Source: Boletus sp. NGJ
Lineage: Eukaryota > Basidiomycota > Agaricomycetes > Boletales > Boletaceae
Direction: 5' to 3'
Length of the DNA: 64,000 nt
Assembly: GCA_019096195.1 (NCBI GenBank)
Contig: JAGTXK010000090.1
Span: forward strand, 1-64,000
The notes under the pieces were generated by a model, which saw only the letters and a list, made by a program, of their open reading frames with translations, was not told the DNA's origin and ran no database searches. The position numbers and the translations under genes were made by a program. Shown piece by piece: positions 1-64,000 of the stretch (positions are counted from its first letter, which is position 1; each line of letters opens with the position of its first letter).

Positions 1-407
1 TGTAACACTGGTCCAGTAAACAACAAAGCATGGTTGCACTCTCCACTACTGAGTCAGAATACATTGGACTTAGTAATGCTGGACAGCATCTTGCATGGCT
101 TCAGACCTTCTTTGATGAAATTGGACATACACAAAAGGGTCCAACTGAGCTATTCTGTGACAATCAAGTGGCTATAATCCTATCCCGTGATCCACAGTTC
201 CAAGCACGAATCAAGCACATCCAATGGAAGTACCACTTTGTCAGAGATGACCTTGTCAGAAAGGGAGAAGCAATTGTTTGCTATGTTCTGACTGGAGACA
301 TGGTGGCAGATATACTTACAAAACCACTTGTAAGAGATCAACACTGGAAGTTCATTAAAGCTATGGGACTATGGTTATACTCGAGTGGGAGTGACAATAT
401 TCATCCA
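1..407 (+). mobile_element. Ty1/copia Pol C-terminus (RNase H), partial
   Basis: The protein read from position 30 carries the usual end of a Ty1/copia polyprotein: TTESEY near its start, a KHIQWKYHFVRD-like block in the middle and ADILTKPL near the end. In this family the segment is the RNase H domain, which removes RNA from the RNA-DNA hybrid during reverse transcription. The rest of the element lies beyond the left edge, so integrase and reverse transcriptase are not visible. A purine-rich stretch (GTGGGAG) and a probable LTR follow directly, as expected at the 3' end of such an element. Confidence 0.88.
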
Positions 408-1025
408 TGATCAAGTTCTGAACCATTCTGGTTCCGTCACTTCTGAACCTGGAAGTGCCATCCTGGAACCACATCCCAGAACCACTGGTTCCAAAGGTGC
501 TTCCAACATTTTCCCATGCCCTTCCGCAGGTTCCAAGACTATCATCCCGAAGCAGTTCCGGAACTGCTTCCAGAACTTTCCCACACTCATTCCAAACTCG
601 GAATGAGCTTTTATTATGGTTAGACTTTCATCATTTCTTAGCTGATACTTACATATATTACATGCTTCTTTCGGACCCATTCACACAACGTTACACATAA
701 CATAATATGAGTATACCTTCACCCATAGTATATATAGTCTTCACTCACTGACACACACCTCAGTCGTTTCCACCCTCTTAGGCAGCAGCTGAGTCTTGGG
801 CATTCCTGCCCTTTTCTAGATTCTGTCAGCTAGGATAAGGATAGTCCAGGCTGGCTATTGACTGAATATCCTTCTGGAAAAGTGTCAAGGGACCCTTTTC
901 TGTAAGTTGTCACAATTATAAGGCTGGATTTGCCTGGTCAAAGTCTGATTCTGACATATAATACCAGATCCACTTTTACATTGTCTGTATATCTCAAGAA
1001 AGAAGTTTGCTGACTGTTGTGATCA
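392..1025 (+). repeat. Probable 3' LTR of the copia element
   Basis: The segment begins TGACAATATT right after a purine-rich tract at the end of copia Pol. It contains a TATATATAG box near 727 and many GGTTCC/GGAACC words, and ends about TGATCA. The partner LTR is outside the window, so the right boundary is inferred from the TG...CA rule and from the start of helicase-related sequence just after it. Confidence 0.5.
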
Positions 1026-1835
1026 ATGTAAGTGATATGTGTAGTTTATATTCTGTATATAGTGTTATTAATGTTTCAATTCAATGTTAGGGCTTCACCT
1101 CCAACATCACCTCAGTGTGCATGGAGTGCTGCTTGCCGGACTGAATGTGACCAACGTCAAATTGGCTCTCCTTCCTTCTGTTGTCGTCCATGTTCTCCTC
1201 CTCAAAATATGGCTCAGAACATCCATAATGCTTTAATGGTATGTTGTCATATATTTATTGTGTATATAATATGAATAGTATATTGATTGAGTTTTTCAGC
1301 ATCATCCTCCTGTGCCTGTAGACTTGGCCAAGATCCTGAGTCAGACCAATGGGCACAACAGCTTCTTCACATTGGTGTAACTGATGGAGATCTCATACTT
1401 CCTGAACATATGCGTTGTGGTGATGACATGGCTTCCCTCATCAATGCCATATACTCCCTACTCCTTACTGGAAATCAGCAGCTTCCTGATCAGTACTTTC
1501 TGGATCGTACAATTCTCAATCCCAGAAATATCCAGGTCCATGAAATCAATTCCACTATTCTTAACTCTGCAGCACCTCAAGAAAAGTTCACCTATTTTAG
1601 TGCAGATTCAGTCACTGATCAGGAATATAACTATATTCTACCAGAGGTTCTCCACACTTTCAATCCCTCTGGGTTTCCTCTTCACAAACTGGAACTGAAG
1701 ATTGGTGTACCACTTATACTATTACACAATCTGGATCCCATTCATGGTCTTTATAATGGAACTCACTTGAGGCTGCTTAGATCTACTCGCAGGGTCTTGG
1801 AGTGCCGTGTATTAAGTGGAGATGGTGGTAATAAC
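1026..1835 (+). pseudogene. Helitron Pif1-like helicase, first piece
   Basis: From about 1300 to 1835 the reading frame matches the C-terminal half of the Pif1-type helicase of fungal Helitrons, rolling-circle transposons whose RepHel protein nicks, unwinds and transfers one strand. Visible blocks are FLDRTILNPRN, YFSADS, PHKLELKIGVPLILLHNLDP-like and NGTHLRLL. An intron-like gap with a GT donor near 1240 and a TTTTCAG acceptor near 1300 separates it from an upstream stretch (1080-1240) I do not recognise. The N-terminal Rep and Walker A parts are absent, so this is a remnant. The gene is interrupted at 1835 by a Gypsy element and resumes at 9856 with the next family block. Confidence 0.75.
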
Positions 1836-2175
1836 TGAAACGACTCTGACATTTTCCCATAAGATTATTGTAGTTAGCTAAGACCTAGTGATCCCACGAA
1901 CGCTTATGTAGTTACCTTACACCTAGACCTTAAGTCTAGAACCCTATGTCAGAGCTACATCACAACCCCATACCCATAGAACAGCCCAGACCCCACTACA
2001 TCACTGTACGTCATATGGAACATTCTAGCACTTTCCATGCTGGCCCCAAACCAAGGACCATAGATAGTATATAAGTAGCATAGTAACATCTGTATTCAGT
2101 AGCTTTGGAATTCCTTTTCTCTCTCTTGGATAGCGTGCTTTGCGCCCCTCAAGATATTAAGGCTTTTCCCTTTCA
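1836..2175 (+). repeat. 5' LTR of Gypsy element 1
   Basis: 340 bp, matching 9511-9850 except at about five sites. A TATATAAG box lies at 2068-2075, about 30 bases before TAGCTTTGGAATT (2100-2112), the likely transcript start. Confidence 0.95.
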
Positions 2176-2188
2176 AATTCCAAAGCTA
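2176..2188 (+). promoter_or_regulatory. Self-priming primer-binding site, Gypsy element 1
   Basis: The 13 bases after the 5' LTR, AATTCCAAAGCTA, are the exact reverse complement of TAGCTTTGGAATT at 2100-2112, about 30 bases past the LTR TATA box. Tf1/sushi-type chromoviruses are known to prime on the 5' end of their own transcript rather than a tRNA, and this layout fits that. Confidence 0.75.
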
Positions 2189-2989
2189 TTACCTTGTCCC
2201 CAGGCTCTTCACCTCTGGACATTTCTACTCCTCTCCCTACTCGCTTTTGCCTAGTTGGCACAAACTTTTTGCCTGCTAGTACCACTCTCACCTTCAACCC
2301 AGACCCTCCCCGCATCAATCCTCAGAGAAACCAAAACCCCTTGTTAGCGATAGACATAATCCCAGCCTACTAGGTGGTGGTCAGCACGAGGTCAGCTTCG
2401 ACTACAGGAGAAGATAAGGAGGTAATGGTCACCTTCCCTTCCTCCCTTCACTTCCGAACACACGGGCTCTTTGCTGCTGTTCACCCCTTGCCGGACCTTA
2501 GGCTTAGAGGAACCCGCTAGTACACGTGACGTACTTGAGTAAAGCACTTGTTGAAGCGCTTGCATATACGCTCATCCAGCGTCAGAAATACGGATAATGT
2601 TGCTATTGGGCATAGAGCACTAGCCCCCGTTTTCAAGTGCGTGTCGACTCAGATGTACGTTGGTCCTACGATAGTGGACTCAGGTTTGCATGATCACCCG
2701 TGACATCACGTAGCTACGACAAGGGGATTTACCTTGACTTTCCCCCATGTAGCACCTTCCTGTAGTACGGAAGTTATCCTCTGGTTCCTTCTTTCAACTC
2801 TCTCACTTCCAGACAGTGTGTGGTCTTTCCTGCCATTTTCTTTTTCAAGCTGCCTCCAGAACAAACCTGCCCCTATAACATTTCCGCTGCTGATATGTCT
2901 GGGCTCACCCTGAATATAGCCTAGTCATCCACACCACTCTCACCACTTACTTGCCGATGTTTACCCAGTGCGTACACACTATCACACGT

Positions 2990-5250
2990 TTAGCTGAGCT
3001 CGCAGGACTCTGCTGTGATGACCACAGCCCTGAGCCCCTATAGTCGCCCTGCCTCTGCCACACCCACTGCTCCTGGGAGCTTCAGAGATCTCGCCCAGAG
3101 GGCAGCAGCCCAGGGCCTCCCCACTCTCCAACTTCCTCAATCTGCACCCTATCTCCCAGTGGCTACCCACCTGCAGCGAGAGGTGGCCCAGTACAACTTA
3201 CACCAATCGGTCCTGTGGTACAACATATGGCGCCAGCAGTTCACGGAAGACCCCACAGCGGCTGGACCGCCACCCCCCATCAAGGACCCAATCTCCCTAG
3301 GCCCCATCCAGGTCAACATCCCATCCCCAGCCCGAACACCCCAGGTCCTTCCATAGGCCCCTCCTCCATCCCAACCCCTGCCATCCCCGCTGTCACCACC
3401 CTCTGGCCCGAGTTCACCTGGGCAGCCGAGGGTGCCAGCACGTGGATTTCCCCCGACTTCCCCCCGGATTGGCAAGAGCTTGGCCTCCAAGCCGGAGCAC
3501 TACAACGGGAATAAGGAAAGGTTCGTCCAGTAGTGGCGAATGATGACCTTGTATCTAAGTGGCTTTGAGACCGAGCCAACCAACCGACAGAAAATCCTCA
3601 TCACACTCTCATACATGCGCGGTGATAATGCAGCTGGCCGCTTCTCCGACTTGCTGGCCGAGGGCAATGTGTACACCCTCGTCAGCTATGAGTTCTTCGT
3701 CAATAAGTTGAAAAAGACTGTTATGCCGGATAACAATGTGACACATTCCCGTATAATCCCTGTTGGATTATAGGACTAGCAGGACTTGAGGGATTACTCA
3801 ACCTCCAGAGGCCCAACGGTTTCCTCTGACTGGGGACCAACTGCTAGCTTTACGTAGAGTCCTCTCGTTACCTCTACGACCAATGGCGAAGTCTCGGATT
3901 TACCACGGAATCCCAATCCTATAAGAAGGGTGGGCAGACCGGTGTGCAGGTCAAGGAGCAGTAGCCTTCCGTCTGCTGATTCCTTGGGCTTACTGGGCCT
4001 AGTATTGGTGGTGGAGTCCCGGGCTTGCTGGGTCAGTGGCGGAGTCCTGACTGACGACGACCAACCTCTTGTTGGTTGTTTGTGTTGCCGAAGCTTTTAG
4101 GAGCTGGTAACGGCAACAACGGCACACAAGTGCAAAGTGATGAGTAGGATTATCACGAGCACGAGGGTGAGCACCTCCAGATCGCGGGAGAAGGCTTCTG
4201 AGGTGAAGTGGAACCTTTTAGCAGGAGAAGCAGTAGATTACACGGGAAGGAGTGTAGATCTAGGTTAGAGTTACATGAAGGGCCCGCATCCCTATTTATA
4301 GGCCTTGCCCATCTAGGGCAGGCTTCGTAACGAATATAGTAATGTTTAGTCGCAGACGAAAGATTACTATAAACGGATCAAGGCATGAGTCGAATGGGGA
4401 AAGTAGGAATACTGGGCTATGTGCGAGAGAGCATAGCCAAGGAGGTAATGTCTATGATCGGGTCAAAAAGGAAGAGAGCATATATCAGGTGAAATAGGGA
4501 GGCAGTGTCCATACCAAATGGGTAGGTTCCTAAAAAGGAAGTTATGAATAACTTCCTAGAAAGGTAGTTCTGGATGGGGCAATGTCTGGGTCGGTGTCGT
4601 GGGGGAATCCCTGGTTAGAGTTGAAGAATAGGTCATCCCATAGTCCTACAGGGGGAAAAGGAAGGGGAAAAGATGTACCCCCTTTGGTAACCGTAACAAA
4701 GACCTTCCAACCCACTGGCCTTGCCAGACAGGCTGAGCAGAAACTCTTCACCCTCAGACAGGGGAAGAACGTGGTGGAAGATTACTTCACCCACCTCTAC
4801 CAGCTGGCAATGGAGGCCAAGTTTGACATATGAATCAATGGGCGAATGATTGTCAACCAAATACACCACCAAGCTCACAATGACCTGGTGGAGTATGTCG
4901 AGAGGTACAAGCCTGACCTCATCGACAGCACCAACATTCGTGAATGGGAACAGGCACTTGTGAGGGCAGAAGAAGTCCTCAGCGCCATTGCAGAATGAAA
5001 GAAGGCAACTTCTGTTTACATGACCGGCCCTACCTACAACCCATGCTTCATCCCTCGCCCCCACTACACCCCATCAACAACCACTCCTCCCACTCCAACG
5101 CCTGCTGTGCGTCCACGCCCACAACAAACCAGGACATTCCCTGGACAAGGCGCTCCAATGGAGCTGGACAAGGCACGTGCAGCCAGCCTGTGCAGAAAGT
5201 GTAGAAAACCTTGGCTGTGTGCAGACCACCCCCCCACCCTTGCCCACAGG
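2990..5250 (+). mobile_element. Gag region of Gypsy element 1
   Basis: A proline-rich N-terminal segment (3015-3356) is followed by capsid-like stretches, for example around 3540-3710 and 4704-5000. One of these (4715-4830) carries AEQKLFTLRQGKNVVEDYF, the usual retrotransposon Gag helix pattern. The PMELD block near 5155 precedes a short cysteine-containing segment. Gag packages the element RNA. The region is interrupted by a solo LTR (3719-4698) and is broken. Confidence 0.75.
3719..4698 (+). repeat. Solo LTR, family TGTTACG, copy 1
   Basis: A 980-bp TG...CA segment with target duplication aagac (3714-3718 and 4699-4703), sitting inside Gag of Gypsy element 1. It is colinear with 11997-12974 and, more diverged and reversed, with 43545-44366. 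No internal coding region lies beside it, so it is a solo LTR left by recombination between two LTRs. It is younger than the element it sits in. Confidence 0.93.
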
Positions 5251-5659
5251 TGAGAAGTATCACAGTAAATGGACAAGAAGTGTCCTCAAACATGTTTGTG
5301 GCCATCTGGGCCATGATGGACTCAGCAGAGGCTCCTCAGGAGGAGCCAGTAGTATATGCCTCCAATGTAGCGAATGATCTGGGTTTTCAACCTGTACAGT
5401 AGATACTAGTCAACCTACTGTACCCCCTAAGTCATTGTCAAGAAATAGATTTGCAGTTCTGGACATTGACGAGACTGAAACTGAAAACCGAGTGAACCTC
5501 CCTGGTACCCTGCCAGTCAGGGGCATAACCATCCTGCTGTGAAAGGTGAAGTTCACGCCGTCCATAAAGCTAGATGATGGACCAAACGACACTGACACCA
5601 TACCCTGCAAACACCCCAAGGAAGTATGAAAGGAAGAGACATCCTCTCATTCTTGGTTA

Positions 5660-8600
5660 AACATGTTAGACCCGTGGTCTATATGTTGGATGAAGGCTCA
5701 GGTGGAAAATACAGATGTAGAGCGAAGCATCCACCACCTCAAGTCCTTCGTCCACAACACCAGAACGATCAAAGTGTCTCAGGACATCATACAAGACCTT
5801 CAACATGCTCCCAAATTCTGGAAAGCCTCCCCCCAATTAACCAAACAAAACTCCTTGGAGATCCCCATCAAGGTAACTCTTGCAAACTGTCAGACCACTG
5901 AAGTCAAGGCACTGATTGACTCAGGTTGCACTGGATCATCCATACACAAGGAGTTCATGGCTAAAAAGGGGGTACCCACCCACTCGCTCCCTCATCCCCT
6001 CACCATATATAATGCTGATGGCACACCAAATGCCAGAGGCAAAGTAGAAAAGTTCGTGATACTCAAGCTTCAAATCCACGACCACAAGGAACAGTTGGCC
6101 CTTGCCATAACAAACCTTGGGCCCAACATAATATTCCTTGGACATGACTGGCTGAAGATGCATAACCCAGCCATTGATTGGAAAATGGATAGAATCTCCT
6201 TCCACTGTAAGGGAGATCACATCATGAACAACGTAGATGAGGAAGAGGATGAATTGGACGTAGACTACATGCCCTCCCAAGGCAACCGCCTATTCAAAAT
6301 TGATGTAGTAGAATACATGAGAAATTGAAATGTCGCCACAGAGATAGCCATTAAGGACTACACCCAAAAGAAAAAGAAAACCTTCGAGGAAGCTGCCCCG
6401 AAGTACATCCACGAGTTCAAAGACGTCTTCAACAAAGAGAGCTTCGATGCGCTACCTCCAAGACGCCCCTGGGATCATGCCATTGAGCTCCTCCCAGGAA
6501 ACCATGAAGTAGACTGCAAAGTCTACCCACTAAACCCCAGCGAACAAAAAGAACTCGATGCCTTCCTCGAGGAGAATCTCAAGTCTGGAAGAATATGATC
6601 TTCCAAGTCCCCCTTCGCATTGGCATTTTTCTTTATCAAGAAGAAAGACGGACGCCTCCGCCCCATACAAGACTACCGCAAGCTAAATGCGGTAACCAAG
6701 AGAAACTAATACCCCCCCCTCCCACTCATAAATGAGCTGGTCAACAAGCTCAAATCAGCCAAGTACTACACCAAATTCAATGTGAGATGGGGTTACAACA
6801 ATGTACGGATGGCAGAAGGAGACAAGTGGAAGGCAGCCTTCCAAATGAACCATGGGCTATTCAAGCCACTCGTGATGTTCTTCGGACTCACCAATTCCCT
6901 GGCAACGTTCCAAACCATGATGAACATGCTATTCAAAAATTTGGTGGACTGAGGCGTAGTGGTCGTCTACATAGACAACATCATGATATTCATGAAGACA
7001 CTCGAAGAGCACTGAAAAGTGATATGCAAAGTACTACAAATCCTGAGAGATGCCCACCTTTATCTGCGTCACAACAAGTGCAACTTTGAAGTCCAAGAGA
7101 TCGAATTCCTTGGACTCATTGTTGCGCAAGACAAGGTCAAGATGGATGGAAAGAAAGTGGAAGCCATCAAAAGCTGGCCAACTCCCACATCGAAGAAAAC
7201 GCTGAGAGGTTTCTTTGGATTTCTCAACTTTTACCAATGGTTCATCAAGAACTTCACCATGATCGCGCGCCCCCTAAACATGCTTACATCGGTGAAGAAA
7301 GACTTTGAGTGGACGACAACCTGTCAAGAAGCCTTCCAAACCCTCAAGGACACCATCTCCTCCACCCTGGCACTGGCCATGCCAACCAATGATGACCCCT
7401 ACTGCATCAAAACTGACAGTTCCAGCATCAGCATTGGTGCCATCCTCTCCCAACGACATGATAGTGCATGACACCCCGTCGCCTTTATCTCCCGTTCCCT
7501 CAATGATGCCAAGTGGAACTACCATGTGGCTGATTTGGAGATGCTCACCATCATGTTCGCCCTCAACAAATGGTGACAATACCTCCTTGAAGCCGCACAC
7601 CCAATCGAAATCTGGATGGACCACAAGAACCTCGAGTTCTTCCGCTGCCCGCAGGATCTAACACGTCGCCAGGCCAGATGGCAACAAATACTACAAGAAT
7701 ACCACGTAGTAATCAGCCACCGACCCAGCAAAACCAACCCTGCAGATCCTCTGTCCCAGAGGCCAGACTTTGAAAAGGGGGTGACATCTGATAACACCGC
7801 ACAAACACTACTTCCTGACGCACTTTTTTCACCCCCATCATCGCCAACCTCCATGACAGTCTCCCTCAAGGCCGTCACACCAGTGAGCACACTCTCAAGA
7901 ATCACCAAGATGCAGTACAAGCTCGAGCAATTCGCCAAAGACAGCCTAAAGAAGGAGGACTTGCCTTGGACCTGCAAAGAAGGACTCGTCCACTGGAAAT
8001 CGCTCATGTATGTGCCAAACAACGTGAAACTCCGAGAGGACATCCCCATTGCCAACCATGATCACCCGATCGCCGGCCATCCCGGTATCCGGCAAATGCA
8101 TGACTTAATCATGAGTGAATACTATTGGCCATCACTACGAAGAGACGTGGAGTCATACATAAAAGGCTGTGACACATGTCAAAAGGTTAAAGCTAAAACC
8201 TTGACAATCCACACGCCGCTCCACCCAAATGAAATCCCATCATCCCCATGGGAAATCATCTCTGTAGACCTGATCAGCCCCCTCCCCCAATCAGACAGCA
8301 AGAATGCCATCCTAGTCGTCGTCAACCATTTCTCGAAAATGATCCACCTGGTACCAGTAATGGACACCATCATGTCACAAGGAGTCACGACGATCTTCCG
8401 CGACCAGATATTCAAACTCCATGGCGTCCCCCACAAGGTGATCTCAGATCGAGGAACGCAATTCGTATTGTCATTCATGCGTGACCCCTACTCCCTCCTC
8501 GGCATTGAAGCCAATCCGTCCATGGCCTACCATCCTCAGACTGACGGCCAGACGGAACACATCAACCGAGAGGTAGAAAAGTACTTGCACATCTACATTA

Positions 8601-9499
8601 ACCATCGCCAAACCGACTGGGCAGAATGGCTACCACTAGCCGAGTTCACCCACAACTCCCAGACCACTAGCCCCACAGGTGTCTCACCATTCTTGCTCAA
8701 CTACAGGCAACAACCACTCATACCCAACAAGAGAGTGGAAGTACAGAACGAGTCTGCCACCTTCTTTGCCGAGACGATGAAGACGCACCACAACTCGGCA
8801 AAGGACGCACTAGAGAAAGCGGCACAGGCAATGAAGAAATCACATGACAAACGTGCCACCCCTGCCATCAAATACACTGTTGGCCAACAGGTTCTACTCA
8901 AAGGAACTCACATCCGAACAGACCGACCAACAAAGAAATTCGACGACAAATGACACAGGCTGTTCAGAGTGAAATGAAAGGTGGGCGAAGCCTCCTACAA
9001 GCTCAACCTCCCAAAGACGTGGAAAGGGATCCACCCCATCTTCCACAAATCACTCCTCACACCCTATCACCCTGGCACATCCCCCTCCCAAATGAAACCA
9101 AAACCACCACCCCTGGTTATTGTCCAACAACAGGAGGAATACGAGGTCAAACACATTGCCAACTCACAGAAGCAACGCGGTAAAATGGAGTATCTCGTAC
9201 AATGGAAGGGATACCCCTGCAGGGAATGCACCTGGGAACCGAAGAGGAACATCTCAAATGCCCCACAGATGACTGAGAAATTCCACCGTGAGAACCCCAC
9301 CGCTATCCACACCCTTGCTGACAACAAGTGCAACTGCCCAACATGCGCATTCCCCAGCACCTTGCTATTCAACAACCCATCCTTCCACTTGTATGCCGCA
9401 TCCCTCAACCGCCTCCCCAACCACCTCTTTGAGATTCCTGAACCCAATAGCAACGTCAAGCTCACCGGTATCATTGTTGACCAGGAGTTCAATGGCTAA
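5660..9499 (+). mobile_element. Pol region of Gypsy element 1
   Basis: Family parts in order: aspartic protease with LIDSGCTGSS (near 5920); reverse transcriptase with KKDGRLRP and YIDNIMIF-like blocks (about 6390-7090); the RT connection and RNase H with KTDSSSISIGAILSQ (about 7090-7770); integrase zinc region and core with DLISPLPQS, SDRGTQFV and HPQTDGQTEHINREVE (about 7770-8950); and a chromodomain with KMEYLVQWKGYP and CTWEPKRN (about 9180-9260), which in chromoviruses directs insertion to marked chromatin. The region is broken in several places. Confidence 0.9.
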
Positions 9500-9510
9500 A
9501 AAGGGGGTAA

Positions 9511-9850
9511 TGAAATGACTCTGACATTTTCCCATAAGATTATTGTAGTTAGCTAAGACCTAGTGATCCCACGAACGCTTATGTAGTTACCTTACACCTA
9601 GACCTTAAGTCTAGAACCCTATGTCAGAGCTACGTCACAACCCCATACCCATAGAACAGCCCAGACCCCACTACATCACTGTACGTCATATGGAACATTC
9701 TAGCACTTTCCATGCTGGCCCCAAACCAAGGACCATAGATAGTATATAAGTAGCGTAGTAACATCTGTATTCGGTAGCTTTGGAATTCCTTTTCTCTCTC
9801 TTGGATAGCGCGCTTTGCGCCCCTCAAGATATTAAGGCTTTTCCCTTTCA
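9511..9850 (+). repeat. 3' LTR of Gypsy element 1
   Basis: 340 bp, starting TGAAATGACT after the polypurine tract AAAAAGGGGG (9499-9508) and ending CTTTCA. It is followed by the target duplication ataac. Confidence 0.95.
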
Positions 9851-9855
9851 ATAAC

Positions 9856-10167
9856 GCTAACAATGTGGTTTTGATTCCTAGATTGGCCCTTGACTCTGGC
9901 TTGGAAGATTCTCCAGTTTCATTTCGTTGCTTCCAATTCTCCATGCATTTGGCCTATGCTATGACAATCAATAAGGCTCAAGGTCAAACAGTGAAGCATG
10001 TTGGTCTCAATTTGAGCACTTCTGTTTTCTCTCATGGACAACTTTATATAGCACTTTCACATTGCACTCATCCCAGAAACATTAAAATACTTTTTCCTAA
10101 TGATCAACAAAATACCAAAACTACAAATGTAGTTTGGAATGAAGTATTTAGAAACTTGGAACTTTGA
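9856..10167 (+). pseudogene. Helitron Pif1-like helicase, C-terminal piece
   Basis: Directly after the Gypsy element the helicase continues with IPRLALDSG, then FRCFQFSMHLAYAMTINKAQGQT (the Pif1 motif where the AMTINKAQGQT core couples ATP use to DNA binding) and FSHGQLYIALS (helicase motif VI region). It ends in a natural stop at 10165-10167. The two helicase pieces are adjacent blocks of one family, and the 5-bp word ataac flanks the intervening element on both sides, so one insertion split the gene. The Helitron's 3' hairpin and CTRR end were not found in the roughly 40 bases before the Tc1 element or after it. Confidence 0.8.
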
Positions 10168-10205
10168 TTCAATTGTACTATAGTTGTATGACATGTAACA
10201 GAGTA

Positions 10206-11807
10206 CAGTGGCTCAAAAAAGTGTCCCAATGTTTGACTATTTTGCAAAGACTTGACATTTGCAAAAGAACCAAAAGGTATTACCCCTAACCCTTGCTGGG
10301 CCATTGATAGCCCTAATCCTTGCCCTGAAGATGAGCCCTTAGTCATGTGAGTTGGTTGTCATGGTACTGAGTTATAGCCATATTAAAAGGATATGTCATT
10401 GGGACACTTATTTGACCCTGATATTATCAACTATCATTTAGTAAATAACATAAGGTTCTGATGGATGCTGTGCTTCAACCCTGTCTGATTATGTCACTTA
10501 CATAACTCCAAATGGTATAAAGAGCAGAGATACCATTCAGCCAACCCTACTTCATTATGAAATCCACTCCCTCCTCTGCTAGAGCCAATATTCTTTTTCT
10601 CTCTGAATCTGGCCTTTCTACTAGGCAAATATCATTCCAAACTGGTCTGGGGAAGTCTACTGTGGCCAGGGTTATCAAGGAGATCCACCCAGGCAAGGAA
10701 AACATCAAATTAGGATGTCCTTCTAAACTTTCTCCTACTGATAAAAGGAGAATTGTCTCTGGTATTACCTCTGGCAAAGTTGAAAATGCTGTCCAGGCTA
10801 CCCATCTCATCAATTCTGCTCTCTCTTCTCCTGTCTCTGCTCAAACTGTTAGGAATGTTCTCAAGTCTGCATCTCTCAAGGCTGTAGTCAAGAAAAAGAA
10901 GCCACTCTTGTCTGTGAAGCATAGGCAACATAGGCTAGCCTTTGCTCTCAAGCACCAACATTGGACTGTGGAGGACTGGACTAGGGTTATATGGTCAGAT
11001 GAAACCAAGATCAACAGGATTGGGTCAGATGGAAGGAAGTATGTATGGAAATTGGCAGGAAAGTCTTTGCAAGACAAGGAAGTTCAGGGAACAGTAAAGT
11101 TTGGAGGAGGTTCCTTGATGGTTTGGGGATGCATGAGTTGGAGTGGAGTGGGGATTCTTGCAGAGGTTGAAGGGAGGATGAATGCTGAGCAGTATGTCTC
11201 CATTTTGGAGGATAATCTGCTTCCTTCCATGGAAAATTCTGGAATTCCTGAAGAGAGCATTATCTTTCAACGAGATAATGACCCCAAGCACACCTCTAAA
11301 AGAGCCAAGGAGTGGCTGGAATCTCAAGGGATCAAGCTTCTTGACTGGCCAGCACAATCTCCAGACCCTTAATCCCATTGAACATCTCTGGCAAATCCTC
11401 AAAAAAAAACTCAATAGCTAGACAACACCACCAAAAGGAGTATGGGAGCTTTGGGAGAGAATTGAAGTGGAGTGGGGGAAGATAGAGGTTGAGGAGTGTC
11501 AAGGATTGATAGAGAGTATGCCTAGAAGACTAGAGGCAGTGATAAAAGCAAAGGGAGGGCATACAAAGTACTAAATTGAAGAATAGAAATGTTGCTCAAA
11601 AAAAGTGTCCCAATGACATGTCACTTTAAGATGGCTATAGCTCGGTGCCATGACAACCAAATCACATGGCTAAGGGCTCATCTTCAGGGCAAGGATTAGG
11701 GCTATCAATGGCCCAGCAAGGGTTAGGGCTACATACCTTTTGGTTCTTTTGCAAATGTCAAGTCTTTGCAAAATAGTCAAACATTGGGACACTTTTTTGA
11801 GCCACTG
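10206..11807 (+). mobile_element. Tc1/mariner element with ~215-bp TIRs
   Basis: A 1602-bp element starts CAGTGGCTC and ends GAGCCACTG, flanked by TA on both sides (10204-10205, 11808-11809), the fixed target of Tc1/mariner transposons. The terminal inverted repeats are about 215 bp (10206-10420 and 11593-11807) and very similar. Each TIR holds a second, inverted copy of its own tip motif at its inner end. The transposase between them is of DD34E type but disrupted, so this copy is not autonomous. It lies about 40 bp after the helicase stop. Confidence 0.93.
10557..11574 (+). pseudogene. Tc1/mariner DD34E transposase, frameshifted
   Basis: The ATG at 10557 opens a 271-residue frame. Residues ~5-45 form a helix-turn-helix (LSTRQISFQTGLGKSTVARV), with a second DNA-binding segment to about residue 100. 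The catalytic domain shows the first aspartate in IWSDETKI, a GGGSLMVWG block and the second aspartate in FQRDNDPKHTS. Exactly 34 residues separate that aspartate from the glutamate of NPIEHLW, but the glutamate is in another frame: one extra base in a C run near 11364-11368 ends the first frame just after SPDP. A TAG at 11419-11421 then stops the tail, which would otherwise run to 11574. The family cuts and pastes at TA dinucleotides. Confidence 0.93.
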
Positions 11808-11996
11808 TATCAGTAATAGGATCAATGGTATACCAAACTGTACTTCTGCAGCCACATCTATCACTTGGAAATGCAATTTATCCAGCTTGACTCCTCCAAG
11901 GTGGGTACATATTTGGTGTGAATGATGGTCAACACGTTCATCTTTGCTGCTCGAGGGACAAGGGGAAAATACGGTGCTTCAAATATATTGGGGCCC
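11808..11996. other. Boundary between Helitron remnant and WD40 unit 0
   Basis: From about 11925 (GCTCGAGGGACAAGGGG) the sequence resembles the upstream end of WD40 unit C near 38200 (GCTCGAGGGACGAGGGG), so the tandem array begins about here. The first hundred bases probably belong to the Helitron remnant. No gene is seen. Confidence 0.45.
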
Positions 11997-12974
11997 TGTT
12001 ACGCTGGGTAACAATGTGACACGTTCCCGTATAATCCCCTGTTGGATTATAGGACTAGCAGGACTTGAGGGAAATATCTACCTCCAGAGGCCCAAGGTTT
12101 CCTCTGACTGGGGACCAACTGCTAGCTTTACGTAGAGTCCTCTTGTTACCTCTATGACCAATGGCGGAGTCTTGGATTTACCACAGTGGTGTGATCCTTT
12201 GTGAAGGATGGGCAGACCAGATATGAAGGCCAGAGACAGTTGCCTTCCGTCAGCTAATTCTCTGGGCTTATATTGCCTAGTGCTGGTGGTGGAGTCCCAG
12301 GCTTGCTGGGTCAGTGGCGGAGTTCTGACCGACGACGACCAACCTCTGTTGGTTGTTGGAGTTGCCGAAGTTTTAGAAGCCTGTAACAGCAACAACAGCA
12401 CACAAGTGCGAAGTGATGAGAAGGATGATCACAAGCACGAGGGCAATCACCTCCAGAGCATGGAGAAGGCTTCTGAGGTGAAGTGGAACCTTTAGCGGGA
12501 GAAGCAGGTAGATTACACGGGAAGAAGTGTAGATCTAGGTTAGAGTTACATGAAGGGCCCGCATCCCTATTTATAGGCCTTACCCATCTAGGGCAGGCTT
12601 CATAATGAATATAGTAATTATTAGTCGCAGACGAAAGATTACTATAAACGGATCAGGGCATGAGTCAAAATGGGAAGGTAGGAATACTGGGCTATGCATG
12701 AGAGAGCACAGCCGAGGAGGCAATGTCTATGATCGGGTCAAGAAGGAAGAGAGCATATATCAGATGAAATAAGGGAGGCGGTGTCCATACCAAACGGGTA
12801 GGTTCCTGAAAAGGGAGTTACGAATAACTTCCTAGAAAGGAGGTTCTGGATGGGGCAATGTCTGAGTTGGTGTCACAGGGGAATCCCTGGTCTGAGTCGA
12901 AGAATAGATCGTCCCATAGTCCTATGGGGGGTGAAGGAAGAGGAAAAGATGTACCCCCTTCAGTAACCGTAACA
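11997..12974 (+). repeat. Solo LTR, family TGTTACG, copy 2
   Basis: 978 bp, starting TGTTACGCTG and ending CCGTAACA, with target duplication ggccc (11992-11996 and 12975-12979). It matches copy 1 over its whole length with scattered differences. It sits in the upstream part of WD40 unit 0. Confidence 0.93.
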
Positions 12975-13783
12975 GGCCCTGGGGGGAAGTATGAGCACAC
13001 AATGCGCACTGGCATTCAAGGACACCGCTGCGCATACCGCATCAATAGGGTCTGTGAGGCTTGACTGGCGTTCATGGCATGCATGTATGTGAACACCACC
13101 ATTCGAGCCCTGAAGAAACACTTACACATGTCTGTGATGACCGCCTGTCCAACAAATATAGCAGTGAGCGCGAGCTGTTCCTGAAACGCCACACAGATGA
13201 ATGTAAATCTGATATAGTTCGAGATCAGGTGGTGTATACATTCGTCTCCCATCTTGCAGTGAAATTGTACAAGGGATTCCTGCTGAAGAACATCCTGGAA
13301 TCACTGTGTTTTGTGCATGGTATGTCACGAGTGGGTCTAATGTGGAGTGTATGCTTGTCCTGAACCCAGTCCTGCATTTGAGCTACAATGAGAACTCCCA
13401 AGTCCCTGCGTAAGACTACCCGCATCAACAAAGGAAGGTTTGACAAATGCTGACTGCTTGTCTGGTCACCGCAACAAGGTCACTGAGCTGGCCCGGTCCA
13501 AGTAAGAATAAGCACATATGAGGCAGCCCAATTGAGAATGAAGGACTCAGGAACCATGTTTGTGAGACTATTTTGTGCACTACGACTCAGTAAATCACAA
13601 ACACCTTGTTCTTTCACTCTTCTAAGCCAACAACTGCATAGGCATCAGTGACTCATAATGTCACCAACAAAGACCAGTGCATAATAGTCCTAAGGAGTGA
13701 TTGTGCAATGTTGGGTTTTCCCTAAGACCCAAAAATAGTGCTTGATACTGGCAGCTACAGGGTGAGGGCAGTCACGTTCCACC
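12975..13783 (+). pseudogene. WD40 unit 0, upstream region and first exons
   Basis: This stretch is the 5' flank of a tandem WD40 unit. The same order of blocks is found at about 34450-35150 and 38400-39110. The ATG at 13658 begins a degenerate version of the 19-nt first exon (MSxxKT). The GTGCGT donor seen in the other units is altered here to AGTGCAT. The second exon starts after CCTAAG near 13730 and is cut at 13783, inside the first WD40 blade (AVTFHP), by Gypsy element 2. The gene resumes at 20224. Confidence 0.7.
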
Positions 13784-14268
13784 TGTTATGAATCCTTTCG
13801 GAAAGCACACCACAAGGCTCGGAAATGCGTCGCAGGCTACACGTGTCCTGGCTGAACGAATCAGGTGGGGAGTCTTAGTCCTGTATGTTCCCAACCCTAC
13901 GACGGCCTGAAGACCGAAGCTAATGGATTGTTGGAGGAAAGTACAAGTGGATTAGACTGGGGATTCCAGTCGTCAAAGTGCTAGTTTATATACATGAGGA
14001 GAAGTGTGCACGGACCATGCTGTGCGTGTGATAAATTACTACGTATGGTAAGACGGAGATTAAGAGGGCTGTGTGAGAAGAGCGGAAATTAAAAGGTCGT
14101 GGATCACATGAGGTATGATGTCATATGACGTCATAGGTTCTAGACCTGTCATGTGATGTGTTCCCACGGTCACGTGCACAGTCACGTGACTTATGAAGAA
14201 GAAGATTTGAAGAGAATGAAGAAGTAAGTGATCGTTTGAAAAGTTTGAAAATTTCCCATATTATTACA
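13784..14268 (-). repeat. 3' LTR of Gypsy element 2
   Basis: 485 bp, preceded on the minus strand by a purine tract (AAAGAGGGGG at about 14271-14280). It differs from its partner at a dozen or so sites, concentrated in one short stretch. Confidence 0.95.
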
Positions 14269-17200
14269 CTACCCCCTCTTTAAGACTCGAATTCCAGGCG
14301 AGTCGTTGTTTTTTCGTGTTCGGTGAAATTTTCATAAGGAGCGAATAAAGAAGCGAAATGCCGATAACGATAAGACCACGAAGCTTGCGTGGTGCGGAAG
14401 GGTTACGACGATGGAAATCTTGTACTGCATCCGGTGCAGTTACGTGAATGTCTTCGGATTCCCAAGTTCGGTCGGTTTCGTCGTAACCTTTCCAGTGAAC
14501 CAAATATTCTATTTTGCCTTTCTTCAACCTGGAAGCGGCGATATAATCAACTTCGAATTGCTCTTCTCCTTCTTCGTCAATTTCTATAGCGTCTGGTCGA
14601 GATTTAGGCTGTCCAGGCAGCGTATCTCTATATGGTTTGACGCGAGAAATGTTCACAGTTGGATGGATGTGAACCGAAGTAGGTAGTTTGAGCGTTACGG
14701 CGTTTGGAAGTACCCGAGTGATGACGTAGGGGCCAATCCATTTTTGTGTGAGTTTTTTCGCCGTATAAGGAAGTTTTAATTTATCGGTTGAAAGCCAGAC
14801 TTGCTGACCAATAGAATATTCGTGGTGCTGTTGATCGTTTTTTATCGGAAGAGGTGATCATCCTCTCTCGTGTAGCTTCCAGCGCTTCTTCAATCTCCTT
14901 GTGATTTCGCCCAATTTCGTCTGCAAAACCCGTGAGATCCCCTTCGAAACCCATTCGCGGTATGTAGTTTCGTGTGACTTTAAAGGGGATTTCTCCAGTG
15001 GCCGTAGTGACGGTGTTGTTGTGAGAGAATTGGGCTAATTTCAACCATTCGACCCATTCGTTTTGCTTCTTTCCGGCATACGCGCGGAGATACTGCTCGA
15101 GATCTCGGTTAACGCGTTCGGTTTGTCCGTCTGTTTGCGGGTGGTATGCCGTAGAGATTTTTTGTTTTATACCAAGAAGCTTGCAAAGCTCTTGGGTGAA
15201 AGCAGAAACGAATTGTGGTCCTCGATCTGATACGAGGGTAGAGGGAAGTCCGTGTGTTGACCAGACGTGGTCTCGAAATAGGATAGCTAGATCTTTCGAA
15301 GAACAAGTATCGTATGTTGGTATAAAAATAACTTCTTTTGAAAATCTGTCCACTACAACGCATATAGCCGTAAAAGATTGTGATGGCGGTAAGCCTGTGA
15401 TGAAATCTACTGATAGATCTTCCCATGGTCTTTTTGCCGCGGGAAGAGGAATGACTTTTCCTGCCGGTGCATTTTGCTTACCCTTCGTGAGGGCGCACAC
15501 TTGGCAGTGATCTACGTAAGTTTTTACGTCCTTTGTGACTCCTGGCCACGAGAAATATCGAGAGAGAGTATGTATGGTTTTTGAATGACCGCCGTGTCCT
15601 GCAATGGGCGAGTCATGGCATAATGTAATGATTTCGGTACGTAGAGATTCAGGTACGTAGATTTGGTCTTTTTCGTTTTTGAATAGATTAAGTTCTGAGT
15701 AGAAAAGGAAATTGTTTATTGCGTCGACGTTATGTTTTTTGGATTCTTTTTGTATTTTTGTCATAAGATCAGAAGAAAGAGAAACGTGGTTTATAAATAT
15801 GGAAGGAGGGAGAACGGTGACGTTTTGATTGTGATCTATCAACTGCGTCACCGTGATCTGGTCGTCGGGATAAGGCATCGGCTCTTCCATTGGACGATCC
15901 CGGTTTGTATACGAAAGAGTAGTTGAATTCTTGAAGAAGTGCGTGCCAACGTGCTTGACGTCCGCTTAAGCGTTTGAGGCTTCTTCCAGTATTCGAGGTT
16001 CTTGTGGTCGGTCCAGATTTCAAATCCTTCGCGACCTATTAAATAGTGACGCCATTCTTCTAATGCGCGTATAACTGCAAGCAGTTCTTTATCGTAGATA
16101 GGGTAGTTGCGCTCTGCGCTGTCAAAAGAGTGAGAGATAAAGGCGACTGGTCGCCAATTACCATCGTTGCATAGTGTGGAGAGCACTGCTCCCGTGGCGA
16201 TGTCTGAAGCATCGGTTTCCACACGCATTTCTTGATCGCGGTTAGGATACGCGAGAAGTGGTGCTTCCGTGAATTTTCTTTTTAGGTTGGTGAAATGCTT
16301 CTTGCTGGTCTGGACCCCATTTGAATGGAACGTCTTTCTTGGTGAGATCGTTCAAGGGTCGTGCGATTTGCGCGAAGCCTTCGATGAATCGTCTATAATA
16401 ATTACAGAGTCCGAGAAAGCCTTGAAGTTGCTTCAAGCGAGTAGGAATCGGCCAGTCCATGACCCCAGCTACTTTCTTCGACTGCATTTCTACCCCCTCT
16501 TTAGATACCACCATCCCTAGGAAAGTCCACTTTTGTCTGCCGAGAAGGTACACTTTTCTGGTTTTACGTAAAGGTCGTTTTCGCGGAGACGGCGTAAAAC
16601 TTCCTTTACAACTTCTTCGTGCTGTTCTTTTGTCTTTTTTGAGGTAAATATCATGACGTCGTCGATGTAGATGACGACTACGGCATACATGTCGTTAAAT
16701 ATATCGTTCATCATAGTTTGGAATGTAGGAGGGGAGTTCGTGAGTCCGAAATACATAACGGTAGGTTCGTATGCTCCAATAGGGGTAACGAATGCTGCTT
16801 TCCATTCGTCGCCTTCTTTGATGCGGACATTGTTATAGCCCCATCGGAGATCCATAGCCGTAAATAGATCCGCATTTTTGAGTCGATCAATTAATTGCGG
16901 AATAAGAGGGAGTGGATACGAATTCTTGATTGTTCCTTCGTTTAAATAGCGGTAGTCCATAACCATTCGTTTTTTGCCGTCTTTTTTAGGAATGAAGAAG
17001 ACGGGAGATGTCTGTGGAGATTTGGAGGGTTTGACGTAACCCTTTTTGACTTCCTTTTCGATAAACGTTCTGACTTCTTCCATCTCGATGTCCGAAAGGG
17101 GAATAACACGTCCTTTCTTGGGGATGAAGTCTTCTTTGAGATCGATTGCGTGATCCCAATGTTTTCGTAAGGGCATCCTTTGAGATTCTTTCTCCGAGAA

Positions 17201-17860
17201 AGACATCTAGAAATTCGTGATAAGTTAATGGGACTTTTTCTTTTAGTCCTTCTTCTATTGTACGTAGTTGAGCCGGCTCGTAAGAAGAAGTGGGTCCTAG
17301 GCCCATAATTTTACAGTATGAGGTACATCGAGGAAACGTAATTGTCTGTTTTACCCAATCGATGTCAGGGTTATGACGATATAGCCAGTCATACCCGATG
17401 ATCATTCGATGAGTGCCTAATTTAGATATGTAAGCGTCTATGACTTCGTAATGTCCTTCGATTTCCACCATCAGGGTTACCGCATGACGGATCGGTCCGA
17501 TTGCTCCTTCCGAACCGTCAGCGTTATGTATCTTAATGGGGTTGTCGATGGTATAGAAAGGTATTCCGTGTCTTTTTACATAGTCCTGATCGATAAACGT
17601 ATGCGACGCTCCCGAATCCAGGAGGGACTGGAAACGGTAACGCGACCACTGGCCGTTAACGTTGCATGATACTGTGGTTTCAAGAGAGAACTCTCCACCA
17701 TAGGATAGTGTAGATGCTTGGTTTAACGTGACCTTTGTGGGTTTATATATATTCGATATTTTTTGTTGTTTTACGAGGGAATTAAGTACACTTAATTCTG
17801 GTGCCGCGCTCAATTGAGACGCCCTCGCAGATTTCATAGATAATTTACGTAGTACAGTGG
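14264..17860 (-). mobile_element. Pol region of Gypsy element 2
   Basis: In reading order: protease with LLDSGASHTFID (near 17620); reverse transcriptase with PKKDGKKRMVMDYR and VVIYIDDVMIF (17206-16517); RNase H with VETDASDIATGAVLS and YDKELLAVIRALEEWRHYL (16240-15850); integrase with HHCC-type zinc region, VDFITGLPPS, SDRGPQFVS and HPQTDGQTERVNRDLE (15890-14781); chromodomain with KIEYLVHWKGYD and RTWE (14560-14440). Broken in several places. Confidence 0.93.
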
Positions 17861-19118
17861 AAAGATCAGAGATAGGGAAATCGGTATGTGTACATGTCGT
17901 AAGAGATGATGAAAGAGAGAAATAGTTCTTGCCGCTGAGTTCCCTCTGCACTCATTGGCGCTGTCCATTTAAAGCCTGAGCAGCTCTGGCTTTTGCTTCT
18001 ACTTCGAATTTGTCTCTGATAGTACGCTTCCGCCTCATCGGAAACGTAAGTCCTTGCTGCTACGCTTGGTACCGCCGTAGCTACGGGAGGTTGCGGGAGA
18101 GGTCGTTGCGCATATGCGCGAGATTGGGATTCGTTAAAAAACTGGGGATACTCATTTTCTCCCTGATTTTGCTCGACGTACGAGCCTTGGTTCCAGTCCC
18201 AAATCTGGCGTTGCATGGGCGGACGACCTGTCCTTTTGAAAGGGTTCGTCGGGCAGTTAGGTTTTATGTGGCCGGGCTTGCCACAATGGAAACAGGTACG
18301 AGTTTCCTTTGAGGGTCCAGCCTGCTGGACACCTATCTCCATGGGCGCGCCGCGACCCGGTTGAGTTCCTACTGCCGTGTAGGTAGGACGATAAGAATTT
18401 TGTGGGGGTTGCCCACGAGGAGGAGGGAAGGATGAATCGCGGGGTTGAGATCTGTGAGGAGGACCACGCTCGTTTACGATCTGTTCGAATGCTCGCCCTA
18501 TTACTCTGTAGTTTAGGACTAGATCTTCGTAGTCAAAATTGCGAGCGGGGCTGTTCAAGACGAGAACGTTCGTAAATTTTGTAGTCTACCGCCTTTTTCA
18601 GTAGAACTGCAGCGTGGTGGTCGTCGATGTACGACTCTTTCCTTAAGATCTCGAATCGTTGGAGGAACAGGTCAATAGGATGACCATTTTGTTTTAAGGT
18701 CTCGAGCTTCCTTAAAGACTCGTGGGCCAGAGTGTCGATGCAGAAATGGGTTTTTATCTGTTCCTGCAACCTGTTCCAAGTGGGCCACGCAGTCGGCTCC
18801 TTTTGCCGGTAGCGACACCCCGTTTGCGTCCGTCTCGATGGTAGCTTCCTCATCGAGGTAGTGCTCCATGATGAGTTGCGCGAAGGCTTCCGCTTTTCCT
18901 TCGAGACGGGAGAGGACCGCGATGTCCATAATCTTGTTGTTTTTCCATGTTTGGGCGTCAACCCAAAGACGGAGCTTGATCCACCAGGGGCGGAATGATG
19001 ACCTTGTGCCGTCCCATTTCCCAGGATCGGCGATCTTTTTCGTGATGTTGTCCTTGTCGCGCTCCTGCGTGAGGTCGGCGAGCTTCTTTACCAACTCATC
19101 GATGTCGACTCTAGACAT
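17860..19118 (-). mobile_element. Gag region of Gypsy element 2
   Basis: Starts at MSRVDIDELV (19118) with a capsid-like segment (PGKWDGTRSSFRPWWIKLRL), then a Pro/Arg-rich stretch and a CCHC zinc knuckle TCFHCGKPGHIKPNCP near 18290-18250. Gag forms the particle and binds element RNA. Broken. Confidence 0.88.
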
Positions 19119-19719
19119 ATCGTTGGTTGGGCCTTAGGAGGGATACGGGGCGGAGGTAGGAGCGGAAGTATTGGATGCGGTATAAGGGCGAATGCGGAGG
19201 ATGGGCGGAGAGGTCTGAACTTTGTCGGGATTTCTTGTGTAGGTTTTCCTTTTCCTTCGTCGGTCTTCTTTCAGAACCTTACTGCCAGCTATCTTGCAAT
19301 CCGGCTCTGGGGTTCCTACGCCTTCGTAGGAGTCGAAGTATAGATCGTTAAAAATGGTGGGCACGGTGGTAGGGGGACCGGAGTATAACTGCTTTTACTA
19401 CAAGCAGGTGTAGCACAGGAGAAAGGCGAGATAAATCCCCCTAACGCTACTTCGTGACGTCACAGGTGATCACGAGAACCTGGGTTCACTATCGTAGAAC
19501 CAGCGTACGCTTAGGTCGGCAACCACCTAAGAAGTGGGGCTAGTGCACTATGCCCGGCAGCAACGTTATCCTTATTTATGACGCCGGACGAGCGTATATT
19601 CAAGCGTTTCGGCGAGTGCTTTTCTCGTCACCGTCAAGTGGTGAATACTATGCAGATGTCCCTTAAACGCTGGGCCCGCGTATATCTCCTTAGCTCTGGA
19701 GTCCGAGCGTTGTGTATCG
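19119..19719. other. Gypsy element 2 leader
   Basis: Untranslated leader between the primer-binding site and Gag. No separate gene is seen. Confidence 0.6.
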
Positions 19720-19733
19720 CAGTCTAATCCAAG
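19720..19733 (-). promoter_or_regulatory. Self-priming primer-binding site, Gypsy element 2
   Basis: Next to the 5' LTR, CAGTCTAATCCA (plus strand) is the reverse complement of TGGATTAGACTG at 19899-19910, just past the LTR TATA box. The same Tf1-like self-priming layout is seen in Gypsy element 1. Confidence 0.7.
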
Positions 19734-20218
19734 TGTTATGAATCCTTTCGGAAAGCACACCACAAGGCTCGGAAATGCGTCGCAGGCTACACGTGTCCTG
19801 GCTGAACGAATCAGGTGGGGAGTCTTAGTCCTGTATGTTCCCAACCCTACGACGGCCTGAAGACCGAAGCTAATGGATTGTTGGAGGAAGAGTACAAGTG
19901 GATTAGACTGGGGATTCCAGTCGTCAAAGTACTAGTTTATATACATGAAGGAGAAGTGCGCACGGACCATGCTGTGCGTGTGATAAATTACTACGTATGG
20001 TAAGACGGAGATTAATAGGGCTGTGTGAGAAGAGCGGAAATTAAAAGGTCGTGGATCACATGAGGTATGATGTCATATGACGTCATAGGTTCTAGACCTG
20101 TCATGTGATATGTTTCCACGGTCACGTGCACAGTCACGTGACTTATGAAGAAAAAGAATGAAGGTAATGAGACGTAAGAGAGTGTTTGAAAAGTTTGAAA
20201 ATTTCCTATATTATTACA
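19734..20218 (-). repeat. 5' LTR of Gypsy element 2
   Basis: 485 bp. On the minus strand it runs TGTAATAATA to ATTCATAACA, with a GTATATAAAC box about 30 bases before the probable transcript start near 19910. Confidence 0.95.
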
Positions 20219-20223
20219 CCACC

Positions 20224-20645
20224 CCAATGGAATTCATCTTTTGGGTGGGCGTAAAGATGGCATTTGACGATGGCAACTCGAAGATCATCAAGAGGTCGGA
20301 AAGCAAATGGGATTGACCTTGAATGCCATTTCTGTGACGAAGAATCACATGCACAAGTGGATAGTCTGTGGTACTGAGGAGGGGGCAAATGTGTGGGATA
20401 CAGAGATGCAGGAAAAGGTCATTCACATGGAGGGCAGAGACATGGTGAATGCAGTCGATGTTTCCCCAGACTCGACCATGTTTGCAACCAGGATTAACAT
20501 AGCAGTGAGTGTCTGATGTATAGTGAGCAGGAAGAGACTTGTTGGTCCACTGAAGCATGACTTTTATGTCACTGCAGTCAGGTTCTCCCTAAACAGCGAG
20601 CGCATTGCCACTGCTAGCTCTGGTCACTCAATCTGTATTTTCGAC
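20224..20645 (+). pseudogene. WD40 unit 0, middle piece
   Basis: Continues the second WD40 exon after Gypsy element 2: blocks equivalent to W(R)LEDGQEVGxQMGL, KWIVCGTEEGANVWDTEMQEKV, AVDVSPDSTMFAT, VGPLKHDFYVTAVRFS and IFD can be read, with frame damage. It ends in ATTTTCGAC (20637-20645), the left copy of the 9-bp target duplication of the next element. Confidence 0.85.
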
Positions 20646-20751
20646 TAGTCTGGTAACTAGCCTGGTCTATGAGGCAAGCCATCAATAGACAGTCTGGTAA
20701 AATTCATGAGAATTTTGGAGGCAGAGTGGATTCGCAGGGTCATGTGAGCTG
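20646..20751 (+). repeat. Left TIR of the RecQ-DUF6589 element
   Basis: Matches the reverse complement of 26667-26772 with about ten differences. Most are C-to-T or G-to-A at former CpG sites (for example GTGACCAG to GTAACTAG), so this end has decayed more than the right one. Confidence 0.9.
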
Positions 20752-20900
20752 GAGTCAATGAGAAAATATGATTTTGCACTTGTAAATTGTTTTGAAAACT
20801 AGTTTTTATTATTGTGAAAATAAAGTGAAATTGAACATCTATCTCAATTGCCTTTGACATGACGCAATGATCCAATACTCCCTTAAATTATTCCATTGAC

Positions 20901-23892
20901 ATGCTGTCCCTCGTTTTAATTGCTCTCTTTAATTTATCACTCGATGCTCTTTATAATGTTGCTCAAGACATTCTGCATGACAAGATCCCTCTAGAACACA
21001 TATCAATGCTCTCGGACCAGGACAAGATAGACGCACTTCGTGCATGCCTACTTATTTATATTCTTAGCTTGTCAACAATTGTGCCATGCATCTTTCAACT
21101 ACAAGCTTCTCTCGCTATTCTTAATGGACAAGACACCATTATCATAGCCGGGACAGGGTGTGGCAAGACACTCTGTCTCTTGATCCCACTCCTGCTTCAT
21201 CCGGAAACCATTTCACTTACAATATTGCCCTTGAAATGACTGCAAACAACCCAGGTATATGGTGTATGATGTAGCTTGCACGAACCTTAACTGCATGCTT
21301 TGTGTTTGCAGGTTATAGAATCTCGAAAATATGGTATAAACACAATTGTGATCAATAAAGACACACCGAGTGACCCTGCGCTGTGGCAGGTACTTTTTAA
21401 AAGCTGTACATATTGCTTTAGTTGATGTCAACATGCCATCAATTGATCAAGTCAGGTCAATACCAGCACCTTATTGTTTCGCCAGAACAACTTGGCATGT
21501 TCAATACCCACCTTCCTCAATTGGCCTCTCTCATCTGTAAGGATTGCACTTTCACAAGCAAAATCTGCTGCATTCATGTGGACAAGGCCCACAATATTTT
21601 CACTACTGGACTTTCTGAAAGGAACTTGCAATGGACGAAAGAAAGAACCTAAACCCAATATCTGAAGCATTGCTAGTTGAAGCAATATGTGACAGAGAGA
21701 AAGGCAATTTCAAGACTAAGTGAAACATGGCACTCTACCAGCTACTTATATACTACTGATAGTGGCACATGGACTGTGCTGTGCTGTGACGTCGTGGGTA
21801 CTGGGTATAATATCACAGGAATGAGAAAGTGTTAATGTCCAATAGTGAAAGTATTTAAGGGAGGAATGAGATGCGTGTGGTACATGCATGTGAGTGGAAT
21901 GTAATCCATGACGTTCTAGATGTGGCTATGTGTGATATATCTGAAGGAACCAATAAGTAGTGACAAAAGGGAGACAGGAAAGGTAATGTGTGAGGCATTG
22001 CATAGGGGTAGGGTCTGATAAATAACTTGTTGATCTAGTGTTGCTTGATCGGTACTTGGGGCGGTGTGGTGAATGATCTACAGTGTGGGCCAAGGATCGA
22101 GGATCAAGCAGAAAAGTTGAGGATCTGGAGGTGAACTCCTGATTAGTACTTGTGTAGTATACCAAGCACTGTGTCAGGTATGGTCTACAGGCCTTGTGTG
22201 GATACCAAGCACTGCTTCAGGTATATCCATGGGGTGTGGCAGTTTAGAGGTGTGTGGGCCTGTGCTTGTGGCGATGAATGCCGGGGTTAGCCATGAGGCT
22301 ACTTGGTGTCATAGTGTAACAGGTACGACGAGGGTACTACTAGTAAAAGTGTACATAGGTGTGATCAGTGGTGTGGTGCATTGTATGAGGAAGGATACGA
22401 TGAGTGGCTACTCTAGATGTATGCAAGGTGAGGCTAGGGTGGAGTTTGGTGAATGGTAGGTGAATGTATCATCTATAGGTAGTGCGGGAGTGTAGAGGGG
22501 TGCTAATAAATAATAGGTATCAATGGTGAACGTTTCACTTCCCCATCATGATGAAGCTACATTCCACCCAGCTTATGGTCGACTTAGAGGACTCTGTGTT
22601 CTCTTTACAAGAGCACCGATTCAAGCTCTATCAGCCACTTTTCCCCCACACATTCTTGTGACCATAAAGTGGGAGCTCAGGATGTCCCCAAACTGTCTTC
22701 ATATCCAGCTCTCTACAAATCGTACAAATATTACCTACACTGTTGCACCATTGATCAGAAGCCCAGTTGACTTTCATAATCTTGATTTTCTCCTTCCAAC
22801 TTCACTCCACCTGCCAATGATGATTCCAAAAACACTGATATTCCATGATTGCAAGAAGGAAGCAACTGACGCAGCACACTATGTTAATGCTTGCCTATCA
22901 CCTCATCTATGCAATCAAGGTATTGTCAAGCACTATCACAGTGACATGTCTGTTGGATATCTCCAACAACTCAAAGACTTTGCATCTCCTGACAGAAAGT
23001 GCTGCATCCTTCATGCAATAGCAGGAGCCTCTACAGTAAGTCAAAATGTGTTGGGAACTAATACTTATTTCTTGTAGGGACTTGATATTCAAGGTGTCCA
23101 AGTAGTTATTCAGTATGGGATATGCAAGAATGCATCGGAGATAATACAGCGTGTGGGATGAGCTACCCATGATCCTAAGATGCAAGGCCTTTTCCTGGAG
23201 CTTGTCAAGCCATGGGTTCTTCAACTGACTATTGACGACACTGGTTCTGATGACCCAGACCAACCATTTGCTGGCATGGTGCTGAAAAACTCATCAAAGC
23301 AAGATCAAACAGAATGTGTGGCCATACAATTTGTTCAATCCAAGACATGTCGACGTGTCTTCCTTTCAAAGTACCTTAATGATAAGACATCAGAAGGTTG
23401 GATCATTTGACAGATGTTTTGGTCTACTAATCTCCCTCTAGCAACAGCCTATGGCAACCATTGGTGTTGTGATGGTCACCTCAACTCTGATTTTCAGCTC
23501 TCTGCATTCTTTCTTGGCCAAATGGGCACTCCTGCTGAGTCCAAAGACAATATTGCTTCAGCAAAACAGAAACAAATTGTGTACTGTTCATGTGATGACC
23601 GACCTGTGTTATTACAAGAACTGACGATGTGGTGACAAGAAGCACATGAACAAGATCCTTACTGTACTATATGGGACATAACATGGTTCTGCAATGATGA
23701 CGGACTCAAGCTCTTAAGCAAAACTCATCCAGATAACATATGGTCAGTTCAAGACGTTGTTGATGTGCTCGGAGAGACAGAAGAATGGCGGCAAGAGTGT
23801 GGTTCACAGATCTACACTGTCATCACTAACTTCAATAAGGCATGGGTAAAAAAAGCAGTGAATGCAGGGCTGAGAAAGAGAGCGAAGATGTA
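20901..23892 (+). pseudogene. RecQ-like DNA helicase of the TIR element, inactive
   Basis: A superfamily 2 helicase. Walker A reads AGTGCGKT (exon 20901-21250), preceded by FQLQASLAILNGQD, the RecQ-type Q-motif side. Motif II reads HVDKAH near 21570 (DEAH-like, with K for E). After a 927-bp insertion the gene continues with FHPAYGRL, IQALSATFP (motif III), PKTLIFHDCKKEA (motif IV) and HYHSDM. ILHAIAGASTxGLDIQGVQVVIQYG (motif V) is followed by motif VI, where a TGA replaces the arginine of IQRVGR. The tail to 23892 has DGLKLLSKTHP and FNKAWVKK. Introns of about 50-65 nt follow the 21250 and 21389 donors. In-frame TGA codons at 21237, 23159, 23408 and 23633 make it non-functional. A 3'-5' unwinding role is inferred from the family. 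Confidence 0.88.
21614..22540. mobile_element. Unidentified 927-bp insertion in the RecQ gene
   Basis: RecQ coding breaks off after HNIFTTGL and resumes at PHHDEATFHPAYGRL; the word actt stands at both junctions (21610-21613 and 22537-22540). The insert has no coding frame I recognise and repeats the phrase ACCAAGCACTG...TCAGGTAT twice near 22160-22225. It could be a solo LTR or a non-autonomous DNA element. Its ends show no clear TIR or TG...CA. Confidence 0.6.
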
Positions 23893-23902
23893 GTAATACA
23901 AA

Positions 23903-26479
23903 TTAATCATCATTGCTTTCTGCAAAAACAAAGTCTGCATGTGGGATCTCATCTTCTTCAGCTTTGAACACTTCTCCAATCATCATGCCCCATACTTTTT
24001 TGTGAAATGTTGACAGAGTCGATGACCAAAGCTTCCTCTCTCCAGTGGCAAGTGCATTGATAACAGGGCAGATTTGATTATATTCATCTCTGTCTGACTG
24101 ATACTGATGAAGTGTGAGATCCTCCACTGTGTGAGCGATCTTATGGATGGATGCTGAGTTGTCAGGGGCAATATGGGTGATACCATGGTAGCCAATTTCA
24201 ATCCCCTCACCAACCTTTTTTCGAACCTGGAGCAAGAGATCTACAGCTGCAGAGATGTCTCCAAGATGATCCCAACCAGCATAGACACCTTTTGCAGCAT
24301 AAAATTGCTAACAAAGCACAAATTCTAGCAGTCTTGTTTGTAGAAATTAAACAATACCTTAAGAAACCTGATAAGATGTTCCATATTGAGGTTGGTTGCC
24401 ATGAAGTGACCATCGAGACCAGTGAAATTAACAAGCATATTGTCCCGCATGATGTTCCTTTCATCAAGGTTATTAGAAATCAATCAGCAATGTTTAAGTA
24501 AATGCATACACAAATTCTTCTGTCCAAACTCGCTTGAGGTTGAACATCAAATGCAGAATTTCAGAGCAGTAGTTGTTGGATCCTGCACCACGAAAAATCA
24601 TGCACAACTGTCCCAGCATGTCCTCTACTCTTCCGAAGTCCCCATCTGATATCGCATGAATCAGTTCAGTGACATAGAGAAGGTCCCGAGTTAGAATCCT
24701 TAGATTTTCATTGGTGGTGTCGGGCTTTTCAGGCTCAACAAGTGGAGTTGCATGGTTTCGAAGGACACGATCAGCGATCCCAATAAGCTGTGCAGGACTT
24801 GGATTGGAAAAAAGAAATGATGAGAATGTGGAGTGCCCGCATTCAGCTTTCCAAGCATTGACGATAACACCATGAAGTATCTGCGTCAGTGTCGTGAGGA
24901 GTGTATGGTAATCAGGATGTTCACATCCGAGTCGAGTTCAATCCAAGACCGCGAAGAAGTACGAGAGGCTACCAGGCTGGTTGATTGATCCTCGATGAAC
25001 ATGGAGAAGTGCCCAAATTAGGTTCATCGAGAGGTGAAAGAGACCAGGCACAAGTTGGAAGCAGCTGAGTCGAGTGAAAGGATTGAGGTCTTGAGTTCGA
25101 AGTGCTTTCGCGCCACGGATCCGAGCATTTGTAGACTGGTCATTGATGGATGGTATCGCTTGATCGAAGAGTTGTTCGTGAGTCATCCCGAGTTGGTTCA
25201 TGTAGACGTCGTTGATGACAGCAATATTTCCTGTCACTGAGCTTTCATCAATTGTCGATGTGCGGAGAGGATACTGTTTGGTCTTCCAGCCACTTGGGAG
25301 CTTTCAATGGGGTATGTGTTGGAAAACCGAATCCGACTTGTGTTGATAATCTTTAAACACTGAATTTTGAAAAAGTATCTTGATGACATGAACTTGGAAC
25401 TGGTGGTGCAACATTCGTATTTGCTCAAGAGTCAGGCGGATGTCGGACACAAAAATGAGATCAGAAGCCTGTTGTGCTCGGAGTAACATGGGTGAGAGTC
25501 GCATATGTTCCGGGTTAGCATTGGAGATCGCATAGAGTATCGCAAATGTCCCCGACTGTACTTTTGCTGGAGCCAAGGCACGCTGTTCGACGTGTATTGA
25601 TGTACTGATGTTGATATTATCGTAACAAAGGACATGGGGTTCGAGAGCGGCACGAGTTGCATCTTCAATACAATGTGTTGCAAGGTTGTTCAATAACCTG
25701 AGGAGCGATGTGAACGATATCCCTAAGCCACACTGATACAGGGCTTCAATTGTCTGACGAGAAGCACCATTGACCCATGCAAAGAGTGTGAATGGTGCCG
25801 CAAAATAAAGGCTATGGTTGGAACGTTGCTTCGCAAGCTGCGAGATAACAACAGCACACGCCTTGACAGAAGGCACGTCTGAATTGATCAATAAACAACA
25901 AGGTAATTAACTACTACATACTGTTCGGCCTGATTTTATTTTATTGTTCTCCCTCGCGGACTCCGTCTGTGAAGCGGACTGTAGGATACGGTAGAGCGTC
26001 GGGCAAGCCTTGTTAGCAATATCGTCCATTGATGAGGCAAAGTTCCAGTCCCTGAGATACCCTGGAGTGATCGAATCAATGGTCCGTTGTAGCGCAACCT
26101 TCACCGCATCCATCTCGTCGTAAATTTTCTTGTCCACCAAATCAATTGCATAGGGCTCCATCCAACTGGAAAGCTGTTGTCGGCCACGCTTATCATCATG
26201 TATGGCATCAAGGAGTTTTGCTAGCTTGCCGTTCCTCTCGCCCATTGGAAGTGTGTAGATTCGGTCTCGGTATGCAGCATATTCTGGTTCGTTTGGATCG
26301 AAGACCTTGATCAGGAAGTCAAGTAGTGAAATTCGTCCACCTCGAAGGATTTCCAAAGCACGTTTAATGCGTTCGGATGACAAAAGACGCTCTGATCGGC
26401 CATATGAAACGTCCACCAGGTTGACCATTTCGCAGATGATGTTGGCATTGTTTGACTCGGAGGGCATTTTCAGGTGCAA
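23903..26479 (-). pseudogene. DUF6589 protein of the TIR element
   Basis: Starts at ATG 26479. An intron at about 25926-25881 joins KSGRT to DVPSVKACAVVISQLAKQRS. Landmarks in order are RQTIEALYQCGLGISFTSLLRLLNNLA, HVLCYDNINIS, EQRALAPAKVQSGTFA, TIDESSVTGNIAV, IPSINDQSTNARIRGAK, LFHLSMNLIWALLHVHRG, EHPDYHTLL, GRVEDMLGQL and GAGSNNYCSEILHLMFNLKRVW, with EIPHADFVFAE just before the stop at 23903. This is the agaricomycete DUF6589 family, whose conserved YDN, NDQST and SEILH blocks could be an acidic triad of an RNase H-fold transposase (inference). In-frame TGA at 25304-25306 and 24938-24940 interrupt it; short introns near 24500 and 24340 are also likely. Confidence 0.85.
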
Positions 26480-26666
26480 ATTGTGACTGTTGATCTCGGA
26501 ATAGGCAAGGGGGACCAGAACTATCGCAGGAGAGACGAACGAGAATACCGTCGTTCAAGGAGAGTGTCGAGTAACACTTATCATCAAGACTTAGACAAGA
26601 CTTAAACAATTTGCATTGGGGTTATCTGCCCGTCCACGTGCACAAAACAAGTCCAAGATGGGGTTT

Positions 26667-26772
26667 TCAGTCACGCGACCCTGAGAATCCGCTCTGCCTC
26701 CAAAATTCTCATGAATTTTACCAGACCGTCTATCGACGGCTTGCCTCATAGACCGGGCTGGTCACCAGACTA
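26667..26772 (-). repeat. Right TIR of the RecQ-DUF6589 element
   Basis: Inverted partner of 20646-20751. The last ~270 bases of this end (about 26500-26772) recur inverted in the small element at 26825-27100. Confidence 0.9.
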
Positions 26773-26824
26773 GTTTTCGGGTGTCACTGTTTTGATGGTA
26801 ATGAGTATTGCGACTGTCGAAAAT
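26773..26824 (-). other. Flipped fragment of WD40 exon
   Basis: Read on the minus strand this spacer gives ATTTTCGACAGTCGCAAT, then CTCATTACCATC and ACAGTGACACCCGAAAAC. That is the WD40 exon stretch found on the plus strand at 35595-35645 and 39538-39592. Here it is inverted relative to its gene and lies between two facing copies of the same transposon end. Confidence 0.9.
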
Positions 26825-27131
26825 TAGTCTGGTGACCAGCCCGGTCTATGAGGCAAGCCGTCGATAGACGGTCTGGTAAAATTCATGAGAATTTTGGAGG
26901 CAGAGCGGATTCTCAGGGTCGCGTGACTGAAAACCCCATCTTGGACTTGTTTTGTGCACGTGGACGGGCAGATAACCCCAATGCAAATTGTTTAAGTCTT
27001 GTCTAAGTCTTGATGATAAGTGTTACTCGACACTCTCCTTGAACGACGGTATTCTCGTTCGTCTCTCCTGCGATAGTTCTGGTCCCCCTTGCCGACGGCT
27101 TGCCTCATAGACCGGGCTGGTCACCAGACTA
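26825..27131. mobile_element. 307-bp non-autonomous derivative of the RecQ-DUF6589 element
   Basis: Starts TAGTCTGG and ends CCAGACTA with the same terminal repeats. The interior is an inverted copy of the DUF6589-side end of the large element (about 26500-26690), including the DUF6589 promoter and leader region but no coding sequence. The flanks share acccga, a decayed target duplication. A MITE-like copy that the larger element's enzymes could have mobilised. Confidence 0.88.
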
Positions 27132-28768
27132 ACCCGACCAATCACTCCACTTGCATGGTCCAACGATGGCCAACAAATCTTTGCCGCCTCGAAGGACAAC
27201 AAGATCAAGTTATTTGACGTGTCGATGGGGTCGCAGCTCGCCGACTCGCCGATTCTTGGTTACGCCATGTCGATTGCTTTAGTTGCCAGTGGTAAATTCC
27301 TTGCTGCGTTTGCACGCGGGGCCATCTCATTCCTGGACACATCGACTCTCTCTCAAACTGGCCCTGTCATCAAGGACAGCAATAGCATATGGGCAATTAC
27401 CATCTCTCCGAACAGTGACTATCTGGCGACTGGACTACATGACGGGAAGATCGCCATTCGTGACCTCGGCGGTATTCTCCCGGATGTTTATGGTCCATCC
27501 CTTGTAAGATTTGTCCAATCAATGTCGACATGTCAGATTAAGCCCGATTCCGTCTCACACATTGACACTATTTTAGACATCTAATCGCGATGAAACACAA
27601 CGATATGAGCAGCCTTCGACGTCTGGCAGCCGTGACAACAAACCGTCTAACTCCCTAGTAGGAGTTTGCCATTCTGTCACTAAAAGGGCTGTGCTGACCC
27701 TCTCATTGTGTATGTACACCAGGAAGAAACTGGGAAATCCAGCCCAATCGAGTCCAAGATATACGGCGAAGACCGCGATGACGATCTCCTCGAGGTATCC
27801 GTTCGCCCCTTTCCCCCTCAAAGCGAGTTCTCACGATCGCACAGGTTGAGGTGCCATCCAGCGCCCCCGCCCCTGAATTCAATTTTGACGAGGTTGGTGA
27901 TCACTACATTATCCTCTCTCCTCCGTGTTGACACTGCTGTAGCCACCATCTCCAGGATCCTCTTCCCATCGTGAGGACGAAGTACCGCCCCCTGACGCGT
28001 CCCATGTCGTAGCGCAGTTATCAGACGCCATACCTGTGATCTATCCTCCATTGACACGTGCAGAGGAACCTGTCGAGTCGTCTCAGGGCATTATGAAGTT
28101 TAAAAGGTGGCTAGAGGCGAGGACCAAGAACGGTAACAAGGACATTGCTTCGCATAATCCCGGTCGAGCTCCCAAAGAATCCCATCGGCCTGCCGATGGT
28201 CAGCTTTCTTCCCAATCACCAGCGGACGCCACAAACGAGGGACTTTCGCGGATGGCTGCAGGTCAACGTGTACCAGTGAGTACTCTTCCTGGATGGATGA
28301 TGTGTCTAAAATATCACCATAGCGAGCGGTCGCGAAACCCGTTGTAAAACGAGATGTTCGTATTCCCCGAGTTTGTGTTCCGGGTCTTATTAGATGTTAC
28401 AGCCTAAATCGCCTGCCAGGGATGCTCACGCTAGTCATCCGAAGAAAGATGCTTCTCGTAGTGGACAATGCTCTGCAAAACCACAAGAAGTAGACCCGGT
28501 ACATCTGTTTACTGCTTATTATGTGCCATATCACGATAATTTATTTCCTGTTAGGTGGAACACGCAAACGATGCATCTCATTCCTCTGCCGGGGGGTCCA
28601 TCTTACGGTGCGCACACCTTCTTTACGGTTATGTTGTGAGACTCACAGTGGATCGCATCAGCGAGAATCAGGCAAGGCTACCCTTGAGGCTAATGTCAGG
28701 CTTTCGATGAAGATGTCATTTCCCGCATGGATGTGTTGTAGTTCGAGTACCGGAGATAGGAGGCATTG
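27132..28768 (+). pseudogene. WD40 unit 0, 3' part
   Basis: Resumes the WD40 exon (PLAW-type blade, then IKLFDVSMGSQLADS, ISFLDTSTLSQTG, AITISPNSDYLATGLHDGKIAIRDLGGILPDVYGP) to a GTAAGA donor near 27507. The small phase-0 exons of the tail follow as in unit C: SNRDETQ..., EETGKSSPIESK..., VEVPSSAPAPEFNFDE, a basic segment (FKRWLEARTKNGNKD), AVAKPVVKRD, then QPKSPARDAHASHPKKDASRSGQ. Because four insertions and an inversion break the gene upstream, it is a pseudogene even though this part reads fairly well. Confidence 0.85.
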
Positions 28769-30451
28769 ATCAGGTGATCCGATTCAATACGTATAGTCTC
28801 GCGTTCTGGACTTGTCGATGGAGAGAAATCTTATTACTGACATCGACAATAAAGTCTATCGTCGGTTGGATGATGCACGAATAAATCGTGGATGTGCCCG
28901 GCCGCAGTGCTACTATTACGAGGACATATAAGATTCTAAACCACGCGCTGTTTGTCAACGACGCCGTTGATGATTGAACGAGACATATCAAGTCCAAGTT
29001 CTATCCGTGCACCCTGACATCGACATTCAGAGATGCGCCGATGGAGGGCTACAACATTGATAGTGAGGGAGACAGAGAAATAGGGAGAGGTCCGATTGTT
29101 CCGAAGACCGGCGTTGATGTAGGGCGATGGTGATGGCGGGAATATCTGTGACGCCCTGCGAGACAAATAGCTCGTCAAAAACCCAGACCGGGACTGGGAC
29201 CCCTCGATTCACCGTGATAGTCATGTTGATTCGGTATTCGGTCGGTTGCCCTGCGGTGGAGAGGATGCTAATCTCCCCTTCATCGAACAAGATCGTGGAG
29301 ACAGATTCAGATGGACGTTGTCTTTCGCGATGATGAGACGCGCGTTTAGAGATGCCAAAAAAAAAAAAACAGTTTGCATATCTACACAGCAAATGAATAG
29401 GGGAGAACTGGCAAGGATGATGAGGGTGGAGTGTGCAAGTTTTGTACATGAAGAAAAAGATCTCACCATGCTCAAGTTACTACCTCCAACACATTTCCAC
29501 CGATCCTACCCAGTTACGGTTCCGTTTCGGTGGAGAACTAGCACAACTACCTGATGTTAGGGTATCGAGAGTCCGGCGAGAAAGATTGAAAGGTTGGATG
29601 CTTTAAAAATTGGACGTCAAACCCACCAACCATTCAATAACGCGCTGGATCGGTGAGTCAAACCTAACTGCTCCCGCCAACCGGTGACCCAACAAGATAT
29701 GGCTCTTGCAGATGCGATGACCTGATGATTTTCTTGCAGGATCCGACGTAACTCGAAGAATGAAATCGTACAACAGGGACGGCCTGCCCCGCTGAGTTGT
29801 CTTCGGCGTCGTCATATCGACACTCGGATCGACGATACTCTCACACCAAATTGGACTCTAGCAGCCGCGTCCATTGCTCCGAAATGCGATTTTACCCATC
29901 CTTGAATATGAATATGCTTTGGAAGAGAAAGTAAGAGAACACGACGTGCACTCAATCACAATCTCACGCATACTGCATTAGTAGAAACCGCTTCCGAGAG
30001 CTAAGCATAATACTTGGAAGCGATCTCAAACATTGCGCGCTGAACACGGAAATTTGCCGTTGGTTGTCCAGAGACATCATTGTCGTCGACGAGGCGTGGG
30101 TGTGAGCACAACCATTCGAGCCGCAGAGAAACACGTACATATGTACCTCTGCGACGGCCACCTGCTCGACGTCTATAGCAGAAAGCGCAAGCTGTTCCCG
30201 AAAAGACTACCTGTGTCAACGAGGGAAAGTTTGACCGATGGCCTGACTGCTTGCCTGGCCGTCGCACCGACTCGGAGGTCACTGAGCTGGGTCCAATTAA
30301 AGTAAGAATAAGCGCCAAAGCCACGAGGCGGCCCGATTGAGAATGAGGAAACGTGTAAGTTGTGGGGCTACTTTGCGCACTACGAGTAAACCGAAGACGC
30401 CTCGTTCTTTCACTCTTTGAAGCCAACGACCGCATAGGCCCATCAGTGAGG
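28769..30451. other. Spacer between WD40 units 0 and A
   Basis: The spacer shares blocks with 32660-34600 and 37255-38990. A minus-strand stretch (about 29450-29030) reads SLNARLIIAKDN and YRINMTITVNRG, loosely reminiscent of the end of a fungal multi-pass membrane protein, but I cannot name it and see no complete frame. The part from about 29980 is the unit's 5' flank. A run of 12 A lies at 29358-29369. Confidence 0.4.
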
Positions 30452-32645
30452 ATGTCGTTGACAAAGACTGGTGCGTAACAGTTCTGAGTGATTGTGCAAT
30501 GCTGAATTTTCAGTAAGACCCAAAGATAGTGCTTGAGACCAGCAGCGGGTCTAGACTGAGGGCAGTCGCGTTCCACCCTGACGGAAAGCACATTTTGGGT
30601 GGGGGTAACGATGGGATTCAACGATGGCGACTCGAAGACGGTCAAGAGGTAGGAAACCAAATGGGATTGACCTTTAATGCCATTTCTGTGACGAGGAATC
30701 ACAAGTGGATAGTGTGCGGCACTGATGAGGCGGGGGCAAATGTGTGGGATGAAGAAATGCAGAAAATGGTCATTCTCGTGGATGGCACAAACTCGGTGAA
30801 TGCAGTTGATGTTTCCCCAGATTCAACCACATTTGCAGCCGGGATCGACAGAGCAGTGAGCATCTGGCGAATAACGAGCGGCAAGAGACTCGTTGGCCCG
30901 CTGAAGCACGACTTTTATGTCACTGCAGTCAGATTCTCCCCGAACGGCGAGCGCTTTGCCACTGCCAGCAATGGTCGCTCGATCCGCATCTTCGACAGTC
31001 GCAATGGGGACGAGCTCATTACCATCGAAACAGTCACACCCTCCACATGGCCAATCACTCCGCTTGCATGGTCCAACGACAGCCAACAAATCTTTACCGC
31101 ATGTAACAACAAGATCAAGCTATTTGACGTGTCGACGGGGTCGCAGCTTGCCGAATCGCAGAATCTCGGTGGCGACATCTACTCTCTTGCTCTAGCTGCA
31201 AATGGGAAATTCATTGCTACGTCTTGCGGGCAGTAGCCATCTCATTCCTGGACACGTTGAGACTCTCTGTCATTGACTCTGTCATTGAGGACAGCAATGG
31301 ATTACGGGCAATTGCCATCTCCCCGAACAGTGGCTATCTGGCGACTGGACAGTATGATGGGAAAATTGCCATTCGTGACCTCGGCGGCATTCTCCCGGAT
31401 GTTTATGGTCCATTCCATGTAAGCATTTGTCGAATTCACAATTCGGCATGTGCAATATGCCCTATCTTGCCTCCCACATTGACACTCCATGTTAGATATC
31501 TAATCGCGAGGAAACACAACCAGACGAGCGGCATTCCAATAAACCGTCTGACTCCCAAGTAGGAGTCTGCCTTTCCGTCACCAAAACGGCTGTGCTAACT
31601 CGTACACCAGGAAAAAACGTAGGGAATCAGGCCCACTCGGGTCCTCAACACACAGCGAAGATGGCAATAAGGATCTCCTCGAGGTATCTGTTTGTCCTTT
31701 TCCCCCCAAAGCGAGGTCTGACCATTGCACAGGTCGAAGTGCCATCCGGCGCGCCCGCCCCTGAATTTGATTTTGACGAGGTTGGTGATCACTACATTAT
31801 CATCTCTCCTCTTCGTGTTGACACTGCTGTAGCCCCCATCCCCAGGATCATCTGCCCATTGTGCAGACGAGGTACGGCCCCTTGACACGTCCGATGGTGC
31901 AGCGCAGTTATCAGACGCCGTACCAGTGGTCTACCCTCCATTGGCACGTGCAGAGGGTCACCTCGACACTGTCGAGTCGTCTCAGGGCATTACGAAGTTT
32001 AAAAAGTGGCTACAGGCTAGGCTCAAGAAGAGTAACAAGGACCCCACTTCACATAAGCCCGAGTCGAGCTCCCAGAAAGTCGCGTCGGCATGCCGATCGT
32101 CGATCTCCTTCCCAGTCGCCAGCGAGAGTGGACGCCACAAACGAAGGGCCCTCACGGATGGCTGCAGGTCAACGTGTACGAGTGAAGTACCCATCCTTGA
32201 TAGATGCTCAGATGTAATGTGTCTAATATATCATCATAGCGAGCGGTCGCGAAACCTGTTGTGAAACGAGATGTTCGTAGTTCCTCAAGTTTGTGTATAG
32301 GGACTCATTAGATGTTGCAGCCTAAATCGCCTGCCAAGAACGCTCACCACAGCCGTCCGAAGAAAGATGCTGCTCGTAGTGGGCAAGGCTCTACAAAACC
32401 ACAAGAAGCAGGCCCGGTACGTCTTTTTTCTTGTTGTTATGTGTCATGTCATGGTAGCTTATTTACTATTAGGTAGAACAAACAAACAAACGATCTCCTC
32501 CCTCCGCTGGGGGGGTTCACCTCACGGTGCGCGCACTTCCCTTACGTTTATGTTTTGAGACTCACAGTAGATCACATCAGGAAGAAGCAGGCAAGACTTA
32601 CCCTTGAGGCTACCCTCAGGTTGACGTTTCCTACGTGGATGTGTT
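30452..32645 (+). pseudogene. WD40 unit A, frameshifted
   Basis: Exon 1 (30452-30470, MSLTKT) is joined by a 47-nt intron (30471-30517) to the blade exon: AVAFHPDGKHILGGGNDGIQRW, IVCGTDEAGANVW, AVDVSPDSTTFAAGIDRAVSIW, AVRFSPNGERFATASNGRSIRIFD, IKLFDVSTGSQLAES and LALAANGKFIATS. A frameshift near 31225 creates a TAG at 31234-31236, and the other frame then continues through the last blade (AIAISPNSGYLATGQYDGKIAIRD). In the tail exon equivalent to unit C 40170-40241 there is a further TAG. The rest of the tail is colinear with units B and C. Probably non-functional; otherwise as unit C. Confidence 0.85.
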
Positions 32646-35040
32646 GTAGGTCAGGTACCGGAGATGGGACACATTGATCTAGGTGATTTGATGCAATACG
32701 TCTATTCTCGCATTTTAGAGGACTTGTCAATGGAGAGATATCCTATTTCTGATTTGCTTGACATGGACAACAAAACATGGCATCGTTCACAAATAGCGCG
32801 TGACCTAGATTTGAGTATGTCCTCGTAATAATGGTACTATAGTCGCGTACATCCATGATTTATTCGCGCATATATCAAGTCCAAGTTGTAACTGTCCACC
32901 TGACATCGACATCCCCGAGATGCGCCACCCGACGTCTTCAGAGAAGTACAACACTGTGAGGGAGACAGAAATAGGGAGATGTCCGATTGTTCGGACGACA
33001 GGCGTTGATGTAGGGCGATGCTGGTAGCGAGGATATCTGTATGGGGAAAATGATGCCCAGGTTTGTGTGGGACGGCGCGAGTTGGGCAAGGAAACCTGCA
33101 AGGTGCATATGCACGGATCATGATACGTGATGATGGCGAAGACGTACCGAAATCGCTACAGACGACGACATATTACCAGAACTGATACACACCCCGTCAC
33201 AATAACCTATGCTATGTTTCAGCACGCCTCTGCAAACCCGATGCCAACCGAGAGCCATACCAGCAACGAGCTGGCGAGCCAATTCGTAAGGACATAGGAT
33301 ACGTTGCCGAACTCGTCCACACCGATCGAAGACGTCTATTCATTATGCATACTCAGACCTCGGGGGGCCGCGATAATTGGCCAACGGTAATTGCGTGAAC
33401 TGGGAGTTGGACCCAAGGAAGGAGATCCGAACGTAGACATAGACGGGAAAGAAAAGCTTTCGTATACCAGAGGGCATGAGAGCAGAGCCAGAAAAAGCAC
33501 GGTTCCGTACTAGCCGGTGATGAGTGCGCCAGCGAGCCATGCTTGTTCCTGCGGAGAGGGTTGAGACTCGGGTGGATGTTGGACGTGTGTGAGGGCCATC
33601 CCTGGTAGAAGATGTCAGGCTCAAGGCAGAGATAAATGCAAAGAGAATAGGGCCGAGAATGATGGAGGTGGGCATATAAAGCAAAAGACCTCACCACGCC
33701 CAAGTTACCAGCACATTCCCACCATTGCTACTCAGTTACGGTTTCGTTTTTCGGTGGAGAACCTATTTCAAAGACCCATGTATTCCAATACAACTACCTT
33801 GGTGTCGGAATATCGGAAGTTGGACGGGGAATTTTGAAGGGTTGGACAGAAAGCGCTTGCAAGCCCTGCAACTTTGAAAATTGACATTAAACCCTCCAAC
33901 TGATCAATAATACGCTGGTTCGACGAGTCAAACCTAACTGCTCCCGCCGGGCCGGTGACCCAAAGCGATGTAGCTGTTACAGATGCGATGACCTGATGAC
34001 GCTTCACGCAGAGAGTTCGACGTGACTCGAAAGTGAAATTTGATAAAGTCGTGCAACAAGGACCAATACGTCCTGCTTCAACATCAGCATATCAACACTC
34101 GGATCGATGGTATACTCATACCAAATTGAACTTTGCGGGCGAATCCTCACTCTGAAATGGGATTTCACCCATCCTTGACACCTCAAACACGACCGCGCCT
34201 GTCTGTTATGAACCTCGATCCACATGTCCACCTTGGTTGCTCGTGGAACGGGAAGGATATACGACGCGTCAAACTGACTTTGAGGGGAAAAGTATGAGAA
34301 CACGACGTGCAACTCGATCACACTGCTGCACACACCGCATTGGTGGCATCCACTTCCAAGAGTTCAGCATGATACCTGCAAGCGAGCTCAAGCATTTCTG
34401 TCAGTTCCATGTACAGTACGTGCTGAACCCAGGAACTTGTCATTGGCTCTCCAAAAGTATTACTGGCGTCGACAGGATGTGTGTGTGAACGCAACCATTT
34501 GAGACCTGAAGAAACACGCACGTTCGTCTGTGATGTCCCCATAGCAGAGAGCACAAGCTGTTACAGAAACGCCCCCACTTGTGAATCTGAATCTGACCGT
34601 GACTCGAGATCGAGTGACGCATACATTCGTCTAGCATCCCCAGAAATTTTCTAGAGCACGCGAGCGCTCCATTTTGGAAAACGTTCTCGAATGCACGCGT
34701 GTTTTGTGCACGGTATGTCGCGAGTGGGTCTAATGCGGATTGTACACTCGTCCTGAACCGAGTCCTGCATCTGAGATACGACGAGGACTCCCAAGTCCCG
34801 GGTTAAGACTACCTGTGGCAACGACGGAACGTTTGGTCAATGTTGACTGTTTGGTTGGTCGTCGCAACCAGGTCACCTAGATCCAAGTAAGAAAAAGCGC
34901 CAAAGACACGAGGCGGCTAGGACCCAATTAAGGGTAAAGGAAACGTGTTTTGTGAGCTCACTTTGCGCACAACGAGTAAACCGAAATATCTCCTTCTTTC
35001 ACTCTTCGAGCCAAGTGACTGCGTAGGGCCATCAGTGAGG
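32646..35040. other. Spacer between WD40 units A and B
   Basis: Colinear in parts with the other two spacers. The minus strand at 33340-33700 has a hydrophobic start (MLYMPTSIILGPILFAFISALSL) but no recognisable protein. From about 34200 to 35040 it is the 5' flank of unit B, matching 38180-38997. No convincing gene. Confidence 0.4.
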
Positions 35041-36906
35041 ATGTCGTTGATAAAAACTGGTGCGTAACAATTCTAAGGAGTGACCGTGCAACTTGAATGC
35101 TGAGTTTTACTAAGACCCAACGATGGTACTTGACACCGGCAGCTCTGTGGCGAAGGCAGTCGCGTTCCACCCTGACGGAAAGCACATTTTTGGCGGGGGT
35201 GACAATGGGATTCAACGGTGGCGACTCGAAGACGGTGAAGAGGTCGGAAAGCAAACGGGAATGCGGTTGAATGCCATTTCGGTGTCAAGGGATCACCAAT
35301 GGATAGTGTGCGGCACTGATGAGGCGGGGGCAAGTGTGTGGGATACAGAGATGCAGGAAAAGGTCGTTGACGTGGAAGACAGAAACAGGGTGATGACAGT
35401 CGACGTTTCGCCTGATTCGACTACATTTGCAACTGGGACCGGAGCCCCTGGCAAGGACGTGAGCGTCTGGCGCATACCGAGCGGGCAGAGACTCGTTGGC
35501 CCACTGAAGCATGACTTTTATGTCACTGCAGTCAGATTCTCCCCGAATGGCCAGCGCATTGCCACGTCCTGCAGGGAAGGCCCCATCCGTGTTTTCGACA
35601 GTCGCAATGGGGACAAGCTCATTACCATCGAAACAGTCACACCCGAAGCTTGGCCAATCACTCCGCTTGCATGGTCCAACGACAGCCAACAAATCTTTAC
35701 CGCATGTAACAACAAGATCAAGCTATTTGACGTGTCGACGGGGTCGCAGCTTGCCGAATCGCAGAATCTCGATGGCGACATCTACTCTCTTGCTCTAGCT
35801 GCAAATGGGAAATTCATTGCTACCTTTGCAGACAGAGTCATCTCATTCCTGGACACGTTGAGACTCTCTGTCATTGACTCTGTCATTGAGGACAGCAATG
35901 TATTATGGGCAATTGCCATCTCCCCAAACAATGACTATCTGGCGACTGGACAATATGATGGGAAAATCGTCATCCGTGACCTCGGCGGCATTCTCCCGGA
36001 CTCATATGGCCCATTCCTTGTAAGCATTTGTCCATTCAATTGTGGCATATGAGATAGCCCCATTCCGTCTCATACATTGACACACTATCTCAGACGTCCA
36101 ATCACGAGGAAAGACAGTCAGACGAGCAGCCTTCAACCTCTGGCACCCGTGACAACAAACCGTCTGACTCCCCACTGGCAGTAGGAGTTTCCCGTTCTGT
36201 CACCAAAAGGACCATGTTAACTCACTCGTACGCCAGGAAGAACCTGGGAAATCAGGCCCACTCAGATCCCCGACACACAAAGAAGGTGGAAATGAGGATC
36301 TCCTCGAGGTATGTGTTCGTTATTTCCCCCCTCGAAGCAAGGTCCGACAGTTGCACAGGTCGAAGTGTCATCCAGCGCACCCGCCCCTGATTTTGATTTT
36401 GACGAGGTTGGTGATCACTACATTATCCTCTCTCCTCCGTGTTGACACTGCTGGAGCCATCATCTCCAGGATCCTCGGCCCACTGTGAGGACGAAGCACC
36501 GCCGCTTGACACGTCCCATGCCGTAGCGCAGTTACCAGACGCGATACCAGCGACCTACCCTCCACTGGCATGTGCAGAGGAACATGTCGACATTATCGAA
36601 TCGTCTCAGGGCATTACAATGTTTACAAAGTGGCTACAGATGAGGACCAAGAAGAGTAACAAGGACCCCGCTTCGCACAAACCCGGTCAATCTTCTTCCC
36701 AATCTCCAGCGACAGTGGACGCCACAAACGAGGGACCTTCGCGGATGGCTGCAGGTCTACGTGTACCTGTGAGTGCTCTTCCATGATAGACGATCTGATG
36801 GGGTATGGCTGATATTCCATCATAGCGAGCGGTCGCGAAACCCGTTGTAAAACGAGATGTTCGTAGTTCCTCGAGATTGTGTGCTGGGTCTTATTAGATG
36901 TTATAG
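35041..36906 (+). CDS. WD40 propeller protein, unit B (tail truncated)
   Basis: Exons by comparison with unit C: 35041-35059, 35115-36019, 36094-36180, 36237-36308, 36359-36406, 36457-36768, 36826-36858 and 36898-36906, all but the first ending in phase 0. The blade exon has about seven WD-type repeats (AVAFHPDGKHI, IVCGTDEAGASVW, TVDVSPDSTTFATG, AVRFSPNGQRIATS, PLAWSNDSQQIFTA, SLALAANGKFIATF, AIAISPNNDYLATG), forming one beta-propeller, a protein-binding platform. An acidic-to-basic disordered tail follows. A TAG right after ML at the start of the eighth exon shortens it to about 494 residues; unit C reads on with Q there. The GTTCGT donor before that exon is also weaker than the GTATGT of unit C. 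Unknown partner and role. Confidence 0.72.
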
Positions 36907-38997
36907 CCTAAACCTCCCGCCAAGGATGCTCGCCCTAGCCATCCGAAGAAGGGTGCTTCTCGTAGTGGACAAGGCCCTACAAAACCACAAGAAGTAGGCC
37001 CAGTACATCTTTTTCTTGTTATTATGTGCCTTGTCATGATAACTTATTTCCTACTAGGTAGAACAAGCAAACGATCGATCTCATTCCGTTGGTGGGGTCC
37101 GTGTCACGGTGCGCGCACAACCCTTATATTTATGCTGTGAGACTCACAGTGGATCACATCAGGAAGAAGCAGGCAAAACTACCCTAGAAGCTAACCTCAG
37201 GTTGTCAATCACGTTTCCTACGTGGATGTGTTGTAGGTCAGGTACCGGAGATGGGACACATTGATGTAGGTGATTCGATGCAATACGTCTATCCTCGCAA
37301 TTTGGAGGCCTTGTCGATGGAGGATTCTGACTTGCTTGACATGGACAACGACCATCGTTGGTTAGATGATGCACGAACAAATCATGGATGTACGAGACTA
37401 TAGTATGTACTACTATTACGAGGATATACATAACTCTACGCCACGCGCTATTTGTCAACAGTGCCATAGAACGAGATATCAATATATCAAGTCCCAGTTG
37501 TTATATCCGTCCACCCTGACATTGACATCCCGGAGATGCGCTATCTCGACATCTTCAGAGAAGCACAACATTCACAACGAAAGAGACAGGGTTGAAAGAG
37601 GGAGGTGTCCGGTCGTACGACCAGCGCTGTTGTAGGGCGATGATGATGGCGAGGAGGTCTGTGTGAGATATTGTAAACTGTTATTCTTCGAGTTACGTTG
37701 GCTCTGCATGAGGCGCAATTACCACTTACCAACTATCGTAGGCGCCCCGGAGGTCCGAGTGTGTATGAGGAACAGAGGTGTCGATTGGTGTGGACGAGAT
37801 CGGAAGCGTATCTTATGCGTTGGCTCGCTAACCCGCTACTTGTATGGCTCTCGGTCAGCGTCAGATTTCTCGATCATTGGTTATGATGACGGGGTTTGTG
37901 CAAGGCCTGGCAATGTGTCGTCATCTATGGCAATTTTTGGTTGACCTCGTCATCATTGGTCTCATGCAACTTACACTTTGTGGTGAATATCATGATTCGC
38001 CCATTCCCACCTCGCAGGTTTTCTACTTCATACAACAAGGACCAATCCGTCCTGCTTCGACGTCATCATATGAACGCTCGGATCGATGGTATACTCATAC
38101 CAAATTGAACCGTGCGGGCCCATCCGTTACTCGGAAATGCGATTTTACCCATGCTTGACTCCTTCAACGTACCACTAGTGTGATCCACGGGTTGATCTTG
38201 GTCGCTCGAGGGACGAGGGGAGAATACGACGCTTCAAATATGCTTTGGAAGAGGGTAGGAGAACACGACCGTGACGCATTCGATCACACTGCCACGCATA
38301 ATACCGCATTGGTAGAATCTGCTCCCAGAGCTCAGCAGAGTACTTGAGAGCGATCTCAAGAATTTCTGTGAGCTCCAAGCGTGTGATGAAAAATTTGTCA
38401 TTGAATGTCCAGAGGTATTACTGGCCTTGACGAAGTATGAACGCAAGAGCTGCGCCACTATTCGAGCCCCGAAGAAACGCGTACGTATGTCTGCGGCGGC
38501 CACCTGTCCGACGTCTATAGCGGTGAGGCCGAGCTGTTCCCGAAACGCCACACAGATGATTGTGAATATGACGTGGTTCGAGATCGGGTGGTGCAACATT
38601 TGTCTCCCATCTTGCACGAAAATTTCCTCGGGAGTACGAGCGATCCTTGCTGAAGAACCTCCTGGCCCGGGAATGCACGCGTGTTTTGTGCACGGTATGT
38701 CGCAAGTGGGCTAATGCGCTCCTCGTGAACCGAGTCCTGGATACGAGATACGACGAGCACTCCCAAGTCCCGGCATAGGATTACCTGCGTCAACACGGGA
38801 AGGTTTGGCCGATGCTGACTGCTTGCCTGGTCGCCGCAATGAGGTCAGCTAGCTGGGATCCGAATAAGCGCCAAAGACACGAGGCGGCCCAATTGAGAAT
38901 GGGGGAAAAGTGTTTGTAAGGCTACTACGAGTAAAACGAAAACATCTCGTTCTCTCACTCTTCCAAGCCAAGTGACTGCGTAGGACCATCAGTGAGG
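36907..38997. other. Unit B 3' remnant and spacer to unit C
   Basis: To about 37255 the sequence is colinear with the last coding exons and 3' end of the other units but lies past the unit B stop. From 37255 it is spacer, and from about 38180 it is the 5' flank of unit C. A plus-strand stretch at 37840-38000 and a minus-strand one at 38230-38620 are open but match nothing I know. Confidence 0.45.
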
Positions 38998-41163
38998 ATG
39001 TCGTCGATAAAAACTGGTGCGTAACAATTCTGAGGAGTGACCGTGCAACTTGAATGCTGAATTTTACTAAGACCCAACGATGGTACTTGACACCGGCAGC
39101 TTTGTGGTGAGGGCAGTCGCGTTCCACCCTGACGGAAAGCACATTTTTAGCGGGGGTGACAATGGGATTCGACGGTGGCGACTCGAAGATGGTCAAGAGG
39201 TAGGAAAGCAAATGGGAATGTCCCTGAATGCCATTTCTGTGACGAAGGATCGCAAGTGGATAGTATGCGGCACTGATGAGGCGGGGGCAAATGTGTGGGA
39301 TACAGAGATGCAGGAAAAGGTCGTTGACGTGGAAGACAGAAACACGGTGAATGCAGTTGATGTTTCCCCAGATTCAACCACATTTGCAGCCGGGATCGAC
39401 AGAGCAGTGAGCATCTGGCGAATAACGAGCGGGAAGAGACTCGTTGGCCCGCTGAAGCATGACTTTTATGTCACTGCAGTCAGATTCTCCCCGAACGGCG
39501 AGCGCTTTGCCACGTCCTGCAGGGAAGGCCCCATCCGTGTTTTCGATAGTCGCAATGGGGACGAGCTCATTACCATCGAAACAGTCACACCCTCCACATG
39601 GCCAATCACTCCGCTTGCATGGTCCAACAATGGCCAGCAAATTTTCGCTGCATCAACAGACAACAAGATCAAGTTATTTGACGTGTCGACGGGGTCGCGG
39701 CTCGCTGAATCGCAGACCCTCGGTGGCGGCAATGTCTACTCTCTTGCTCTAGCTGCAAATGGGAAATTCATTGCTACCTTTGCAGACAGAGTCATCTCAT
39801 TCCTGGACACGTTGAGACTCTCTGTCATTGACTCTGTCATTGAGGACAGCAATGGATTACGGGCAATTGCCATCTCCCCGAACAGTGGCTATTTGGCGAC
39901 TGGACAATATGATGGGAAAATTGCCATTCGTGACCTCGGCGGCATTCTCCCGGATGTTTATGGTCCATTCCATGTAAGCATTTGTCCAATTCACAATTCG
40001 GCATGTGCAATATGCCCTATCTTGCCTCCCACATTGACGCTCCATGTTAGATATCTAATCGCGAGGAAACACAACCAGACGAGCGGCATTCCAATAAACC
40101 GTCTGACTCCCAAGTAGGAGTTTGCCATTCTGTCACCAAAAGGACCATGTTAACTCACTCGTACGCCAGGAAAATCTTAGGAAATCAGGCCCACTCGGGT
40201 CCTCAACACACAGCGAAGATGGCAACGAGGATCTCCTCGAGGTATCTGTTTGTCCTTTTCCCCAAAAAGCGAGGTCTGACAATTGCACAGGTTGAAGTGC
40301 CATCCGGCGCATCCGCCCCTGAATTTGATTTTGACGAGGTTGGCGATCACTACATTATCCTCTCTCCTTCGTATTGACACTGCTGTAGCCCCCATCTCCA
40401 GAATCGTCTGCCCATTGTGAGGACGAAGTACCACTCCCTGACGCGTTCGATGCCGTAGCGCAGTTGTCAGAAGCCATACCGGCAATCTACCCTCCATTGG
40501 CATGTGCAGGGGAGCGACTCGACAGTATCGAGTCGTCTCAGGGCATTTCAAAGTTTGCAAAGTGGCTTCGGGCGAAGACCAAGAAGGGTAACAAGGACCC
40601 CACTCCGCATAAGCCCGGTCGAGCTCCCAGGAAATCGCGTCGGCCTGCCGATCGTCGATCTCCTTCCTACTCACCAGTGAGAGTGGACGCCACAAACGAA
40701 GGACCTTTGCGGATGGCTGCAGGTCAACGTGTACGAGTGAGTACCCATCCTTGATTGATGATTGGATGCAATGTGTCTAAAATATCATCATAGCGAGCGG
40801 TGGCGAAACCTGTTGTCAAACGAGATGTATGTTATCCCTCGAGTTTGTGTGCAGGGACTCATTAGATGTTACAGCCTAAATCGCCTGCCAAGGATGTTCA
40901 TGCTAATCATTCGAAGAAAGCCGCGTCTCGTAGCGGGCAAGGCTCTGCAAAACCACAGGAAGCAGGCCCAGTGCGTCTTCTCTCTTGTCGTTATGCGCCA
41001 TGTCATGATCTGTTAGCCGGAACAGGCAAATGATGAATCTCATCCCTCTGCCGAAGGGGTCCATCTCACGGTGCGCGCGCTTCCCTTACTCTTATTTTGT
41101 GACTTTTGTCAGACTCAGTGGATCACATCAGCGAGAATCAGGCAAGGCTACCCTCGAGGCTAA
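38998..41163 (+). CDS. WD40 propeller protein, unit C (apparently intact)
   Basis: Predicted exons: 38998-39016, 39072-39973, 40051-40113, 40170-40241, 40291-40338, 40389-40736, 40794-40826, 40866-40970, 41017-41070, 41113-41163. Exons 1 and 2 together, then each internal exon, are exact multiples of three, and all junctions have GT-AG. That gives about 560 residues. Residues ~10-300 form one propeller of about seven blades (AVAFHPDGKHIFSGGDNG, VCGTDEAGANVW, AVDVSPDSTTFAAG, AVRFSPNGERFATS, PLAWSNNGQQIFAA, SLALAANGKFIATF, AIAISPNSGYLATG). The tail is Ser/Glu-rich, then Lys/Arg-rich (KFAKWLRAKTKKGNKD, GRAPRKSRRPADRR), with AAGQRVRAVAKPVV, a block common in agaricomycete WD40 families. The last exon is least certain. 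Cytosolic or nuclear scaffold is a guess. Confidence 0.78.
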
Positions 41164-42841
41164 CGTTAACGTCAGGCTTTCGATGAAGATGACGTTTCCC
41201 GCATGGATGTGTTGTGGCTCAAGTACCGGGGATGGGAGGCATTGATCCAGGTGATTCGATGCAATACGTATAGTCTCACATCCTGGAAGACTTGTAGATG
41301 GAACAAAAAATCCTACTTTCGACTTGTTTGACATCGACAACCTATTTCATCGTTGGTTGCATGCATGCATAAATCGTTGATGTACCTGACTACAGTGTTA
41401 CTACTCGTACTACGAGAATATGCACAACTCTACGCCGCATGCTATTTGATATAGAGAAGGGGAATGGCATCCACACCCGAACCCAGCACGATGCGCATAT
41501 CCACTCCTCGTGAAACAAAATAGTAAGAGGCCAAGCTTACGCATACGAATAACTTGAAGATCACCTTGCCATCTGCAGCACATCCCTGCCCGGACAGAAT
41601 TCTCTCCCCGGGATCGAAGGGGCTTCCTTGGTGCGCAACAGACTCGGGTGCGTCGTAAAGGCACCACCCTCTGATCAATGCTTCCCCTCTGCCTGTCCAC
41701 CCAGAGCCCACGCAACCATGCCGATCACAACGACCATGTAGACACAAACATCTGATGATTGACATATCGTTCAACGTGTACATAATGTCAGTCCCCAGAA
41801 TCAGCAGCGGCTCCGACAGCCGGGTACCACCCTTGGCGAGAAGGTTCACGGGTGCAACCAAGTTAACGAGGGTCCGCAGTTCCGAGTCAGTCGACCGAAT
41901 GTCCGGCAGTGGCTTCAGCGAAGATCTCCTCACTCGATTCCTCAGCGTCAGAGAAAATTTACCACTGGCACTCCAGTGATAGCCTGCACGGAATGTCAAT
42001 GGGATTCGGTCAGCGTCAGCTCAAGGACAAACTGATACACGAGTTTGACTGGATTAGATCACAAGGCGTTAAGCGGAAACGAATAACGGGGGATACGAGG
42101 ATGACCACAGGACGAACCGTCATTTATTCAAATCGGCCGAACAGTGGATGAGTCGGGTGGTACAACGTCAGGAAAAGTACAGGTCCCCGATATTCAAAGG
42201 TACACTTGGGTCGCCCCGATATATGTTGCCAAGGAATTATAAGACCCTTATAGGTGGGGCAAATATTTGCAAGAGTGAAAAATAATTTGTCTTGTGATAT
42301 ACCATTACAATCCAATTAAAATTTATTATCTTGTTGGAAGTACATTGTCAAAGTGTACCACCATTAGATAGGGCATATAAGCATTTGCCAATGTTGGAGT
42401 AGAATCACTTGCTATGGTACTGCTTACCTAACCACAGTAGCCATCTTGTAGCCACCTGCTGTGCTGTATTTCTTTGTCTGCTATCATGAATAACATCTGC
42501 TGCTCTGTCCTGCATCATTCGTGCCCCATTCCTGGCATACGACTTTTCAACAGCCAATGCAGCCACTTATGATGCCACTGGTGGAACCAAATCAATGTAG
42601 TAGTAGTGCTTGAACCATGTGACCCAGACACTTATTGGAAGGTGATATTCAGCTGACATCTCTGTTCCTCATGACTGATCCAGGACAAGTGAGAGATTAG
42701 CAAGGACTATGGGATTCTCAGATGGTGACCTGCATCAAACTCATTTCATGCACAGTCAGAAGCTAGGACCTGAATAGAATTAATTCTACCACTTGCAGCA
42801 GTGTCATATCCCATGCAACTCGACAAGTCCAACTCCAGACC
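41164..42841. other. Spacer between the WD40 array and the KDZ element
   Basis: To about 41245 it matches the 3' ends of the other units. A minus-strand open frame of 185 codons (41999-41442) has no motif I recognise and may be chance or a decayed membrane protein gene. From 42290 to 42841 the minus strand reads in pieces like a decayed coding region (for example ARMMQDRAADVIHDSRQRNTAQQ) but I cannot assign it. This flank does not match the DUF3712 gene on the far side of the KDZ element. Confidence 0.4.
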
Positions 42842-43410
42842 CACTTCAGTCACCCTCCCAGGGGTATCTCATCAGTCCATCTCTCCCACTAGAGGGTTGG
42901 ACCTATAAGGTGCCTAGGATTAGGAAATTCCCAATAATATGGGCAACATGAATGATTAAGGGCCTTTATTAGAAAACAGGTTGGTTTTCCCAGAGCAGTT
43001 TCCAAAGGGAATTCCCAGTGCCCAAAGGAAAAAGAGAATTCCCATATTGACAGGGTGTTAGGGGTTCTGCTGTGCTTTATTGCAAATGTAATATGTTATG
43101 ATTTAGAACTTGAAGGGATTTCTAATAAAGAGGTCAATTATTCATTTGAAATCAAGATAAAAAGCCTTTTATAGGACTCAGCAGAGATCTGGTGATTGTT
43201 CTCCACAGTAGAGAAAATAAGGGCAGGATACTAAGGAATAAATTTTTATCCTCTGCAAAGCATATGCTATAAAATGAGATAGCTTGACTATTGAATTTAA
43301 TGAGATTGGGATTACTTACAAGATAGCAAAAGTTATTGAGAAATGAGGTTTTGTTCTCAAAGCATGTGCTATGAAATGGAGTAGCTTGACTGTTGGATTT
43401 GATGAGGATG

Positions 43411-44636
43411 GGGGGTACTTAGAACAGGCAAACTAGTAAGTGATATATTACATAAATATAATATATGGCTGAAGTTGTGTAATATATAATGTATAGTAGG
43501 CTATGAAATAGGGTAGCTTGACCATTGAATTTGATGAGGATGGGTGTTATGGTTACTGAAGGGGGTACATCTTTTTCTCTCCCTTCACCTCCTTCCAGAC
43601 TCTGAGACGACCTATTCTTTGATTTCTCTGGCTACCTAGGATTCCCCTGCAACGCCCACACAAGCATCACCACATCTGGAACTTCCTTTCTGAGTGATGC
43701 ACTGCTATGGCTGTGATATAGCCTTCTTTATTTCACCTTCTACATATTTCACCTCTGATACGACCATAGACATTGCCTCCTCGGCTGTGTTCTCTTATAC
43801 ACAGCCCAGTATTCCACCTTCCTCATTTAACCCATGACATGATCCTTTATGGTAATACTTACAATTACCATATATAATACGAAGCCTGCCCTGAATAGGG
43901 AAGGCCTATTTATATGGGCATCCACCCTTCATGTAAATCCCAACCTAGATCTACACAACTTCTTGTGTAATCTACCCACCCTTTGGTTCCACCTCACCTT
44001 AGAAGCCTGTGCCCACTCTGGAGGTGATCACCACAGTGCTCATGATCATCTTACTTATCACTTTGCACTTGTGTGGCCTTGTCGCCGTCTGCTCATATTG
44101 CTAGCCAACAGCAACTCCAACAGCAACAAAGGATAGGTCTGCCCTTCTTTCAGATTGAGCCACCATCCTCAAAGTCTGAGACTCCAACATCGGTCATAGA
44201 GTAGCAGCTCCAACCCCAAGGGAGGCTCTATGTTAAAGCTAGCTGTCGGTCCCCAGTCTGAGGAATCTTTGGGCCTCGGGAGGTATTTTCCCCTCAAGTC
44301 TGGCTAGTCCAGTAATCATACAGGGTTGATTACTCAGGAACATGTTACTTGTTACACAGCGTAACAATGGGGGATACTTAGGACAGGCAAACTAGTAAGT
44401 AATACACTAAATATAATACATGGCTGAAGTTATGTAATATATAATGTATAGTAGGCTATGAAATGGGGTAGCTTGACTGTTGAATTTGATGAGGATGGTG
44501 GGGGGTACTTAGGACAGGCAAACTAGTAAGTGATACACTAAATATAATATACAGCTAAAGTTGTGTGATATGTAATGCATAGTAGGCTATGAAATGGGGT
44601 AGCTTGACTGTTGAATTTAATGAGGATGAAAGGAGG
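43411..44636 (+). repeat. Three ~130-bp tandem units in the left ITR
   Basis: Units at 43411-43544, 44367-44500 and 44501-44636 each run from GGGGGTACTTAG(A/G)ACAGGC through TAGTAGGCTATGAAAT to GATGAGGATG. The solo LTR at 43545-44366 sits between the first and second unit. Confidence 0.85.
43545..44366 (-). repeat. Solo LTR, family TGTTACG, copy 3 (diverged)
   Basis: 822 bp. On the minus strand it starts TGTTACGCTG and ends CCATAACA, with target duplication atggg (43540-43544 and 44367-44371). It matches copies 1 and 2 in order but is clearly more diverged and shorter, so it is an older insertion or a sister subfamily. Confidence 0.88.
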
Positions 44637-44876
44637 TGGGAATTCCCCATTGTTTCTAGAGGTAGAGAGGAGAATTCCCAACAGCTCTGGGGAAATCCCC
44701 AAGACTCCTGGATGTAGAGAAGGGAATTCCCATAGCCAGGAGGAATTCCCCAAGACTCTCTGGATATAGAAGAGGAGGAATTCCCCAGAGCTGTTGGAAT
44801 TCCCAAACTCCTGGATGTGGAGAGGGGAATTCCCAAGAGCTATTTGGAATTCCTAACAGCTTTGGAGAATTCCCAC
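44636..44876. promoter_or_regulatory. Left cluster of GGGAATTCCC palindromes
   Basis: About ten near-palindromic copies of GGGAATTCCC spaced some 20-30 bases apart, mirrored by a similar cluster at the right end. The position at both inner ITR borders suggests transposase binding sites or paired promoter elements (inference). Confidence 0.75.
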
Positions 44877-45024
44877 AAAGAACAACTAATAATCATCCAT
44901 CAGGAGACACAAAAAGGTGACAGTCATCATCACACATGCATAGGACTGCATCTCAACAAGGACAAGACAACATTATTCTCATCATTATTCACAGAAGGAG
45001 AATTACATTGACATCTAACAAAAC

Positions 45025-48000
45025 TTAGTCATAGTATGAGTTATAGTAGTGATGTCTGGTAGGTTCAGATAAATCATCATATTCATCAGCACTACCCACA
45101 TCAACATATTGGACACGAGATGGGCCTGCAACAGGAGAAGTATTTTGCAGTACATGGCTTCGTCTTTGATATGAAGGTGAACGAGAATGATACATTCCCT
45201 GTGAAGTGGGTGGTCTGGCAGGAGCTTGGTGCTGTGGAGGATCAAGGTGGCGAGAATGAACCACAGGTGCCTCAGTCGGAGGAATCCGAACGAGTAGGAT
45301 GTGGAGGTTGAAAAGAGTTACTAGATGGGAGGAGACTTATAAGGTGATCAGTAATAATAAGTCAGAAAACACACTTACACTGGACGAGTGGTCTCATTGT
45401 AGCTGGTATCATAACATCAGCACTCACAAATCAAAAAAAGAGTTAAGATCTCACTCTATGTTTCTAAAGCCCTCAGATTGATAGTGGTTATTACCCACAG
45501 AGCGCTCAGCTCGTCTAAACAGGTCTAAGTTGTCATCATATACATGAGATGACCACTAACTGTTGGGGTGGCATACGACGATGAAACCTCTCATCTGCAC
45601 GGGCATCAGGTCGTCTAGAGAACCATCAGTTGTGCATATGTAAGAATTACCATAACCACTTACACCTGTCGATGAGCATGCTGGGTGTGTGATTCCTATA
45701 GAAAAATGAACATTGAAAGATGAAGGAGGGATCACATGATATACCTTAGATTGTGCCTCTAGCTTCATATGCTTTCGTATGGGGTGCTCCGGAACAGACT
45801 CCTCTTCATCACGGTGATGCTTGCGTGATTGTACACGAGATTTTGAAGGGTGGATGGGAGGAGGTCCCATTTGATCATGGCGAGGCTGTTTGACTTTACC
45901 CTTAGCCTTCTTACGAGCCACAAAAGCAGTATCTTCATGTGACGACACTGATGATGGCGAGGAGGACCACCTTGAGTCTGGCTCAGCAGGAATGCTGACT
46001 TCACGAAGGTACATCCCGGAGGAACTTGCGGCACTGCCTGAGGATGCAAAGTGGTCGAGACTCCGTGTCTGTGATCAACGGTATAGTAAACATTCTCGGG
46101 TCATTTTTCTCCACCCAATTACACCATTCTATAATGCAAAGTGAGCAACAGGTTAAACAAGCAAATTAAAAAATAAAACAGACCTGGTGTCCATATACCA
46201 ACTGACACCTCTACATCAGGAACTGTAAGTCGAGGCTGTTTGTTCTTCACATTAGCAAATCTTCTCCTGCCAGCATTAGGTACAATGTGGCGTGTATGGA
46301 GACTTGGCGAGTGTCGCTTAAGGTAAGGGTCAACAACTGCAATGAGTTCATCAACTTTTGCATCATGGGGGACCCATATGGGCGGGGCAGCAACACCAGC
46401 AGGCCAGTTAGTAATGGTTAATTTGTAGCGATACAGGAGATCATCGAATGATTGCCATGGAATATTCTTGCCATCTGTGCAACCGAACTCCTCTGTGCTG
46501 TGTGAATATCATGATAAGAAATGTAAGAGAAAAACATACTGAGTTTTCTACCCATCATTATTGGCACAATACGTCGATTCCAATCACAGAACCCCTCAGT
46601 TGGACCACTGATCTAATTCATCATCGGTGTTTGATCCATTACCCTCCATGTTTGCATGAGTATCGAACTCAGGGATTGGAACATTTGCAGATGGATCAAT
46701 CTCCTTATATCTGAACAACTCCGTTAGAAACAAGAAATGAAGGACATTGTGGACATACTTGACAACTGTTGTGACGTAGTCCAACCACTTGGCCAGCTGG
46801 AGTTCATGGCTATTGATTAACTCCCTGACAAAGGTGGATCCACCAAACCACCCAGCCACATGCCGGGCAGCTGCATTATGGCCTTTGTACACCACTATGC
46901 CCATCACCTCTACACCATCCAGGCGACTCCAAGCAGAAGCCTACAACCAAAGATAATGAGCAGACACGTCAATGACATAACAGCTGGCACATACTCCTTT
47001 TGCAAACTGCTCTCGGGCTTCCTCAACTAATGCAGCAAGAGATTTTGTAGACATTTCCCATTCCTGAACAATAGCCTTTCCATGTTCTTGTATCTCCTCC
47101 CATATCTCGGCATATTCTTCGTCATCTCCATGAGCTTCATAATGTTCTTTTTGCTCGGAGGCGGTAATCTTTGACCCTCTCTGTTGGAAGGTCAATGAGC
47201 TACACCACTGAAGAGCAATGCACTTACCACCCTCAGCAATCAGATGACTGAATGCATACCACTTTTGATGCAGATTCCACTGCTGCTCAGCTCGGGTCAT
47301 TAGCTTCCTCAGGCCAGCTTCTTCAAGGATCTGCTTAACAGGCTTTCCATATTGCACCGCCAATCGTTTAAGATCCTTCATAATGTTGTCGCCGAGTTCA
47401 TGAGCCTGTCAGCAAGCCTCATCAGGGAGTGGACCTGGACGATGGACCATTTTCCCTTTGCGTCGTGACACACCACGGCATTGGTCCTCTTGCTCACCCA
47501 TGTCATCAGACTGATCAGAATCATGATCACGAATCACTTCTTCTTCGTCTGATTCAGGAAATTCCAACGGTCCATCATTGGCATCGGGGGATTGAGATTG
47601 AGCAACAGCATTCAAATCTGATTCCATGCGCGCAAGCCTGCGACGATGAAACATTACTGTCTGTTGCTCGACTCTTGAAACCTCCTTCGACGTCACCTCC
47701 TCTGGCTGCTGTTCTTCCTCCAACTCATGCTGAACGTGTGGCTCCCAGTCATGATCGTGATCTGATTCACCTGTCAGTAGTGTCATTAGCATGAACCACT
47801 GGGAGTCAGATCATATTTACTGTGGGGAAGCTCGTCGTTGTCTATACCTTCTTCACTCGCCAGCACGTAGCGCTTCTTCTCCTGCTGTCTGAGAGTGATA
47901 CCTGTTGCTTGTATGTGGTCAATACGCATAGTCTGTTGATAGGAATTAGGTATTACCTGTGGTGCGTACCCTCGCAGGCCCATTATCGGCGGCATGATGA

Positions 48001-48550
48001 TACGCCCGGGTGTTTCCAAGGAGCGCTTGAGTACCTCGATGTCTCACTGGTCTGATTACCTGCCAGCTGACTGTCGACCTCATTTGGCTGGCTGCCATTT
48101 TCCTCATCCTCACATTCTCTCTCAGGAGAGCGAACTCCCGGCATTGCTCTATCGATGGGAGCACCCTGGAACTTCTCATCATCTGAATCGTGATGGTCTG
48201 AAGAGACTTGGCATCCTACCTGTGGTGTCGGTGAATGTGTGGCATCATTGGGGGTACCCTCAACCTTCCAGTGTGTTAACTTCAGTGAGGTCATACGATT
48301 GTCTGTCGCCTACAGGTGCTGCTCCCGTCTGGATGGCAAGCATTGTTAGTTTTGCGATTCGGACTGTCATTCTTATCACGTACCTTAATCTGCTTTTTAG
48401 TCCGAGTATATTTCCTGCGCTGATAGCACCGATTAACGACAATGGAGTGACAATATAAATGAAAATGTACCGTCGGCTGTGTGTATTTGTGTGCTGTTTT
48501 TGCACGGCGAGACAGTCGGCCACTCGGAGCAGGTGGTGATGAGTGACATT
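45025..48550 (-). pseudogene. KDZ-borne leftward gene of unknown function, one in-frame stop
   Basis: A multi-exon gene with a basic N-terminus (RLSRRAKTAHKYTQPT, then RRKYTRTKKQIK; start uncertain, 48294 is the first firm ATG). Next come an acidic region, HDHDWEPHVQHELEEEQQPEE, RRRLARMESDLNAVAQ and PESDEEE; a helical region GDNIMKDLKRLAVQYGKPVKQILEEAG; SAWxRLDGVEVMGIVVYKGHNAAARHVAGWFGG; FDDLLYRYKLTITNWPAGVAAPPIW; and a Ser/His/Arg-rich C-terminus ending at 45025. It resembles an uncharacterised agaricomycete family with the same NWP block. A TGA at 47409-47411 interrupts PDEAC-QAHELG, where arginine would fit. Introns are short with GT-AG ends. DNA binding is only suggested by the basic N-terminus. 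Confidence 0.65.
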
Positions 48551-50529
48551 GTATGGTAGAATTCTCAGTCTAATAGATACAAGATGTGTAGGCCAGTGAT
48601 GCTCGGGACACGCAGTCTCAGCAAAGAGTGCCTTGACCCATAGTCAAAGAACAAAAGCGCAAGACACGCAGTCTGCTGCAACGCAAGGTGGACACGAAGT
48701 CACACCAAAAAGAAGGAATGTGAAACTAGTCGAATCTATTCAGCTGCCTCAGGATATAAGTCCTATGCGAAGTCAGCCCAACGGCAATGGAATGGAAAGA
48801 AGGTTTATGCACAAGGCCCAAAGTGACCCTGTCCTCCTGATGGCAATCCACTCATGACACACCGGTCATGACAGAAACAATCCATTTGTCCTGAATAAGA
48901 ATAGAAAATGAGCGGTATCTATGCAGGCAACAAGATTAAGGCCCGAAACATAAAACCAAACCAGGTTAATTTAGGTAGACTAATAGGTGCCGCATGAATG
49001 CGGTGGGGGAGTATTTGTTACTGTGGGATCATGTGAATTATCTCAGTATGATGTTGAATCACAACAATGTACTCATCTGGGACACCGATCACGTTGCGCA
49101 GGAAGGAGTTGGAAAGGCTGAAACGTGCAGTTAGGACAATCATTGATGGGAAAAAAAGAAGCCCACTCACCAAGCAATAGGTTACAGTGTCGGCGAGATT
49201 GGAGCTAGGATTGGCTCACAACATTTGATGCGAGAAGAGCTGGGAGACAAAATTATCAGAGATTGAAAGATGGTTGTGCTAGGATCACTTATGCGGAGCG
49301 GTCGGAAAAACCATTTGTTCTTGCTGCATTGATACCGCTCTCTCGTTGTGTAGGTTCCTTGAAAGTCTGTGCTGCCACCGCTCCCTGGAGGCTCTCCATT
49401 AATGCAGGATGTATAGAGTATGAGTATGAGTACGACTTTTGAGACTGAATATACTCACATTTGCAGTAGAGCATTCTCGGGAATGCAGAAACGCTTTGAG
49501 TGGAGCTCAGTGTACAAAGTGAGGAATGAGCAAGAGAAAGGAAGATTGAGTGAATACTTACAAAAGGAGAGGAGAGGAGTTGCAGGAGACGTGTTCAGAA
49601 CGCGAAGAGATACACCCTCAAAATGGTCTTCAACCCCGTTGGTGATACTTCCATGAAAACGGTGGCACCGGGGCTACCGTAAGGACGCGAAGTCCTAAGG
49701 GTGCTTCAGCTCAGAGACGCATAGTCAACTGAGTGAAGATTCAAAAGGCACGAAGCCAATTGAGCATTGATGATTGAGGAGTATACAGTGGATGGTAAAG
49801 AAAATGCGTGGCAGTTGCAACAAGTGCAAACAGGGAAGCGTGGGAGAACTATAAAACATCTGAAAGACTGGGAATTTCCACAACAATTTTATGTCCAGCA
49901 AGACCGCTTCTTCCTTCACGCTTCTTACTCCACACTTCTGCAAGAACCCTTTAAGATCGTCTGGATTGTAATTGGCTTTGTGCCTTTTGAATCTTCACTC
50001 AGTTGACTACACATCTCTGAGCTGAAGCACCCTTAGGACTTCGCATCCTTATGGTTGCCCTGGTGCCACCATTTTCACAGAAGTATCACCAATGGGGTTG
50101 AAGACTGTTTTGAGGGTGTATCTCTTCACATTCTGAACATGTCTCCTGCAACTCCTCTCCTCTCCTTTTGTAAGTATTCACTTGATCTTCCTTTCTCTTG
50201 CTCATTCCTCACTTTGTATACTGAGCTCCACTCAAAGCATTTCTGCATTCCCGAGAACGCTCTACTGCAAATGTGAGTATATTCAGTCTCAAAAGTCATA
50301 CTCATACTCATACTCCATTTCAACATTGTGCAGTCTTTCAGTTTCAGGTACCGTTCAGTGAGTTGATCCCTCACAAACCCCAATCCACATGTCTCACAGT
50401 GTCTGTTTCTTTAAGTCACACATTGCATATTCAAACTCAGGATACAATATATCATAGTCCATTATCAGTATGCATTCCACTCATCCTTTTCTTCACGTTG
50501 TCAGTTTGTTCACACATGATTTGCAGGCC
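48551..50529. repeat. Intergenic region with a ~350-bp inverted repeat pair
   Basis: Between the divergent cargo genes. The arms 49409-49762 and 49969-50316 are reverse complements at about 90% by eye, around a 206-base spacer. Each arm holds a 90-residue open stretch on its own strand (TFETEYTHICSRAFSGMQK...), kept open in both copies. Positions 48551-49400 hold no feature I recognise. It may be a foldback element or a duplicated, inverted promoter serving both genes. Confidence 0.75.
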
Positions 50530-52738
50530 ATGTTCCCTCGTCGCGAATTCAAGCCCTACCGCCGACCAGGTCAAGGTAAGCCATGTCTGATATATAGACA
50601 AGAGGGCTGAGCTAAGATCATTTGAAGAACACATTCGTGAATTCGACGCCAACGTCATCGCATATTGCGACCCATATGTGATAACATCCCCAAATGCCGA
50701 CTGGATTCTGGAACCTCACTGTTTGGAAAACGAAGAACTGCGCGCTTGTGCAGATGGATGTTTCGGGTACCAAGACTGTTTCCAGTGGCCACAACCTTAC
50801 AGCGAGAAGTTTGAATACGCTGTTTGCACCCCAAATCCGCTGAAAGCCAAAGCTCTCGAAGACCCATCAAAGGCGCTCTGGGAGTTTTGGACACCCTCCG
50901 AAGATGATTTTGAGCTCATTGATCCACAATCTCCATTCCGTGCATCGGCAAACTCAACTGCGATGTGTACTACCATCTCTATCGGCTGTATAACCTAGGC
51001 CAAGTGAGCATCAACGATTGGAAGGCGAAGCGGGAGGGAAAGAAAGACGTAGTCACTGGCATGCAGCTTCATGCCCGACATCTCCTCAACATACTTGAAC
51101 ACCATCCGTTGACCTTTCCCAACGTTGTCCTCTACATTGCAGAACTCCAGCGCTATCTACTCGACGTTGCCGCCCATATGTGCTACGTCAATCACCATCA
51201 GTTCGCTCTCACATATCCCGATTTCCCCAAACCCACCAACGACCTATTGATGGGGTGTTTCACGAAAGATGTCACCACTTGTGAGCGGCTCTGGCGTGCT
51301 GGCATTCCTGTCTGGCTTGTCTGTTTCCCTGCAATTCGTCCCGCAAAATATCAACATCGTCAATGTTGTCTCCGTCACATGCCCCGACCACATCATACAG
51401 AAAAATTTCATGCACAACACAATCGTTACTGTCTACCCAACGCTACATCTTGGTCCTGGGGGTACTGACCGACATTTGAACACACGGCGCACCTTCCGTG
51501 CCCAACTCATCGAGCCTCCCACTACCACTCCTTCCAACGTTGTTCCTCAGCAAGGCCTGGTAGCCTCCTCATCACAAGGCACGTCAGGTGGCCGGGTCCA
51601 AGGAAAGAAAAAAATAATGCGCGTAACGTTGTTCAGCAACAAATGTATTCCGCAGCCGGTATGTTTCTATCTCCATCACAGCAAAATGTGTTCTGATGCG
51701 GCATTACCCTACTTCCCATAGCATTATGCAACAGAGCCCACAACCCAAAGAGTGGTCGAGACAAATGGATGGAGCTCGACGCCACCAATATGCCACTAGC
51801 ATTCCCCCAATGGGTCACTGTATTCAAACGGGTGGACAAGAATCCCACCAGGATCAGGAGCAGAATGGTGGATGCCAGCTATCGTTTCCCTGAGCCTGCG
51901 CTTCTCATTACACCTTCATCGCCTCAGCGATGGAAATTGTTCTGCGCCAACTGGCTAGCTGCTCGCCCACTTTGGATCAGTCGTATTGAGCACAACCCTC
52001 CGAGCCCACTTCCTGCACCTCAGACTTGGCGGGACTTCCTCAACTCTATTCCATCAAACATTGTGGCTGAGAATATAACGACCAGATCAGCGCAGGAGAA
52101 GCTAGCTGCCAAGACACTTTTTGGAGATACCCTTATGCATCTGCAGGGAGAGACCTGGGCTGGGCGGGACTCTGTGCTGTGGCGGAACCAGACAATTGTG
52201 ATCACAACACTTGAAGACCTGCCCGCTCATTTGATTCATTCCATTCTATGGGAGATCTATGAGCTCAGCTTCCGCTATGAGCTGTTGGCCCTGGATTGCG
52301 CAATGGTTCCGAGGTTGTGGGTAGAGGCACCTGAAGAGAGGATCGAATTATTACACAGCATCTTTCCAGAGGAAGTCGGGGCTTGTGATGTGGGAGGAGT
52401 CAATGCCGACAACGGAGCAAGGGATGTGGGCCTCGCTGGACATTGCCTATCCTTTCCTGGAGAGCTGGCGGAAGTTGCTGTCGTCATGGCCTCAGGCTCA
52501 ACGTCTCGCTTGCAATCGCCAATCGTGCAGGAGTCCTTCACATCTGTTGTGCAATTCGACGTGCTGATGAGTGCGTGTATGTTTTACACTCAAACCTTCT
52601 TCAATGCGTTTGGTAGGCCTCCAGTTGTCTCGCACCGCGTCCCTACCTATGTGATGAGTTCCATGTTGGAATTTTTTATATATGTCAATGCCGTCAACAT
52701 TCCTGTCTCCCTTCTACCCTGCGTACACTGGTTTGATT
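50530..52738 (+). pseudogene. KDZ-borne rightward gene, agaricomycete family of unknown function, frameshifted
   Basis: Recognisable blocks in order: FPRREFKPYRRPGQG, ECLENEELRACADG-like, EFDANVIAYCDPYV, VVTGMQLHARHLLNILEHHP, LYIAELQRYLLDVAAHMCYVN, PTNDLLMGCFTKDVTTCERLWRAGIPVWLV, LGPGG, then after an intron near 51658-51720 WMELDATNMPLAFPQWVTVFKRV, VDASYRFPEPALL, NWLAARPLWISRIEHNPPSPLP, TWRDFLNSIP, WEIYELSFRYELLALD and FNAFGRPPVVSHR. I know this order from many agaricomycete hypothetical proteins near transposons; no function is established. One frameshift lies near 51320-51340, and another pair near 52370 and 52550, where the other frame reads SGLVMWEESMPTTEQGMW. Confidence 0.7.
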
Positions 52739-52980
52739 AATGCATAACAGGTTTTGCTTTTATTATTATTGAGTGATGCCGACATGCTAACACTAACTTT
52801 GTGCACTCAGGGTTCTATAGCACTAGACGACAGTCCCTTTCTTTGATGCTTTCTCCCCTTTCCTTTGCATACTGGGACTACGTGTCTCTGTGTACTGACT
52901 TTGTGTCAAATACACCTCTGCCCATTGACTACACGTCTCTGGCCTATCTTTGACTTCGTGTCAAGGTATTCTTCGTCTCG
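52739..52980. promoter_or_regulatory. Probable transposase promoter region
   Basis: A 240-bp T/C-rich gap between the rightward cargo gene and the transposase, with repeated GACTACGTGTCTCTG and GACTTCGTGTCAA words. Promoter role is inferred from position only. Confidence 0.3.
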
Positions 52981-55900
52981 ATGGCTGTTTGTCATCCTCA
53001 TCTTCGTGTGTCTCACTCCTTATCTCCAGTAAAATCGTCTGGCGGTGGCAACCCTACTCATTCCACCCTTCCAGCTACACATGGATCAGTCATACAACAG
53101 TTGGCGCATCGTCCACTCAATATACTTTGTGTCAGCCAGACCTTCTCGAGAAGTCCCGCTTTCGTGATTCCAACCTTCGTCGTCTTTGTCACGCCCCGCC
53201 ATATCTTGTACTACCTGGTCGTCAACACCTCTCACAAGGTGTTTTGAATGACCATCATCCACGCTCTCCCGTCCATGATTCCACAGATCACGCTCAGGAC
53301 AGCAATACATTCCTTGATACCGTTCAGATTTTTGGCGACCTTCTGCCTGTTCGAACATCTGCATCTCAGAAATGACAGAATCAATACCGTCGGTGGTCGC
53401 AAGATGTCATCCCAGCCATTCTAAAGCCCTATATGCAATATGTCCGTGTGACTACGTCACTTTCCACCTCTGCAACTGTAGATGCCGTCCATGTCCCACC
53501 ATGTGATGGAGTCTCGTGTCTTCCTAGACAATTAGAGGTAACATGCTTGTATTTTGATCGTGAGTCGCTTTGTATCTTCTTGGTGATATGCTTTATGAAT
53601 ATTCAACCAGGCCTTGAAATCATTACATTGTCCATTTGCTCATGTCGCCCAGCACCCCTACAACTTGTGGCTCTTGGCCCCTTTGGTTGTGCACCAGTGT
53701 CGCCTTCCCTTGCTGTTGATTTCCGTGTACTGGAGTTGGTGAAGGTGTTGTTTGTCCACATGACACCCAACATGTCTGGGTGGACAGAGGCATTGGAGAG
53801 CTTCTTGAATGACTGCGGGTTTAAATTAGCAACAAATGTATGTTGTTTTTTTAAGTGCAACAACAATTCAGCTCAATTTTGCCTAGGATAATCTCAGGGG
53901 GCACTTCAGTACTGCCTATCACTGGTACCTTATCCTTACAATTGTGGTGGCAGAACATGTATCCGATCTTCTCTGTTGTCGATCACCTGCTCTTGATTCT
54001 GAGGATCGGAATATGTCTGACAGTGAAAACCCACAACCCAGTGAATATCTGAGGACACAGTGTCCATTGTGCTTTGGAGGGAAGGGTTGGAGATGCAATT
54101 GTGACAGAAACAATGAGTATGTTTCAATTTCATTCATAGTACAACTTGCTTATGAATGTTTAGCATTGATCTAATTGTTTGTATTGATGCCTGCTTCACC
54201 CAGAAACGTTCATGCAGTGCTTGCAATGATGTCACTGAGGATCCACCGAATCCTACTCAGACTATTTTCATATCTGAATGCGATGTCAAAGCCATGGAAA
54301 CCCGTGTTGAGGAGCATCATGATGTGAATGCAGGTCGGAAGAGATTGCGAATGCAGTCTGCAAAGGGAGATGGGTATGAGAATGGCATGAAGATTCCGAT
54401 GTCTGTTCTCAATGCTTGTGGAGACTCATTTGTTGCTGCCGATGAGAAATGCATGAGAAGGCCAGCACACACTATTTTGCTGACACTGGGCTTATGGCAA
54501 TGCTTTGCTGCCATGACCGTGTGCTATGGCTTGTCAACATGACTTCTGCGGGAGAAAAACAACATTACGCCCTCACACTCATCCAGCGCCTCTTTGATCA
54601 CCTTCCTTCGGACATGTTGGTGGGATTACTCTATGATATTGGCTGTCAGCTGGAATGGAGTTGCTGGAAATGGGGATTTTTGTCGGAGGCGATTCTCTCC
54701 CGCCTTACCTTTGCCATCGCTGTGTTTCATGCATATGGCCATCAGTGGGCATGTCAAGTCGTTTATCACCCTTGGAAGTGTGTCGGTTTCGGCCTCTCAG
54801 ATGGAGAAGGATGTGAGCGCTTGTGGAGTTTCCTGAAACCCCTCATCCCTGTGCTTCGAGTATCTGGGGTCAGTTTAATTATTGTCTCAAGGTCTTCCTC
54901 ACCACTAACTAATGTCCCTTTGCAGTTTCATCAACGGCTTTTTGTGCTAGACTCTCAGGTTCGCCACCTGCATGTCAAGTCCCTTGTATGTTTCGGTGAT
55001 TGGTTGCACTGGCGGTGGATGCATTGTCAGAAGAAAATGGCTGCAGCTTCTGAGGCACTTGCATTACTGGAGATTGAGGAATCTGTCCTTCGAGATCAAT
55101 GGGCAGCCCAGGTTGCTCATCAAACAGCACCTCTAGTTCGTATGTTGTTCTTACATTCTTCTGTCATATGTTCTTATCTAACTATATGTCATTGTCTGTG
55201 CTGCAGGACAGGCAAAGAACAAGGCTGAGGAGGATGATAACCAGGGTTCTCGCACTAGAGAAGACCTTAGAGCATCAACAGATCATTATCAATGATCTGG
55301 AGCACCAGCTCGCCATGGACAACAGTGGTGATGTCATTGACTTAAATATTTGCCTGGTTGAAGCAAGATAAAAGCTGTTGATGACTGCTGCCCTTGTTAA
55401 AAAGCGCCGGGCGGCTTTAGGTGTATCTGATCGTGCCAACCTTGCTGCACTCAAGCGTAATGTATATTTACAGGTAAGTGTAAGTAAATTGCAAATCATG
55501 TAGGGACTGATTGGGTTTGGTGCCAGGTATGTATGAATGCTCATGGATTGAAAACTCGCATATGGGAGAGGCTTCGTCAACACAAGTTTGAGCTTGAACG
55601 ATTGGAGCGTGCCTACCGCACCACAGTGAATGGTATGTCTGTGCTATTCACCTTTGGATACTGAAGCTTAATATGCTCTTCATGATGTAGAGAACCGACT
55701 ACAGGGCAATGTTCAAGCAGCTATCAAGCGACATGTGAACCAACCATCCTCAAGCTTGTCAGCAATTATAATACTCTTTGCAAACAGCTGTCGACACTCA
55801 TTGATGGTGGCACAGCACCTCCTGGGGCAGTTGTCCCTCCTAGTATATCTCATGAGGGTATATTTCAGCTGGATGTTGATGATGACATATGGCAAGACAT

Positions 55901-57286
55901 AGGTCTTGATGATGCCATTACTGATCCACCACTTTGGCTTGCTAATGAAAATGTGTATACTGGTATTCGCCATCTGCTAGAACATGACCAGTGTGTGGAG
56001 GAAGAAGCTAGAGTTTGCCATGAATGTTATATTCTTCAGGAATGGATGATTTTGGAGTGGAACAATCTCCAGAAAGCAAAAGATAAAGCAGGTGAGTTGT
56101 TTACTGCTTTTAATATCTTAAGAATATTCTTATATCTAACATATTCTAGATGTGGATGAACTATATCAGTTAGATTTGCATGAGGTTGAATTATGTAGGC
56201 TATGTGTCCGGTGGGAGACTGTTAAGAACAGGGCAACTCCAATGAGACTCCGAAGGACCAGAGTTACTTGAGGGTGTCGGGACTTGGCTTCACCTTATGT
56301 GGTGTGCCCTTGCTCGAGTCCGATGTCCCGGATTTCGAAGATGTAGGAGGATCAGAGGTTTGGACTTGACGTAGTCGAACATCAAGTCGAGCAGAGGGTC
56401 GGAGTGAGTCATGTCGAGACTCAGACGGGAGACAGGAGGAGTGTTCAGAGTTGATATTCGAACTGACTTTACAGGAGTAGTACAGAGGGTTTATATACAA
56501 TCGGAACGAAGGTATTAGTAATGGAGTTCGTAAGGTATAATGAGTAACGGAACGGAGATGGGACCTCGCCAGAGCAGTGCTCCTAAGTGAGACAGACACT
56601 GGGTCGGAGACAACTATAAGGCGGGACTAGGACGGATGAAGAAGCATAGGTTATGTACGAAAGGAGAAGTATGAATACTATAGTGAGGGTGTTACAAGTC
56701 CGAGGGTATGAGGACATACTCCGAGGGAGAATGCGCACTGGAGTTATGGACAGAGTGCCGGAGTTGGACTTGTCGAATTACACAGGATATGACAGAGACA
56801 CAAGTTCGTCACATACCTTGTGCTTGGGCTATGCCAGATAGCTGGGGGCCCTCAAGTATCACCCTTGGCCACACTGCACTTGCCATGCATCAACCACAGA
56901 GTGCCCATGGTAAGTACAAACTTCTGATTGTTATTGGATTACATGCTCAGTATATCCCTGTTGGATAGTTTCTCATCATACAGAAGTAAAGTTTTTTGCC
57001 TGTGAGGTTGATGGTTCATGCTCATTTTGTTGCAAAATATCAGCCTAGTGTGGATGAAGTGGAGGAAAGAGAGTTGACTGAGGAGAAGGAGGAGGAGGAG
57101 GAGGGAGAGAGAGGAGGAAATATTGGTGATGATGAATTGATGGCAGAAGCTGAGGATGCTGCATTAGCCTATGAGTATCAACTTGATGGGCAAGATGATG
57201 ACCTGGATGATGATATGTTCTCTGAGTCCCCTAGTACCATAGATGATGATGTTTGTACTTTGCCTTCTAAGAGGCTGAAAATCTGA
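52981..57286 (+). pseudogene. KDZ transposase with CxC-type cysteine cluster
   Basis: Multi-exon (breaks at about 53560, 53838, 54117, 54869, 55140, 55474, 55633, 56092 with GT-AG introns of 47-67 nt). The N-terminal part has YRRWSQDVIPAILKPYMQYV, a cysteine cluster with LSICSCRPAPLQL and CPLCFGG, and VCIDACFTQKR with a first acidic residue. The core is ASTHYFADTGLMAMLCCHDRVLWLVNMTSAGEKQHYAL, LYDIGCQLE, FHAYGHQWACQVVYHPWKCVGFGLSDGEGCERLW and FHQRLFVLDSQ, typical of KDZ. A coiled coil follows, then LDVDDDIWQDIGLDD and an acidic tail ending SKRLKI. A one-base frameshift near 54450-54462, a TAA at 55369-55371 and a solo LTR at 56220-56794 inactivate it. It would cut and paste the element. Confidence 0.9.
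56220..56794. repeat. Solo LTR in the KDZ transposase
   Basis: A 575-bp TGTTAAGAAC...GGATATGACA segment with target duplication gagac (56215-56219 and 56795-56799). A TTTATATAC box on the plus strand reads as TGTATATAAAC on the minus strand, suggesting minus orientation. A family different from the TGTTACG solo LTRs. Confidence 0.88.
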
Positions 57287-57344
57287 ACATACTTTGCTTT
57301 TCATCCAGTCTTGTTATTGCAATTCTTTAGTCCCAGCTCCATCT

Positions 57345-58338
57345 TCAGTACCATTTGAGAATTCCCTCTGCCATCTCTAGTAAGCATAGGGAATTCCCAT
57401 CTCCACATCCAGTAATCATGGGGAATTCCCAACGGCCTAGTTGGGAATTCCCTCTGCCATCTACTAGTAAGCACAGGGAATTCCCATCTGGCTTTAGGGA
57501 ATTCCCTCTGCCATTTCTAGTAATCACAGGGAATTCCCATCTCCACATCCAGTAATCATGGGGAATTCCCTCTGCCATCTGCAGTAATCATGGAGAATTC
57601 CCAATGGCTTTGGGGAATTCCCACCTCCCCCATCCTTATCAAATTCAACAGTCAAGCTACCCCATTTCATAGCCTACTATGCATTACATATTACACAACC
57701 CCAGCCATGTATTATATTTATGTAGTATATCACTTACTAGTTTGCCTGTCCTAAGTACCCCCCATCCTCATCAAATCCAACAGTCAAGCTACCCCATTTC
57801 ATAGCACATGCTTTGAGAACAAAACCCCATTTCTCAATAACTTTTGCTATCTTGTAAGTAACCCCAATCTCATTAAATTCAATAGTCAAGCTATCTCATT
57901 TCATAGCATATGCTTTGCAGAGGATAAAAATTTATTCCTTAGTATCCTGCCCTTATTTTCTCTACTGTGGAGAACAATCACCAGATCTCTGCTGAGCCCT
58001 ATAACAGGCTTTTTATCTTGATTTCAAATGAAGAATTGACCTCTTTATTAGTACAAGAAATCCCTTCAAGTTCTAAATCATGACATATTACATTTGCAAT
58101 AAAGCACAGCAGGACCCCTAACACCCTGTCAATATGGGAATTCTCTTTTCCCTTTCGGGCACTGGGAATTCCCTTTGGAAACTGCTCTGGGAAAACCAAC
58201 CTGTTTTCTAATAAAGGCCCTTAATCATTCATGTTGCCCATATTATTGGGAATTCCCTGATCCTAGGCACCTCATAGGTCCAACCCTCTAGTGGGAGAGA
58301 TGGACCTATGAGGTACCCCTGGGAGGGTGACTGAAGTG
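57345..58338 (-). repeat. Right inverted terminal repeat of the KDZ element
   Basis: About 1 kb. The tip has a perfect-looking hairpin: stem 58266-58281 against 58302-58317, loop 20 nt. The ~130-bp unit occurs once here against three times on the left. The inner end has a cluster of ten GGGAATTCCC-like palindromes (57355-57625). Confidence 0.92.
57355..57625. promoter_or_regulatory. Right cluster of GGGAATTCCC palindromes
   Basis: Ten copies of GGGAATTCCC or one-base variants in 270 bases, separated by CTCTGCCATCT, ATCTCCACATCCAGTAATCATG and related spacers. It lies just after the transposase stop. Confidence 0.8.
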
Positions 58339-61300
58339 CCCACAGCAGTGGAGACAGCTGCATTAGCAGCTCCCAATAAGGCAAGGGTTTGCACATTCCC
58401 AAGGGTAGTCGTGGTGATGAAGTTATCAAAAATGGAATGCTGATCTGCGAAAACAGCAAAAGGTACATCCAAAAAGGTCAGATAGATGATGCAAGATTGT
58501 ACATTGGTGGTGCTTGGAGCGTTGGGAATGACAAGCTCAGTGAATGATTGTCCATTGAAGCCAACCGTGATGTTCTGTGACAACAATGTGATATCAATGG
58601 GAAAAGCAAATGGGAGACTGAAAGCAGTGGTAGTTGTGCTGCTACTTGACATTGGCTCATATGCTGTGGGTTCTGTGAACAGTAATTCCATTTGCTTCAA
58701 GGAGATTGACTGAATGATATTGAGTTTGCCCTGGTTGGGTAATGAAGTCACAACTTGGAGGGTTTGTATCCCTTCATTGAGCCATGTGACCTTGATGAAC
58801 CTCAGAAACATGCAGAGAAGCGTGGCTATCAATCTTACATTAGTTGGACCAGCACTCGCTTCTTGGACTGTAACTTGACTATCCTTTCCCTGAATGAAGT
58901 TATTGAAGATCATTGATACAACAGCCAAACCTTCAGCAGTGTTCTGTGGGATGAGCCAACCAGCAAGAGGTAGTGTCAATGTGGACTGAGGAGCGAGCGT
59001 AATGGACGATGACGATGATATGGGGGCAATCTCGATTCCGCTAGCATAGGTATTGAAAGTGATGGAACTCAACTCAATGCTGACTTGTGAAGGCTATGAT
59101 GTGTTAAAGTTCACCGCAGAAGTAACTGACAGTTAGCATTTACTCATGTTTGTCACTGTGGATTGGATTATCAATTGGATGCCACCTGAGGGGTCATTGG
59201 CGGGTAAGTCGAACAAGTTGATTGTAACCCCATTCTGCAAACCATTAAATCCATTGAGAGTAACTACCTTGAATGGCAGCGAAATCCCTGGAACCTGAAC
59301 ACCTGCAATGCCAAGTTGAAAGATGGTTCATATTGCACATCCCAGAAGGACATACCTAGTGCGCTAACTATTCGAATGGATGAGTGCCCACTCGTCTGCA
59401 ACCAAATTGACTCTTACCAGTGAGATTCTCTCCAGAGATTTCCCATTGGAAAGAATCTTCATTAAGCAACACCTTGGTAAAGCTCATGAGCACATTGACA
59501 TCTGCCACTTCAAAGGTAGTCTGAACATTGAGTGTAGCCCCAATGTCACCCATGACGTTGACATCATCCATATGCATCATTCTGAGAACCTGACCATTCC
59601 AAGAAACAGCCAAGCCATTGCCAAAGGAGATGATAGCATCAACTAAGGAAATGTCAGTACATATATATATGGCATTCACAACAATGGTCTCACAAGGTCC
59701 TGCGTTTGTGATACTTCCGCTCAGCTGAGTCCCTAAGTAATAGTGTAGCCAAATGGATCTAGATTATGGCAGAGTCAATTACCGAAAGAAGTTTCCTCAG
59801 GATTCGTTATGAGGACAGTGTCAACGCTATTAAGTCTTGAGCTTGTTGATAAAAAATCATCTGACAATCATAATGTGTACGAAAGCACAGATCCCGATAC
59901 GACTTTCTGCACAATGGGTTGCGCCAACACAGGTAAGATGAGATTCAGGCTGCTGTCAGTCGCAATTAGAACGCTGAGTTGAGTGTAATTCAGATTTGTC
60001 ATATATTCGCCTGAACGCAAGATTAATCAGGAATCCCAGAGTGGTGACAAGGACGACAACGTACAAATCGTAAGTTCCACAGACAGCTGGACATCAGAAC
60101 GCAACTGCTTAAAAGCTGCATCGACGAAGGAGGGCGGATCGAAACCACTGGGAGGACTCATTCAATGCGAGAAGTCACACTATGGAATGGTTGTACATAT
60201 AGATATTGCTTCTACGACTGACTGGGGTCGAGTCTGCATTCGTGGCTGTGACATAAGAATATCCACCCAATTCCACAATGCTGTCCAAGGGTGCTGGATC
60301 AAGACCAGCTTGCAGGGCGAGAATACGGGTGAGTGTAAACAATGTTGGAGGGTCAAAGTTCATGTTGAGGTTCAGAGGAGGGGATGTCGCCATTGACTTT
60401 CCAGTGATGGAGAAATTGGTGGCTGTCTGGATGGTACCAAGAGCAAGCCTGTGAGATGTAATGGAAGAGGTGATCTAAGTGATTTCAAAGCCTGCCCTGA
60501 ACAGATTATCAAGATCCACAGTAACTTGGCTAATATTGTTTTGGTGAAAGGTAGTTGAGAGTACTGACGAAGAATCAGCAGCCAGAAAAATTGAATCCAC
60601 CGGGACCTACTCTCCAATGAAGCACTAGACAGCAGATTTGACTTCAAACCAGGTAGAATCGCAGTGATACTCAAGCTTTCAAAAGCAGGCAATAAAGAGG
60701 CCACCTGCGTGCTGCCACTGAATCCAGTAATTGCAAGCTCAACATCTGTGGCATCATTAAATTCAAAGTCAAACATATTGAGAAAATTGCTCACCAATGC
60801 TGTCAACAAAATCATTGAGTGTTTGCATTCCTTGGGGGCTATTGTTTGGCTGGAGAACCACATCAGAAGTGCAGACAAATGGAGGCAATGAACTCAAGTC
60901 ACCTCAAAATCCAATGTCGAGGTCAATGTATTGTTTCCCCATGTACAGTGTCAGATTAGGCATCAGAGCAGTACCAAGAACAGCACCACCTCTCTATAGT
61001 TGGAGGGCTGATAGGACATGTAAAACTCATAACTCTCGCCATGATATCCAGCAGAACGTACTCAAATCACCCATGGCCAACTCAAGGTTCAATGGATTGA
61101 CAATGGATACTGTGATGAAAATTGAGCATAATCTATGGGTTGGGTTTGCATTACCAACCGACGATGCCAAGATTCAAAGCTTGTTGGGTGCCACCCAACA
61201 TGTCTACAGATTCAATGATAGTGAATCCTTTCAACCCTTGCAGACCAGTCAAACTCATAGTCACATTGACTTGGATGGGATCGAGCGTGATTTGACCAAG

Positions 61301-62365
61301 ACTCGTGGTTGCTACAGCGGTCGAGTTGCCTACCATTCAAAAACTCGGTGATCTGTGAGTCTGTGAGCTCCATGTCTTTAAATAAACGTGATCAGAAGTG
61401 GGCTGCTGGTAAACAAGAGCTTATACTTACTGAATGCAGAAAAGGATCCATGCTCTGCATTTGTCGTGTTGAGGAACCCATCCGAAATAGTAATGTTAAT
61501 TTGGCCCCGAGTATCTGTTGGTCCCAAGATACTAACGGACAAAGTAGAAGCATCAAGAGGCTGTGTGAAGCAAGTCAATAAGATGCCAATGAACAGACAT
61601 ATCAATCAATGCACCATGGAAAGCCCAGCAACATTCGAACCATTCTTCACAATATTGAACTGGTTCTGAATTGCAGAAATGGTTATGTTGAACCTGAAGG
61701 GAAGCGCTATGTTCCAACTCGTTCGTGAGTTCTAACCAAATCATGATCATTGCTATTTACCCATAGAAGCATAAACCGAGTTGCTGTCAGTCTGAGGATT
61801 CCATGCAGTCTCTGGTGTAAAAGCGAGTGCTAGATTACCAATATCAATGGATTGAATTGGATTTATCAGGACCGCAGACTGGAATGGGATGGTCAGCGTG
61901 AGGCTTTCGATACCCTGACTAAGCCAAGATATCACTGTTCCATTAGATTGGATTGTGGACTTTCCAGTTGCAAGGACGGGTGAACTCTGATAGTTGAGAA
62001 AATTGGTGAACAGTTGAGAAACCACAGTGAGGTTCAAGGCTGTGGTTTGAGGAACAAGAACACTGCTGAGTGTGATGTTATTATTTCCTGGAGACTAATG
62101 ACAAGTGCAAGCATCTGTTGCGCATTAAAAGCGAAACAAGAATACCAAGTGGGTGTTTGGCCCAAAACCACTGCCCAAATAAACACCTAGGTAGAAAAGA
62201 TCAAAAACCACTATTCCAAGATCAAGTATGAATGGACTGGGTATAGTGATTAATTGTTGTTCTGGTATGAACAAAAGGCAACTGACCTTGGGTTGTTGAG
62301 CTGTGTGACTGAGGCAAAGTTGATACCACCGGCAGAATTGTCACTAGGGGCATTCTAGGCTAGCT
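58339..62365 (-). pseudogene. DUF3712-type large protein gene, cut at both ends
   Basis: On the minus strand, blocks of a fungal multi-DUF3712 protein appear in order: GGINFASVTQLNNP (about 62340), NLTVVSQLFTNFLNYQSSPVLATG, WLSQGIESLTLTIPFQSAVLINPI, ETAWNPQTDSNSVYASM, SILGPTDTRGQINITI, SLGQITLDPIQVNVTMSLTGLQGLKGFTIIESVDMLGGTQ, GFSGSTQVASLLPAFESLSI, LNLNMNFDPPTLFTLTRILALQAG, FNNFIQGKDSQVTVQEASAGPTN, a 48-nt intron, then VTWLNEGIQTLQVV and FAVFADQHSIFDNFI to AAVSTAVGT. The N-terminal membrane anchor and the C-terminal repeats are missing: a retroelement lies upstream and the KDZ end downstream. Several frame changes are not explained by introns. These are lumenal or extracellular beta-rich proteins of unknown function. 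Confidence 0.85.
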
Positions 62366-62512
62366 GAGTTACGAAGCATTCCTAGAATATAGTCCGTGCA
62401 TGAGTCAGTGAGGTGGCACAGCTCTCTTTGTTCATCCCCACCTCATGACTTCATAGCATTGTCATAGTAGTCATATCTCTGCATTACACTTTCTCGCTCA
62501 CACACACTCTCC
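62366..62512 (+). promoter_or_regulatory. Leader of the right-edge retroelement ORF1
   Basis: A 150-base stretch, ending CTCGCTCACACACACTCTCC just before ATG 62513, where the DUF3712 coding stops matching. Probably the 5' end of the retroelement. Confidence 0.4.
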
Positions 62513-64000
62513 ATGGATCAACTTGTCAACCAGGACAACAACAACAACGAGCCAGATTTTGAAGGCCCCCTTTTCAAAGAGAACACCAAGAACTTGTCGA
62601 TGCAGGTCTCACTGCAATCCTCGCCATCACATCACTCAGAGCCATACACCATACCACCAAAGAGAAAGAACGTGTCGAAAGAGACCGCGCCAGACAGAAA
62701 GAACTCATAGCATGTGCTAATGAGCAAGAATGAGCAGAACAAACTCAGCAACAAGAGGAAGAAGACAAAGCTCAAGCCTTACGGGAGGAACGAAAGAAAA
62801 ACAAATCCAAGTTCATGCCCATCCCAGACCACCTGGTTCCATCAGAACCAGTTGCTATACCAGCACAAGTAGCCCTTCGCAAGCTAAAAAGCCATCAATT
62901 TGTTGAACTATGGTACTGGACCAACGAAGGACTGGACACAGCTGACCGCGTCAAAGCCAACATCTCAGATGATGTGTCTCTCTCCCTCGTCACCTCAGAT
63001 GAGGGCACTCCCACTTTTGTCCCGTCCATGTCCACTCACAGCAAGCTACCCGCAGTCCCTGATGAAGACCCTCACATTTGAGCAATTTGGCCAAGCAGCC
63101 ATACGCATGCTCGAAGCAATGCGCTACTGCAACTGGGACCCCTCCCACATCGAAATGTTCATATCCTTCTGGGGAAACATCAAAAAGCACCCCTGGCGAT
63201 ACTCACGCATCACCCATCAACAAAGAGTGCTCCTCATATACCAAGGACAACAGTGTCTCAACTGGCACAAAACAATCGGCTCCCCCAATGCTTTCAGCCT
63301 AGCAGTAGTCAACAAGATGATGCTGATCACAACCCTCAATGACCTCAAAGACTCTGCTGACGAACAACAAGCCAAATTCATCCAAGAGGTAAGCCTAACC
63401 ATTCCCGTTGTACTGCTGTCGTACCACACCCTGTGTCTAATGGTTCACACCATACACCAATCTCTTTACTGCACTGCACATAACATCCGCACACTGTGTC
63501 ACTGTGCTGCACATATCAATCACATATTGTGTCACTGCGCTGCATATGCCACACTTCCTCATACACGATGTCACTGATTATCAAACACCCCTGCATACAA
63601 TGTCACTGAACCCATACATCACAACAGATCACTGAAAGGTACTCCAAGCTATCCGAGCAGCTGAATGCCCTCGCTGTGTCCTCACAGATAGCACAAAGCT
63701 CCGGACACAACAGGACTAATGGTACACCCAAGCAACCCATCTCCCCTTCAGGTCCTTCCCAGGACTACACATCCAAGAGACAGCAGTCCTTTCATGCCAC
63801 AATGAAAGAATTCACCACCTTTGTCCTCTCCATCTGTGCCATATGCCTTGGCAGACACAGGCATAATGTTAATGCCTGCACGGCAGCTCAGACCTGGGAT
63901 AACAAACATGACACCCACACCTACCGCAAAGGCCCAGGCATTTTTGCCAAAAAGGACAACCATCAACTATGCGGGGCATGGCAACGCCCCAATGGTTGTG
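62513..64000 (+). mobile_element. Gag-like ORF1 of a retroelement, partial at right edge
   Basis: A charged, glutamine- and lysine-rich start leads into KSKFMPIPDHLVP, VELWYWTNEGLDTAD, FEQFGQAAIRMLEAM and MFISFWGNIKKHPWR. A probable GT-AG intron (about 63390-63625, with CACTGTGTCACTG repeats) follows, then a zinc-binding end CAICLGRHRHNVNAC...LCGAWQRP...C. This order is known from the first ORF of agaricomycete retroelements whose second ORF carries reverse transcriptase, probably of the DIRS-like type. The copy has a few breaks and continues beyond the window. Confidence 0.65.

What the first reader, a model, noticed from the sequence alone, without database searches (positions are those of the whole stretch)
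20646..26772. RecQ helicase plus DUF6589 protein between Mutator-like ends: candidate new DNA transposon class
Seen: ~106-bp TIRs, a 9-bp target duplication (ATTTTCGAC), and only two genes, convergent, filling the whole element. Known: DUF6589 is an abundant agaricomycete family without assigned function; long TIRs with 9-bp duplications are typical of Mutator-like elements. Inferred: DUF6589 is the transposase, with YDN, NDQST and SEILH as candidate acidic triad, and RecQ an element-encoded helicase. A DNA transposon that brings its own RecQ helicase would be unusual.
Basis: partly seen in the sequence, partly recalled or inferred. Interest (0 to 1): 0.85.

Follow-up and report, generated by a model that had tools for sequence, protein, structure and literature searches.

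The report
Helicase-carrying mushroom DNA transposon
The window holds a broken copy of a jumping gene that carries both its own cutting enzyme and its own DNA-unwinding enzyme; such helicase-carrying transposons have been described before, but this suggests that a mushroom protein family of unknown function is their cutting enzyme.

Summary
The observation largely holds. Element A (20646-26772) has 104-nt inverted ends and two convergent genes, a RecQ-type helicase (+) and a DUF6589 protein (-), both broken. The pair recurs in this genome: 5 of 7 loci of this RecQ subfamily have DUF6589, and 6 of 6 that keep the RecQ N-terminal part have a TAGTCTGG-like end upstream. Perfect 9-bp duplications flank four other copies or relics. 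The claimed ATTTTCGAC duplication is real, but its second copy lies in a 52-bp host segment flipped between A and a 307-bp miniature element B.

DUF6589 models confidently (pLDDT 89) as an RNase H-fold DDE transposase (nearest: Hermes, P element, ISCth4, RAG1, Transib).

'New class' is not supported. RecQ in Academ was mentioned in print by 2013, and AcademH (2020) is reported to carry a helicase, make 9-10-bp duplications and occur in Basidiomycota. I file this as a probable AcademH-like member; no Academ transposase sequence was available to test that. The gain is a function for DUF6589, which no held paper mentions.

The parts
20637..20645 (+). left copy of 9-bp target site duplication ATTTTCGAC
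   Evidence: read in sequence; the WD40 paralogue printed has a single near-copy, ATCTTCGAC; joined-flank comparison with three paralogues
20646..26772 (.). element A, RecQ + DUF6589 DNA transposon, degenerate copy
20646..20747 (+). left terminal inverted repeat (TAGTCTGG...)
   Evidence: 90% complementary to the right arm over 104 nt
20901..23892 (+). RecQ-type helicase gene with introns, stops and an insert; Walker A GTGCGKT present, DEAH box reads DKAH; boundaries approximate
   Evidence: DEAD domain; 37 relatives; tblastn
21616..22537 (.). unrelated high-copy transposable element (TGAAAGG...GTTTCA) inserted in the RecQ gene
   Evidence: 67 matched stretches; 5-bp duplications at other copies, read by eye
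23903..26464 (-). DUF6589 gene (putative DDE transposase) with introns and in-frame stops; boundaries approximate
   Evidence: (PF20231 E 5e-98)
26671..26772 (-). right terminal inverted repeat
26773..26824 (-). 52-bp host WD40-gene segment, inverted
26816..26824 (-). second, inverted copy of the target duplication ATTTTCGAC
26825..27131 (.). element B, 307-bp miniature derivative: 269 bp identical to A's right end (inverted) plus a 38-39-bp end
20219..20645 (+). host WD40-repeat gene, part upstream of the insertion
   Evidence: repeat families D7 and D9 match copies near 30.6, 35.2 and 39.1 kb
27132..27584 (+). host WD40-repeat gene, part downstream of the insertions
   Evidence: (D1); ORF 27219-27584

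Best explanation
Element A is a decayed copy of a cut-and-paste DNA transposon of the helicase-carrying kind, most probably AcademH. The DUF6589 protein is the DDE transposase: it would pair the 104-116-bp TAGTCTGG...CCAGACTA ends, cut them with D249/D410/E606 and two metal ions, and join them to target DNA with a 9-base stagger. The RecQ-type helicase, encoded convergently, would open or strip DNA at the ends or help fill and repair the gaps at donor and target sites. Shown by sequence: ends, 9-bp duplications, recurring gene pair, miniature derivatives, conserved acids. Predicted: the fold and the active site. Inferred only: cut-and-paste transposition and the helicase's role. In the window A landed in a WD40-repeat gene, a miniature relative (B) lies 52 bp away, and the DNA between their near-identical facing ends was flipped, probably by recombination across the palindrome.
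Confidence: 0.75

Rival explanations
1. DUF6589 elements are a DDE superfamily of their own, outside Academ, that acquired a RecQ helicase independently of AcademH and KolobokH.
For: Pfam still lists DUF6589 as unknown function, with no transposase hit. No held paper contains DUF6589. [quoted passage not shown]
Against: Helicase, 9-bp duplication and host group all match what is reported of AcademH; Academ is itself absent from that C/DxxH list.
Confidence: 0.17
2. A divergent Mutator-like element that picked up a RecQ gene.
For: Long ends and 9-bp duplication; ISCth4, an IS256-type relative of Mutator by recall, is among the structural matches.
Against: No MULE or Mutator domain in 4 of 4 DUF6589 proteins scanned; Hermes, a hAT transposase, scores highest.
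Confidence: 0.05
3. RecQ and DUF6589 are host genes caught by chance between unrelated inverted repeats.
For: RecQ genes are common in fungi (recalled).
Against: The pair recurs convergently in 5 of 7 loci, and a TAGTCTGG-like end precedes 6 of 6 RecQ N-terminal parts.
Confidence: 0.01

Closest known systems
AcademH (helicase lineage of the Academ superfamily; Kojima 2020, not held)
   Same: DDD/E transposase plus helicase in one element; 9 or 10-bp target duplications; low-copy in Basidiomycota and other fungi; RecQ named for Academ
KolobokH
   Same: fungal DDE transposon with RecQ helicase
   Different: Kolobok makes TTAA 4-bp duplications, has RR...YY ends, and KolobokH has RecQ downstream of the transposase; here 9 bp, TAG...CTA ends, convergent genes
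hAT / P / RAG1-Transib transposases (Hermes, P element, RAG1)
   Same: RNase H fold with large helical insert and DDE triad, by predicted model
   Different: 9-bp duplication (8 bp for hAT, recalled), about 10% identity, no such Pfam domain
Mutator-like elements (MULE)
   Same: long ends and about 9-bp duplications
   Different: no MULE transposase domain; not known for a RecQ gene (recalled)

Membership tests
AcademH | encodes a helicase of DEAD/Helicase_C (RecQ) type | tested here: met
   DEAD domain in the window's exon 1; PF00270 and PF00271 in intact relatives; best NCBIfam model recQ_fam, below its cut-off (97 against 219.8 bits); PDB matches include RECQ1, BLM and RecQ
AcademH | 9 or 10-bp target site duplication | tested here: met
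   four perfect 9-bp cases in other copies or relics; ATTTTCGAC at A after the inversion
AcademH | DDD/E transposase | tested here: met
   by predicted fold and conserved acids only; no biochemical test
AcademH | transposase homologous to Academ transposases | not testable with these tools
   no Academ sequence in the libraries at hand; defining paper not held
AcademH | found in Basidiomycota | tested here: met
   the species named in the lists are agaricomycetes (assignment recalled); the window's own host is judged only from its nearest relatives
KolobokH | TTAA 4-bp target duplication | tested here: not met
   9-bp duplications of varied sequence
[quoted passage not shown]
   convergent, on opposite strands, in the window and L029
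Mutator-like (MULE) | MULE/Mutator transposase domain | tested here: not met
   only DUF6589 found in 4 of 4 DUF6589 proteins at E up to 0.1
Mutator-like (MULE) | long inverted ends and 8-11-bp duplications (recalled) | tested here: met
   104-116-bp ends, 9-bp duplications
hAT | 8-bp target duplication (recalled) | tested here: not met
   9 bp

The most novel reading that the evidence does not exclude
DUF6589 transposons form a DDE superfamily distinct from Academ, present across mushroom-forming fungi, that gained a RecQ helicase on its own, so that helicase capture by cut-and-paste transposons happened at least three times.
Probability: 0.17. Interest if true: 0.6.

Novelty: new member of a known kind. 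Interest (0 to 1): 0.36.

Why it matters
DUF6589 is a family of unknown function in Pfam; one search, which scored only the 7996 candidates sharing most words, returned 156 relatives. Reading it as a DDE transposase would relabel these hypothetical proteins as mobile DNA. It would also give a defined element in which one can ask what a RecQ helicase does for a cut-and-paste transposon. The element itself belongs, most probably, to a lineage already described.

Tried and rejected
Kojima 2020, which defines AcademH, could not be read (two identifiers; a Kojima review); AcademH features come from passages of other papers. A search for long DUF6589 proteins (about 1129-3591 aa, to find RecQ fusions or animal polyproteins) scored none at E <= 0.001 among 7514 candidates. 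Scans of viral contigs and of bacterial/archaeal genomes confirmed no relative. Foldseek on viral models gave nothing at E <= 0.001; the best was a hAT-like Pandoravirus protein at 0.0047. A DUF6589 profile against PDB sequences gave four hits, none better than E 0.76. The right end of the C109:179.5 kb copy was not found in L029. Rejected: a direct duplication next to A's right end; Mutator-like; chance association.

Rows dropped: DUF6589 alignments used 45 (A1) and 90 (A2) of the 120 listed proteins (156 found); the 30 left out of A2 are all 509 aa or shorter. The contig-length comparison used 120 of 156 DUF6589 rows and all 37 RecQ rows. Two RecQ hits on C22 (E 8.6e-6 and 6.2e-4) were taken as host genes and not counted among the seven loci.

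Full report
THE OBSERVATION. The window's 20646-26772 is bounded by inverted arms of 104 nt, 90% complementary, beginning TAGTCTGG. The 35-bp end pattern occurs four times in the window and in none of 100 shuffles. Inside are two convergent genes. On the + strand exon 1 (20901-21236) carries a DEAD helicase domain (E 3.3e-7), and on the - strand pieces of 23903-26464 match Pfam DUF6589, the joined read-through at E 5e-98.

CORRECTIONS. Both genes are broken. DUF6589 has in-frame stops; RecQ has stops, a DEAH box that reads DKAH, and a 922-bp insert (21616-22537) that belongs to another, high-copy element (67 matched stretches in this genome, a lower bound and with some copies split) whose other copies show 5-bp duplications. 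The CpG observed/expected ratio is 0.43 and 0.26 in the two parts of the RecQ gene, 0.76 in the DUF6589 gene, 0.88 and 0.96 in the 10 kb on either side, but 0.67 over the whole window; decay by cytosine deamination is possible for the RecQ gene, not shown.

THE TARGET DUPLICATION. ATTTTCGAC stands left of A (20637-20645), but A's right end is followed by GTTTTCGGG. The 52 bp between A and the next element are the continuation of the WD40-repeat gene, turned round; their reverse complement starts with ATTTTCGAC. Joined flanks with this segment flipped match three WD40 paralogues in the window over 250 columns at 79-82% (bits 243, 221, 218); with the segment as it stands the scores are 165, 147 and 144. 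So A did make a 9-bp duplication, and the DNA between A and element B was later inverted. Element B (26825-27131) is a miniature derivative: 269 bp are the exact reverse complement of A's right end, followed by a 38-39-bp end. The facing arms form a palindrome (276 nt, 38-nt spacer), which would favour such an inversion. An assembly artefact at the palindrome is not excluded. B's own duplication is imperfect (ACCCGA shared on both sides).

OTHER COPIES IN THE SAME GENOME. The assembly (32.8 Mb, unnamed) was searched with a DUF6589 relative (23 matches) and a RecQ relative (21 matches). Apart from two weak hits on C22 taken as host RecQ genes, the RecQ matches fall into seven loci. Five have DUF6589 in convergent orientation: the window; C109:179.5-184.4 kb (L029); C107:79785-98907, interrupted by other DNA; C107:11.6 kb, reversed, whose DUF6589 fragment lies about 9.6 kb away at the very start of the contig; and C109:109.7-116.1 kb, with only the RecQ C-terminus. 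C17 and C30 show an end and a RecQ N-terminal part but no DUF6589 match. In all six loci that keep the RecQ N-terminal part a TAGTCTGG-like end (TAGACTGG on C30) lies 228-411 bp before the first RecQ match. The two C107 copies share flanking DNA and look like one insertion duplicated, so independent insertions are fewer than seven.

DUPLICATIONS ELSEWHERE. Exact ends give 30 matches at 28 sites in the genome, two of the sites being palindromes matched on both strands, against 0 for the pattern read backwards. Perfect 9-bp duplications flank the C107 element (GGAAGCTTG, read from flanks printed), a 98-bp miniature on C114 (GTTGTGAAA), a 43-bp single-ended relic on C81 (CTTCGTACG) and a 28-bp relic on C21 (CCTTACTGT, read from the stretch printed). 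Of the 18 loci read, one is that perfect case, three agree at 8 of 9, one has a 7-bp repeat and 13 gave none within the short stretches fetched. Of the other loci (L029, L031, L035, L037, L039, L040) none had a duplication next to a recognisable partner end.

OTHER SPECIES. The searches returned 156 DUF6589 relatives (120 listed) and 37 relatives of this RecQ; the named ones are agaricomycetes (recalled), the nearest Boletales. In seven of these the species also agrees (Paxillus ammoniavirescens 17,505 bp; Boletus edulis 18,229; Suillus luteus 54,981, with gene numbers 24807 and 24809; Melanogaster broomeanus 131,453; Mycena latifolia 520,733; Roridomyces roridus 2,068,246; Plicaturopsis crispa 2,455,696). 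The eighth is an unnamed 38,998-bp contig. Lengths jittered at random collide 0.05 times on average, at most twice. The megabase contigs say little about closeness; the short ones do. The other 29 RecQ rows share no length with a listed DUF6589 row.

THE PROTEIN. AlphaFold2 on the Paxillus involutus relative with 90 rows gave pLDDT 89.4. The strand order fits an RNase H core: strand 244-254 holds D249, D410 follows strand 405-409, and helix 601-617 holds E606, with a helical insert before it. Other acids are as conserved (D486 89 of 89, D565 89 of 89), so conservation alone does not pick the triad. Pfam's DUF6589 match begins after D249 (residue 299). Foldseek's best PDB match was Hermes transposase but not significant (E 0.046). 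In the VIA-align second look the first 30 of 50 rows shown are all DDE transposases or RAG1 (Hermes 11.5, P element 8.7, ISCth4 8.1, RAG1 7.9, Transib 7.8); the next row is at 4.3. No residue-by-residue superposition was available, so the triad rests on topology and conservation.

THE HELICASE. Intact relatives carry DEAD and Helicase_C domains. The best PDB sequence match is an 'ATP-dependent DNA helicase' (7a8r, E 1.6e-15), then RECQ1 (3.8e-13) and BLM (1.2e-12); the best NCBIfam model is recQ_fam, under its cut-off. It is RecQ-like but divergent.

WHAT IS KNOWN. Passages read: PMC10045372 states that AcademH makes 9 or 10-bp and AcademX 3 or 4-bp duplications, and links the difference to helicase versus nuclease. 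PMC10799480 says that AcademH is low-copy in Basidiomycota, Ascomycota and Mucoromycota, and links DEAD and Helicase_C domains to AcademH and KolobokH. PMC3627910 (2013) lists RecQ helicase in Academ. PMC9587614 describes KolobokH with RecQ, and TTAA duplications for Kolobok. The AcademH paper itself is not held. No held paper contains 'DUF6589'. A helicase-carrying DDE transposon is therefore not new. This one fits AcademH in every feature I could test and fails KolobokH on duplication, ends and gene order. Homology to Academ transposases remains untested.

MECHANISM. Most likely: DUF6589 pairs and cuts the TAGTCTGG ends and inserts with a 9-base stagger, and RecQ unwinds or processes DNA at the ends or during gap repair. 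The ends, the 9-bp duplication and the gene pairing are shown by sequence; the active site is predicted; the helicase's step is inferred. This copy is dead as it stands.

VERDICT. Interest is moderate because it gives DUF6589 a likely function.

Noticed in passing
window 21616-22537; L043-L053: High-copy transposable element (922-988 bp, TGAAAGG...GTTTCA, 5-bp duplications such as TGAGC, CTTCT, GATAT, read by eye), 67 matched stretches in the genome; one copy sits in A's RecQ gene and another directly beside the DUF6589 match of the C109 element.
   Followed up: partly
window 26504-27093: 276-nt palindrome with a 38-nt spacer made by A's right end and element B; the host DNA between them is inverted.
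   Followed up: yes
L067, L038, L081, L077 (C21:283992, C81:103670, C129:417010, C89:290010): Relics only 19-43 bp long made of fused or single element ends, two of them with perfect 9-bp duplications; perhaps failed gap repair after excision.
   Followed up: partly
window 27320-41068: Array of WD40-repeat gene paralogues in tandem, spaced about 3.9-4.6 kb (families D1-D9).
   Followed up: no
window 42842-44629 and 57624-58338: Long inverted repeats (423, 192 and 103 nt, 95-96%) about 14-15 kb apart, possibly the ends of another large element (I1, I4, I6).
   Followed up: no
window 49413-50318: 349-nt inverted repeat, 93%, with a 208-nt spacer (I2).
   Followed up: no
P0001 residues 249 versus 299: Pfam's DUF6589 match starts downstream of the first proposed catalytic aspartate, so the model covers only part of the catalytic domain.
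   Followed up: yes
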